From Ilex aquifolium (Eukaryota > Streptophyta > Magnoliopsida > Aquifoliales > Aquifoliaceae), in NCBI GenBank assembly GCA_951799425.1, contig OX637409.1, forward strand, positions 21,916,501-21,980,500: a stretch of DNA of 64,000 nt, in the 5' to 3' direction. The notes beneath the pieces are model-generated. The model worked only from the letters and a program-made list of their open reading frames with translations. It had not been told where the DNA came from and did not search any database. This document shows positions 1-64,000 of this stretch, piece by piece. The number at the start of each line of letters is the position of its first letter. The stretch's first letter is position 1. The translations under genes were made by a program, and so were the position numbers.

Positions 1-2258
1 TTGGGTCCATAGTTTGTCAGTCTTGTTCATATGATCTCCCGGGTAGATCTTTGTGTTTTTTTGCACGAAAGGTAGCCGTGTAGATCAGGCAGCGTTTATA
101 GTATTTTGATAAGTAGCCGGTAAGGAACAACAAAATTTCGGTATCATAACATCAAATTTTATAAATAATGTGGGTTGAGATATAAATTTTTAAGATTGTT
201 TACGATAATTTTTTTTTATAACTTTTAAGGTCATATTATAATATTTGGGTAAATGGCACTTTGTCCCCTGAAAGATTGAATAAATTTTAATTTACAGCAA
301 GAAAGATTGACTGTTTCAAATTACACCCTCAATGTTATTATTTGGTGATAATGTGCCCCAATCTCAATGGACGTTAAGCTTGTTGTTAACCCAAGCTATC
401 ACGTGAGATGCACGTGATAACCAGAAGGGCCTTCATATAAAAACACCATGTGTGTGATGCTATGCTCCCCAAGTGGGTGAGACGTACAATTTATAAGCGA
501 GTAAACCTTCATAACGCCTCATAGGGCCATTTTAAATTACAGTGCTATAATTACTTATTTACTCATGTCAAAATTTTTCACTCTTCAACTCTTCCACGTG
601 TTCAATTTTACACCACATTTCATTTGGTGAGGCATTTGACTTGTCCCATGTGAGCTATTAAACAACAACATACTTTTTTTTTTTTAACATTTTCCAAAAA
701 AAAATTGTAGGAGAAAAATGTCTATAGGTGAGATATATAAGGGCATTATAACAATTTTGTGAGCGTAAAATGGTAAATTGAAGTTTATGTGCTTTCTTTC
801 TTTTTATTTTTCCTTCAATGAAAAAACAATACTTCCAACTTTTCATCCATCATACCAAATAAAAAAGAAAGAAAGCGCTTTTCCTTCTTCAAAAGATGGA
901 AAGTCTATAACTCATATTTTTTTATTCCTCCTACTTTCTCTCCCTCCTGCCAAACGGTAAACGGTTATACATTTTCCCTCTTTATTTTTTGTTTAAACAA
1001 TTAGAAATATTCGGGTCAACTTATGTATACTTTGATTAATCTCGTCAACAGTCTAGTCAAATGCATATCATTCACGCTGAGATACATGGCGAGTCTAAAT
1101 CTTAAAAAATTAATCTTTTCTTAAAGTAGGATATCGTTTGTCTTACTCCTCTTGGCCTCTGTTATAAACGAAAATCTCGTAGGATAATTTATTTAACATT
1201 ACGGTTAAGAATTTGAATTTTTAACTTCTAAAAGTACAACAAAAGTCAAATTTGATCCAATTTTTGTCTACATTGATCAAATAATATAAAATTCATTCCA
1301 ATTTTTTTTTGCTCAAAAATATTAACCTCTAATGTCAAACAACTCAACCAATACCCTCCCTATTATCAAATTAGTCCATTAATCCACACCTATTTTTTTT
1401 CTTATTTTCTTCCTATTCACTTTGATTTTAAATTGTGCAATTTAAAAATTTATTATTTAAAATATAAAATATTACATAGTATTACAAAGAGTTTTTAAAC
1501 ACATAATTATTAATAATAAAATATTTCACCTGCAACCATACTATATGCAAGTATTATTTCTTGATTTATGTGAAGTTGAGAATTCTTCCTGCAAGAAGTT
1601 TGGTGCTTGGTTCAGTTAACAACCCCAGCCACGAGAATATTAAAAATAGACAAGCATATAAAGCCAAAAGGGTATTCTCACGATGCTTCTTGCCATGATG
1701 TAATACTGTCCTTGGCCATGTGTAAGTGTGAAACACCTGCAATGACTAGACTTAAAAATCTCATTAGGTTCATCACAATGTTAGTTAAGGGTGATAAAAA
1801 GAAATAGATTAGGTACGAATTTAATTTTTGACATTATTTATACAATAATTTTTTTTCATGTTTGAATTTAAGAATATCACGGTTGTCAACCCGACACCTT
1901 AATATTTAGTTTAACACCACACCAATGCTCCGTGGCGGAGCATAAGCATGGCCCCCCTGCATTTTTTGGAACCCCTGCAGGTATTTTGGTATTGTTAATT
2001 AGAATTGTATTAGTATAGAAACTTGGCCCCTCCAATAGAAATATTATTTACATTGACAAGGTTTATTTTTGGAATTCATGTGTTGATTTCTATAGTATAT
2101 TTAAGAATAGAATATATATATATATATATATATATATTAGATTTGTGTCTCTAATATCGTATATATGTTTTTATGTGAAATTCAATAATTTTTATTTTTT
2201 CTCAAAAAATGCGATATCTGATATATATATATATATATTGTGAAGTTTATCGAGATGG
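1..2258. other. AT-rich intergenic DNA, no gene seen
   Basis: No open reading frame here resembles a known protein and no splice-consistent exon chain is visible. The stretch is AT-rich with poly(A/T) runs and (AT)n microsatellites near 2111-2138 and 2219-2239. A short GTGGCGGAGC match near 1931 resembles the end of the hAT family found further right, but no second end was found. The segment near 1787-1850 resembles the duplicated segment at 8263-8530 inside the MULE. Confidence 0.6.
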
Positions 2259-2926
2259 GTGTTTACCTATGGAGTACGGATATTTCGTTGAGTTCGGCGT
2301 ACCCGTGTCGGATACTATATCGAATACGATACTCGTCGAATACTCAAGGATATGTATCGGATACACTTCCGACGTATCCGATAATAATTAAATATTAGGA
2401 TACTTCACATATACTTTTGTATTCAAGCAACATATACAATTTTTGAGTTGAATTTTTAACATTTTCTTTAGAATTCACATACCATACAATACATTAACAA
2501 AAATTCATACTACTGTAAAAGTTAATGAATATTTTTTAAGTATTATCTTCAATTACAAGTCAAGAGAGCATAAAATAAATCTATTACATTATAGTTTTAG
2601 CAAAAATTCATTATAAATAAACTGACTTTGTAGTTTTGATTCTTTTAATTAATCACTTTATTTTGTGAATATATCATAGTGATACGATATATATTTTCTT
2701 GAAACTAAAAAAAATTACTAATTTTTCTTATTGTGTTAAAGAACTACCAAAATATATAAGTATTAAGCTGGTTGAAAATAATAAAATATTAAATATATTT
2801 TATTATAGTCGTATCTTGACTGTACCCGTATCCTATTTTTGTAGATTTTGTCGTATCGCCATATTTGTATCCTATCATACCTGTATCTTGTATCTGTATC
2901 CGTATTCGTGCTTCGTAGGTGTCTAC
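2259..2926 (+). mobile_element. MITE-like inverted-repeat element, copy 1
   Basis: The left edge contains TATGGAGTACGGATA and the right edge contains the approximate reverse complement, CGTATTCGTGCTTCGTAGG. The interior, including many GTATCC/GGATAC words and a central AT-rich part, matches a second copy in opposite orientation at 37386-38029. No coding capacity is visible. I see no convincing target duplication, so the superfamily is unassigned. The second copy gives the main support that this is a dispersed element. Confidence 0.6.
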
Positions 2927-4066
2927 CAACTTAAGCATTGTTATTTTATTATTTCTCTAATTATAAACATATGATATATTAAAGTTTGTTTTTTTCATAT
3001 TTGAGTCAAATATTAGTTCGGAGTTGATTAATATTTTTTGTGCTCATAGTTAGCGATCACCTCTAAGTGTGCAATTTTTTTGATTATTTGTAGTAATTAT
3101 ATTATGTTGTCTGATATAAATTTAAATTTTTATTGGTCAAAATTTTTGTGCATTAAATTTAATTTCTCCAAAAATAAAATTCTGACTCCGCCCCGACAAT
3201 GCCCTTATGACATTGACTACACTTTTAAGTTAACAATGAAAGTAAGTTTTCTCACATCCACACTCTTCTTTTTCTTAAGACGTGTGTGTGTGGATCTAAC
3301 CATATAACTTGGAAGTCTCTTTAAAGTGTATTGAAAGTAGGTGAGAGAATAGAAAAAATAAAACTTTATCACCCAACTACCACATAGGGGTATGGAAACT
3401 ATAATACCTCGTTACACATGTTTCATACACTTGATAGAAACAACCCGAATAACACCACAACTTCATGCGGTGTGGACATTGACTCGTCTCACATGAAAAA
3501 CTAGGAAGGTTCAATCTAATAGTTTATTTTTCTAAAGCCACAAGAGTTCTTTGTCTTCACTATCATATTTCCCTCAAAATTTTATATTCAAATTTAAAAT
3601 TTTCATTCGGTCTCAAATATCTTCTCACTTAAACGGTGGACTCATAACCACACGAGAATTATCTGGTTATTTTTTAAGACGAGGAATGTGACGTGCAAAT
3701 GAATTTAAAGGGGTAAAGTGAAGTTTTTTTTTGGAACCGGTGAAGTAAAGTTTGCCCTAAAATTTTTGTGTACAATTTTACTTAAGGATAAATTACACTT
3801 TGACCCATTTGATTATGGACTCGATCTCACTTTACTCTTTGAATTGCTAAATATCTCATATTATACTTTGTCCCTTCAACTAATTTAATTGCTTTCACAT
3901 TGCCTCCAAAAAATGTCCATGAATTAAGCAAAGTGAAACAAAATGATATAGTTGGTGAGTGAGATAACTTTCATCCAATTTTTAGTAGAAATTAATCATT
4001 AGGTCAATATGAAACTTATAGCTATAATTTAAAGTACAATATGAAAATTAATTATAATTGAATAAT
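2927..4066. other. Intergenic DNA, nothing recognisable
   Basis: AT-rich DNA without a supportable gene. The phrase GGATAAATTACACTTTGACC near 3785 is of a kind often found at ends of plant Mutator-type or foldback repeats, but no matching inverted end was found. Confidence 0.5.
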
Positions 4067-4074
4067 GATGTTTA

Positions 4075-4727
4075 CAGTGGCGGAGTCGGGAATTTAGTTT
4101 AGGTTGGGCACTTCAATTTTAAAATTTAATTAATATTTTTCAATTGATAAAAATATAATGATAGATTTATATTTGTTTAGATATAGATCATTCGTTAAAA
4201 ATTAAAAATTAATTGTACGTCAATTACAGGTAATTTCACGTTTAAATTAAGAGTACAAACAAAAAAAATATACCCAAAAATATATCAATCACAAAAAACT
4301 CTACCATAATAAAATACACTAAATCAAAAATTAAAGACCGGTTGCAGCCATAGTTTAGAAAGAAAAAAAAATCATTAGGCAAGAATTATGAGGAAAAATA
4401 TGCTAAAAACTAGCAAAAAAGTCATATATTAATCCTACTTTTGATTCAATATATTAATCCTAAAAATTAGCAAAAAAGTCATATAAAAAGACGCTAAAAA
4501 TTACAAATAATCCTATATTTTATCACATAATAATCATACTTTTGATTCAATGTTTAAAGAAGCGTATTATGTTTTTTTTTTTTAAATTTACAAAATGAGT
4601 TTCAATATATCTAAAATATATCCAAACATGTCTGAAACATGTTGTAACATACTCAGTCATTTTGTGTTAGTTTATAAGAAAATATTAGAATGGACACAAT
4701 AAAATTATTTTAAAAAATATTTAACAA

Positions 4728-4772
<45 letters not shown>

Positions 4773-4912
4773 TGTGTTAGGTACACATCGAGAGGCAGAG
4801 AGACATTAGGGTGAGGAGGCCTAGGCCCACCCTCAAATTTTGAATTTTTTTTCATGTGTGTGTATTTGAGGGTGGGCCTAGGCCCCCTCACCCTAATGTC
4901 TCTCCGCCTCTC
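4075..4912 (+). mobile_element. Non-autonomous hAT element with hairpin 3' end
   Basis: The left end CAGTGGCGGAGTC and the right end, whose reverse complement is GAGAGGCGGAGAG, match the termini of the hAT copies at 42153-43203 and 51944-52932. The element is flanked by GATGTTTA (4067-4074) and GATGTGTA (4913-4920), an 8-bp target duplication with one mismatch, as expected for hAT. It is 838 bp, AT-rich and non-coding. Its last 150 bp are unusual: they form a long inverted repeat, described separately. Confidence 0.65.
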
Positions 4913-4937
4913 GATGTGTACCCAACACGTGTGTGTA
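4764..4937. repeat. Long hairpin: ~74-bp arms, ~25-bp spacer
   Basis: The arm at 4764-4838 is nearly the exact reverse complement of the arm at 4864-4937. Both contain the block CATTAGGGTGAGG(A/G)GGCCTAG or its complement. The right arm is the 3' end of the hAT element plus about 25 bp of flanking DNA, and the left arm is an inverted copy of both. A transcript across it would fold into a long, nearly perfect double-stranded stem. An (AT)n run (about 4732-4763) abuts the left arm. Confidence 0.85.
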
Positions 4938-5033
4938 TAAATATATATATGGGTGACCAAAACTACCACGAGGGCTAATGTAGTCTTAAATTAATCGAGG
5001 GAAATAATTTGTATTTGGTATAGAGTAAAAAAA

Positions 5034-5226
5034 GAGCAATGCTATTGGGACATAATTTATGGATATAATTTGGCGACATAATGAGTTGTCACCAATGAAA
5101 TGATAATGAATTAATTTAATGCTACAATGGGACCCATCATTAAATATATTTCACTATCATTTCATTGGTGACAACTTATTATGTCCCCAAAATATGTCCC
5201 TCAATTATGTCTCAATAGAATTAGTG
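5034..5226. mobile_element. Mutator-type MITE, 193 bp
   Basis: Nearly palindromic element. The left arm begins GAGCAATGCTATTGGGACAT and the right arm, read in reverse complement, gives CACTAATTCTATTGAGACAT. The inner arms pair through GTTGTCACCAATGAAATGATA and its complement. A 9-bp direct repeat GTAAAAAAA lies at 5025-5033 and 5227-5235, the size typical of Mutator-like insertions. It has no coding capacity. Because the duplication is a poly(A)-like word, its weight as evidence is moderate. Confidence 0.65.
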
Positions 5227-5235
5227 GTAAAAAAA

Positions 5236-6527
5236 ATATAAACTAACAAATGTATTAGACAACCGCATCATGACTAAAATTCACACACACACACGCACGC
5301 ACGCAAAAAATGAGAAAAAAGAGGAGGAGAAACGTTTTTTCATGTGTGTACTTTTGGTTGTTAGAGGACCTCAACCTACGTTCAAGTTGGTCAAATATGA
5401 CCAATAATTAGAGACTTTATAAAAAAAAAATATTAATTTTCATGATAATCCATATTAACACTACCTCAACGTATTTATGTTGGTAGAAATTAATCTGTTC
5501 AAGATCATGGCGACCCATACTTTGATTCTTTTGATAGTTGAAATTAACAACGATCAAAGATCGATGATGGGCAATGTAAAGATTCTCAAGTACTAAAAAA
5601 TTGGTTTGAAATTTGGCAATTCTAAATGCTCTTAGTGAGCTGGTCACATTTATCATAGTCAAGGCATGTTCGGTCACATGTCATCCTACTAGTGTCGCAC
5701 TTTTTTTATAGGGTAATCGTCGTAATATGTCTATGGTACCAAAATTATGTAACGAAACTTTATTCTTAACATTTACAATGAAGTTTGTGTGATTAACATC
5801 TGTTTTTCGTTCGCCTGTATTTTATGTCTCATTCTCATAGGAGAGGAGACACAAATTTTCAGCTATTCGTGTTCAAGGGTAATATATATGAGAAATGCTA
5901 TAAGAACCTTATTTTTAGACATTATTTAGGGACCTAATGATGTAGTTTCAATGTAATTATTGGATTAGTTGTGAGTTTCAATGTTAGATGGAGCCCACAA
6001 CAAATCCAATGGTTGAACCGAGCCTTTTAAGCTCATTTTTTTAATCGAGCCTAAAAATTTGTTCAAACGCAGCTCGTTTAGAACACAAGTCGAGTACAAG
6101 TCTAATCTTATCCGAGCCAAGCTTGAGCCAAACCCGAATTGCTCATCTCGATTAACACTCCTATCCATGAGGAAAATCTCTCATGACTTGGCTCTAAAGA
6201 GTTGTCAAGATTTGAATTCAAGACGTCTGAGTTTATAATTCATTCATGTTATCACTTGAACTACCCCTTAAAATTACATCAAGTCAAGTTAATTAAGGTG
6301 TCTCTTAATGTATTAACTACACAAGTTCTACCATTAGAATTTCGTTTGACAAGATTAAACTGACAATATTTTTGGAGATTTCACTTTTCCCTGATGCTAC
6401 AATGAAGGTTTCATTCTGTCAGGTTCATGTGAGACTGACGTCGTGGAAGAATGCAGTGTTCAAAAAAAAATATTAAAAAATAAATAAGAATTCGGGCATG
6501 GTTGTCTTGTCACATCAGACACCAACT
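5236..6527. other. Intergenic DNA with MITE/hAT fragments
   Basis: No gene seen. A segment starting GAGAAATGCTATAAG (5891) resembles the ends of the MITE class at 5034, and its continuation (5950-6000) resembles sequence near 59335-59400. The segment ending AACACTCCTA near 6164, with several CGAGC/GCTCG words before it, resembles one end of a TAGGGGTG-type hAT element. Neither has a matching second end. A (CA)n-like run occurs near 5282-5304. Confidence 0.4.
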
Positions 6528-6537
6528 CTCAATCCTT

Positions 6538-6804
6538 GAGCTTTTCCCCAAACCCATTCCCGCTCAAAACATAATTCCCCAACCCAGTCGGTTTTCAACT
6601 TAATTCCCAAACCCAGTCTTTTTTTAAAAACGTCATTTGGAATGACGTCTTCTCGCCTTAAAACGTCATTCCAAATGACGATTTTAATTTCAAATTTTTT
6701 GTATGAAAACGTCATTCCAAATGACGTTTTTAAAGTCGTCATTTAAAATGACGTTTTTATCCTGGAATTTAAACGGCGCGTTAACAGAGACGTTAAAAAT
6801 ATAA
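6538..6804 (+). repeat. MULE left terminal inverted repeat
   Basis: Starts GAGCTTTTCCCCAAACCC. It holds four palindromes of 17-19 bp with the pattern CGTCATT-N3-AATGACG at about 6630-6648, 6663-6680, 6709-6727 and 6737-6753. Two further copies (6815-6833 and 6842-6859) lie just inside the element. Each half contains ACGTCA/TGACGT or a close variant. The flanking target duplication is 6528-6537. Confidence 0.92.
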
Positions 6805-6916
6805 GGGTCTGAAAATGTCATTCTAAATGACGTTTTTAAAAACGTCATTTAGAATGACGATTTAAACGGCTCCCTTTTTATTCCTCAAATCTGTCGTTAG
6901 GTTAGGTCAAACATTT

Positions 6917-7060
6917 TGAACGCAGATGAGCTCTCTCCTCCTTCAAAACATTTGAACACATCTGAGCTCTCCTCCTCCTCCTCCTCGAACACATCTGAGC
7001 TCTCCTCCTCCTCGAACACATTTGAGCTCTCCTCCTTCTCCTCTTCAACCACTCTCTCAG
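6917..7060 (+). repeat. Minisatellite inside MULE left end (~27-bp unit)
   Basis: About four to five degenerate copies of a unit of the form GAACACATCTGAGCTCTCC followed by TCC repeats. The array lies about 110 bp inside the left TIR and may be part of the transposase 5' leader. The ORFs that cross it on both strands are low-complexity Ser/Arg/Glu strings produced by the repeat, and I do not call them genes. Confidence 0.75.
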
Positions 7061-7126
7061 CCAGGCATTTGACCGAGTATTCAACAATTCCACAGCAGCT
7101 CCACCAGCGACTGAGCAGACCAGCGA

Positions 7127-7275
7127 TGGAGCACCGATTGAGCAGCGACTGAGGACCGAATGAGCATCGACTGAGCAACGCCTGAGCACTGATTGAGCAC
7201 CGACTGAGCACCGATTGAGCACCGATTGAGCACGGACTGAGCACTGACTGAGCACCGATTGAGCACCGACTGACT
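7127..7275 (+). repeat. 12-bp minisatellite (TGAGCACCGACT-like)
   Basis: About eleven to twelve tandem copies of a 12-bp unit, TGAGCACCGA(T/C)T with point variants. The array follows directly on the preceding one. Together the two form a repetitive subterminal domain of about 350 bp near the left end of the MULE. No equivalent is seen next to the right TIR. The 12-bp period leaves all frames open over short distances and so creates artefactual ORFs. Confidence 0.85.
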
Positions 7276-8503
7276 CCGCGTAATCCACAGCTCCACCAGT
7301 GAGTATGTCCATTGTCCATTCCAGCGTAAATCGTATTTTGACCTCAATTGAATTTTTCCTAAATCCATTCTCCATTCCAGCCCAATCAGTCAAAAGAATT
7401 TAGGGCAAAATCGATTTTGGGCATGTGTACACTATATTTAGGGCAAAATCGATATTTAGGGCGAAATCGATTTTTAGTTCTTGAGAGAATGATGTGAAAA
7501 ACATGTACAGAGAATTAATTGAGATTGTAGTTTAAGGTTGGGAAACATAATAGATACTTTTTCATGTTTTTGGCACTTCATCTGTTACAAATAGAAGAGT
7601 ATAGTAACTTATCTCTGTTCTTAAACATTTGCTTGGTGGATGAAATGAAAAAAATTCATGGTGGAGATTGAGTTGATCATTGGCCAAAGTTTTTTTGAAT
7701 GACTGAGGAGTTGCAATTGTCAAATGAATTTCTGTAAATGGTTAAAGACCAAATGAAGATGACTGATTATTTACTGCAGCCAAACTGATGAGTTTTAATC
7801 CTTACTTCAAAGTAGAAAGTTAGTCCATTTAAACATTGTGATGTGAAGTATTTAAGGTGATTTGTGTTCATTCCTTCTTGCTTGGTTCTTGCTTTCCATG
7901 TAGCAATGTGGAGTCTCAATTAAGTTCATGTACTTAACCTCATTATCAAAAGAATATGACTGATTTGTCTAGATTCAGGAAATGGATTGAACATATTTTT
8001 CTATTAAGTCGTTTAGTAGAAAGTAAATGCATAGTTGTTCATCTTCATTTTTTGCATTGTGGAAATTTCATTTCCTTAAAGAAGCAATATTTTCTTTTTC
8101 TCTTTTTGGTGTGACACACATACTACAATAATATGGTGGAAAATAATTTAGTATTTTGAGGACTGTTCAATTTTTCAATGAAAAAAGCAAGAATTGACAT
8201 AATGAGATAATGATCCGAGGAACAAAAGAGTCATTACCCAGTTTGATAGCTGATAATCGAAAGTGTTGAGAGAAATAAATTAGGTATATCGACCTAATTT
8301 CTAACATTATTTACACAATGTGGCTACTCTAAATAACCATGAAAATGAAGGAAAAACATTTGGTGTAATGAGAGAGAGCGAGAGAGAGACTTGCTAATCG
8401 AGGGTGTTGAGGGAAATAAATTAGGTATCGCCTAATTTTTAACATTATTTACACAATGTGATTACTCTCTAAACAACTATGAAAATGAAGGAAAAACATT
8501 TGA

Positions 8504-8548
<45 letters not shown>

Positions 8549-9577
8549 AAATTATCAAAATATTGAAGCTTCTGTGTTGTTAACATTGATGCAAAATTTC
8601 ATTGGAGCAGCAGTCTTTTTCTAAAGCAAGGATCGAAAGATTTAGAAACGGTCTTCTTTGTAAGTCTTCCTTTTTTTTTCACCTTATAAATGCAATGATG
8701 ATGTATGAAGAATTGGTGATCAATCAAATTCTCATGATGAAAACTACATCATCGGATGGAAAATTATCATATTGGTCTCCGCAAATTTAATAACCATCTT
8801 TTTTGGAATTGAAACTTGGAAATCACCCTTTCTGGAAGGAAGAAAGAAGAACCAATTCTAATTTTTCAGTAGCGATTTTTAAAAACTTCTACTAATTCGA
8901 TATAAAAAATAAGTTGTGTAACGATGAATTCAAAGCATAGACTTTCAAAAGCTCTAGGGGCAGCTAAAGGTGATCCTCTGCAAAATCAGTTAGCATTGTT
9001 GGCTTTCTTGGTATTGGTTTGTCTCTTTATAGTAAAATCCTTAATGAATTGGGTAATATGCTCTCCATAGAGTTGTATAAGAAATTTGGTGCAAAGTTGA
9101 TGAAGAGATTCATAAAGTAGATTTCTTCCTATCTTCCTCAATAACCGCCTGCTCCTCATTATGCAAGGTCTTGAGTTCATTTAGAATTAGGGGCGGAGCA
9201 ATATTGGTGCATTTCTTTAGAACGTATATAGTTTGTGAAATTATTCTGAAAATTTGTGGAAAGTTATGGGTTGATTATTGATGTTAGCTTGTGAAATTGA
9301 AAAGTGGAAATGTGAATGGATTATGCTTAGATTGATACATTGTCGAAGAGCTGGATTTAAACTTGGAGCCTTGTGAAATGCATGTTTAAATGTACTTGTG
9401 TAGCACTGATTTGTTAATGGGTGATTGAAATATAGAACGGGCTACTCGGCTTATATACATTTGAAAGCATGAACAAACAAAAGTTTAGATGAAAGCATGA
9501 ACAAGCCCCATTGATTTTAATGTTTGGGTTGTGGATACACACTAACTTTTGATGTCTTTATTGTAGAATTGTTAAGA
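7276..9577 (+). other. MULE interior upstream of transposase; probable 5' leader
   Basis: No protein of known type is found here. The segment is AT-rich and ends in a plausible splice acceptor (TGATGTCTTTATTGTAG, ending at 9566) eleven bases before the transposase ATG, so at least one 5'UTR intron is likely. A GGTGGA-rich spot near 7640 and many short ATG-led ORFs show no conserved features. A (GA)n run lies at about 8513-8546. Confidence 0.45.
8263..8536 (+). repeat. ~130-bp tandem duplication ending in (GA)n
   Basis: The unit at 8263-8390 (AGAAATAAATTAGGTAT ... AAAAACATTTGGTGTAATGA) recurs at 8410-8512 with a few substitutions and short indels. Both copies run into GA-rich tracts (about 8371-8389 and 8513-8546). 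The first part of the unit is also recognisable at about 1787-1850, outside the MULE, so it may be a captured dispersed repeat. Confidence 0.75.
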
Positions 9578-12286
9578 ATGGCTGGAAGACGTGCTTCTGT
9601 GATGGTTTATTGGGGTGGTACCATATTCAACAACCATGATGTTTTACGATACGATAATGGTTATAAGCGTGTGATCAAGGTTGCTCATGACACAATTCAC
9701 TCGACTTTGGTGGATCGTTTGCATGATGTGACAGGGATAGATAGGAATAAATACAACCTAAAACTTATATGTAGGTTTCCTACTGCATTGGGATCTAACA
9801 TTTTTACATATATTCCACTAGAAGTTGTTGACAACGATGGTGTAGAGGCAATGGTGGATGTTGTATTTGACAATCAAGGTGTTAACAAAGTGGATTTGTA
9901 TGTGAGCGAAGAAGTTAGGGAATATGACATTGGTGGAAGTAATGAAGGTTGGCCTGAGGGTGGTTCATACTCTTCCATGCTCAGCCAACAACCATATATC
10001 CCAGTGCTTGACCCTTCTGCTGTTGTGGGTAATTATTACACCTCTGTAACAATGCAGTGTATGGAAGAATACAATCGATATACACATGCACAGTCTGAAA
10101 CAGGGCCTAGTGCTTTTCCAGAATGCTCATCCCAGCAAGAATACAATGCTACACTGTGTAACGAGGGGATGACAATGATTGAACTACCCCCGACACCGGC
10201 GCCAGTGGACCCTGTCCAAGCACTTGTAGTGCATCAAATTGAAAATAATACATATGAAGGAATGTGTGCTAATGACCAGAATGATTACTACGAACAAGAA
10301 GAATTGACAGAAAATTTATTGAGTGATGATTCTGATGATGATGATTACGATGCTGAAGATAATTCTATTGAGGATGATGGTGAGGTTCCTATGCATGAGC
10401 CGGAGTCAACATTTTTTTCAAACGTTGAATCGGGAACTCAGGATGAAGTTGATAGCTTGTGCAATTTGCATGGAATTAATACATGGGATCCTACAAGACC
10501 AGAACTGGCGAAGGGTATGGTGTTCAAGAGTAAAAAAGAGCTGGAGATGGCAGTTAAATTGTATTCAATTAAGAATCACCAACAATATGTTGTTGTTGAT
10601 ACAAACAAAACACGATGGGTTTTGAGGTGTAAGCAGTATGTACAATATGGCTGCAAATGGAGGTTACGGGCTGTTTTGAAGGCGAAACATGGAATGTTTG
10701 AAATCACAAAATATCCGGCACCGCACACTTGCTTCTACCCAAGGTTGAACCAGGACCACTGTCAGCTTGATGCAGGTTTTATTTCTCAATGGATTGAGGG
10801 TGTGGTTCGGGCTACACCTGATGTAACAATGCCGGTCATCATTGAAATGGTGAGAAAAGAGTATCACTATTTGATAACGTACAAGAAGGCGTGGAATGCG
10901 AAGAATAAGGCTATAGCAAAGGTTTTCGGTGATTGAGATTGTTCCTACAACATTTTGCCGAAGTTTATGGGTGCTCTTGTTAAATACAACCCTGGGACAG
11001 TTGTATTCTGGCAATATGAGGCTTGTGCTCCCGAGTTCAAGACATTTGGAAAGGTGTTCTGGGCATTCAAAGCGTCTATTGATGGGTTTGTTCATTGTCG
11101 GCCTGTAATCAGCATTGATGGCACATTTGTAAATGGCAAGTATAAGCATAAGCTTCTTATTGCCACTAGGATTGACGCTAAGAAGAAGATTTTTCCTCTA
11201 GCATTTGCCTTTGTTCATGAGGAGACTAGTGAAAGCTGGGGTTGGTTCCTATATCATCTACGCCACTCAGTTGTGCCGAATAGAGCTGGTATATGCTTAA
11301 TCTCAGATAGACATAAAGGTATAATCTCAGCGGTTAAGAAACCTGATTCTGGGTGGAATGAACCATACGCCTATCATCGTTTCTGTCTTAGGCATGTACA
11401 AAGCAATTTCAACACACATTTCAATAACACGTATTTGAAAGATCTAGTTTGGAATGCTGGGGCAGCACATCAGATTCGCAAGTATAATTTGATAATGGAA
11501 GAAATTAAAAGTATAGACCCTAAGGCATGGAAGTGGTTAGATGATATTCCAGCACAACAGTGGACACTTGCCCATGATGGTGGTCGGCGATATGGAACAA
11601 CCACAACCAATATTTCTGAGGTGTTCAATGGTGCATTGAAAGGTGCTAGGATGCTTCCCATTACTGCATGTGTGAAATTCATATTTTATCGGCTCGCAAA
11701 ATACTTTTGTGAGGGACGTGAACATGCAAAGCGTTGCATAGATGATGGTATGGAGTACTCACCTGAAGCAATTGAATTTATGCGACCCAACCAGGTCAAA
11801 TCAGGAATGTGTACTGTTACACCATTTCACATGCAACGTGCAATTGCGGAGGTGGTCAGTGGTAACGGTAATACCCATGTTGTTCGTATTGATGACCTGA
11901 CATGCAGTTGTGGAAAATTTACAATTTATAAAATGCCTTGTTCTCATGTTATGGCCGCATGCTCGCATTTCCATGTTAGTTCTTGGAATTTAATCGATCC
12001 AATATATAACATCCATTCACTTGAATCCACATATGCACCTGATCTTCATCCTCTGCACCACCAAGATTATTGGGATAATACCGGTGGCCCTACATTATGC
12101 CCTGATAGGTCGTTGCGTCGAGGCATTAGAGGACGTCCACAGACATCGCGCATACGTAATGAAATGGATTTTCCCAGAGAAGGGCGCAAGAAGAACCACT
12201 GTAGTATTTGTTTGCAATCAGGTCACACCCGCCGAACATGTGCAGCAAAAAACCAATCAGCTTCTTCAATGGGTCATCCACTATAA
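9578..12286 (+). CDS. MULE transposase (MURA type), interrupted by one TGA
   Basis: A 902-codon frame whose product should cut and join the element's TIRs in the nucleus. From the N-terminus it shows: a PB1-like segment (about residues 5-70, beginning RRASVMVYWGG); an acidic linker (about 240-270); a MuDR-type DNA-binding domain with a WRKY/GCM1-like zinc finger (about 310-440, ending in APHTC and beyond); and the MULE DDE domain. The likely catalytic residues are D514 (SIDGTF), D577 (ISDRHKG) and E681 (SEVFNG). A SWIM finger CSC...CSH lies at about 776-790 and a CX2CX4HX4C knuckle at about 875-888. I chose ATG 9578 because it follows a likely splice acceptor; an alternative upstream start in the same frame has no support. 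Codon 453 is TGA (10934-10936), where related transposases usually have Trp, so the copy is probably disabled unless read through. Confidence 0.93.
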
Positions 12287-12498
12287 ATGTTAGTTATGCA
12301 CTCTAATGTTGTATGTAACTAGTATTGCATTATTTATTGTTCGACCACATTATTGTAGATATGATATTTTTTAACGTTACGTAAATTGTTAATGTGTACG
12401 ATCTATTTAAAGTTGGTACATCAACGATATATATTTACGTTGTTATTTATATATCTTAACTCATATTTGTATATGTTATGTTGATGTAGGTTGTAGAC
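12287..12498 (+). other. Short spacer between MULE transposase and PMD gene
   Basis: Only 212 bp separate the transposase stop from the PMD start. It contains TATATATTTACG-like AT-rich words (about 12429-12480) that could act as a TATA region. A splice-acceptor-like TTGATGTAG lies just before the PMD ATG. Whether PMD has its own promoter or is reached by splicing from a transposase read-through transcript cannot be decided from sequence. Confidence 0.4.
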
Positions 12499-15191
12499 AT
12501 GGATCGTGATCCCCGTTCATTAGTACATCCAGGTCCAGATGATGCTTCTGTTCTACACTTACAGGGTGACCATCGGACCACTGCTATTTGGGAGGGTATA
12601 GAGCTACCCCCCTTACATTGTAGATGATCAGAGGCGCCTCTTCGGCGAGTTACCATCACAGACGATAGGGTTATTCAGCATCTACGCACAGCCGGATTTT
12701 ATGGGGCATATCGTCTTAGATATATTCAGCTGGACTGGCATCTTATTACTGCACTGGTAGAGCGATGGCGCCCCGAGACACACACGTTTCATCTGCCAGT
12801 CGGTGAGGCCACCATCACTCTTCAGGATACAGCTTTACTACTTGGCCTTCCGGTTGATGGGATGCCCGTATGTGGTGTAGATACCGTCCGTGACGTACAC
12901 CAGTGGAGTGTCATGTGCACTGAGTTGCTCGGATTCACACCAGCTGACGGAGCTATAGATAAGTCCACTCTACGAATTAGTGCACTGGCCGAGCATTTGG
13001 CCCACGGGATTCCAGCTGATGCGACCGAGCAGTTTATATCATGTTACGCACGATCGTACATCCTGATGTTGATTGGCGGGTTTTTGTTTGGGGACAAGTT
13101 GTCGAGTAGGGTCAAGCTGATGTTCCTACCATTGCTTGCAGACTTACAGGCGGCTGGCACTTATAGTTGGGGCAGTGCGGCCCTAGCATGGTTATATCGG
13201 GAGATGTGTCTCGCTACTAAGCGGGACACGAAGGATATTAGCGGTCCACTTATTCTGCTTCAGGTAATTGCTTGCATTTTTCACTTGGTTGTTTATTTTT
13301 TACTTTTTGTAACTATACATATGTGTAATCAATTGTATTGTGTATGTAGTTGTGGGCATGGGAGCGTTTGGTATCCACAACGTGTGTTACCACGACAGCG
13401 GGTCGCCCATGATGGAGCAGCCCCCGATGTGGCTGATGCAGTGTTACATGGTGTCGGTGTAGACGCAGTTGATGTGGGTGCAGCACATGACGCAGTTGAT
13501 GCGCACGGCGCACATGATGGTCCACTTGGTTGCAGGTTTGTACTAAACATATAATGCCCGTTTTCCTTAAATATTTTACGTTTTATTAAAATATTAAAAA
13601 ATTGTTGAACTTTATAGATGGGATGTCTCATTTTCGGAGCAGCACACTCCTACACATGTACTACGTCACTATCGGGACCAGCTGGACCAGATGCGCGAGG
13701 ATCAGGTATATCAGCTTGTCCATATCTGACGAACTTGAATGTTAGTTGTTAAAGTTTGTTTGTGTGTTGCGATGATTCCTTTGAATTTACATGTGAAGTA
13801 AAAGATATATATTTATGGTGGGATGTTTATTTGAATTTGTTTATGCATGCCATTGTGTTGGGGGTGTTGTATACAGGTTGAAAAAAATTGGAAATGTCCA
13901 ATTTTCAAAGGAAACTCTGCCCAATTTTTTTAAAAATACATGTACATATATTAATCATTGGTCACAATTTGTAATGCAGATGATATGGGAGTCGTATACA
14001 GCTGCTGTCATGGGAGGCCTACCTGATTATTGCCTTATTGGGCAAGATATTTGGCGTACACGAGCCCCATTGATTTGCTTCGATGTCGTGGAGTGGCATT
14101 TTCCAGATCGAGTTATTCGACAATTTGGCCTGATACAGCGGATACCACAGCCATGCGATACCAGCCGAGCCTTACATGCTGTCAACCGGCGAGGTAGATC
14201 TGGTCGGGACTGGTCTGTAGTTCATCAGCTATACACCGAGATGTGGGCACATCGTAGAGATACTATTGTTACCGGTGATCTGATTACTGCACCGATGGAG
14301 CCGACCGACGCATACATGCAGTGGTATCGTCGCATCACACGGCGTTTAGTTGGCCCACCCATCGCTAGGCCGACTGTCGGTTTTCAGCCAGTTGGGAGCA
14401 TCATTGAGCTTTTGGTAATATGTTATATGTTTTACTATTAAAATCGAATGACAAATGTTAATAATTGTTTAATACGATTACTAATGTGTTGAAATATTTT
14501 TTGTAGGAAGAGACTATTACACGGATATATCACACTGCACGTGGTACATATGAGGGCAGCCCGGACTTGACGCGTTGCATGGAGACCATTGGTCGTATTA
14601 CAGATATGAGCGCCTCCTGTTTGAGATCTCTCCAGGAGCACCGACGACTTGACGCATTTTCAGTGTCGGCAGATGACGTACCGTCTACATCTGCACAACC
14701 ACCTCCTCATACTTACCACCAGTGGACTACGCCAGTATCTTCCCTATCAGCATCGACACAGGCGCATGTACCTGCATCGACCCCAGCCCCGACATCGACA
14801 GTGGCGCCTACACATGTACATACACTGACGCCTACAGCACCGGCTCCCACACATGCATCACCATCAGCACTTACTCCCACACTTGCATCACCATCATCAC
14901 CGGATCTGGCTCATGCACCATCAGCACCGGCGCTGGCTCAGGCACCGACTCCCACACATCCGTCTACATCGACACTTCTACCGACATTCCCGCCAGCATC
15001 TTCTTTTGTACTTGACCATACATTGACAGATGCAGCACTTGCATCGACACCGACACCGACTCCTCCATCTACTACGACACTGGCACCTGCAGCGGCACCT
15101 TCAGCTGCACATGCACCCACATCGCCCCCCGCATATGGGTCCACACCGACCACGGCATCTATCACGACACCGACATTGATACCGGCACCAG

Positions 15192-15290
<99 letters not shown>

Positions 15291-15643
15291 TGACACCGAC
15301 ACCGACATCGACATCGGCACAGGCACCGCTACCGACTGTAGTTGCTTTGATACCTACCTCATCTAGACAGCCTCTCGTATCAGATCCTTTGTTAGATGAG
15401 GAGGGAGTGACACAGGATCCTACAGTTGTAGGGGTAGGCCTTGTGCGAGCTGGGCCGCGGGTTAGAGGTGGACGACAAGGTCGGGGTCGGGGGCGAGGGA
15501 GAGGGAGAGGGCGTGCACAGCATGCACATCATCATGATGATGTCGGTGTCTCACAGGTGACACATGTTGTACCACAGGATGCTGAGCAGGAGGTTCGCCG
15601 GCAGCCGAAGCGACGTAGGCGACCACCTGCATGTGGGACATGA
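12499..15643 (+). CDS. Plant mobile domain (MAIN-like) gene in MULE, damaged
   Basis: Five exons by GT-AG reasoning and by likeness to the PMD/MAIN-like family: 12499-13263, 13350-13535, 13618-13705, 13980-14414, 14507-15643. PMD motifs are clear: a start resembling other members (DASVLHLQGDHR), ERWRPETHTFHLPVGE, LLLGLPVDG, YRDQLDQM, FDVVEWHFPDRVIRQFG, QRIPQPC and WYRRITRRLVGP. The tail encoded by exon 5 is a long Ala/Pro/Thr-rich stretch with a pure Thr-Pro run, an Arg-Gly repeat and a basic end (PKRRRR) that could be a nuclear signal. MAIN and MAIL1 of Arabidopsis act in nuclear gene regulation and transposon silencing; the role inside transposons is not established. Codon 43 is TGA (12625-12627), and exon 2 as drawn is one phase off its neighbours, so this copy looks broken early while exons 3-5 stay open. 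Confidence 0.85.
15183..15312 (+). repeat. (CACCGA)n hexanucleotide array inside PMD exon 5
   Basis: About twenty nearly pure copies of CACCGA/ACACCG, flanked by degenerate versions spread from about 14780 to 15330. In the PMD frame it encodes alternating Thr-Pro. Such arrays change length readily, so the disordered tail probably varies between copies of the element. Confidence 0.9.
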
Positions 15644-16090
15644 TGTTCATGTATTGGTTGTCTTATTTTTGATGTACATTGTAACAAAATTTACTTTTGT
15701 ACATAAATTGTCACTTACATGTTCATGTTTTGTTATAGTATTCTTCAATTAAGTTGTCACATACATAATCAATCTTGTACACAACAAATTTAACTCACTT
15801 CAACATTACACGCACATTACATTTCACATGTAAAAATCAACACAACAGTGACATGATCTGGAGAAAACAACACTAACATACAACTTGTTCACAAAACAGT
15901 AAAATAATATTTATACTCGCAAACGCTAACATACCACTTGTTCCCACATCACTACCTTAACACTTGTCCACACAACATAACACTAACTTAACACTTGTCC
16001 GAACAATACCGACTAGACAGTTTATCACACAACACTAACATCACAGTTTAGCACATACGGGTAACATCCAAGTTCACCACACAACATGTT
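15644..16090. other. Convergent 3' region between PMD and small gene A
   Basis: The two genes converge here. 15780-16080 is rich in degenerate repeats of AACACTAACATACCACTTGT-like words, about four to five loosely spaced copies. No ORF with recognisable features is present. The stretch probably holds the 3'UTRs of both genes, but I see no decisive polyadenylation signal. Confidence 0.45.
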
Positions 16091-16528
16091 TCATGGGTCA
16101 ACATCTTCGTCGGACATCTCGACATCAGAAATACATCCAACTTCTCCACTTAGATAGAAACTTATATGTGCGTCTTCCATTAACCCTTCTTCAGCACGTT
16201 CTCGTGCAATGCGACGAAGGTTGTAACGATTAAGACGGATTGCCATGCGATTATTCTCAGCTCGAAAACGATACAATGCTCGCTCCAGTTGTTGAGGTGT
16301 CTCAACTGACATATAGATGGCAATTTGTCGAGGCCTTCGTAAATTGCAAGTTTGCATATCTCCAATAAAATTTTCTCGCTCCGTCATACGATATTGTAAT
16401 TCGGCCCTCATGGTTCGTATGGCCCTGGTAGAATAACGTAAACGAGGATTCATTGGATAGAAGAACTCATCCTCTAAGGCCCAATGATAACCCATATTTT
16501 CATATAGAGTTCTAACACTATAATTCAT
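16091..16528 (-). CDS. MULE accessory small gene A (145 aa), unknown family
   Basis: The protein is not recognised. It is basic in the middle and acidic at the end. Residues about 50-110 contain RRPRQIAIYM, then ENNRMAIRLNRYNLRR, a predicted helix in which N-x7-R (N-RMAIRLN-R) fits the invariant bZIP basic-region spacing. The C-terminus is acidic (SDVEMSDEDVDP). The same order of parts recurs in the genes at 17026 and 17923. A TATATA-type box on the minus strand near 16570-16580 lies about 45 bp before the ATG, which supports an independent promoter. It is divergent from gene B, with a 0.5-kb repeat-rich spacer between them. An intact ORF, its own TATA box and two relatives support a real gene; function is unknown. 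Confidence 0.72.
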   Translation of the reverse strand: MNYSVRTLYENMGYHWALEDEFFYPMNPRLRYSTRAIRTMRAELQYRMTERENFIGDMQTCNLRRPRQIAIYMSVETPQQLERALYRFRAENNRMAIRLNRYNLRRIARERAEEGLMEDAHISFYLSGEVGCISDVEMSDEDVDP

Positions 16529-16689
16529 ATTGGAAATAACTTTTCTTCACTTACTTGCTTAAAGACTGTGAATATATAGTGAATACACAAATCTCCCAAC
16601 AACTGACCATATCAATACAAACACTGTCATGAAGTGACAACTTTCTGCTCTGTCATAATGCTAAAGAAGAAAAACTGACTACTCGTGAC

Positions 16690-16860
16690 TACTTATTGTC
16701 ATGTGTTGAAGTGACTACACTTGAATGAGTTTCAGTAGACCATGTGGTGAAGTGACAAAACCCTGAATGGGTTTGAAAATACCATGTGCTGAACTAACAA
16801 AACCCTGAATGAGTTGTTGCATTTCATGTGTTGAAGTGACAACACACATTTAATAATGGC
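16690..16860. repeat. Degenerate tandem repeat between small genes A and B
   Basis: About four copies of a 40-50 bp unit that starts CATGTG(T/G/C)TGAAGTGAC and continues ACAAAACCCTGAATGAGTT in the middle copies. It lies in the divergent spacer between genes A and B, and so is placed to act on both promoters. The function is inferred from position only. Confidence 0.7.
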
Positions 16861-16982
16861 AAAGACTGAAATGACCATACACTAGTCTGCTGAATGACTA
16901 TACCATATATGACATCTGATCACTACACTGTTTCACTATTGACTGATATGACATGTCTAACACAGTAAGCTTGGGACACTGC

Positions 16983-16990
16983 TATTTAAA
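16983..16990 (+). promoter_or_regulatory. TATA box for small gene B
   Basis: TATTTAAA, preceded by GC, lies 36-43 bp upstream of the ATG at 17026. The short leader between them matches the arrangement at gene C. Confidence 0.5.
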
Positions 16991-17025
16991 CACCATTTTG
17001 CCGTTGATATGACAAACACAACATT

Positions 17026-17469
17026 ATGTCTACATCAAATTTATCTATGAGCTTTAACAATCGCAGACGTGAACGAGTGTGGTTGTTACAAGAGCGGAAC
17101 GATGATTACAAGAATGAGAGATTTTCCGATCCAAAAGAGTATTATGCAGGAGTGCGACGAGAGTGGACTTTTCGTGTTAAAGAATCAGACGAACTATTTA
17201 CACAAGTAAGAGAACTTGGTATACCAGTGCCTCGTAGACGATCACTAACAATGCAACGCCGGAATAGAGAGGACTACGAATCAGCAGTAAAACAAGTTCG
17301 AAGAGAAAATAATAGAATACTGGTTCGTAGGTCTCGTTATTATATGCTCCAACAAGCAAAAGATATGATGGGAACTGCACATGGACGAGAGTTGACATTA
17401 GTTGAGCAAAACAATATATTGTCTAATGCACAATACATGTCAGATGATTATATGTCTGATGAACCTTAA
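17026..17469 (+). CDS. MULE accessory small gene B (147 aa), bZIP-like motif
   Basis: Single-exon ORF with ATG and TAA. It opens MSTSNLSMSFNNRRRERVW, continues with a charged helical region, then IPVPRRRSL, and then VRRENNRILVRRSRYYML (about residues 92-109). That last motif is strikingly close to a bZIP basic region: NR followed by RRSR, with N-x7-R spacing (N-RILVRRS-R). No leucine heptads follow, so a classical zipper is absent. The tail is acidic (SDDYMSDEP). It shares its layout with genes A and C and has its own TATA box. I infer a DNA-binding or regulatory role for the MULE, without direct proof. Confidence 0.75.
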   Translation: MSTSNLSMSFNNRRRERVWLLQERNDDYKNERFSDPKEYYAGVRREWTFRVKESDELFTQVRELGIPVPRRRSLTMQRRNREDYESAVKQVRRENNRILVRRSRYYMLQQAKDMMGTAHGRELTLVEQNNILSNAQYMSDDYMSDEP

Positions 17470-17499
17470 CAACGTCTGCATTTGTTCAGGTCTGAGATA

Positions 17500-17840
17500 G
17501 CAAGACTTTCTTACCAGTGTAGTGTCAAGTCATGTCAGTCATTTGTATTTGAATTGTTATGTTTTTTCTTTTTCATTCTGAACTAATTTCATTGCTTTGT
17601 TAGTGTAGTCAGTCTACTGATTAGTCATGTCAGTCCTGTTTTATCAGTGTAATCAGTCTAGTGACAATTCATGTCATTAATTTATCAGTGTGTAGTCATA
17701 TCATTACTTTATCAGTGTGTCGTCAGTCTACAGACAAGTCATGCCAGTCCTTTTGTATTCACGAGTTCTGTCATTACTTTATCAGTGTAGAGTCATATCA
17801 TTATTTAACTTGTGTCAAGTCATGTTACTTGTACCCAGTA
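17500..17840 (+). repeat. Degenerate tandem repeats between small genes B and C
   Basis: At least six loosely spaced copies of a unit around AGTCATGTCATTACTTTATCAGTGT. Frequent words are GTCAGTC, TCATGTCA and TATCAGTGTGTAGTC. The array fills the spacer from just after gene B to just before the TATA box of gene C. ORFs at 17661 and 17717 across this array are repeat artefacts. Confidence 0.7.
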
Positions 17841-17879
17841 ATTGTCTTGTCAAATTTATATATATTTGTATTTCGTGTC

Positions 17880-17887
17880 TATATAAA
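17880..17887 (+). promoter_or_regulatory. TATA box for small gene C
   Basis: TATATAAA within GTCTATATAAACC, 36-43 bp before the ATG at 17923. The spacing suggests a very short 5' leader. Confidence 0.6.
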
Positions 17888-17922
17888 CCATCTTTATTAA
17901 TTGTGTACATCATAGCCAAAAT

Positions 17923-18618
17923 ATGTCTACCCGCACCTCTAAGAGGCAATCCAGTCAAACCACCCAATGTTCTTCATCACGCAATGATCAACAAAGTTCA
18001 TCTTCACCCTACGAATGTCAACACTCGACTGGCCGAGCAGCATGTGGTGTAGACGTAGTTCGTTCAATTGAATCTTACACAGATTCTACCGGTGTAACTT
18101 GGTATGGACAAAAGCGTGAGTTCCGTAATGAGCCCATCGACCCTTATCACTCATTCGGTCAAGTTGGACACGTATTTGTAGGGCCTGCGACCGACTCTCC
18201 GCCTTCGAGTGTTCGTATAGAACCCACTCCAAGATGGCGACTATTATATGACAAACGTTGTGAGCTTGAAGTATGTTGTCGTTGGCATGGATTAATGGTA
18301 CCGAAGGCACGTTCGGCTGATTTATATGATCCACAAAACTCTACCAACCATAACGATATCATATCAATGCTTGAACGTGAAAATGATCAAATGCAGCGTA
18401 GACTTGATCGTTTGCATGCAATCGACCATGCAAAAATTGAGCATTTCGATCCAGATTATGCTGAGATGCAAATTTTGCAGGATCCATTACTTGTTTCAGA
18501 TACAGAACTTTCAGATTATTCCGATTTAAGTGATGATGCGTCTGACACTTTTATTCCATCGAGTTTATGTGTAATGGGCAACCCTCTATGTTGTTTTCTA
18601 TATCAACCACAATATTGA
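17923..18618 (+). CDS. MULE accessory small gene C (231 aa), same family
   Basis: Single-exon ORF. The N-terminal 40 residues are Ser/Thr/Gln-rich and probably disordered. A middle domain with WYGQKREFRNEPIDPYHSF and EPTPRWRLLYDKRCELEVCC has no counterpart in gene A or B. The C-terminal half aligns with them: LMVPKARSADLY, then LERENDQMQRRLDRLHAID, where the position of the bZIP-type Asn is Asp, and then an acidic tail (SDTELSDYSDLSDDASD). About 25 hydrophobic, Cys-containing residues follow this tail. It is the last gene before the right TIR and has its own TATA box. The family is unrecognised, and function is inferred only from membership of the trio. Confidence 0.75.
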   Translation: MSTRTSKRQSSQTTQCSSSRNDQQSSSSPYECQHSTGRAACGVDVVRSIESYTDSTGVTWYGQKREFRNEPIDPYHSFGQVGHVFVGPATDSPPSSVRIEPTPRWRLLYDKRCELEVCCRWHGLMVPKARSADLYDPQNSTNHNDIISMLERENDQMQRRLDRLHAIDHAKIEHFDPDYAEMQILQDPLLVSDTELSDYSDLSDDASDTFIPSSLCVMGNPLCCFLYQPQY

Positions 18619-19291
18619 CGGACTGTATTTCTTATAGTTTCATGTAATCAAGTTGTTTTGTTTTAATGTATAAGTATCTTTTTCCATATTTTGAAGTTTT
18701 TCGCACTTTTGTAGGTCATCTATCGATGAACATTTATACCATCAAATTATAATACATAATTTTTTTAGCATATACACAACAAATTTCTAAAAAAAAAAAT
18801 GTTTTAAAAATTTTTTACAGTGACGTTTTTAAAAAATGCTGAGTTTGAGAAAAAAAATTTTAGGTCCTACTTGGTTTGGGGAAAAGCTCATCCAGATTGA
18901 TATATGATTTTATGACATGAGAAGTGAGATTATAATATTGAGATTCTTTTTATAGCATCTTAGTAAATCATGGGTTTATATACTTTTTCATATAAATGTG
19001 AGCTTTCAAAACACACGTTTTTAACTTTTTTTATTAAATATATGTTTTACAAATATGTTTTTATATTGAAATATATGAAATTAAATTATGCTTTTATATT
19101 TTATAAGTTAATAAGTGAAATAAGTTAATATTTATTATGAAAAGGGAATTTAATTCTAAAATTTATTTAATTTTTTTTTTTCTGGTGAATCATGATGTGA
19201 GATATAAACTTTATTACAAGTTGGTGGTGATTTTTTTGGCTAAGAAAATCATTTGGAATGAGTAAAGTTTAAAAAAAAAAATTCGGAAGAA
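18619..19291. other. MULE right subterminal region, no gene
   Basis: AT-rich sequence, including the 3' flank of gene C, poly(T) and poly(A) runs and no recognisable ORF. Unlike the left end it has no minisatellite. It stops at the right TIR. Confidence 0.6.
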
Positions 19292-19558
19292 TTATATTTT
19301 AAACGTCTCTGTTAACGCACCGTTTAAATTCCAGGATAAAAACGTCATTTTAAATGACGACTTTAAAAACGTCATTTGGAATGACGTTTTCATACAAAAA
19401 ATTTGAAATTAAAATCGTCATTTGGAATGACGTTTTAAGGCGAGAAGACGTCATTCCAAATGACGTTTTTAAAAAAAGACTGAGTTTGGGAATTAAGTTG
19501 AAAACCGACTGGGTTGGGGAATTATGTTTTGAGCGGGAATGGGTTTGGGGAAAAGCTC
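19292..19558 (-). repeat. MULE right terminal inverted repeat
   Basis: Reverse complement of the left repeat with two C/T differences and one A/T difference over 267 bp. It carries the same four ACGTCATT...AATGACGT palindromes (about 19342-19470). It ends GGGGAAAAGCTC and is followed by the target duplication at 19559-19568. Confidence 0.92.
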
Positions 19559-19568
19559 CTCAATCCTT

Positions 19569-20362
19569 GGTATGGCATCATCATGAACTGTCTATGAGAA
19601 ATTGGGATTCTGATCTTAAACTTCACCAATTGCTTCTAAATACCTATTAATTGGATTTAATCTTTTTATAATACATTGATTAAGTAAATCTGTAGTGTAA
19701 ATTCACTTCTTCAGGTAATGATCCGATATGGTGAAAGTCAGGTTTAGACTAGTATTCGATATTATGTCCTTAAAAAAATCAATCCCGAACCCAATATTGA
19801 CAAAGTTGGTGTTTAATTCAAGCTGTATTCTTCGTTCGTCAGCAACCAACAGTGCCATGAATATGCTATTGAAATTTAACAAAACATAAATAAATTTCCT
19901 TTCACATTGTTTTATACACAGGATACACTCTGAATACAAGATATGCTATTGAGCGGCCTCGATTTTTCACTAGATCAAGACACTGAACGGGGAAGCAAAA
20001 GAGGCCGCCCCGCTGTTTGACCTTAAGGTTATTAGTTCGAACCTTGGTACTTTGACTGACCAAAAAAAAAAAAAAGGGAAGTAAAAAGTAACTGGGTATA
20101 TTTTCAAAAACTCAAAACTACATACAGGGCTTAAAGTTTTGCAACATAGAGCAGACCCCTAGACCCTCCAATGTATAAAGATGATCTGTAGTCCCATGAA
20201 GTCCCACAGTATAAGGGAAAAAAATTTACAGATTGCCATTTAGGATATGAGATCCAAGAGCCTTGATTTAGAATTGCAATGACAAACCGTTCTTCCCCAA
20301 GAAATGGATGTCGATGAGCTTGACAATTTGACTCTGGCGACCACTATAGAAGACCTCGCCTC
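19569..20362. other. 3' flank of NAT gene, with a SINE-like tail
   Basis: The NAT 3'UTR should lie here, on the minus strand, up to roughly 20100-20360. At about 19990-20075 a tRNA-like stretch with a B-box-like GTTCGAACC and a poly(A) run (20060-20073) suggests a plus-strand SINE remnant. Nothing else was recognised. Confidence 0.4.
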
Positions 20363-23300
20363 TCAAAGTCCGACCCATTTTATCCATCTGAATATTTGAC
20401 CAACTCTGAATGGCAACCCGTAATCCTTAGCAACTGCAGGCTCCCTTCTAGCAGCCTCAGGTTCAGACCACACATATAAACCACGTTTCTGCCGACTCCC
20501 AGGTACACTATTGTCCAGGATTACAGCTACTAGGAATGCTATCACCACGTGGAGTGACAGCAATGTGTTCATAACATAATTCAACTGCAAATACAAATGA
20601 TAAAGTGGTATATTAGGAATATAGCGAGAATTCAGTCAAGTTTCTCTTGCCTACCATTCAGTAAGCATATAGCAAACTGGTTAAGCAGCAACCGTATAGT
20701 TATTGCAGCCAAAAAGATGAAAAGATGCATACCCCTCCATATTTTGTGCGGAAAGGACCATGAGAGGCCACAATGTATGGCTGAAAATAACTCGGAACGG
20801 GCAGGTTTGTATTTGGAGAGATACCATACTGCTGAAAGTAGGCTGGTACCGAAAGGGAGAAAAACAACGACAACCCAACTATAATAATGTTCCGAGAGCT
20901 TCCCGCCTCACTGTATCGCAGATTTGACAAGCCCAATGCTGCAAGCATAGCCCACATAAAACACAGTAGAGCTGCAACCATGACTTCAGGAATTGAAGCA
21001 ATAAATCCCCCAACTTTACCTGTCATCACGGCAAAAATGGGATTGAGAACTAAAGAGAAATAAGGACTGAGGGTCACGCACTCACAAAATAAGGAGCTTC
21101 TTGCCCCTTTCTAAGGACATTTTGCTCTGAATTATGGTATATTACATTCATTTAAAATTTTTCTCGATAAAGATGAAAGAAGGAAAGTGAAAAAATGGTT
21201 CTATGACATGATGAGCTTGTAAAACTACAAGAATATATGTAAGCCACATATGGTGCTATCATTCCACTCACTGCTTCAACAAAGCCTATTTCGCAAAAGT
21301 CACTTCCTGACACTTTACAATGTCAATAGGTGCAACCATCTTGGTTATGCAAAAGCATCATAATGGTTATCAAAGCACTTCAATTCCCAACAAAGGCATG
21401 TTGCTTTGATTTTTTACTTCAGCAACTTATGAGTGATATTCTTTTCTTTTCTTTTTTTGAACTGTAATGAGTGATATTCCACAGGTAAGATTTAGATGAT
21501 GAAAAACGAGTCCACTGTCCTAACCATTAGAAAAATCCAACTTGAGTTTTGGTTGGAATCTTAACTTGCCTACTTATATAGCTTAACTTAAATTGTTGCC
21601 CATAAAGAGCATGAATTTCTCTTCACCAAATTAATTAATATATGCAATAAAACAAGTGACAGATGCTCACATCACTAAATTCTCAAGTTAAAAGTCGCAC
21701 CTCTACCATAGATCAGAACACCAACGGAAAAATTGTTTTCTATATAAACAATTGCAGCAGAATGAAATTACCATCCCAACATCCCCCTGCTACATCCATA
21801 ATAGTTCAAGATTTTTATTCCTAGTTTAAAACAAAGCAACAGCAGTAGAATCAACCTACGCACAGAGTTGTAGGGTGGAGAAAGGGTTTCCATAATTAAG
21901 ACTTATTGCGTGTGCAACGGGAGAAGAAGGGATCGTGGTCAACACTAGTCCTTTTGGACTTTCCGGCTAGAGCCACGGAGCTAAAGGCAGATTCTTTAGT
22001 CGCTCTCAATAACAATTCACTCAATTATACCATAGTTAAAAAGGAGAAAAATCAACATGATAGAAAATTTAATGGAAACAAACTTGACGATTTATTAAGG
22101 AGTTGCAATACCAATTCGTTCATAAACATGTTTTATCACCCGTTGAATCATTTTTAGCATTCAAGCTCAAACAGTTCAGCATGCAAAGCATTTTGCTTTT
22201 CAGTATTTTCAGGACTTTACCTGGCATCCCATAAGAACAGAATATAATATCCCCATTCGACCATGCACGCCTTTAAACCAAAGAATCTCTTGTGGCTCAC
22301 CAATGGTCAGATTACAGTCACTTGGTTCCTGATGACCATGTTTGTAGTACTACTCACTTTTGGTCAAACTGCAATCTAAACGAATGCACTGTTGACTTGG
22401 TTTTGGCAAGGTTACAGTACTTATTCTCTTCTATGGCTAGGTAAACTCGCAGCACATTATTTTCAGATACCTAGAACTGAATATTTAACTTCGATGGCTG
22501 GGTTCACTCGCAGCACATTATGTCACCTACTTCAACCCTAGGAACATATGAGGAACACGTCGATGTAGAACGTGTTTGCCATTACAGCCAAAATCCCATT
22601 TTCCAGTAGTTAACTACTTGCTAAAATAATCAGAAATTCTTGTCTTAACAAGCACATACCTACGAGGGATAAGATAATCAGAACACATGCACCCAACTCC
22701 ACTGCTCTGCGGCTTCCCATTTTAGTAACAGCAATAGTGTGCACATTTTCAGTTAGAGTTGTTGACCCAGTTCCAGTACCCCATAGCCCAGCCAAGACAC
22801 TAGAAAGACCCTCAAGACCAATTCCTCGACTTACAATGCCTGGAGTAGGAGGTCTGGATGCCACCAACAAAGATGATGCATGGTACGAGCCAACCTAAGA
22901 ATTTTGGAAACAACTTCAGGAATAGACTATCAAATGTTACTTAACCAATCAAATAAGAAATTTCACACGGCATCAAGTCAAGGATCAAAATTTCATTTCG
23001 ATCACTTAAAAAACAAAGATGTTTCGGAAACATAATAGAAACGAATAAAAAATTTGAGAATTTATTTCTAAAACATTCCATAACATTTACCAAAATATTC
23101 CAAAATATTAGTGAAAACATGTTGAAACATCTAGAAATAACTCAAACCATTCCGAAACCTTGACGCATTGGAATTGCTATTCAATAATTGATTTGGTTTG
23201 GTCTCCTTGTAAATGAAAATGTTTCGACCGTTTCGAAACAAAATTTTGATTTTTATATCAAACAACTAAAAATTGTCGAGGTTGCTAGATAAGTAACTTT

Positions 23301-26300
23301 CTTTGGTGAGCTTGATTTTTAGGGTCCAAAATTGACAGGTATTGCTGTCTACTCTACACGTTAGGAATACTATATCAAATGACACTGGTTTCAAGAAATG
23401 GAACCCACCAACCCAGGCTCTTCTCATATAAAACCAATTTAAAAACCAAAAAATGTTCTAGTTGCCTTCCAAAAGTTTCGAGAAAAAATCTGAGTATTAG
23501 ATTTAAATTACAGTATTAGCTAGTAGCCTAGTACTAAGAACATAAAACATTGCAAGTAGCCATACGTTCTCATGAATTCGACATTCGTCTATTAGAAGAA
23601 ACTCGCATATGAAAGGGGGGTAGGTTTTTTTTTTTTTAGGGGGAGGGGGGGGGGGGGGGGGGGGTTGGGAGAGAGGGACTGACAAAATCCAAAATATATA
23701 AATAACTCTTGGACCTTTATTTGAGTTTTCTCTAGATATAAATCCATTCCTTGGATCAGAGCAATTAAAGAAATTTAAAACATCAACCAAATTTTGGAAA
23801 TGTATACTACACCTTTCAGATACTCCAAAAGGTGTCCTACACAACTATTAACACTGGAACAGTTATTTTCAATACAAATCAAGAAGAATCATAAGAGGAA
23901 ACACAATAAGCATTAATTCCAAACTTACAAACAATTAGGACCTTACATGTCGGACAATTTTTAACCGAATATGTAGCTAGAGTTCAATCAAAGGACTCAT
24001 CAGATGAGGGAAGGAAAGTAAAACATCCTGTTATTTTTTGTGTCTGCAAGTCAGTGCTTGTATGAGCGTCACTGCATGTTTGTGCATGCAAACCCATAAA
24101 TACATGCACAAATACATACAAATGACAGAGGCAATTGCACACGTTTCCTTTTCCCTGCGGCGGCAGTGTCCTATGTTTTTCAGATTGTACTAAATTTACA
24201 TGTCAATACAGACGCTTGGTTAACACATCCATACAAAATGATGTTAAATGGCCCATATAAAAGCAGCTCTTCTTCTTGAGGGTCATCTTTTTCCTTAAAA
24301 TACAGGAATTATCCAATTAACACTCCATCAATACAAAGAGTTGACACTCCATGGAAGCATAGGAACCTTTGCAAATTTAATAAGTCTCAGTCAGTCAGTT
24401 ACTCCTTAAGAACAATGGACTGGTGACTGGTGAGAGTAGTGTAAATCTAAAGAATAAAATACTAATGTTCTGTATGAGAGAGAGAGAAAGAGAGAGAGAG
24501 AGAGATGGAAATTACCGAATCTACTGATGAGATTAAGGACACCACACACATTAGAAGAGCCATCTTCCAGTGAAAAACAGGGATACCCCATTGTAGGGGA
24601 TAAGGAAATCTAAACCATGGAGAAAATTTTAATGCACGAGAAGTATCAACTCGACAGTGCTTCATCCTAGTAACATGCTTTCTGCAGTGCTCAGATATTA
24701 CATTCGAGGTCGGTACATTTGGATCACAACCTTTGTAACTATAGGCTCCAGCTTCAGTCAGAAGGAAGGCAGCAGCCCATGTGATGGCCAAACCCAATGG
24801 TACCTAAAAATAAACAATAAATAAAACTACAAAAATTATGCTTATGGAAGCTTTGATCAATCTATACGAAATATTTATTCCAAAATAAATTTCAAAAGCA
24901 GAGGCATGAAAACATCGAAAAGCCACGAGTACGGAAACTTACCGCATATATTAGAAAAATCCGATGACCAAAAACTGATATTTTACGAAGGTACTGCAGT
25001 GTATCAAAACAAATGTCTTAGATACTGGAACTTCAACGAATCATGAGAATGCAACATCTTATCAGGCTACCAAGCAGCAATTACGGGTACGATGAGGCAA
25101 TCGAAGAAAACACACATCTGTAATGCAAAAAAAATGAAGGTAGCTTCACCGAACTTACAAGAGAAAATACAATGATCAATAATATCTGCAGTGCACCAAT
25201 CTCAAAACATTTACCAACTTGTGTGAAACCATAACCATAGAAAGAAAGTCCAATAGCAGCAATAGTTGGGGCCACGACCACTGGATTAATCAACCTGAAA
25301 AGGAATGGCAAAGGAGCTGAGGTTGAGTTTCTGGGATGCTGTACATCAAAACCTGGTAATCCGTACTGTAAAACATGAAAAATGAGGGAGAGAATCTGCA
25401 GCACTACGACAACAAAAAGCTAGTCAACAATAAAAGTCTCTGGCTCTAGGCCATTACATAAAGCAGGAATATGCATCAACCAGGGATGTCGCTCAATATC
25501 TGTTATCAAGTAGCAGATAAAATGAATGTGATTCTAGGAAAAGATTCTGAAAATATAAAGATGCTATACTCTGGGAAACATATAAAACTCCCCCAGGCCA
25601 TGCAAATGCACATAAGGACATCATATAATCATATATCTGTAATTAAAAGGGGCTAGTAGATACTGACTGTATCATGCAGATCTCATCCACAATTGTTGGT
25701 GCTTGTCTTTAAGAATGTCGTAATATTGCAATTATTTTTTCAATAGTTTTAGTCATATAAAATAGTGCACTTATAAGGAACAAAACATTAAAGCAACTTG
25801 AACCTATATGCAATCCATCAAGCTGCCAACATCATTTCTGTTCTCACTTGAGAAATGGGACACAAGCATACAATGACAATGCTCACCCACAATATGGTGC
25901 AATAAGCAAGGATACACAAGCAATTAAGATGAAGAAATCCACACCTCAAAAATACTGTCATCAATCCACTATACCCCATTATTGCTTGAAAAGCTGAAGC
26001 AATGATTATAGCCCCCTGGAGCTCCCTCATAATATGCTTGAAATTCTACAATGTTAAATAATCCTTCAAGGTCATGAAACATTCATCACAAAATTAACAC
26101 ATTTAACCATAAAGAAAAGTCACGTGTCAAAATTGTTTTACAAAAAATCCCACAATAAATATTGACTACACTCCATCGCCATAAAATTTAAAAAAAAAAT
26201 GTAATAAACTTTTAGCAATCCTTTTAAAATTTTAGGGATAACAAAATGTTTTATTAGAGCTATGTTCTATGTCAACTTCTTCTGTATAAATCTCATGCCT

Positions 26301-29300
26301 AGTGACTGATCCTTCTCGAACTTCCTTCATGGGGAAGAAAATCATTCTCAAACTTAATTTTTTCCTTTTTCTATTTGGTGTGTTCGAGGTTGTGGTGGTG
26401 GTTTTTTTGTTTTTTTTTGGGGGATGGAGGTGGCCCGTCTGCCACCTTCTAGAGTCTAGATCTAATGCTGATCACATCTACACTCCTTTCATGGTATGAA
26501 GAAGTGAGTATCTCCCAATACATTTGCCAAGTGGATATTTTCCTATGATAGGAATTGGCTAGCAAACATACTACATATTTACTTTATCAAAAGAAGTATA
26601 TTAATTATCCACTCATTATACACAAATCAAACTGGATGCAGCAAGTCTCACCATCCATGGGACCGATCTTCAAGTTCAAGCTTAAAAACGTCAATCATTA
26701 AGGATGGAAGTGTAAGAAGTCAATTATCAAACTAATAAATCTAATTCTTAGTAGGATAAGCATTTGTTGTTGTTGATGCTAGCCACTTATATGCATTCCT
26801 TTCCAATCAATAAAACATTTTTGATCTGTCAGAAACAGGATAAACATTAAACCATCACAAACTATTTTAAAAAATTGAACAATTCTTGGTAGTACTCCTT
26901 TGACCTGGATAAAGATAAACTAATGGTTGTTGCAAGTGCAATTGCAAACGCCAAGGAAATATTAGAACCATGTCTAAAACAACTCAAAGGTGACATAGAT
27001 GAAATGTATCCACATAAATAAGGGCCGCCATGTTGCCAATAATCCTTGGAATATGTTTCACAATTATCAGGTTGCTAAATAGTTTGTGACTTGAGGTCAG
27101 TTGCCATTACATCAGAAAACTAGTGATGATTAGATTATACCTTGTTTCATTGTATCTAAAACAAGTTATACAAGAATATCATCCCTACGTGCCTGAGAGC
27201 GTAAATTGACAAGAATTGGGATAACTTTTAATGGTTCATGTTCTAAAGTATAATCGTATATGTCAAGTTTCATAAATTGATTTAAATGAATAATTCAGGT
27301 AGGCTAATCTATCTAGGTCATTTTTACTTGCAAGTCCATAGAACATCTGCTTCACATATCTTAATTGCACAAAATTAATACATCATAGGTCATTTATTTC
27401 GCACTCATCTTTCCATTAACTAGTGCTCTCATTAGCTCCTCGTGAAGGCAATTATTTCATATATTCATTCGCTTCTTTTTTAGGATAAGTAATTCTTCAC
27501 TTCATTATTTTAGTAAATCCTTCACAACATCACCTTAAATACGCTTTATTGCAAAGACAACATTTTTTAATTGTTAGTTCCTATCAAAAACCATGGGCTC
27601 CCTCTAGTCTTCCTCTGAAATTGAATTTTCCTTTTCCGTTAAACCTGTCGTACAGCTAACAGCACTACCATTGGATATATTGCAAAATATTTCGATGCAG
27701 TTCATTATGTTTGCTACTATTTTTTTTTTTTGTCTTATAATTAATGGGGGATGACTACAAAATATTCCCATATTTTCTCCCCAAGGCTTCATTCTTCCCC
27801 AAGCATAAATCAAGAGCTTACAACTAATATGATTTCCACTCTTACCTTTGTCTTTCTGGTTCACAAGCATGTACAGGACAAAACGAGATGGGAACATGAC
27901 TGTATATCATTAAGTTGAATGTTTCAAATGGGTTGCAATATACCAAACATTAAAATGCATTGAATTATATTCTTGACACATAGTCAAAAGAATTTAGGGA
28001 ACCACGTAAAAAATCTTATGGAAGAAAAAAAAAAGAGACTTGAAACATACATTCCCATTCAGTCCCATGAACTCTGGAGAGTTAATTATTGCAAGTGAAG
28101 GGGCAAGAAAAACAAACGATGGACCCTGTAGTAAGGGCAACCTTGATCCGAAGGATGTATGCAAAAGTGTAGTCACTCCTGACACAAAAAGCACAGTGGA
28201 AACCACCATCGATGTGTCCTCCTACACCCAACAATTCACATCGGATCAAATTGGACAACTTACAATACATTATATAAAGAGTAAGAGTAATGGAAATGGA
28301 ATCGGAGACGAATTACAAGTGCTCACATATGTGCCACCCATTGTCGGAACTATCACGAGCGGAATAAGAATCAACGAACCCAACATTGAAAGGTAATGTT
28401 GAAATCCATATAAACCAACAGGAACTGGAAATTCAAGCAAACAAACAAATGTTACCAATTTTGCTATGCACAAGATCGCACATACCAAGTTAAAATGGCA
28501 TCTTTTCCACTTTTAAGAACTATTTGATTACTAACAACACGTAAGCAGTTACACAAAGCTAGCAGCTTGCAAACAACAGACAAAACTCACTATACTACCA
28601 AGTTTCTAACAAACAAATATCAATATCACATTCATTTCCACTGTTACATTACATTACTACCAACAAACACTTATGGCAGCATAATGCACAAGGGTCCCCA
28701 ATGCGGAGAGACGATAGATATTCATAGTCTTACCCGCATGTGGAGAGACGATGTTCATGATTCGAACCTTATACGCACAATCGAGCAATTTTTACTGTTG
28801 TGCCAAGACCCACCCTCCAATTATACCAACATCACATGCACAATAAAATAGATTTAACCATTACAAACAAACAAAAGAAACCCCTTTCAATGTCACCAAC
28901 ATTGAATACAAATATCTCTAGAACTCAATTTTTCACAGTAACAATACAAAATAACCAATAATGATTAAAAATCCAAGTAAATAAAAGACTCACCGAGACC
29001 AGGTCTATCTCTAAGCTCATACTTCATATGTGAATACCTAGACACAAACCCATTATCATCGACCGTCTGAGATAACACATCCACCACCTCTTCCTTCCTA
29101 ACCGGCTTCCGAGCCGCCGTCGCCGCCTTTCCACTTGTACTCTTGGCCACCGCTCCGCCACCACCATCAGAATCCCTCCTTTTCTTCAAAGTCTGATCTT
29201 TCTCCTCCGCTGCCGCCGGAGCAGGCGGCACTTTCGCACTCTCTGGCTCACCGTTCACAGCCGAACCAGCTCGAACACGGCCCGCTTCGAGATCCAAAGC

Positions 29301-29486
29301 AGTGACTGGTTCTTTAGGCTTGGGTTGGACCATAATTTGACCCGAATCACTCGCATTGGTCTCGCCGGATAACTTGGGCCTGAAGTCGGTGCGTTTAGCC
29401 CATGAAGACGGTGGCATTGCGGCGGATTCCGGTGCCGTTGGCCCTGGCCTGGGTCGTGGCCGCTTATTAGGATCGGAGCTAGCCAT
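20363..29486 (-). CDS. NAT12: Nucleobase-ascorbate transporter 12-like (NAT family)
   Basis: Ten coding exons (minus strand), all with GT-AG borders and consistent phase: 29486-28994, 28424-28327, 28221-28051, 26045-25945, 25294-25159, 24993-24943, 24803-24516, 22894-22660, 21019-20733, 20584-20363. They join to 693 residues, close to Arabidopsis NAT12, whose long polar, Pro-rich N-terminus (about 160 residues, with PPSSWAKRTDFRPKLSGET) it shares. The membrane part has the QH motif (GFQHYLSM, about 171-178), the GPSFVFLAP segment and a NAT signature variant ENVHTIAVTK (495-504), with His at the usual Gly position. NAT/NCS2 proteins are multi-span membrane symporters for purines, uracil or ascorbate; the substrate of the NAT11/12 clade is not settled. 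The C-terminus FRVGQIFRWIKWVGL is conserved. No damage is seen. It converges with the MULE. Confidence 0.95.
21020..22659 (-). other. NAT intron 8, no other gene
   Basis: 1.6-kb intron of AT-rich, non-coding sequence. No element with clear ends is recognised. Confidence 0.6.
22895..24515 (-). other. NAT intron 7, with poly(G) run
   Basis: 1.6-kb intron. It contains a homopolymer tract of T followed by about 22 G (around 23629-23664), and a (GA)n run (about 24477-24505) just inside the donor. The tract's length is likely to be error-prone in any assembly. No gene or element is recognised. Confidence 0.6.
26046..28050 (-). other. NAT intron 3 (2.0 kb), no other gene
   Basis: AT-rich, with several short ORFs on both strands that resemble nothing. 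A G-rich patch (about 26394-26437) stands out. No terminal repeats were found. Confidence 0.55.
28672..28826 (-). mobile_element. Au-type SINE in NAT intron 1
   Basis: Read on the minus strand it begins GGGTCTTGGCACAACAG. It has a B-box-like GGTTCGAATC and ends with the Au-like string CATGCGGGTAAGAC ... GGGGACCCTTGTGCATTATG. The internal word CGTCTCTCCRCAT occurs twice. Au SINEs are tRNA-derived retroposons spread through flowering plants. It is oriented with the host gene, mid-intron, and is unlikely to disturb splicing. Confidence 0.6.
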
Positions 29487-29744
29487 TTTGCTTTCTCTAG
29501 CTATACATAACTATGCGTGTGAGTGGTGAAATGTGAGTAGATCCGAGCACTAGTTTGTGTTTTTAGGGAATGTGAAGGATCTTAAACTTCAATGGAGAAG
29601 TGTGTGAGAGAGGACTGGTAAGAGAAAGAAAGCTCGGTGCATGTATATGGTGTAACTGAGGGAGAGATTGTTGGGGGGAAGAGAGAGAGCTGACGAAGTA
29701 GAGACAACAAGCAACTAAAAGAGAGGTACGTTGTTGTAGAGTCT
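29487..29744 (-). promoter_or_regulatory. NAT 5'UTR and proximal promoter region
   Basis: The sequence just upstream of the NAT ATG is CT-rich on the coding strand (GA-rich on plus, about 29600-29730), which is usual for plant 5' leaders. No clear TATA box was identified. The upstream limit is set by an inverted-repeat element that starts about 260 bp from the ATG. Confidence 0.4.
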
Positions 29745-30085
29745 GATGTAATCCCTGAACTTTAATTTTAACTTTAATTTGGTCCCTAAATTTTTAATTA
29801 TTCTAATTTAATCTCTCAACTATTAATTTTAACTACCAATTTTGTCTTAGTTAAGCCTTTTCATCAATTTCTAGTATTAGATCAAACAGAAACATATGAT
29901 GTAACGATAAAAATTGATCAGATCGAACTAGTCTCTATTTGATCTAACGGTAAAAACATACAAAAAAAATTAATTAAGATAAAATTTATAAATGAAAAAC
30001 TAAATTTGAATAATTAAAATTTAGGGATTAAATTAAAATCAAATACAAAGTTCAAGAACGAATTTTGATTTTTTTCCATGATGTA
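29745..30085. mobile_element. Foldback/MITE element upstream of NAT gene
   Basis: The left arm (TGTAATCCCTGAACTTTAAT ... CCCTAAATTTTTAATTATT) pairs with the right arm, whose reverse complement reads TTGAACTTTGTATTTGATTT ... CCCTAAATTTTAATTATT. The centre is also palindromic: ATTAGATCAAACAGAAAC pairs with the complement of CTCTATTTGATCTAACGG. The whole element (about 340 bp) can thus fold into one long imperfect hairpin. It is non-coding. A poly(T) run follows at about 30095. I did not find a target duplication. Confidence 0.65.
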
Positions 30086-30209
30086 ATTATAGACTTTTTT
30101 TTTTTTTTTTTTAAAATCGTGGGACGTATAATTCTGTTTAATTCTAAGATAAGTATGAACAAATCAAAGTTTTTCTATACTGAAATTTTAATTTTGCTCT
30201 CTCACATTT

Positions 30210-30757
30210 TGATGATGTACAAAATAGTCTCGTACAAGATCAACAGTCAAGTGTGTGATAAAGTGTAATTAATGAACAGTTAATAGAGCAATCAATGACA
30301 ATAATGTAGATATTGAGTCACTCCACTCTGAGAAACAGCAACGGTGGCGGGGGGTCTTTATTGATGAAGTAAGGTAAACGAGAGAGAGCAATGGTTAGCT
30401 CTGGGAGACATACAATAGCTAAGAGAGAGAGAAGTTATGTGTAGAGGGATGTAGAGATACCTCTCTCAATGGAGAGAGCTTATAATTTGTAGGCACAGAG
30501 CCTTAGTTGAGACTCTGACTTGAGGGGGAAGACACTAATTCTTCGGAGAGAATAACCACAAAAGGTTAGTACAATTAAAGAGTATATTGATCTTCGAGAG
30601 TGAATATCCCAATAATTCCTCCCCCCGTGCTCTAATCCTTCTGCACTCCTTGAACTCTGGACTTGACTGAATCCATGAATTGGGCTTGACCCACCTTGTA
30701 GTTGATTTGGGCTTAGCTCATTAATTGTGTCTGACTCAGTAAAATCTGGACTCGTCA
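30210..30757 (-). mobile_element. Solo-LTR-like repeat, copy 1 (fossil)
   Basis: On the minus strand it begins near TGACGAGTCCAGATTTTACT and ends ACATCATCA. Over its length it matches a plus-strand copy at about 48721-49293, including CTCTGTGCCTA(T/C)AAATT, AGAGCTAACCATT and a CAATAAAG polyadenylation-like word. Length (about 550 bp), a TG start and CA end, and signals for promoter and polyadenylation suggest a long terminal repeat without its internal part. I could not confirm a 5-bp target duplication, so the ends are approximate. Confidence 0.5.
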
Positions 30758-31270
30758 AATTTAATAAAAATATTAATTTTAACGTTTACACCATGTAAAT
30801 ATTGTCGGTTAGTGTCATTATATAATAATAAACTAATAGTGAGTAAAGTGATTTTCATCCTTTTAAATAATTATTGTTCCATGTAAGATAGTGATCGTTT
30901 TTATGTAAAGAAATGATGTTCACTTTATATACTTGTTTATATATTATTATGAGGTTACAACATAAAGTAAAATACATGCACTTTTTTGAGGAAGACTATG
31001 ATAGTATACCGGTATTTATAATTTTTTGAGATCAAGTTACATTTTTTTGAGGCAGTAATTATAATTGAAAAAGTCATGAAAGTTATAATTTTTAAAGATA
31101 AAATTACTACTTTTTTTAGGTCAAATTACAACTTTTAAATGTAAAGTTACAAGTGATTTGAGAGTATTCATGATTGATCATAACATTTCATGACATGCAC
31201 TAAAATGTGTTACGCCATGTAGTTGTAACTTCATTTTCATGTAGTTGTAATTTCATTTTTAAATTTTTTT

Positions 31271-31464
31271 AGGGATGGTCTAATGGTCAAATCTGTCATA
31301 TTGAAAACAAGAGATTTCAGGTTCGATATTTTTCATACCCTCTAAGAGTCAGTCACCTTTGTTTCTCAGGGGATATGTTTTTAAACTAACTCAAGTTACA
31401 GTGGTCAGCTCAGAGTTTCAAGGAATAGTCGGCACAAGTCTGGACACCTGTAACAAAAAAAATA
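31271..31464 (+). mobile_element. tRNA-derived SINE, copy a
   Basis: Starts AGGGATGGTCTAATGGTCAAA (A-box-like) and has GGTTCGATATT as B box. It continues with GTTTCTCAGGGGATATG and ends GGCACAAGTCTGGACACCTG-TAAC plus poly(A). The same order of parts occurs at 50172-50364 and, on the minus strand, at 62606-62802, which defines a local SINE family about 190 bp long. Confidence 0.7.
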
Positions 31465-31545
31465 TTTTTAAAAGATATAACTTAATCTCAAAAAATAATA
31501 ACTTTTTGGTATGACCCTGATTTTTATTTTTATTTTTTGGTATTA

Positions 31546-34500
31546 CTAGTTAATGCACACGTGCGTTGCACGTGGACTATTTTAAATATCAATTTTTTTT
31601 TGGTGATAAATATTATGGAGAAATTTATTATTCATATCCTCATGAAATAAGAATACACAAGATCATAAACTGTGTTTTGCCAGGAAAAGAGAAAAAGAAA
31701 ACATACAATTCAAGAATGTGATAACTATTCTTTTTTTTTCTTTTTTTTGAAGAGGAGTATGAGAACTATTCAAAACAATATTTATGTTACATTGACAAAT
31801 ATGTTTTAAAATCATCATTTTAATTCTTCAAAACCATTCAAACCTGCAATTGTTGTATATCTTTATTGAATGCTACAATTTCATCATTCTTGTAATTCAA
31901 CTGGTTGGGTTGTCGAATGTAACACACATAACACTTGTTGTCGCATTCTTTCGCATAGCCTTGGCTAATAAAGAGCCAGAAGAACTGAATCCCCTTCAAA
32001 TGCAGATAAATAATACAAATGCAAATACTTTGATTCAGTTGAAGTCTACGTTAGCTTTTTACGTGTAGCAGCATAGAATAGGAGTTCCAAATCTGTTCAA
32101 AACTCTCATTTAAACTATACTTTTTTTTTTAATAGCTAATAGAATATCATGATCAAGTTTTCTTGAATCAACTGGTATCTAGACAAGCCAATTCATGTAC
32201 ATTCAATGTCCTGAAATACTAAGAATCTTTGTTAAAACTTAAAAATGGTTGCAATGTGATTACAAGAGTCCATCAATTTACCTTAATTGTGTAATTTCTT
32301 ACACAATGAAAAAAAGGAAAAAAAAAAAAAAACACACACACACACACACACAAAGGCTTTGACACTTTTAAGACCAATATTCAACACTAAGAAACACTAA
32401 GCCATATGCTATCTTACTGAATGTCAAAAAACTTTTCCCCTCGTGTGAATTATATATAACAACCAACAACAAACAGCAGTGAAAATTTTCAATTCCACAA
32501 GCCAACCTTAATTCTCGAAGTTTCTCCACACTTGATAGAAAAATGAACTCTAAGAGTGAACATTCAATTCCAAGAGACAGTAACCCGCATAGTGCTACTG
32601 TAAAAGTAAGACATTTAATATTAAAAAGAAAAAAAGGTGATCAGTTCAATCGCTAGTTTAGTGTCACAACGGAATATACATGTTGATTTTATGAAACTTA
32701 AACAAATAGTATAAATTTGTTTAACTGGTACATACCAACTCAAGATGACTCCTAGAAGAAAAATGGATAGCTTCCAAGCCCCGCTAATATATGCTACAAG
32801 AAATAAATAATGAAATATCAATTTATCTAAATAATTTAAGGCTCTAAATTCAGCACAACAGATACAGAGAAATATATAATCAAAAATCTTAGTAACATAA
32901 TATTAAAGCATGTCAAATGTGCCATCTTAAAATTAATGAAAAATGTAATACCTAGCGAGCCACTGCAAAACTTTTTCTATTGTAACGTCAAAAGATATAT
33001 ACAAATCTTGACTGCTCAAATCATCGCTGCCTTGGTAATTGCAGAAGACTCAAAATATTCACCTCTGAGAACCTTGACAAACCCTTTTTCTTCAAAATTT
33101 GAGATGAGAAACATCACACAAAGGAAAATGAAAATATTTAACAGAGCTTTATCTTATGATAGCCCTAGTCAACAACTAAGACCATTAGTTTTAACTAATG
33201 GTCATTGTACATGTCGTAGTTCGCAAATGTTATTACTACACCCTTTATGTTCAAATAACACTCATTTGACAAGAATAATTGACATAATACGATGGCATAT
33301 ATTTGTTGGCACAAATTTGGAGAAAGAAACTAAACAGCTTGACATGACAGACTACACATATATAGATTCAAGAAAATCATTATGGATTAACTTCAACTTA
33401 CTCACATTGCTTTTGATTGGATATATCTAAGAAGTCCTCCATGTGGGGTTGGAATTTTACATAAGTACCCTTTGGAAGAGTCATATTTTTAACTCGCACA
33501 ATGTCTCCTTCATGTTAAAGCAGATTTTCTATCATCTACAAGAAAGCCCAAAGTGAACTGAAGGGGGAAAAGCCTAAACGATGTTATAGTTCTTGACAAT
33601 TGAACTGATCTAAAGAACCACAAGTACACAGAATTGCTACTGGATGCCTACCAAATATGACATATACCACGCCTTCTTCTACAATGAATGAAATGCTACA
33701 GGATCATGTTCAATTTTAGTAGTGCATCAAAGAGCAGAAGGGGGTAGGGGAATCAAAATCATTAACCCGAAAATGTCCCAACAAACAATATAAACAAATC
33801 AACTAACCAAGGCGATTAAAGGCTGATGGAGGCATTATAACTGAAAGGAACATAAAAAAAAAAAAAAAAAATTCACGAAATCACAATCCATAAAATTAGG
33901 AAAGTGAAGGACTACCGTAAAATAAGATTGATAACTTACTTTTAGCCAAAAAACAAATTTACATAAAAGAAGAGAGAAGTGTTAAACATTCCCTATGACA
34001 ACCCGGAGTTCTATTCTCATTCGATATGAAAATAATTCTGGATCTGTATTTAATAACACACTATAAAAAAAAATACTATAAATTTACCACATGATAATTA
34101 ATGTACCTCAAATCCCAAATATTTACCATGCCATCTTTAGAACCTGATTACATCCAATTTCTATCAAATTAACATTATTGGTATGTGGATCATAGCTCCT
34201 CACCTACCATGGAGACAAAGAAAAGATTTAATGAGATAAACACAGAACCCGCTTTGACTTCTTTCGGTTTTTGTGGATAGAAGAGACCAACCTCGTAGTA
34301 TAGAATATATGTTTTTTTAATTTGAGATTGAATATTGAAGTTCACAATCAGTGGCAAGAAAAAGAAGGCCTTTGATATGGATCTTCTCTCCTAACAATCC
34401 TTGCCAGATTCCTGTGAAGATTTGAACACAAATAAAGGTAAGCTAATGGAATGAAACTACAAAGATGGCAATTAAAAAAGTTAAGAAAATATATAACTCA

Positions 34501-35292
34501 ACGGAGTTTAAAAATCCAGTTTTATTAGCATTCTTCTCAAAATTCTAAAAAAATTCAAATATGAAATGGTTTCTAGGCATAAAAATAACAAAATCAAGTA
34601 AAAAACACTTTAAAGTGATAAAAAACAGCCTCTAACCTTCCCACAACCCCCCCCTTTTCAGCTCCAAATACACCGTCCTCTTCAATTCCTCAACAAAATA
34701 GATCGAGAGAGAGAGAGAGAGAGAGAAGCACCACATGTTCAAGCAGTTTGCTAGTTTGGCAACAAAGACAAAGGGTAATGGAAAACCATTTTTGCAAGGA
34801 ATTCATACGTGAATTGACGACAGATGTATGGAGCCACCAAGAAGAATCACTTTTGTAAATGAATTCCTATAATTAAATAATTTTGGACAAGAAGAGAATG
34901 ACTTACGTTGTAGAGGGAAGCCCGAAAGTCTTAAGGGTCAGTAAAGAGATAGTGAGGGAGAGGGGGAAGGTGAAAAGAGAGGGATGACCTGTTTTTTTCA
35001 CTGAATTGTGGATGCAAGGGGAGAAACAGAGGAAGTTGAAAAGAGATAGGACACTGGATGAATTTAATGTGCCACCAATCTTACTTTATGTAATTGTTGG
35101 AAATTAATGAGGATAATTAATCTAGTATTAATCTGACGTTATACAAATATTAAGATGAAATGAATAAGGTTTGGATGTATGTATAAGCAATAAGTGAGAA
35201 GGTAGGATATTAGTGGTATTAGTTGTTTTAATAGGGTTAATTTTGTCAAATAAAAGTTTTTCACTCATCCTCACATTTTAAAGTAGTATAGA
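31546..35292 (-). mobile_element. Non-autonomous Helitron, 3.7 kb
   Basis: On the minus strand the element begins TCTATACTACTTTAAAATG. It ends with a hairpin (CACGTGC-AAC-GCACGTG), then TGCATTAA and CTAG. The base before the 5' TC is A and the base after CTAG is T, so it sits in an AT dinucleotide with no target duplication, as Helitrons do. No Rep/helicase ORF is present. Short ORFs inside (for example 32936-33430 on plus) resemble nothing I know. (GA)n occurs near 34703-34727. These terminal features together are specific, but I have not seen a second copy. Confidence 0.75.
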
Positions 35293-35381
35293 TAGAATTA
35301 CTTTTTTTCAATTGTAGAATTAATTTTCAAATTTTTTTTTTTGTAGAATTGCTTTGAGTTTTTCAAAGTTCTCTTGATAAG

Positions 35382-36496
35382 TAGAGGTGCAACTCGGGTG
35401 GGTTGAGAGGTCAACTCTAGCCTCACTCTAGGTATATAATCTTCAACCCTAACTCTAACCCTAACCCTAACCTTAAACCTAACCCTACCTTAACCCGAGG
35501 TACTCAACCCGAGTACTGCCCGAGTTTAATTCGGGCGGGCTCGGGTTGAATCCGGGTTACTTAATTCGGGCTGATTTCGGATTAAAAATCGGGTTGGGCT
35601 TGAGTTACTTAATTCGGGTTGATTTTTTGAAGTGTAGATTTGATTTTTTCAAGTGATTTGAAATGAAGGGCGAGACGCAGATGAAAAGAGATGGAGAAGT
35701 GACGAGTGAGAGAGGGTGGCTGAGAGTCTCAGACAAGTGACAATTGAGATAGGGAGGCTAAGAGAGGAAAGAATGACGAGTGAGAGAGGGATCTAAGAGT
35801 GATGGAGGCACAGGGGTGAAAACGTGAAGTGAAGTGAAAGTCTGGACTCTAAAGAGTGAAAATAAATACTAACCCTAATTAAATATATTTATATATTTAT
35901 GTATATTCGAGTTCAACCCGATTTTAATATTCGGGTTGAACCTTACAACCCGATGCCTCAACCCGAGGCTTGCCAAAATTCAATTCGGGATTAACAACTC
36001 AAATAAGTTCGAATTTTAATACATAAAAAAAGTCTTTTAATATGTTTGAATTTTAATATGTAAAAAAATAAAATTTAATCACTTCAAATCGAATTTTAAT
36101 CGACTCAAAGTTTAATATGTAGAAAAACAAATTTAATGGTTATAAATAGTGGTTTATGTAGGGGCAATTGTTATTTTAGATAATTTATTTTTGTTATAAA
36201 TGGTGGTTTAATGACAGAGGGTGTCAGTGATGTTTAAATATAAACTATAATGAGTGTCAGTGATGTTTATGATAATAGAGGAAACATTCATGAAGATATG
36301 ATAAACTAGAAAAATATGACTGAAATTTTTACTAATAAATACTTCGAACTAATGTTAAATAATAGGTTTAATTTAATTCGGGTTAGAGTTTTTTGCCTAT
36401 GCCCAATCCAAGTATTAAAAATTCTAATCCAAACCCTATTTTTTTTGGGTTGGACTTGGGTTGAATTCGGATTGGCCCGCCTAAGTTGCACCCCTA
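35382..36496. mobile_element. hAT-type non-autonomous element (TAGRGGTGCAAC ends)
   Basis: 12-bp inverted ends TAGAGGTGCAAC and GTTGCACCCCTA, flanked by a perfect 8-bp duplication TTGATAAG (35374-35381 and 36497-36504), the hAT hallmark. The subterminal DNA is full of CGGGTT/AACCCG words, as in many plant hAT elements of the TAGGGGTG class. It contains a telomere-like tract at 35440-35492. It has no transposase ORF. It lies only 90 bp from the Helitron end. Confidence 0.8.
35440..35492 (+). repeat. Interstitial telomere-like (CCCTAA)n tract
   Basis: Six to seven units of the plant-type AACCCTA repeat, or its six-base variant ACCCTA, with small changes (AACTCTA, AACCTTA). The tract lies within the left subterminal part of the hAT element. 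Confidence 0.75.
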
Positions 36497-36504
36497 TTGA
36501 TAAG

Positions 36505-36954
36505 TTCCCCAAAAAATAATTTTAAGAAAAAAGTTGGCCCGATGAAAGATGAGTTCCAACTTGCTGTGACCATGTGACACGTGTACAATGGACAGAGACC
36601 ATGATGGGTTTACATTGTTACTTACACCACCAGACGGCAGAAGCAATTGATTAAAGAAGAAGGGTGGTAGCTGGATTTTGGTGGTGCAAGCTCTTCGTAT
36701 ACCCCATCTGGGAAAGCAATGGCCTGTTTGGCTCCAATGAGGAGCTATTTATATATGCCAAAAACCATCAACTAGCCGTTGATGTGTGAAAATGACATGT
36801 GAACTGGTGGTATAAGCACATGGGATGGGACTTGGGAGCCCATCCCTCCATTTGTGCATTTTAAGTTGCCGTATTTGAATTTCTCTTTCTCCCGACGTTA
36901 ATGGTTGGTCTAATAATCATTATTCTTATTATTAGATATTTTCATGTAACACCC
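36505..36954. other. Intergenic DNA, nothing recognised
   Basis: Unlike much of the window this has a more even base composition, but no ORF or element could be identified. Confidence 0.5.
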
Positions 36955-37205
36955 CCTACACCATTAACTATATCCACCAAAATCTTTGAGACAGACTCAA
37001 TGCAAACGGAATACACAGTCAATACATATTCAGCCATTAGCTTCAAGCATCTTGCAAAGCTCGCAATTCAGCCTCCACATTTGTGCAAGTTCCATAAAAA
37101 AAAAAGGAAGCAAACAAGACAATTTGACCCCATTGATTCTTGATTACCACTCCCCCCTCTTGATATACTTGGGTTTCCTTTCGATGCACCATCCACATTC
37201 ATCTT
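36955..37205 (-). pseudogene. LINE remnant: RNase H-like domain
   Basis: The minus strand translates, in the same frame for most of its length, to KMNVDGASKGNPSISRGG followed by VVIKNQWGQIV, then NVEAELRALQDALKLM and ESVSKILVDIV. This is the RNase H-like domain found at the C-terminus of plant L1-type LINE proteins (and in related RVT_3 proteins). Sequence upstream on the minus strand (up to about 37370) may be a decayed continuation. There is no intact ORF. Confidence 0.7.
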
Positions 37206-37385
37206 CAGCCACCCCTCACCAAGACATCTCCAACAAATTCAAGAGACTTTGGTATCCACAGAACAAGAACAACCCACATCGACTAGTCAGAGAAATTCCC
37301 TGCTGCTGAAATCGAGAATCTAACGGCATTGCATTCTTGAGTAGTTTCCATCCGATCAACTGTGCATTTGGGGAAGTAGACTTAT

Positions 37386-38029
37386 AAGTTATGAAGTACG
37401 GATATGAATACGAAATACGTATATGATATGATATGGATACCGTAATACAACAAAATCTAAAAAAGTACTATATGGGTATGACCAAGATACAACTATAATA
37501 AAATATATTTAATGTTTTTATTATTTTCAACCAGTTTAATACTTATATATTTTTGTAGTTCTTTAACACACAATAAGGAAAATTAATAATTCTTTTTAGT
37601 TCCAAGAAAATCTATATAGTATCACTATGGTATATTCACGAAGTGAAGTGACTAATTAAAGGAATTAAAGTTAATATTTACCTAGTATAAAGAAGTAATT
37701 TTTGCTAAGATTATAATGTAATAACTTTATTTTATACTCTTATGACATGTAATTGTAGATAATACTTAAGAAACACTCATGTGCCTTTGAAGTAATATGA
37801 ATTTTTGTTAATATATTGTATAGTATGTGAATTCGAAAAGAGATATTAAAAATTTAACTCAAAAATTATATATGTTATTCGACCACAAAAGTATCCGTGA
37901 AGTATTCTAATATTTTATTATTATCGGATACGTAGAATGTGTATAAGACACGTATTCTCGAGTATCTGACGAGTATTGTATCTGATACGGGTATGTCAAC
38001 ATCAACGAAATATCTGTACTTCATAACTT
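37386..38029 (-). mobile_element. MITE-like inverted-repeat element, copy 2
   Basis: Ends AGTTATGAAGTACGGATA and TATCTGTACTTCATAACT are inverted repeats with one mismatch over 18 bp. The interior is the reverse complement, with divergence, of the copy at 2259-2926. It is non-coding. Confidence 0.7.
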
Positions 38030-38879
38030 CTAAGGCTTCATAATTTTAAGTACATAATTAGTTCATATAAAAAATTTAAATCCATGAGAATTTTAAATAC
38101 TATAAAAATGTCCCAAAAAATTTAAGCTCAATCAAAAAGTATAATTTGGACTAATGATCCAACTCACAACATTAAAAACCCAAAAATTAAAAGTTAAAAA
38201 CAAAAAACTACTCAAAAATCAGATCATATTTATCCCCACCAATTCTCAACCAAACATTCTCTCTCTCTATCTCTCTAAAATAAATGAAAGCTAAAATTAA
38301 GCCCATGTCTCTCCAATAAAAATAGAAACAAAAGTTGAAATTTCTCTCTTGACAACACTAACAAGGGTCTCCCTTTCGTTCTCTCACCTTTAACACATCC
38401 TCTTCCTCTCTCGCACACATAATTTTAAAAAAAAAAAAATTAATATTAAAAATAAAAAAACCCCATTTATTGTTATTGCTTTATACCTCAAATTACGTTG
38501 AGCCACATTTGGCTGCTTAAGTTCTTCACTTAGAAAATCACAATAATAGTCCAAATCATTTAGATCCGATGATTTATATTACGATTTAATATTTTAAACT
38601 CTCAGTCACAACAACTCATTCAAATTTTAATTTTTAACCTTTTAATCACAATAATTCATTTAACTTTTAACTAGAGTAACTCAACCTATATTTTAATATT
38701 TTAACTACAATAACTCATTTAAATTTTAACCATTTAATTATAGTAACTTAAATTTTTATCTTTTAATATTTTAATTACAATAACTCAGTTAAATTTTATT
38801 TTTAACAAGAGTAACTCAACACACGTATTTAAAAAAACGTATTTTGATACGAGGCAAACTAGTATGCAATAGTTAGTAG
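38030..38879. other. AT-rich intergenic DNA, no gene
   Basis: Contains short CT-rich runs (about 38263-38276 and 38340-38412). About 38590-38830 has several copies of a phrase like AACTCATTTAAATTTTAA spaced 50-60 bp apart, a degenerate tandem repeat. No coding signal. Confidence 0.5.
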
Positions 38880-39843
38880 GGAGAATTACACTCCTAGGGT
38901 TTGTCACTTAATTACTCAGACTCTTTGACATTTAAAATATTACACACAGACCTCCTAAAATTTGTAAGCGCGTAACACTTGAACCCCTGTTTTTAATGTC
39001 CGTTTGTATATCTGTTAGTAAATTACACTCAGACCCCTTGAAGTTTGTAAGCATGTAATACTTGGAACATTCAAGTTTAAAATGTTATATTTAGACCAAA
39101 AATACTCCAATCAAAGATAGAATATCAAATATTTTAAATTTTACAGCCAAAATTCATGTTCTATTATGACATTTATTGAAATAAAATCAATAATAAAAAT
39201 CTAATTTTTTCTTAAAAAACATAATTAGTATATAATTATATTATGTATTGAAATTTAATTTGGTTGTTTAAGCTACCAAATTATTTAAATTAAAACTAAA
39301 AGATATTGTGTCTATTACAATTTGACCCCATATTTGATTTTTTAATTTTATTCTAATAGATAGTATACTTGTATATTAAGTATAATTTTTTAAGAAAAAA
39401 TTAGATTTTCTTTTTGATTTTATTTCAATAAATGTTATAATAGAACATGAATGATTATGAATGATTTAGATCACTTGTTTAATTTTTTAGTTTTATTCTA
39501 ATAGATAATATAATTGTATACAAATTACGATTTTTGAAGAAAAAATTAAATTTTTATTTTTAATTTTATTTCAATAAATGATACAATAGAACATGAATTT
39601 TGGTTGTAAAATTTAAAATATTTGATATTCTATTTTTTATTGGAGTATTTTTATTCTAAGTATAACATTTTAAATTTGAGGGGTTTAAGTATTATATATC
39701 TACAAACATTAGAGGGTGTGAGTGTAATTTACTAACGAATATACATTAATGACAAGGGTCTAAGTGTTACATTGTATAAAACTCAGGGGATTTGTATGTA
39801 ATATTTCAATGTTAAGAGATCTGAGTAATTAAGTGACAAATCT

Positions 39844-42126
39844 TTACAATTTGTTTTGAATGAGGAAAGAATTGGAGAGATTAGGCCACAGAGGAGAATC
39901 AAACAAGGAGACCCATTATCCCCGTACCTGTTTATTTTTGTTGATGATGTTCTCTCAGCTATGCTACTGAAAGGAGTGGAAGAGAGGAAAGTGATGAGGG
40001 TTAGAATCAAGAGAAGAAGCTTGACCATTTCCCACCTCTTTTTTGTTGACGACTCTTTGTTCTTTATCAAAGCAAAAGAGGGGGGATGGGGGGGGGGGGG
40101 GGGGGAGTTGCGGAGCTAATGAGGATACTACAAAGTAATAGTGAGGCGTCAAGGTAGTGTGCAAACCATCAAAAGTCTGGGATCATCTTCTCTAGTAATA
40201 CCATCGAGGAACAAAAGAGCTTCTATTGTCATGTTATGGGGATGCAGACCCTCCCAGTTTGTGCGAAGTATCTGGAAATCCCCACTGCTTGGGAGAGCTC
40301 CAAGAAAGAGGTTTTTGGATATTTACTTGAAAAAGTTGCAAAAAAACTTAAGGGATGGAAGAGTTGTTGTCTCTCACAGGCAGGTAAAGAGGTGTTGATT
40401 AAAGCAGTAATTCAGGCTATCCCAAATTATGCCATGTCGATGGTGGCTTTCCCTAAAAAATTTTGTGAAAGGTTGAATAGCTATGTAAGGAGCTTTTGGT
40501 GGAAAGGATGTGAGGATAGGAAGGGTATCTGTTGGAGGAAATGGGAAAAAATGACAGAATCTAAGGTTGCAGGAGGGATGGGATTCAAGGTCTTCAAGTT
40601 GTTTAATCAGGCTCTCTTGGCAAAACAATGCTGGAGGTTGATTCATCAGCCCGAGTCTTTCTCGGCGAAATTCATGAAGGCGAAACGTGGAGCTAGGCCA
40701 TTATGGGTTTGGAACAGCTTGCTTCATAGGAGAGAGTTGCTTGAGAAATGACTTATGTGGCAAATAGGAGATGGTTAAGAAACAAGTTTCTGGGATGATA
40801 AATGGATCCCCCTCATTCCAAGTCTGGCAATTCTCTCTCCAAAACCCCAAGATTGTTCTATCACCAAGGTTGCGGATGTCATTATGGAGAACCCCAAATG
40901 ATGGAACTCCTCTAGTCTGAGTAGTGTTATATCAAGGGAGGAGCTGAAAGCTATCCAAGTCATCTCATTGCCAGTTAGAAGGGGGTAGGGATAAGAGAAT
41001 TTGGTGGCCTAATAGCAAGGGAGACTATTCTGTAAGGTCTGGTTACAGGTTGGGAAGCAAGCCAACCTTGGATCTGTCGGAGGTTGGCTCCTCTGTCTCC
41101 CTTCATCCCAAGTTGTGGCAGAACATTTGAAACATGAAGGTTGTACCAAAGGTCAGACATTTTTGGTGAAAAGCTTGTCATAATATCTTTGCTACACAGG
41201 AAAATATGTTTAAGAGGAAGTGTGCTTCATCAGCTTTCTGCCAGATTTGTAAATTGACTTCGGAGTCCATCGAGCATATCCTGTTTGAATGCGAATGGAC
41301 TAAGAAAGTCTGGTTTGGAATGAATCTTAATATACAGTGGGAGGATTCCTCATTTTTGTCAGTGGCTCAAAGAACTACTATGTTCCTACAGATGATGAAG
41401 GATGCTCAAGGCAGACTAGAAATCTTGGAGAAAATGGCTATTGTGGGATGGGTAATCTGGAAGGCAAGGAACCATTTTACTTTCAATATGGAAGAGGTAA
41501 ATGCCTATGCCACTGTCGTTCGTGCACAAGTCATGGGAAGGATCAACTCAGAATTGGAGATGTGGAAATTTCAAAGGGACAGAAGGAACCAGAGGCAAGG
41601 GAGGAGAGACCACAAAAGGTTGGGGCTGGAATCCGTATCTACTACGATGGTGCTTTTAAGTCAATTTCAACCAAAGCCGCGTGTGGAGTGGTGATATACA
41701 AGGAAAGGGGAGAATTTGAGCTTGGCAGTGCTAAATCTTTCCCAATAGCATCAAGTATCCTCTCTAAAGCAGAGGCAGTGAGACAAGCATGCCTCTTTGC
41801 CGAAGCACAGTTGATCACAAATGTCACTATCATGAATGATTGTCTCAACATCATCAAGTTTTGCTCTAATGAAGATGTTCCCCCGTGAAAAATTAGTGTT
41901 ATCATTGAAGACATTAGACATTATACTAGGTTATATAACCTTAACTTTTTACACAAGCCTAGAGCCTGTAACAAAGCTGCTCATTAGATAGCAGCCACTA
42001 TGTTAAACAATTCACTTCCCTCAAATTGGTTAGACTCCCTCCCTCGAGCTTACGGTTTTTCTTTTGACTGATTGTAACATCAATTTTCTTACTTAATGAT
42101 ATGGTTATCTTGTTTGGTTTGTTCAA
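39844..42126 (+). mobile_element. 5'-truncated L1-type LINE, decayed
   Basis: The translation shows a reverse-transcriptase palm (RRIKQGDPLSPYLFIF ... FVDDSLFF, where active copies have F/YADD), a thumb/connection region (AKKLKGWKSCCLSQAGKEVL, MSMVAFPKKFC), a zf-RVT segment (CQICKLTSESIEHILFECEW) and an RNase H-like start (IYYDGAFKSISTKAACGVV). These pieces fall in different frames with several stops, so it is non-functional. A 13-bp direct repeat AAGTGACAAATCT flanks it (39831-39843 and 42127-42139), with a short A run just before the second copy. This shows a target-primed insertion into the inverted-repeat element. A poly(G) run (about 40081-40106) interrupts the palm. Confidence 0.85.
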
Positions 42127-42152
42127 AAGTGACAAATCTCAAAAGGTCTAAG

Positions 42153-43203
42153 CAGGGGCGGAGCCAAAAATTTTGTTCAGGATGGACACTTTAATTATGC
42201 ACTCTAATTTTTTTCTTCTTAACTAATCATGCTATATAATATATTTATATTTATTATATCACATTTGATACATGAATTTCATTTAACATAAAAAATACCA
42301 AAAAAATAATGCATATTGTATATGTACAAAAAATGACTAATTATCACCATTGTAAAAAATAGAACTAATTGTTATTTTTGTATAAAAAAAATATCAGTTA
42401 TTCACTAACAATCCATTAAATTTATCCAATAAATGATGTTCCAAACACACTGATATATTAATCTAGTAAAATTATTAAACTAAAATTTAAGAGCTAAACA
42501 TAGTAAAAAAATTTAAATTTGATTAACACATAGCAAATACTATAATCAATACTTAAATAAAAATAGTGGCAATTTCTCGTAAAAAAAAAAAAAAGAAGTT
42601 AAATGAAGGTCAATTGCAAGAACTTTCACTTGCAAAAATTCATAAATAATAAAATTAAGGTCATCTGGAGAAAATCTTAATAAAATAAAAAACTTGTCTC
42701 ATTGTTCTATTTATCTTTATAATCCTGCTCAACATTATATATATGACTACAAGTATTACAGAAAAATCTAAAACTTCATACCATACCCATAAAAAACTGA
42801 GAAGATATGATATACCATGATCAACTGACAACTCAATCGGTTAAAAAATTAGATCGATATCAAATTTCAACAATTTAGAATTCATCCCAAGTTTTGGGGA
42901 TCAATCCTAACTCAATTCTATTGAGTCGCAACTTAACATGATTAAGTTTTAATTTTTTGTACAACACTCAGATTTTAACAATATGGGCCCATAGTTTTTT
43001 TTGTTTTATGTGGACTTAGTTTTTTAATTTTTTTTGGGTGGAATTGGTGGGCCTAGCATTTTTGTCTTCAGTTTTAGAGTGGGCACAAGTAATATATTAT
43101 TCAAATATATAATATATATATCTAAGTAATAAAAAAAAAAAAAAAATTTGAGGGGGGGTGGGGGGGACTTGCCCACCCTGAACCATATGTCCCTCCGCCT
43201 ATG
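42153..43203 (+). mobile_element. Non-autonomous hAT element (CAGGGGCGGAG family)
   Basis: Left end CAGGGGCGGAGCC; the right end, read as reverse complement, is CATAGGCGGAGGG. A perfect 8-bp duplication GGTCTAAG lies at 42145-42152 and 43204-43211. The interior is AT-rich and non-coding, and its 3' third closely matches the copy at 51944-52932 (GTGGGCCTA..., GTGGGCACAA..., long A run, AATTTGAGGGGGGG). It interrupts the right arm of the inverted-repeat element. Confidence 0.88.
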
Positions 43204-43363
43204 GGTCTAAGTGTAATTCTCTCTAATTAAGTAGTAGTTACTAGTTAGGCTGGGTTTGGAAATAAATTGAAATGCATTGGGGTTGGGGTGTCCCGTGTCG
43301 GTTCACCGAATGCGGTCCAAATTCACTAAATCGGGTTAAACCGGAAAAAAATGAAATTGGGAA

Positions 43364-43373
43364 ATTAGGGTTA
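43364..43373 (+). promoter_or_regulatory. Telo-box-like motif in RLP24 promoter
   Basis: ATTAGGGTTA is the reverse complement of a near-perfect telo-box (AAACCCTAA core). This motif is common in promoters of plant ribosomal-protein and translation genes. It lies about 50 bp before a (CT)n leader-like tract (43415-43453). Its position before a putative 5'UTR exon fits the downstream ribosome-biogenesis gene. Confidence 0.5.
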
Positions 43374-43412
43374 GCCTCCGAATTCCTTCTTCGCCTCTCT
43401 CACTCCGCACCC

Positions 43413-43470
<58 letters not shown>

Positions 43471-44084
43471 AACAGCCGAAGGCATCCTCCTCAGTGAGGT
43501 GTTCAGAGAAATTCTGTCAGTAGCCGTCTTCAGATCCTCTCGGTGAAGCCGGCTTCAGATCCCACCTGCCGGTTAGTTTTCCTTTGGGCGATTATTGAAA
43601 TAGTTGTACTTAATTGGCAATAAGTTCTTCGGCTTCCTTAATCCTCATTTGACATTTATATACAATTGTAGTTCGATGTGGCACTTTTTCATAGCGTGCT
43701 TGTTGAGGGTTGTCAAATGTTTATATTTAAGAATAAATATTTGAAATTCGGATTAAGGCTTCTAAGCTTAATTACTGAGCCAGTATTGTGAAATTTCATG
43801 TTGATTTATATAATATTGTTTTGACTCACGAATTGGCATTGCATAAACTGAGAGATTGAGATGCAAGAGATAGTTTATGTAATAAAGATCTCTGTGTATT
43901 TGAATTCAGACTAGTTATTGGAAAATAAATTCAATTTGTTTACTAAGATCAACCCCTATTTGGAATATCTTAGAAGTCAGATGTTTTATGGTGTTTGTGG
44001 TATTGCGATACGAAGAGCTTCGCTTCGAGAAATAGAAGGAACATGTAACACACAAAATTTGAGAAAATAAAACTTTGAATATAT

Positions 44085-44500
44085 TTTTTTTTGATAGGAA
44101 ACATTAGGACATTATTAATATCAAATACAAAAGTACATTAGAGACAAGGAGTCCTTAAGATGATACAAGATGATAGAAAACGAAGGCAATAAAGTTAACT
44201 TAGAATACCAAACAAGACGTTCCATCCCCAACAATTGGCACCCACTTGAGCCCAATGATAGTTTATTAGAAAGAGCGGTATTCCTTCAAAGTCTTTGGAC
44301 GTGGAAACCCAAAAAGAATCTCATAACTCTTGCCAATGATTCTCTCTATCTAATAAGTATGACATTTTCTTACCAAGCACACCACTCAAAATAATGCTCT
44401 AACCACACTATTTTGTAAAGTTTCGAATCCTTCAAAATGAATCTCAAAAATCGAAGCACAATCTTTAGGACATACCCACGAGAATCCACCAAAACATTTT
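44085..44500 (-). mobile_element. Short retroposed insert (LINE-like tail), minus strand
   Basis: On the minus strand it ends TTTCCTATC followed by A8, preceded by ATTAATAATGTCC, as in the tails of some plant LINEs. Both sides carry the direct repeat TTTGAATATATTTTTTTT (near 44074-44091 and 44498-44517), consistent with a target duplication. No recognisable protein is present, so this could be a severely truncated LINE or another retroposed sequence. Confidence 0.45.
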
Positions 44501-45331
44501 GAATATATTTTTTTTTTTGATTTTATGTCATGTTTTGAAAACCATTCTCATGTTATCCATAACACGCATCTTGCCCTAGGTTCCAACGGATCTTGGTGCC
44601 TTAATAGCAGTGTTATCGGAACCAGACTAGATTGGTGGTTCAAATCAGTGAATTAGGGCCTGAATCTGTCTGGTTCTTGAATTAGACCGCATATGCAAGT
44701 AAACCATTTTTAAACCGCTAAATCGGCCGGTTTTTAATAAAACCCGTAAAACGGACGGCTTGTTTAAACTGGACGGTTGGAATTTCAAGTGATATAATTT
44801 TTTTTTACTTGTTTTGGGCAATTTTGCCTTAAGTCATTTCGCTTTTCACAATCTCCATCGGTCCTCCTCTTCTCCTAGCGACGAACCGGGAGCTCAGGCT
44901 TCAACTCAACCAACGAACAGGCAGATGGGTCCTCTTTTTCTCCACTCGATCTCTATCTCTCTTTCAACCTTGAGTTTGATTGGCAACACCCCTCCCTTAA
45001 TCCTTGTAAGCTGTAACCATTGTCTCCGTCTTTCTTTCTCTCTCTCTCTATCTCTCTCTCACACACACGGTGATGTAATCACAAGTCAGGAATGCCACAC
45101 ACCCACCCACTGACTGGTGCATTGATCGGTGGTCAATTCTCCAAAAGTTGCTTGTTTGTAAAATTTTAGGTATAATGCATTTTGTTCGTTGGTCCAATTC
45201 TTCTGTCGGTTTGATGTCTGGTCCGATTCTGATAACTATGTTTAGTAAGCAACTATGCTTAGTAAGCCTTAAGCTTTTAAAAAAAGGCGGCATCATACAC
45301 AAGACTCTCTTCACTGTGAGATTTAGACAGT

Positions 45332-45480
45332 GTGAGATTTAGAAAGAGTTAGATGTACGCAGTTTTATACCGCATGCGGAGAGACTGTTTTTGCGACTTG
45401 AACCATTGACACCCAATAACGGAGAAACCTTATCTCTGCACCTTACGTCCTAAACAACGTGCACAAATTTACTCAAGAAA
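45332..45480 (-). mobile_element. Au-type SINE, second copy
   Basis: On the minus strand it shows GGTGCAGAGATAAGG, the B-box-like GGTTCAAGTC, then CAGTCTCTCCGCATGCGG and ACTGCGTACATC. These are the same ordered blocks as in the intron SINE at 28672-28826. The 5' end is poorly kept. Confidence 0.55.
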
Positions 45481-46097
45481 GGGTCGTTTCTGAGCCATAT
45501 GCGGGTAAGCTAAAATGTCTCATTGTCTTTGGTGTCCCTTCCATGATGACTTTATACTTTCATAAGAGACATACCCTATCAAATTTATGGCCTTCATGTA
45601 ATTTTTTGTAACCTTGGTCCTTAGCCCACTTCTTGTTGTCATGAAAGAAATATTGTCACTTTTTGCAGCCTATCATCTTTGTGCAAGACAAAATTGTCGT
45701 TAGAGTTTATTGTACCGCCCTTTAGTGTTTTTCTCTATCTTGACATTAGGGTTGATATCATTTTCTATTGGTGTTATATTTCTTGCTCGTCATTTTAGGC
45801 ACAGAATGTTTTGATGTGTGCAGTGTGTTGAAAGCTATCCTTGTTATGTTTGAAGCTACTTTACAGCTTCAGTGGTTCCCACTGTTAGGCAGTACTTTTA
45901 GGACTTTGACTCCTCTTACTCATCAAAGATACTGCTTTTTGCTCGGACACAAATGAACTTTAGAAAATACTTTTAAAAGTGATCCTCTTTTTTGATATGC
46001 ACACTAGTTACTTCATTGATTTTAGGGTTTCGGTCAGCTTTTTATGTGATATATTGTATGTTGCAGGAATAAGGGTTCTTCATAATACAAGTGTGAA

Positions 46098-47575
46098 ATG
46101 AGGTTGGAGAAGTGCTGGTTTTGTTCCTCTACCGTGTATCCCGGGCATGGTATTCAATATGTTAGGAATGATGCAAAGGTAAAGAATACACACTATACAT
46201 GGGTTTTAAGTTCTTTATTCTATAAGCTATACCTGGGTTTTAAGTTCTTGCCATGTCTAGGTATGCCAGAATTCAGATTTTGTGCAAATCAGGATTTTGA
46301 ACGGCTGATGTAAAGTTACAGATAGGCTAGTCAATGAGAGGTCACACTTGGCTTCTCCAAGGATGTTGATTCTGGAACCCTTGTGCTGTTTGTACTTGAG
46401 CCTCCAAATTATTTGCATCTCTAACCAGTCCTGGCAAAATAAAGCTTCTCCATCTTACAGTGAAGTCAATCCAACTTTTCAGGAAGTTTTATGATTTCAT
46501 ATATAGGATGGACATCTAGAAAGTAAAAGTATACATCAGAAATTAAAAAATATTTTATTTTCTGGGATGAGATACTATATCTGACAGTTACCTTGAAGTC
46601 TTTCCCTTGGTCCCCTTGCCTCAGCTCTCACTTTGTGCACTCAAAGATTATGTTATTCGTCAATAAAAAGAGGCATGCTTGCATGCATAAAGCTGACTCG
46701 ATATCTAGGTGCATAGTCAGACCTGATTAGTAGAGATCAGGTGCAACCATAGTAGAGGTATTCTTTTTCCTTTCCTCTTTTTCCCCCCCTTAGCCCTTCT
46801 AGGATGGTATTTGAATTTACAATTTGTGGTGAGGGGTTCTCGTTGAAAAACTATATTGTGATCTCATTGGTCAGTCACCATCTTTCTTCGTGTCATCCAT
46901 ATCAGTAGCGGGTATAGATCCTGACTAGCATGTCATTTGCAGATTTTCCGATTTTGCAGAGCTAAATGCCATAAGAACTTCAAGATGAAGAGGAACCCTC
47001 GTAAAGTTAAATGGACCAAGGCATACAGGCGTTTGCATGGAAAGGATATGACTCAGGTACACAAACTTGCTTTATTTTACCTTGTGGTCTTTCATTGTCT
47101 TGGATGAGTACTATTATTGCTTACTGATCTTACTTGGTTGCTATATATTCTTTTGTTGTCGCATATTCCACTTTCAAGGATGCAACCTTTGAGTTTGAGA
47201 GGAAGCGAAATAGGTTAGAGAGATATGACAGGAATCTAACAGAGAACACCCTGAAGGCCATTAAGAAGATTGATAAAGTCAGAGTTGATAGGGAGGCCAG
47301 ACACCATGCAATGAGGTTCTTCTTACTCTCCATTTCTATGTCGATTAAATAGCTGTGTAAGGTCTTCTCATTTTCTTACTAATGTTTGCTGCAAATTTGG
47401 CAGGATGAAGGGAAAGAGAGCCAAAGAGCAGAAAGAGGCTGCAAAAGAGCTGGAGCAGAGCATCCACATGGTCAAAGCTCCTGCTGCCCTCCAACAAGAG
47501 CCATCTCTCACCTTACCGAAGATTAAGGTCAAAGTTTCACAACAACAATCAGAGGAAAATCGTATGGAAGAGTGA
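46098..47575 (+). CDS. RLP24: Ribosome biogenesis protein RLP24-like (eL24 family)
   Basis: Four coding exons with clean GT-AG borders: 46098-46178, 46943-47056, 47179-47315, 47404-47575, giving 167 residues. The N-terminus [20 protein letters not shown] with C6, C9, C32 and C36 is the eL24-type zinc-binding site. [20 protein letters not shown] is the conserved core. [16 protein letters not shown] and the coiled, basic C-terminal half ([13 protein letters not shown], then [13 protein letters not shown]) distinguish RLP24 from the ribosomal protein eL24 itself. RLP24 binds pre-60S particles in the nucleolus and is exchanged for eL24 in the cytoplasm by the Drg1/AFG2-type ATPase. The length agrees with Arabidopsis RLP24. 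No damage is seen. Confidence 0.95.
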
Positions 47576-48469
47576 AATTGTTAAGAAGGAATACTGTCAC
47601 ACTCATATTTTATGCCTTGATTTTTCCGGAACTCAGAATTCCAACAAATTTGAGCAGGATTTGTTGTCTGTGGAGGTCAAAATTACTTTTTTGTTCAAGT
47701 ATTGTTCATGGTTTTTTGTTTTCCTAGTTTTATTGGTTTTATCCCGAGTATCGCAAATTAGATATCTAAGATGTGGCCTTGGTATTTATTTTCCATTCCC
47801 TTTTTTTTTTGAATGAAATGGTAGTAATTCAAGTAATTAGGAATATTCGAATGAAGAAGGGGTATTATGAAATCTGGTGCCTCCAACTCTCATACATCGA
47901 AACATGTGATAGAAATTGCATTTCTGCTACCTTGTTACTGGTACGTCTTACAGTAGACACATTGAAATAATTAAAATTACGTGAAGTATTCCTAATATAT
48001 GCTAAAACAGAACCCAAAGGCTGTATTCGAAATCAACTTTATAGCTGAGTTTGCCTTGGTCAAATTTAGAATCTAGTAGCTGAAAAAAGCAGTCTGTGAA
48101 TTTACTAGATCCATCTCACTGCAAACCAATCACGTCATTGTCCTTATGAGACTCTTTTCTTGAAGTTGTTGGCTTAAATACCTGGCAGTATTAAGTTTTT
48201 CCCTTTGCAATGGAAGATAGGGCAGAGTTCTGTGGATCAATAAGGTTAGAGTTAGGGAACCTTGTTGGTCGAGTGGGAGAGAAGTCTTGGGATAGGCTAG
48301 TCAAAGTAAGTGACTGCTATCCCAACCTGACTGAGATGAAAAATACTAAGCATCATTGTGTTATAAGAATGGAACATCATAATCAATGCATGAAGCATGA
48401 AATTCTCGCCTCTCCAATGTAGGGACCATGACGTGTGCCCTCTAATTTAGACGGTAATGCACTTGCAAT
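47576..48469. other. RLP24 3' flank, no other gene
   Basis: The RLP24 3'UTR should end within the first few hundred bases. The rest shows only short ORFs without recognisable features. Confidence 0.5.
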
Positions 48470-48476
48470 TAGGCCT

Positions 48477-49467
48477 ACCAACTAATTCAAATTTAGATTC
48501 GATTAGTAGGGAATGCATTGATATTTTCGATTGATTATCTGAATTTGACTTATTTTATTATATCTATATTTTAAGGAACTGGATTTCAATAAATCAATAT
48601 TTGATTTGAATGATATACATGTGTGATAAAACATAGTGATTTATTGATGAAATTGAGTGAAATTTCGATGCAAGTTATCTAAAATTCAGTTTTAATTGAG
48701 TTGTTTGGCTTGAAATTGAGTGAAATGAGCCCAGATTTTACTAGGTCAGGCCCAATAAATCGAGTAAGCCTAAATCAGCTAAAAGGCAGGTCAAGTTCAG
48801 TTCGTGAGTTCGACCCAGTCTAAGGGTCAAAGAATCCAAGGAGATTAGAGCACATGATGAGCAATCATCGGGATACCAACTCTCAAAAATCAAGGCAATC
48901 TTTAATTGTACTTACCTTTTTTGTAGCTCCCCGAAGAACTAGTATCTTTACCCTCAAGTCACCGCTTCAACTAAGACTCTGTGCCTATAAATTGTGAAAG
49001 GGGCACCTCTACACCTCTCTACACATAGCTTTTTTCTCTCCTAGCTATTGTACTGTTTCTGGAGCTAACCATTGTTCTCTTTTCTGTTCATCTTACTTTA
49101 TCAATAAAGGTCCTCCGGCCACCGTTGCCATTTCCTAGAGTGGAGTAGGTCACTCGAACCGAACTACTATATATCTATGTGTTGACCCAATATTTACCTC
49201 TTTGTCATTGATTGTTTTATTAACTGTCTCGATAATTCCTTGCATCATACACTCGACTGTTGATCTTGCATAAGATTGTTTTGTGCATCATCAGTTTGAC
49301 TTGGATCACATTTTTGGGTTCAAATTCTTTATTTTTAGCATATTTGGAAATGCAATGTGAAAAGAAAATCCATTCAGATATTTCGTCAGATTTGGATTTA
49401 AGTTTTGAAATCGGATTTAAATCAGCTAAACTTCAAACCAAATCCAATCAGCTAACAAACCTATTGT
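48477..49467. mobile_element. Possible hAT element interrupted by an LTR-like repeat
   Basis: The left end TAGGCCTACCAACTAATTC and the reverse complement of the right end, TAGGTTTGTTAGCTGATTG, form an imperfect inverted pair. The flanks TTGCAAT and TTGTAAT are similar but not a clean 8-bp duplication. If real, the LTR-like repeat at 48721-49293 inserted inside it. Tentative. Confidence 0.35.
48721..49293 (+). mobile_element. Solo-LTR-like repeat, copy 2 (fossil)
   Basis: Plus-strand copy of the repeat at 30210-30757. Shared blocks include CCAGATTTTACT, GAAGAACTAGTATCTTTACC, CTCTGTGCCTATAAATTGTG, GGAGCTAACCATTG, ATCAATAAAGGTCC and GTGCATCATCA. No internal retroelement region is attached. The ends are set by comparison of the two copies and may be off by a few bases. 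Confidence 0.5.
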
Positions 49468-49468
49468 A

Positions 49469-50171
49469 ATTGACCAAAAGGTATATTCTGCCCTGCAGAA
49501 TAGTAATGTGGGCATACTAGCACAAGCACACTGATATTATGTTTTTAGTATTTTACTAATTGATAATATATATTTGACTGAGCAGCTTCACAAATTGTGT
49601 TGTAGGGCATTTGCTTAGTAGATGAGTTGGCCTACCACTTTGCATTTGTTAAATCGAATTTCGACCTTCTCTGGTATGTTTTTTTTGTCAGTAATTTTTC
49701 TCAATTCTGGACTGATTTTTACGTTCCACTAGTATATGATCAACGATTTATCATTGAGAAGAATTAAGAGAAACTTTCGGAGCAAACCGATTCCATAATC
49801 TCATCTTGAAAGGAGGTTCATAGAATCTTAACAAGTTACTTAGTTTTAGCTACTCTTCGGCTTTCGAGAAGAGGGCGTACTAGTTCTAGTGAGCGAAAAC
49901 TAAGAAACCTACTAAACAGAGAGTGTCGGGACCCATTCCAACTAAACCAAGGCCAACTTCAACTCAATCCCAAAATCACAGCTAGTTTGGGTCGACACTC
50001 TTCATTTGAAGGGGTAGGGTTTGATTTTCTTTTGCTCTCGATTCCATCAAGGTCTTTGATACAAAAGAAAGAAATGATGAGGTCTTTTTTTTTTAATTAT
50101 TTTTGAAATTTTTTCATGAGTAATGCCCTTATATTACTTCACCTATGTTCTATCACTCCCTCCTATTACTT
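49469..50171. other. Intergenic DNA, nothing recognised
   Basis: AT-rich with no supportable gene and no paired termini. Confidence 0.5.
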
Positions 50172-50364
50172 AGGGGTGGTTCAGTGGTTAAACTTGACCT
50201 TTGGTAACTCAGAGGTCTCAGGTTTAATTTTTTTCCACACTCCTTAAGTGCTAGCTACCTTTATCTTTTTAGGGACATGCTCTAACCCAGTTCAATTCAC
50301 GGTGACTGTTGAGCTCGAGAGAGTAATCGGCGCAAACCTAGACATCCTGTAACAAAAAAAAAAG
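50172..50364 (+). mobile_element. tRNA-derived SINE, copy b
   Basis: AGGGGTGGTTCAGTGGTTAAA (A box region), GGTCTCAGGTTTAA (weak B box), CTTTATCTTTTTAGGGACATG, GAGTAATCGGCGCAAACCTA and CCTGTAAC plus A10. It aligns along its whole length with the copies at 31271 and 62606. Confidence 0.72.
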
Positions 50365-51935
50365 GCTGGCTTGTCGAAGGAAGAAATCACAACCAGGGCT
50401 ATTCATGGTCTGTTGGGGATAGGTATGAATTTCTTGGTATGTCCTAAAGCCAAAAGACTGAAAGAGAAGAGTTCCCCTTTTTCTTTTTGTTTGTTGCCTT
50501 CACATTTCTGGGTGTTGAGATAGTTGGTGGCTGTGTTCTAAATACATGCCTTACTATAAACTATGTTATCATGGGGGGAAGAGGATAAGCATGGAATCCA
50601 TCTTTTCAACAACCAAACAAGGCATAAATTAATCCCATGAACTCTCTATTGGTACAGTGACTATTTGATAATGACAAACAGATCTCTCTGGCTTGTGAAA
50701 GTGAATCTGATGAGACCTACTTTTGTGCAGTTGAAACCGACATTAAAAGCATTAGTAGGTGATGAAGGTAGTAAATTGTGCACTTTTTATCTCCAAGAAC
50801 TTGTGTTGAACTTCATCCATAGGGCAAATCAGATACGAATTGACATTTTTAACTGATAATAGATATTCGAATCCGAATTATTATATCATATTTACAAGAT
50901 TTAAATTTGAATACATTAGTAACAGATCCAAAGTAATCCGATTTGAATTATTTTTGAATGGATATACATATAAATTAAGTGATTATTTGATGATATTGAG
51001 TGATAGTTAAGATATATAATTTATAAAATTCAGCTTAATTGAGCTATTCAGACAGGATAGAATCGTCAAATAGAAAATTGGATTCCGGTTGATCAAATTG
51101 GATCAAATCCTCCTCTTTAAGAAGCCTAACAACACCCATTCTAGTGATCACTGAGTTCGAGGGAGTAGTTGGCGTAAGCGTGAACACTTTGTAGTGAAAA
51201 AAAAAAAGCAACCATTCTACTGGAGGAGACTACAACTGATTAGAGTGAAGTGAGGATCAACTGTCTTGCAACTTTTACAGCAAGTCCTAACCCATAAAGG
51301 ATTATGATTTAAAAGTTTTACCCTGTGCACTGTTATATGCTTGTGTGATAGATACCCATCCCCTATACATTTCTTTTTAAAAATTTCTCCAATTTCTTTT
51401 TTTAAATCGAGAACGTTTAAAAAATGATCCTTATTTACGTAAAACTAGGATACGTGTAATCTCTCTATGAACATCGGATCAATAAGAATAATTTTTACGA
51501 GATTCGAACTTATAATTTTGATATATTAATATTCATAATTGTAGCATCCAAATTCTCTTTTGATGGACTTATTTGATATACACCTGCAGGTTCTAATTCC
51601 CCAGCTCTTTCTCTTTCCTCCTTTCTTTTGATTCTCTTTTGAGCTTTTGTAGAGCTTTTATGGACGTCAACTCGACCTTTTCACCCCATAACAGAGCTAG
51701 CTAATCCTTATCATATGAGTATATCTTTTACTTACTTATCTTGTCATTCAAATAGATGTCTTGCATAAGCATAGTTTGTCTTACTTATCTTGTCATTCAG
51801 AGGAATCGAAATTGGAGAATACTGTCTTGTCTTACTTAGCTAGTAATATCGTGATTTTTCGCAGAATACTACTACCACAGCATTATGGTAGAAAACATTG
51901 GTTATCAAGTTTACTCTTTTCAAAGAGAAATCTTA
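50365..51935. other. Intergenic DNA with a SINE 3' fragment
   Basis: At 51139-51212 the phrase GATCACTGAGTTCGAGGGAG, then TAGTTGGCGTAAGCGTGAAC and A11, is the 3' half of the local SINE family. The rest is AT-rich, without a supportable gene. Confidence 0.5.
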
Positions 51936-51943
51936 ACCCCAAC

Positions 51944-52932
51944 CAGGGGCGGAGCCAGAAATTTTTTTGAGGGTGGGCACACTAGTATCTCTTGATTTTT
52001 TTTTAATAGACTGTAAAAGTTCATAAATTTATATTTAATATTTTTAAAACATAGAAAATTAAAAATCGATATACTCATAAACAAAAAAATAATAATTAAA
52101 ACTTCTTATCGAGAATGCGACTAATTATTATTACTTACAATTGACCATGGTATGTTTTTATTATTTGAAAGTGTTACAAATTAATTTTATCAATAATATT
52201 TTTTTTATATATAAAATCACGGTAACAATCTTCTATTTATGATCGTATAGTTTACTACATAACAACACACATTTTTATATAATAACAAAATAACCCTACA
52301 ATTTAAAAAAAATTATAAAATAACATCAATATGTTCAAAACATATTCGGACATGTCTAAAAGTTAACAATTATATTAGTTGTACCTAATTTGAGATTTAA
52401 TTGATGGAGACCCAATGGTTTGTGACCATTGGATAGACAGTAGAATTTATTAAATATTAAGACTATTATATTTAATATCGCAATGTATTAGGTCCTAAAA
52501 TTAGGTTTCAATAACATTGTTCAAAAAGTTAACAATTATTTAGGTATGAGTCTATTTAAATCAATATCACCTAAACACAATATTATGGTGGGCACAATTA
52601 AATATGGTGGGCCAAAAGTTTTGTTTTTAATGTTGGGCCAAAAATTTTATTTTTTTAATAGGTTTGGGTGGATTGTGATAGGTCAAAATTTTAATTTTTT
52701 TTAATAAGTTTGGGTAGATAGTGATGGACTCAAATTTTTTTTGTTTTAAATGGATTTAATTTTTTAATTTTTTTGAATAAATAATGTGGGCCTAACATTT
52801 TTATATTGGGTTTTAGGTGGGCACAAATAATATACTATACAAATATATAATATATATACATAACTAAAAAAAAAAAAAAAAATTTGAGGGGGGGCACGTG
52901 CCCACCCTGGCCCATGCCTCCCTCCGCCCCTG
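51944..52932 (+). mobile_element. Non-autonomous hAT element, clean ends
   Basis: Perfect 11-bp inverted ends CAGGGGCGGAG ... CTCCGCCCCTG and a perfect 8-bp duplication ACCCCAAC (51936-51943 and 52933-52940). It is 989 bp, AT-rich and non-coding, closely related to 42153-43203 and more distantly to 4075-4912. The end sequence matches the dTph1-like class of plant hAT elements, which need a transposase supplied in trans. Clean ends suggest this is the youngest of the three copies. Confidence 0.9.
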
Positions 52933-52940
52933 ACCCCAAC

Positions 52941-53176
52941 TCCAAGGTAGTTTATGTGGTAACAGGGACGAGCTGCAAATCCAGACGTCCTGAATTCGAA
53001 TGTTGACAATTTTTTGGGGTTAGGTTTATGAGGAATTTATCGCTCATGAATACCCTAATCTTGATATGGATGACTTGTCTTTGACTGGACCAGTGAGGGG
53101 ATTAGTCGAGCTACTCGTAAGTTGACTCGGTCACCTTGACCATTTGACAAAAAAAAAAAAAAAAGAAAAAGAAAAA
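52941..53176 (+). mobile_element. SINE-like retroposon, different family
   Basis: AGGTAGTTTATGTGGTAACAG (A-box-like), CCTGAATTCGAATG (B-box-like), a middle part with CTCATGAATACCCTAATC, then GGTCACCTTGACCATTTGAC and a poly(A) tract. It differs from the 31271/50172 family. The hAT element sits right at its 5' edge. Confidence 0.5.
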
Positions 53177-53872
53177 TCCTACATTTAGATTTTTTCAAAA
53201 GCACAAAAAGTGTCCTATTTACATCACCCATGTATCTTTGAAGTTTCTTTATTTGACTGTCGATCATAACACTCTTATCATGTTTGCTGCTTGGTCAATT
53301 AGCAAATAAAAAAGTCGTTATTATCCAGTGTTATCCCTTAGTCAATTAAAAAAGTCGTTTTTGTTATCCCTTAGTCAATTAAATCATCCCAAGGAAAGAA
53401 GAATTAAAAATGAAATCATGCTATTATCACTAACTCTCCTCATTAAGACTTTGTCCGACTTCATTATATTGTAAATGACCCTCAAAATTTATAAATAAAA
53501 AAAAAAAGCTTCACAAAAATTATAAATGGCAGTACGGTACAAAATTTTTTCCCCGATACCGTAAGACTTCTATAATATATGCCTAATTCAGCCCATTTTA
53601 TGAAGTTTGAGATATCTCATAGGAACTGGCAAGAAAGAGAAAAGAAAGAACCTTGAAAGTCTCTGTGAGATGCAAATTCAAAGGTGAGAGAGCAGAGAGA
53701 ATCATATTTAATACAAATATGGGCTTGTCAGGAAACTGAATTTCATTACCTTTTCTTCCCATTTCTTTTCCTCTGAGTTTCCTCTTTGGATTAACGAAAA
53801 GCTTATTCTTGCCCTCAATTAGGAATCCCTCTCTCTGTCTCTCAGTGTGTTTGTGTGTTAATTCTGCACAGA
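53177..53872 (+). promoter_or_regulatory. Upstream region of the DUF868 gene
   Basis: AT-rich to about 53600, then a CT-rich stretch (CCCTCTCTCTGTCTCTCAG near 53827) that looks like a plant 5' leader just before the ATG at 53873. No definite TATA box could be picked out from the many AT-rich words. Confidence 0.35.
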
Positions 53873-54745
53873 ATGAGGGACATAGCCTCTTGTATTAGTG
53901 ACTATGCAACACAAGTGTCTGATTCTTCTTGTTCTAGTTATTCAAACCATTCTTCTATCTCTCCTACTCTTATCCCTTCAATCCAAAATGCAGTCACCTG
54001 TGTATACAAAACCATCCTCTCCAATCAAAAGCAGCTCTTTATCACCCTCAAATGGAGCAAGAACAATACCTCTCAAGGCCTATATATAAACTTTAATGGT
54101 GATCCATCAACCACTTTTAGGAAGAAGAAAGGCAGCAAATCATTCGAATTCGATAATTCCAAGTTTGAAATTATCTGGGATTTCTCTGCAGCCAAGTACA
54201 GTGCTGGCCCTGAACCAATTGTTGGATACTTTGTCTTGATCATGGTTGATTCAGAACTTGGCCTAGTTCTTGGTGACATGTCTGAAGAAGCATTTGCAAA
54301 GAAGCTCAAACTGGGAACGAAAATTGCTAAATTCTCATTAGTTTCGCGACAAGAAAACTTTTCAGGCAAAGACCTTTACTCAACTAAGGCTCAATTCTGT
54401 GATAATGGGGCTGTACATGAAATTTTGATACGGTGTAGAGGAGAAAATGAAGGCCTAAAGCACCCGGCTCTATCGGTTTGTGTAGATAAGAAGACGGTGA
54501 TTCTTGTAAAGAGGCTGCAATGGAATTTCAGAGGAAACCAGACATTTTTTGTTGATGGATTGTTGGTTGACCTGATGTGGGATGTTCATGATTGGTTCTT
54601 CAATTCGGCCTCAGGCTACGCGGTGTTCATGTTCAGGACAAGAAGTGGAATGGATAGCAGGTGGTGGTTGGAGGAGCAGGTGATGGAGAAAGAGCAAGAG
54701 AAAGTTGAATTCTCATTATTTATCTATGCCTGTAAGATCCCATAA
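53873..54745 (+). CDS. DUF868 family protein, single exon
   Basis: ORF of 290 residues from ATG 53873 to TAA, in one exon, as is usual for this plant-specific family. After a Ser-rich N-terminus it shows CVYKTILSNQKQLFITLKWSK, FEIIWDFSAAKYSAGPEPIVGYFV, LVSRQENFSGKDLYSTKAQF, HEILIRCRGENEG, PALSVCVDKKTVILVKRLQW and VDLMWDVHDWFFN, all typical of DUF868. The C-terminus is SLFIYACKIP. The biochemical role of the family is unknown. An in-frame GTG-led extension at 53855 is less likely than the ATG. The ORF looks intact. Confidence 0.92.
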   Translation: MRDIASCISDYATQVSDSSCSSYSNHSSISPTLIPSIQNAVTCVYKTILSNQKQLFITLKWSKNNTSQGLYINFNGDPSTTFRKKKGSKSFEFDNSKFEIIWDFSAAKYSAGPEPIVGYFVLIMVDSELGLVLGDMSEEAFAKKLKLGTKIAKFSLVSRQENFSGKDLYSTKAQFCDNGAVHEILIRCRGENEGLKHPALSVCVDKKTVILVKRLQWNFRGNQTFFVDGLLVDLMWDVHDWFFNSASGYAVFMFRTRSGMDSRWWLEEQVMEKEQEKVEFSLFIYACKIP

Positions 54746-56767
54746 GAGAAACTTGTTCTGTTTTATTTTATTTTTGTTCGTGCTATTTTGCTTTCTTCTT
54801 TAATTTTCGTTACATTACTCTTGAGAGTTGAGACACAATTAGATACTCATTCTTTGATCACTTGTAAAATGACAATAACTTGGTGAGTGCAGAATCAATG
54901 TTTTTTGATTCTCAGAAATGTAAATTGTTGATTAAACATCTATGGCCTCTCTCTTTCTCTCTCTCTTTCTCTCCTGTTAGCACATTTACCAAATGAGTAA
55001 TGCTATGCTGGCCAAATTATTGCCCAAATGTCCACTAACTTCATTAAATATTCAATGCATGAAATTTTGACACATCACTTGAGATACAAGATTTGGTAAA
55101 AAATTAGTGCAGCACAGTTTTATCTTTTACCAAATAGGGGTCTTGTCTAAATGAGAAATAATTCTACAACAATTGAAGCAACAAAAAAGTCAAAGAAAAT
55201 TAAAGATACCAAAATGAGTTTTGGGGACTTTGAAAGATTGCAATGAAGATTTGCCATATGTGCTTTTTATGGCAAAGTCCAGGAAACGGATGTTGCCATG
55301 AAGGTTGGAAACATATTGCTAGTCGCTAAGTTCGAGGAAGTAATTGGCGCAAGCTTAAACACCATGTGACACCTCTATTTAATTGTAGACGAGTGTAATT
55401 AAAGTTTCCTAGTTTTAACCTAACACTCAGGACCACCCAACTTCAGTGATCTTGAGCATCAAGGGCTTCTATTAAAACATCCTATTTTCTCTTGATTCAA
55501 CATTCAAGACTAGAGGAGTTTGTCCTACTTCCCCTTCTGACATATTGGCTTATCAAGGAGTCGAGGTAGTGCTGAAAGGCCCCTGGAGTCCTTATAGGAT
55601 ACAGTAAGAAGACTATAATCGCATATGAGCGCCTTTTTTCTGAGACAATATAAGGATACTAAGGTTAGTGCCGTAGGGCAAAGTGAGACAAGTTCAACCT
55701 CAGGTTGAATGAACTCCCTAGTTCTTGTTTGAAAACCGGAACATTAGTAACATAGATTAGGATAACTCTTCGGAATACTAAGCCTCGTAAGAATACTAGC
55801 AAATCCAATGTGACATGTATTAGAGAGCAAGGGCTATCTTTACTCTTTAGCTTGAGAGGGAGAAGGCTTCATGTGTAGGCAGATTAGCAATCCCTACCAT
55901 GAGAGATAGATTCTATTGTTTGGTTAGGACAAATGAGTGGCTGTGTGACGCATGCTCCGAAGGATATTGACCCTTCCCTGAGTTAGTCTAGTAGAAAGTA
56001 GAGGGCTTGCTGTCTAGACTGCATTTCGGGAGTTTGAACGCCATCCTATTTTCATCAAAATACAACCCTGTCAAAGATAATCCAATCCTGTTTGGTTTTT
56101 TTTTGCATAAAAAACAGCCAACTGATAATATATAAATATATATGTGAAACCCAGTGCTTTTTTCTGACCTTTTTTGAAAAGCGCATAGTTTTTCCTCCAA
56201 AAATGACCACTCCAATCAGGGAACACATGAGATATTTACCAAAACCAGAGTAGGTCCTTGAGCACGTTAGCCCCAAGACGTTGGTCTCAAACTAGAAAAA
56301 TCAATACTTGAGCTTGAGTGAGAAGGGTCTCCTCACTTATTGACTTGAACCACTGACCTTTAGAACGAACCTATAGGACAAAAAGAATTTCATTAAGGGC
56401 ACCTGACAAAAAACAAACATCTTATTTAATTAATTGACTTGAGTACCTGTATTGAAAGACATAACTGTAGAAAGAATAATAAGATGCCAAAAGCAGGGGA
56501 AGAGGGAGCTCTTAGTACACATCTCCGCTTCCTTTCAAAAAATTGTAGGAACTTTTCCTATACCATAATTTTGAAATTTAAGTCCAAAAAGACCCGAGTG
56601 GCTCTCATTGGCATCCTCCAAAAGCCCCACTTTGTTTGGCAAACCTTTGAAGTTTTTTGTTTCCTACCAACGTACCAGACCTCTTTATCAACATAATTTA
56701 GATAACGAGGTGAAGTCATCAACCTGGAATTTTTTCAGAAAATTTTCCATTATTAAATTTAGGCGTG
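54746..56767. other. Intergenic DNA with SINE fragments
   Basis: After the DUF868 3' flank there is a CT-rich run (54947-54972) and a segment starting GAGTAATGCTATGCTGGCC (54993) like the MITE ends at 5034. SINE 3' fragments occur at about 55318-55372 (AGTTCGAGGAAGTAATTGGCGC) and, on the minus strand, near 56246-56365 (B-box-like GGTTCAAGTC). 55400-56000 has a more even base composition but no readable protein. Confidence 0.45.
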
Positions 56768-56772
56768 CAATT

Positions 56773-57354
56773 TGTTGATACTAGAAAAATATGTAATTCA
56801 AACTACAAGACAGCTCAACTCATGCCAAACAGGTCGGCACCAACTAACCAGATAGACAGTATAATTCTAAAAGACGATAAACATCATAGAAGATATCAAT
56901 AGGGCAAAAAAAGAGACTTTTCTCATGAAACCCTACAATGGGCAAGAAGCCACCGCTTCTAAAAGGTCATGCCATCGCTTCTAAAAGACCACGTGTCCTA
57001 CAGATTTATGATTGCCTCTAACGGCCAAAGGTTCTCGAATGATTCCAACGGATTTGGTAGGGGGACTGCACTAATCTTGGATAGGGACAAAAGATCACCC
57101 TAGTATAAATAGAAGAAGATGATCTACGAAAAATGGATCCAATCCTCTATAAACAATTTTCATCTTCTTCCTCAAGAAATACACCGTCAAGGAGTAAGAG
57201 CTTTCATTAGAGTAGACTAGTCTAGTTTTTTAGTTGGACGAATCACTATAAATTCTTGTGCCAAAATTGTTGCCTGCTTTAACACACACACCTCACCATT
57301 ACCTAGAGCTCGTAAGCTCATCCACCTCATGCTTCTCGATTTTTTACATCATCA
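56773..57354 (+). mobile_element. Solo LTR (fossil LTR retrotransposon), 582 bp
   Basis: Begins TGTTGATACTAG and ends TTTACATCATCA (TG...CA), with a perfect 5-bp duplication CAATT on both sides (56768-56772 and 57355-57359). It contains a TATA-like GTATAAATAG (about 57101) and a CTATAAACAA word. No internal region is attached, so it is best read as an LTR left by recombination between the two ends of a longer element. The ACATCATCA end is shared with the LTR-like repeats at 30210 and 48721, and I suspect Gypsy-type affinity without proof. Confidence 0.75.
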
Positions 57355-57359
57355 CAATT

Positions 57360-58110
57360 TATTATTTTTTTCCCTTTTCTTTATAGTTGCATATGTCATG
57401 GTGGAGCAAACTCTCAAGGCTCAACCTCCATGGTGGTCAATGAAATTTGGTCATAGGGTATTTTAACTTTTTTTTATGGGCCTCATAAACTTTTTCCTTT
57501 TTGGATTAAATTCCCCATAAAAAACTCTTAAAAGAATCTGCCCCAAAGTCAAAATCATGGATCCGTTCCTGCTTGCCATCCAATTTTGACTTCAAATTTG
57601 GTCGTGCTACCCGCTAGGGTAAGCCAATCATATATTAGTAGTGGGTCAATTACAAATTTTATAATTTAGTTATGGTCTCAATCTTGTTTTATTTATTTTT
57701 TTTTTCTAATTATTGAGTTTCTTACATTGCCGTCCAAAATCAAACTTCCATTATGCTTTGGACAAACATATTTACCTGTCATTAATTTTGGGATAAATTG
57801 AAACGAAATCCCATAATTTGGGACATAAACTCAAGAACCTTTCATCCAATTTGTACCCCAAGTTTGTAATTCTTGGTGAAAATATAATTTTCCCTATTAG
57901 CTGCCCATTAAAGTGTACTATTTAAGTGGTGCAAGAGGTCATTACCACAAGATTGCTCTTCTTGATTGAAGGATATTCAGGCATAAGGCCATTATAGCTG
58001 GATGTGAATTTAGGAGTAAGATCCCATCTGATATATATATATAAATGGCCGATAGCGAATTTAAATGGGATCCGTTGTATAAAAATGAGTCCTCTACTAA
58101 TACATAGTAG
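57360..58110. other. Intergenic DNA, nothing recognised
   Basis: No gene and no paired termini seen. An (AT)n run occurs near 58029-58043. Confidence 0.5.
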
Positions 58111-58115
58111 ATAAT

Positions 58116-59180
58116 TGTTTCGTCCTTAGCTTTTGGCTCGGTGTTGGCATGGGGCAGCTTCGCCCAAAGGCGCTCATGCCTTAGCCAAACTGGGTTTCAC
58201 TTGAGGAAGCAAACCCTTGGTGCAATCAGTGGGTGATTGAAGTCCCATGCATGGCTGAGGGAGGCAGCACATGCATGAGTACATTGGGCATGATCAGTGG
58301 GTGATTGAAGACCCATGCATGGCTGAGTGAGACAGCTCATGCATGGGCACGATTGGGTGTGCAATCAGTGGGAATTGAAGCCCCATGCATGGTTGGGCGT
58401 AGCAGCTAATGCATGGGCACGTGGACACAAGCAGGCATGCAAGCAAAGGCTAGTCGGGTGGCTCGATTTGTGGGACAATGCTAACCAGGCCATGGACTGG
58501 GTATGGGTAGGCACGAAGGCAAGGCTAATCAGGTGTTGTGGGCTCGCAAGGAAGGCAGGTGCACAACATGTGAGGTGGTTCTAAACGGTTGTGGCATGTG
58601 CCCTTCAGATGGTGGCAGTTTCAGACGGTTGCTGGCATGTGCATGACATGCAGGGGCGGTTCTGTGCAGAATGCTGACATGTGCACAACATAAGGGTTGC
58701 TGGCATGTGCACTCAGCATGCACAACAGTTGAGGGCAGTTGTTGGCTGGTCAGCCAACAGTTGCAACTGTCCCTTATCGTGACCAACAGATGTGGGAGTG
58801 GACTTAACTATCATCAGCAGACTGTGGGTGCTTTGTGGGAAAATCTGAACTGCTTTGCAGTTGCCTAGGCGGTAGGGCTTTGTAACCGCCATTCTATATG
58901 CCTTAAATAGGCATGCTTGAGTCTGTAGTGCACCAGAAAAGAGTTGAGCACGTTTTTGTAAGCAGACCTAAGACTGAGTTCCCTTATACTTTGTTGAGAA
59001 AGAAAAGGTTTGGCCAATTGGTCTGTAAAGCTTGTGTGCTGTGTGTGAGTTTGCTTGCCTGTCCTTACTCTATTCATGTGTGCATTTCTGTGAGCGTTTT
59101 GAGTGCTTGGCTGAGATTGAGTGTGGATCTCAGTGCCATCACGAGACAAAAATTTGAGTGAGAAATTTGACCCCGTGACA
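58116..59180 (+). mobile_element. Solo LTR (fossil LTR retrotransposon), 1065 bp
   Basis: Begins TGTTTCGTCC and ends CCCCGTGACA, with TGT/ACA as inverted ends. The perfect 5-bp duplication ATAAT lies at 58111-58115 and 59181-59185. It is more GC-rich than its surroundings. It has a TATA-like CTTAAATAGG (about 58901) and a tandem repeat in its 5' third. The ORFs inside it on both strands show no known features. No primer-binding site or internal domain follows. Confidence 0.75.
58195..58430 (+). repeat. Tandem repeat in solo LTR (~70-75 bp, three copies)
   Basis: Three degenerate copies of CAGTGGGTGATTGAAG ... CCCATGCATGGCTGAG ... GCAGCACATGCATG (starting about 58226, 58287 and 58356). The many GCATGC/ATGCAT words that follow, to about 58440, are relics of the same unit. 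Confidence 0.75.
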
Positions 59181-59419
59181 ATAATCTAGTAAGAAAAAAA
59201 AAAAAGAAGAAAATGAGGACAACATTGGCTCAGGAATTTCCATGGAAATTGCATGAGACTCAATAATGTAGGTGGAGTAAATGATATTCAAATCATAATT
59301 TAAGGATATAGACTTATCTTGGAAACCTAGTTCAACGTATTTATTGAATTAGTTGTAAGTTCTAATATTAAATGAAGCTCACTTTTAATTCAACAGTTTC
59401 TACCTTCCATTTATTTATC

Positions 59420-61482
59420 TGCGGTGCCCTATCTACTTGGGTCATCTTCGAATTTCGTACTTTGATGAGATGATTCGGAAGGTGCGCGAGCGGATTTCTG
59501 GATGGGCGAATCGCTTGCTTTCCTTTGGAGGTAAGCTCACTTTGATTCGTCATGTGCTCGCGTCGATGCCTATCCACTTGTTTCATGTGCTGAGGCCTCC
59601 TGCGGATGTTTTCCTCCAGTTAGAGAGGATGTTCACTCGTTTCTTGTGGGGTGACACAGCTACCCATCGGAGGATTCATTAGTGTCACTGGGCTAAGGTA
59701 TGTTACCCTGTAGATGAGGGCGGCTTAGGGGTGCGTTCTTTTTTTGACTTAGCTGAGGCTTGTGAGATGAAGTTGTGGTGGAATTTTCGTGCTCAACAGT
59801 CACTTTGGTCCACTTTTATGAGGGCCAAGTACTGTAGGTCCGCCCATCCTGGACTGATTGAGTTTCGTTACCCAGCTTCACCTCTTTGGAGGCGATTATG
59901 TGGGATTCGATCCGTGGCTGAGCCGAAGATCAGGTGGTTAGTACGGTCCGGCGAGGTCAGTTTCTGGTATGATTGTTGGTTGGGGGATTACCCGTTGGCT
60001 TTAGTGTGTCCGGGGGCAGTTCCTGGGGTTCCTGTTTCCGCTTACTGGGCAGGTCGACAGTGGGACAGAGGCCGATTGTTGAGAGTTTTGCCTTCTTCAA
60101 TTGTTGAGCAGATTGTGCAGATTCCGATTCTGGATCAGGGGGTTGATCAGATGAGGTGGAGTTTGTCTTTGGATGAGAATTTTTCCTTGAGGACTGCTTG
60201 GGCTGATATTCGCGGTGTGGCTCCAGTTCAGCCTGGGTTTTCTTGTGTCTGGCAGAGGCATATTCCGACTCAGGTCTCATTCTTTATGTGGCGGTTGTTT
60301 CATGGTTTCCTGGCCATAGATGATGGATTAGAGAGACGGGGTTTTCATGTAGTATCCCGGTGTGTGTGTGGTGGGGCTGTTGAGACTCTTAGGCATCTTT
60401 TTTTGGATTGTCCGCTTGCAGTTCAGGTGTGGGATCACTTTTATCAGATGTTTGGGATCAGATCTTGGCCGTTTCAGACTCCTTATGCTTTAATGCTTCG
60501 TTGGCGGCGTTGTGCTCCTTCTGCAGGTCATGTGCGGGTACTACTACCGTGCTTTATTCTGTGGCACCTGTGGAAGGCACGTAATGCTTATAGGTTCGAT
60601 GGTCGAGCCTTCCAGGTGCCTGTTGTGGTTCAGAGGGTTATGACCGATTTGCAGTTGATTGAGCTTGCTTTTGGGTTTGCTCCGAGTCAGTTGCGTCGGG
60701 ATGAGTCTGTTGAGTTTGTGGGTTCTCTTAGGGTTTTGGTTCCTCGGCCTCGGTCTCTTCGCTTGGTTGCTTGGACTCGTCCTGTACCAGGTTGTCTGAA
60801 GATCAGTGTTGATGGCTGTTCTAAAGGCAATCCGGGGCTGTCTGCGGCAGGGGGTGTTATTCGGGACCACCAGGGTCGAGTTCTCAGGGCTTTTGGCTTG
60901 TTTCTGGGGCATCAGCCTATTCTGTATGCGGAGATGTAGGCTGTTTGTGCTGGGTTGGAGTTGGCCGCGGATTTGGGAGCTTCGGAGTTGGTAGTGGAGT
61001 CAGATTCAGCTACAGTGATTTCTTGGGTTTATTCTCAGGGTACTGGATGCTGGGTTTATGCTTACCTGCTTGCTCGGATTCGGCTTTTGTGTACTTCTCT
61101 CTCGGCTAGAGTCTGCCACGTCCTGTGGGAGGCGAATCAGGCAGCTGACTTCATGGCTAATTGGGCTTGTTCTCAGCAGCTCAATCAGAGATTTCTTGAT
61201 TCATCATCCCTTCCTTCTGGGATTGTTGGCATCCTCGCTTTGGATGCTCGACAGACTCCTCATGTTCGTCGGTGAATTTTATTTTCATTTATGTTTTCAG
61301 TTATTTTGTTCTGTGAGGAGTTTCCACTTTGTTGCTTTGATCTTCCCACTTTGTACTTTTGAAGGTTTGACTCTTTGTCCTCCTCCCTTGTACTTTTCCC
61401 CTTTTAGTTATATATACAGGTAGGGGTCTGCCAAACCCCCCACCCACACTGGGTGGCTTTGGAAAAAAAAAAAAAAAAAAAA
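59420..61482 (+). mobile_element. 5'-truncated L1-type LINE with RNase H and poly(A)
   Basis: It starts within the reverse-transcriptase connection region (PIYLGHLRISYFDEMIRKVR, then SGWANRLLSFGGKLTLI). A long frame follows at 59731-60939. This holds a thumb-like part, zf-RVT (SCVWQRHIPTQVSFFMWRLF ... CVCGGAVETLRHLFLDCPL) and an RNase H domain (ISVDGCSKGNPGLSAAGG, continuing after one in-frame stop as VVESDSATVISW and EANQAADFMANWACS). Two stops interrupt the otherwise same-frame reading (59680-59682 and 60937-60939). A 3'UTR with CACCCACACTGGGTGGC and an A20 tail (61463-61482) ends it. It is less decayed than the LINE at 39844. A clear target duplication was not found. Confidence 0.85.
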
Positions 61483-62605
61483 CTTTTTCCTTAATATGAA
61501 CAATTGTGTAAGTGAACTTGGTTTGTTCAACTCTAAGGAAAAAGAAGGACCCACTGAAAATTGTAGGCTCGCTCGATAGTAATGCGCTACAGTCGTTTAG
61601 AAGAATTGGCTTGCCTAGTTGACAAGTGCACTTGTTCCTGCCACTTGGATTTGACCGATTCCAACCAAAAGAATAGAAGTGGTCCTTTTTTTCATACTCA
61701 AATGAAAGATTTTAACGGTGACTCAAAGGGAACCTTAGATATATGATTAATACATCCAAGTCGAACATGTTGCGATAATATCGTAACAGAGAATAAAAAG
61801 CATGGGGACCAGACATTAACGTAAACGTGCAACAAAACGTGGATTGAAAGTGCAAATAATGCCACTGCATGACTTGCCATGAATATAGTGCTGCATGTTA
61901 ATATCTCTGTACTATTTGGATCATCCACAAACGGGCATGATTGTGAAAGATATAATAAGCCCCTTTCTTTCTTACTTGCACAAATTCTTGTCTTTTTTGC
62001 TGGATGATTGTGACAATGTAATGCTCAACAATCAAATAGCTGATTTCACACTTACAATAATTGGTTAGCTTTACTCTCGAATATATTTTTGTTATTGACA
62101 ATGGAAAGAGCAGTTACTCAGTTAGAGATAGATCAAAGAATTTAACTTATATAAAACATTTTTTTTTTTTTGAAAACGTCTCGAGAGAACAAGTCTATAC
62201 AAATTGGATATAGTCATAGCTAATAATAGTATAATAAGAAGAATTTTTCATACTTTTGGAAGAACAATCAGATTTAGAAATTTAGCAGAGGAAAGATATC
62301 TTCAAATTTTTGAAAAAAAAATCATTTAAATAAGAAAAAAAATCCTTTAAATTGACATAAATAGATAAAAAAATGTGTAGTCTTGTATGAATTGAATGAG
62401 AAAAAAACTTCTAGTTTAAGGATTCACTCAAGACTAAAATTTTTGACTCTGTGAAAATAATTGCACAGATAACACCAAAGACTGGGTAGGTGAGATCTAG
62501 CAATAATAAGTTTTTGAATAGCTGATGAAGGTTTGCAGTTGTACACAATCAATCACCACAATAATGTTGTTTATAGTCGTATTCATGTTGCGTCAATTTA
62601 GTTGT
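61483..62605. other. Intergenic DNA with diverged repeats
   Basis: No gene found. 62160-62590 contains segments repeated in diverged form at 63020-63190 and 63728-63930. Confidence 0.45.
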
Positions 62606-62802
62606 TGTTTTTTTTTTCTTTGCAATGTGTTTAGGTTTGCGCCGATTATACCTTCAAGCTCTGAGCCGGTCATTGTAATTCGAGTTAATTTAAGGACATG
62701 TCTCATGAAGAATAAGGGTAGCTAACCCTTAGGGAGTGTGAGAAGTATCGAACCTAAGATTTTTTACTTATAAGAGAACATGTCTGACCACTAAGGTTTA
62801 GG
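62606..62802 (-). mobile_element. tRNA-derived SINE, copy c
   Basis: On the minus strand: ACCTTAGTGGTCAGACATG (A-box region), TTAGGTTCGATACTTC (B box), CCCTAAGGGTTAGCTACC, ATGAGACATGTCCTTAAATT, GAGCTTGAAGGTATAATCGG, CGCAAACCTAAACAC and a poly(A)-like tail at low coordinates. Same family as 31271-31464 and 50172-50364. Confidence 0.7.
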
Positions 62803-64000
62803 GTTTGTTAAAAAAAAAAAAGTTTTGTGAACTGCAGGCGTTATCAGTTGGACCACAATGGGAATGCATTTAATGAGCCACCATTTGGATCCTTTTCGAC
62901 CCATTTTTTTTGGCACACACTTAACACAGTCACTTCACACATATAATTTAGAATTAACTGGATTCAAATTATACTTTGACCCCCTACACTATGCCCCTAT
63001 CTCAAATTATGCCCTCAAAGATGTTAAAATAATATAATAAAAAGGATTTTTCAAACTACTTTTGGGGGAACGATGGGATATAGAAATTAGCCCATGAAAA
63101 AAATTGTTTAAATTAAATCTTTTAAAAAGTTTAGAGAGAGTCCATATAGTTTGGGGTTATTCATAGCTATTTACAGTATAATAAGAAATATTTCTCAAAC
63201 TTAGAGGGGACCAATTGCCCCATTTCTCCCCCTAGATTCGTTGTTATCATAGAGAATGATAATGTTGAGGTCATTCAACTAAGCGCAAATGTAGGAGACA
63301 TCAGAGAAGTTGCAAAAGATCATGCCTTAAATTTTGTCTAACATGTAGGCAAGTGGATTCCACATAATTAAATAACTACTCATCCATGTTATACAATAAT
63401 TATCCATGTGGGATCTACTTACCCACATATTATCTTATTATTATACGGTTAGACCATGACAACATGATAACGTGGTGTATCTGTTATGTAAATGAGAGTG
63501 AGACTTAGCGCATCAATAAGATTATTCAATTGTGATTTTGGCCTCACATGTTTAAATCGCTAAAATAACTTCTTCATATGTAGAGTAATGTTGTGTACAT
63601 TTGAACTTTTCTAGACTTCACAGTGACGAAAATCTCGTACATTGAGCTGCTTTATTTCTATATATTTTACCTGAGTAGATATAAATGCATGATTTTATTT
63701 TTATCGACGAAAAGCATGAAAAATTATAATTTAAGGATGCACCTGAAAATAAAATCACTAACTTTTCAGCGACCTCCACGCAGTGAAAATGAATGTGAAG
63801 ATAACACCAAAGGATGGATAGTCAGAGAAAAATAATCATCAACTTTTGGATAATTGATAGAAGGTTCGCAGTGGTGCACTAGTTCACCGGCTATGACATT
63901 GTCTTTAGTCGTGATCTCGGCGTATAGTGGTGCACTATTTCATCGACTACGACATTGTCTATAGTCGTGTTCTCGTCGTGTAAATGTAATTAAGATGTGA
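62803..64000. other. Intergenic DNA to window end, with direct repeats
   Basis: No gene seen. 63871-63982 is a tandem pair of a 55-57 bp unit (GTGGTGCACTA..., ACATTGTCT(T/A)TAGTCGTG). 63728-63930 resembles 62405-62590. Confidence 0.5.

Follow-up and report, generated by a model that had tools for sequence, protein, structure and literature searches.

What kind of transposable element lies at positions 6538-19558 of the 64,000 nucleotides of Ilex aquifolium DNA considered here (this whole stretch being 'the window'), and might the genes which it carries in addition to a transposase constitute a regulatory kit of its own? The original prediction was of a MULE with near-identical 267-bp inverted ends (TIRs), a perfect 10-bp duplication flanking those ends, and five gene-like units, i.e., those encoding a transposase, a PMD protein, and three small, related proteins (ORFc, ORFd, and ORFe). 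The ends are as predicted, with inverted TIRs that are 98.88% identical and with CTCAATCCTT found on both sides (Table 1). As only 3 of 267 sites differ between these TIRs, insertion of the window copy (W) appears to have been recent. Matches to the window TIR elsewhere in the genome occur in facing pairs, and chance is excluded as an explanation for the window duplication because other copies carry different perfect 10-bp duplications. The element belongs to a lineage of multi-gene MULEs, being one of its copies, and has many relatives in the Ilex genome.

Five gene-like units are indeed present. The transposase displays the domains of MULE / MuDR-type transposases, these being the MuDR DNA-binding domain (PF03108, 3.8e-12), MULE (PF10551, 5.3e-18), and SWIM (PF04434, 1.7e-7), all above Pfam cutoffs. 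The PMD gene similarly encodes a plant mobile domain protein as judged by PF10536 (2.6e-51 and 1.1e-24 on two exons), one whose C-terminal part has TP repeats, RG repeats, and a basic tail. Its exons (12499-13263, 13350-13535, 13618-13705, 13980-14414, and 14507-15643, with GT-AG boundaries) are an inferred model made without cDNA. No PDB relative of the PMD protein was found at E 1, and a DUF1985 match within a PMD exon falls below the Pfam cutoff (E 0.018); DUF1985 is linked with VANC. The small genes, in turn, recur in other copies and families.

The transposase and PMD genes are not intact in the window copy. Its transposase has a premature stop at codon 453 of 902 (10934-10936), where C10, C4a, C11, and C2a instead have TGG, with the frame open in C4a and C2a. 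Its PMD gene carries two lesions, a stop (12625-12627) and the loss of 8 bp (after 13373), neither of which is seen in C10 or C4a. The five-exon model yields an open 848-aa protein in C4a and is not open in W or C10. We infer that the window copy has lost its transposase and PMD functions through mutation.

Table 1. Features of the window element and of its flanks (positions are those of the window).
Feature	Position	Strand	Remarks
Left target duplication, CTCAATCCTT	6528..6537		Perfect 10-bp match to 19559-19568
Left TIR	6538..6804	+	267 bp; 98.88% identity with right TIR
Left array, CGTCA-N7-TGACG	6631..6859		Sites 6631, 6664, 6710, 6737; 6843 just inside TIR
Transposase gene	9578..12286	+	902 codons, taken as one exon; Pfam DBD_Tnp_Mut, MULE, SWIM
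PMD gene	12499..15643	+	Five-exon model; PF10536
ORFc	16091..16528	-	145 aa, pI 5.8; open in W, C10, C4a, C2b
ORFd	17026..17469	+	147 aa, pI 9.6; paralogue of ORFc
ORFe	17923..18618	+	231 aa, pI 5.1; likely a distant ORFd relative
Inner degenerate TIR-like end (..ggtttggggaaaagctc)	18821..18889		669 bp inside true right end; local alignment
Right TIR	19292..19558	-	267 bp; 98.88% identity with left TIR
Right array, CGTCA-N7-TGACG	19343..19465		Sites 19343, 19370, 19416, 19449
Right target duplication, CTCAATCCTT	19559..19568		Perfect 10-bp match to 6528-6537

That several elements would share these genes between inverted ends, with differing duplications, is borne out within the Ilex genome. 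Two other full-length copies are 97.7-98.9% alike (whole-copy identities being alignment-dependent), each with its own 10-bp duplication, and the gene set is found between inverted ends in W, C10, and C4a, again with each having its own 10 bp. Perfect 10-bp duplications which differ between copies flank 11 of the 13 TIR-paired W-family elements examined, the two exceptions being C19c, with 9 bp, and C11, which has no duplication because its right end is truncated. Four further families were examined, and these possess four or five of transposase, PMD, ORFc (on the reverse strand), ORFd, and ORFe between inverted ends. One representative, C14a, is 12.7 kb in length, has 328-bp TIRs with a 10-bp duplication (GAATAATCAG), and is open for transposase, ORFc, ORFd, ORFe, and the PMD-domain exons. 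Another, C7b, has four genes, 232-bp TIRs, and a 10-bp duplication (TTCCAAATTG), with ORFc and ORFd open; ORFe was looked for in C7b and not found. The W family, C14a, and C7b all have the long TIRs of MULEs as well as duplications within the 8-11 bp of MULEs. C14b has all five genes between inverted ends but in permuted order, i.e., with ORFd between transposase and PMD, while C12 has all five as matches, with arrays at its ends, and C16 has a target duplication of which 8 bp are certain. The gene set, minus ORFe in one family, persists across transposase identities as low as 53-54% along with a changed gene order.

Linkage is seen also over the genome as a whole. With match coordinates joined into clusters at a 12-kb gap, all five genes are in window order in 21 of 317 clusters among the matches listed, and 83 of the 95 transposase matches listed have PMD, ORFc, ORFd, or ORFe within 12 kb. 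For the small genes the best 150 of 674 (ORFc), 921 (ORFd), and 785 (ORFe) candidates were scored, with another gene of the set within 12 kb for 125, 136, and 105 of each 150, respectively, versus a chance linkage of about 0.5% per gene list. Clusters with one small gene alone number, among the matches listed, 25 (ORFc), 14 (ORFd), and 45 (ORFe). That the small genes might occur only in the window copy is rejected by their matches elsewhere in the genome. Each of these matches runs without a break, and nothing recognisable as an ordinary host copy was seen among the same best 150 of 674, 921, and 785 candidates, with unlinked matches counted rather than viewed singly. It is unlikely, judging from these sequences, that the small genes are ordinary host genes.

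As to the predicted relatedness of the three small genes, this stands for ORFc and ORFd, which are clear paralogues (hhalign probability 97, E 6.5e-11). ORFe is instead probably a distant relative of ORFd, some of the E-values behind this three-way comparison being based on input sequences that are related, not independent. None of the three has a Pfam match above cutoff, PDB sequence searches returned either no match or matches at chance level only (best E 0.41 and 0.13), and collections other than of plants supplied no useful relatives of ORFc or ORFd (viral contigs) nor of ORFc (prokaryote genomes). ORFd has a helix with the motif NRxxxRRSR, of which ORFc and ORFe keep only a part. A leucine zipper is not apparent by eye and the Pfam search gave no bZIP match; a possible bZIP identity may serve as a lead.

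An observation absent from the original prediction concerns the element ends. In all five families whose ends were read, these contain arrays of a palindrome of 17 bp that starts and finishes with a CpG. Four families have it as CGTCA-N7-TGACG, the spacer sequence differing from one to another, and the permuted-order family has it as AAAGCG-N13-CGCTTT, i.e., within the same 17-bp CpG frame. All 9 of the 9 CGTCA-N7-TGACG sites of the 64-kb window are found in or just inside of the window element's TIRs, and none is seen there at spacings of 3-6 or 8-12. Genome-wide there are 3217 sites at N7 and 133 at N8, as compared with 254 and 143 for the reversed controls; the N7 spacing is strict. Paired palindrome units, several per TIR, number 1186 versus 0 genome-wide, while AAAGCG-N13-CGCTTT is found at 958 sites versus 5 for the reversed pattern, its only control. 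Permuted ORFd, PMD, and ORFc matches at C1:21889303-21905831 likewise are flanked by AAAGCG-N13-CGCTTT arrays.

Of the predicted kit, what stands is that separate families have these genes together between inverted ends, and an element-encoded regulatory or anti-silencing kit would be our best guess as to what these genes represent. Somewhat probably, that is, the helper genes would be kept for their benefit to the element itself, and the palindromes would be bound by dimers of at least one element protein (the transposase N-terminus or instead an ORFc/ORFd dimer). The helpers together with PMD would then protect TIR promoters from silencing or tune their activity, with the family-specific spacer or half-site restricting each kit to its own family. 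ORFc and ORFd are 63-64% identical to those of C14b (other half-site) versus 66-69% to those of C7b (same half-site), so that, with divergence hardly greater across different half-sites, these two proteins are not pointed to as the motif readers. A precedent for this reading of the arrays is provided by VANC proteins, which bind to short motifs that recur within the VANDAL family to which they belong (PMC5735166). The maize transposase MURA, by contrast, is itself reported to reduce TIR methylation (PMC10398659), and helpers therefore may not be required. More tentatively, and rather doubtfully, ORFc, ORFd, and ORFe could be an undescribed transposon-encoded family which, with PMD, would form a sequence-specific anti-silencing complex on a methylation-sensitive 17-bp CpG palindrome repeated in the TIRs. 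The spacer and half-site would then form a family key, re-coded on at least one occasion (TGACG-N7 versus AAAGCG-N13), and the system would be analogous to VANC though of independent origin.

Could the small genes instead be passengers, that is, host pieces captured in the manner of Pack-MULEs and then copied without function? Gene capture by MULEs is frequent, and short elements sharing these TIRs (C1b, C7, and C19c) have foreign interiors, with one stretch resembling what we take to be a WD40 cell-cycle gene. No selection on the small genes is visible at short distances, with only nonsynonymous changes in ORFc and ORFd between W and C10 or C4a, and ORFd dN/dS values of 0.87 (W-C14a) and 1.08 (W-C2b). 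These results count against a kit, as too do the stops found in the ORFc, ORFd, and ORFe copies at C13:20579928-20582451 (with a W-type TIR match nearby), a frame change within the repeat region of the last PMD exon of C14a, and one in-frame stop in the ORFe of C14b; ORFe may in fact be dispensable given that none was detected in C7b. Counting for a kit, however, are dN/dS values for W versus C14b of 0.20 (ORFc), 0.29 (ORFd), and 0.25 (ORFe), and for W versus C7b of 0.20 (ORFc) and 0.34 (ORFd), with ORFc and ORFd open down to 63-69% protein identity. That these genes are common to families with such divergent transposases and with two gene orders, that they match as uninterrupted stretches, and that no host-like copy was recognised among the best 150 candidates for each, make mere passengers quite improbable.

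Possible as well, if distinctly the lesser prospect, is that the helpers are transposition machinery, a part in integration having been proposed for MURB of maize, with the arrays offering the transposase multiple binding sites and so avidity. Within Mu TIRs the binding target of MURA is a ~32-bp motif (PMC3310237), integration is said apparently to need mudrB (PMC6446971), and the window arrays are confined to the TIRs and just inside. The transposase N-terminal half, furthermore, diverges faster than the core (35% versus 54% identity to C14b), as a changing DNA reader might. C2a and C19b, though, lack PMD, ORFc, and other parts yet have their own 10-bp duplications, albeit with those deletions perhaps post-insertion or with help perhaps supplied in trans. 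A host-regulated promoter, with the arrays serving as sites for TGA-class bZIPs and the small proteins unrelated to the TIRs, is improbable. TGACG with a 7-bp spacer does resemble the as-1 element, with its two TGACG cores, and half-sites are constant over four families as spacers vary. The cores of as-1 are direct repeats, however, whereas those of the TIR arrays are inverted, and a fixed host factor leaves unexplained the AAAGCG half-site of the permuted-order family within the same 17-bp CpG frame.

Returning to the regulatory or anti-silencing kit, its interest would lie in how few known plant transposons encode anti-silencing proteins, these being the VANDALs along with transposase-linked cases (PMC10398659). 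Speculation that transposon PMDs act against silencing has been raised (PMC5418596), and a large lineage keeping transposase, PMD, and up to three helpers would be a system for testing that role. The countable, family-specific TIR palindromes similarly would provide a handle on the evolution, by a transposon together with its ends, of a recognition code private to them.

MULEs that encode PMD or additional ORFs are already known (PMC5418596, PMC6446971, PMC9168764), and among the open-access titles and passages covered none with the same gene set or such arrays was found. The PMD-bearing MULEs (MUDRAVI2, MUDR, MDR, MULE-Monocots; Dupeyron et al. 2019; Ikeda et al. 2017) also combine a SWIM transposase with PMD, and their TIRs are likewise long (e.g., 80-290 or 30-320 bp), with 9-10 bp duplications (PMC6446971, PMC5418596). 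Their PMD is often antisense to the transposase, whereas in the Ilex element it is sense, and three extra small conserved genes are unlisted for those groups in the descriptions compared. VANDAL / Hiun of Arabidopsis (VANA, VANB, VANC) is also a MULE with a transposase plus two helper genes, its VANC removing silencing and reading short motifs that recur within the family (PMC5735166, PMC10398659), and PMD and/or DUF are present in half of VANDAL group members (PMC6446971). VANDALs as described mostly have absent or short degenerate TIRs (though some group members have TIRs of 46-174 bp) and 9-bp duplications, versus 267 and 10 bp in Ilex, and the VANC motif as given is a 9-mer located in tandem repeats of non-coding DNA rather than a 17-bp palindrome. 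With TIRs of 267 bp, the window element does not display the degenerate or missing TIRs typical of the Arabidopsis VANDALs.

MuDR of maize has two genes only, versus the five of the Ilex element, and is not known to carry PMD. Its TIRs too are long, holding promoters together with sites at which the transposase binds, and one of its two genes is in opposite orientation to the other (PMC3310237, PMC9168764). Abermu of barley is also a large TIR MULE with a transposase and two extra ORFs lacking assigned function, one of them antisense; it is described as having three ORFs, 9-bp duplications, and 138-145 bp TIRs, the word PMD is absent from its text (PMC9168764), and with five genes and 10 bp the window element differs from it. 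Tandem-TIR MULEs (Ferguson and Jiang 2012), lastly, also have an extra TIR-like end inside of the true end (PMC3310237). That of the Ilex element, with a local alignment score of 48 versus 26 for the best of 200 shuffles, is unlike theirs a short degenerate remnant, seen on one side.

The element of the window, W, is a MULE on every feature tested, and comes from a mobile lineage of such elements in which a set of genes is conserved and the ends are patterned. That set consists of a transposase, a PMD gene, and three small reading frames, ORFc (reverse strand), ORFd, and ORFe. The TIRs, noticed originally as near-identical over 267 bp, are 98.88% identical, and the perfect 10-bp duplication likewise seen is indeed present on both sides, i.e., as CTCAATCCTT. 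Pfam domains found are MuDR DNA-binding, MULE, SWIM, and PMD, with none above the Pfam cutoff in ORFc, ORFd, or ORFe. The original prediction of five gene-like units holds as regards domains for the transposase and PMD and open small ORFs, but both larger genes are broken in W. In its transposase, codon 453 of 902, a sense codon in related copies C10, C4a, C11, and C2a, is a stop; its PMD gene is interrupted by a stop and, in exon 2, by a deletion of 8 bp, neither being found in C10 or C4a. The nonsense changes of W (see table) are G:C to A:T relative to sister copies, of the kind, going by sequence, that decay of methylated DNA would give. The transposase is open in C4a and C2a, with a stop at codon 832 in C10 and a frameshift in C11. 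PMD exons, modeled with GT-AG introns as inferred from sequence, are open in C4a (848 residues) and not open in W or C10. Small ORFs remaining in seven aligned copies are open (ORFc, n=5; ORFd, n=6; ORFe, n=7), and all three carry stops at C13:20579928-20582451, close to a W-type TIR match.

The genome searched (800 Mb), that of a plant judging by gene content, includes the window as C19:21916501-21980500. A TIR DNA search, scored for the best 40 of 587 candidates, led to 12 more TIR-paired loci and hence, with W, 13 elements compared. The 10-bp duplication is perfect in 11 of the 13, 9 bp in one, and one has a truncated end. Full-length sister copies are C10 (98.8% across 12.8 kb by BLAST) and C4a (98.9% across 8.7 kb plus 97.7% across 4.1 kb), or 97.5% and 97.3% by MAFFT when unrelated flanks are included. 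C11, C2a, and C19b are deletion derivatives, and C2b is a partial, more diverged copy. The remainder, C1a, C4b, C1b, C7, C19c, and C3, have W-type ends and interiors largely unmatched to W. The short elements C1b (L020), C7 (L021), and C19c (L022) have foreign interiors, mutually ~98-99% identical in long matching blocks and including the stretch TIVTGAGDETLRFWHVFPS, which we take to resemble a WD40 cell-cycle gene (FZR/CCS52-like); this looks like Pack-MULE-type capture.

The same gene set between inverted ends with other duplications, as the original prediction proposed looking for, is found in C10, C4a, and C14a, and ORFc, ORFd, and ORFe are not confined to W, occurring in other copies as well as other families. 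C14a, of another family, extends over 12.7 kb between 328-bp TIRs (98%), is flanked by a separate 10-bp duplication, and has all five genes in W order (amino acid identity: transposase ~87%, ORFc 94, ORFd 91, ORFe 89). Its transposase, small ORFs, and PMD-domain exons are open, and its last PMD exon changes frame within the repeat region. C7b (12.2 kb, 10-bp duplication) is more distant (transposase 54%, PMD 63-67%, ORFc 69, ORFd 66), with the transposase N-terminal part in a different frame or exon and no ORFe found at 1e-3. C14b has all five genes, with transposase and PMD separated by ORFd (transposase core 54%, ORFd 63, ORFc 64, ORFe 53, the last with one in-frame stop); its ends were located by comparison with its sister copy C16, for which 8 bp of the outer duplication are certain. 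C12 matches all five genes in window order, with arrays at its ends.

Genome-wide protein searches were scored for the best 150 of 674 (ORFc, all at least 61% identical), 921 (ORFd), 785 (ORFe), and 392 (PMD exon 1) candidates, and for the best 94 of 2004 with the transposase core. Clustering at 12 kb gave at least 317 clusters, at least 21 of which have transposase, PMD, ORFc(-), ORFd, and ORFe in window order. At least 8 have instead transposase, ORFd, PMD, and ORFc(-), without an ORFe match among the best 150 of 785, an absence which may be an effect of that scoring. Among best-scored candidates, one or more further genes of the set lie nearby for 125/150 ORFc, 136/150 ORFd, 105/150 ORFe, 117/150 PMD, and 83/95 transposase matches. 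Single-gene clusters among the matches listed (45 ORFe, 33 PMD, 25 ORFc, 14 ORFd, 12 transposase) can be fragments, or an effect of scoring only the best candidates.

That the three small genes are paralogous stands for ORFc and ORFd (25-31% over ~105 residues, tblastn to 8.7e-10; hhalign probability 97%, E 6.5e-11), but is weaker for ORFe, with single hhalign comparisons giving E 0.0015 (probability 17%) to ORFd and E 0.024 (2%) to ORFc. An ORFd model places 17 of 18 ORFe sequences above all 540 shuffles; in the reverse search, 17 of 19 ORFd and 0 of 20 ORFc outrank every shuffle. All three share an acidic S-D-x-x-x-S-D stretch close to the C-terminus, with calculated pI of 5.8 (ORFc), 9.6 (ORFd), and 5.1 (ORFe). 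dN/dS, for which several distant pairs are saturated or nearly so at synonymous sites, is 0.20, 0.29, and 0.25 (ORFc, ORFd, ORFe) versus C14b and 0.20 and 0.34 (ORFc, ORFd) versus C7b. Versus C14a it is 0.33 and 0.38 (transposase), 0.17 and 0.15 (PMD), 0.25 (ORFc), 0.87 (ORFd), and 0.40 (ORFe). Among near-identical copies constraint on ORFc and ORFd is not visible by dN/dS. For W-C2b, ORFd is at 1.08.

The ends are patterned with palindromes. CGTCA-N7-TGACG occurs at nine sites in the window, all within or just inside the TIRs of W, with none at spacings 3-6 or 8-12. Every one of the 12 other W-family elements has it at the ends, as do C14a, C7b, and C12; three short elements have one additional interior site each. 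The spacer of most units is identical within a single TIR, commonly TTTGGAA (W), TTTGCAA (C14a), GATGGAC (C7b), or AACGGAC-like (C12). Genome-wide there are 3217 sites versus 133 with one extra base (reversed-pattern controls, 254 and 143), and 1186 versus 0 paired units 5-30 bp apart. C14b and C16 lack this motif, carrying AAAGCG-N13-CGCTTT and no other spacing among 4-15; genome-wide, with N13 the single spacing counted, there are 958 versus 5 for the reversed control. These arrays flank permuted ORFd, PMD, and ORFc matches at C1:21889303-21905831 and, in the few families read so far, motif kind tracks gene order. Both motifs are 17-bp units with CpGs 15 bp apart, and CG-N13-CG is the commonest CpG spacing (of 5-24) in 5/5 stretches scored, though N14 also occurs five times in C16, and most of the 1.5-kb C12 stretch is interior.

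Such palindromes would be read by a dimeric protein, perhaps methylation-sensitively via the CpGs, and the helper genes may act in expression or anti-silencing. Mu TIRs contain a motif bound by MURA, and the MuDR promoters lie in the TIRs (PMC3310237). Short repeated motifs are the targets of VANC proteins, which lift silencing of their own family, lowered TIR methylation being ascribed to MURA as well (PMC5735166, PMC10398659). As a candidate reader of the arrays, the N-terminus of the transposase, which changes faster, ranks equal to ORFc or ORFd. MAIN and MAIL1, Arabidopsis PMD proteins, act in silencing, and an anti-silencing role of MULE-borne PMDs is a speculation of the authors reporting this (PMC5418596). 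PMD is common in MULEs (Table 1 rows, PMC6446971), and MULEs with one or two additional ORFs are recorded, i.e., mudrB, vanB/vanC, and Abermu (PMC6446971, PMC9168764). VANDALs typically have degenerate TIRs whereas W does not, a separation by TIRs rather than by transposase tree. Identity with Abermu was rejected, given five genes and a 10-bp duplication versus Abermu's three ORFs and 9-bp duplications. The three-small-gene set and CpG-palindrome code were not found among the open-access titles and passages searched, and may yet be on record in subscription literature, Repbase, or plant proteomes.

Positions of features in the window
Feature	Position	Remark
Element W	6538-19558	
TIRs of W	6538-6804 / 19292-19558	
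Tandem repeats in W	7105-7273; 8251-8528	
Tandem repeat in W	15141-15336	Encodes TP repeat of PMD protein; exon length varies among copies
Nonsense change	10934-10936	TGG to TGA
Nonsense change, PMD stop	12625-12627	CGA to TGA
Inner degenerate TIR-like end	18821-18889	Right side of W
Inverted repeat pair	2318-2907 / 37393-37987	75-81% identity
Inverted repeat pair	30210-30753 / 48727-49293	75-81% identity
Close inverted repeat	38900-39252 / 39496-39840	81.5% over 357 bp, foldback-like
Open frame outside W	53795-54745	316 aa
Open frame outside W	59683-60939	418 aa

Given the inner TIR-like end, the outer end of W may be a later acquisition; a weak hint of a similar inner end is seen in C14a (local 12110-12154; 45 bp, 78%, E 0.47). 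The two long inverted repeat pairs elsewhere in the window are possibly parts of other elements.
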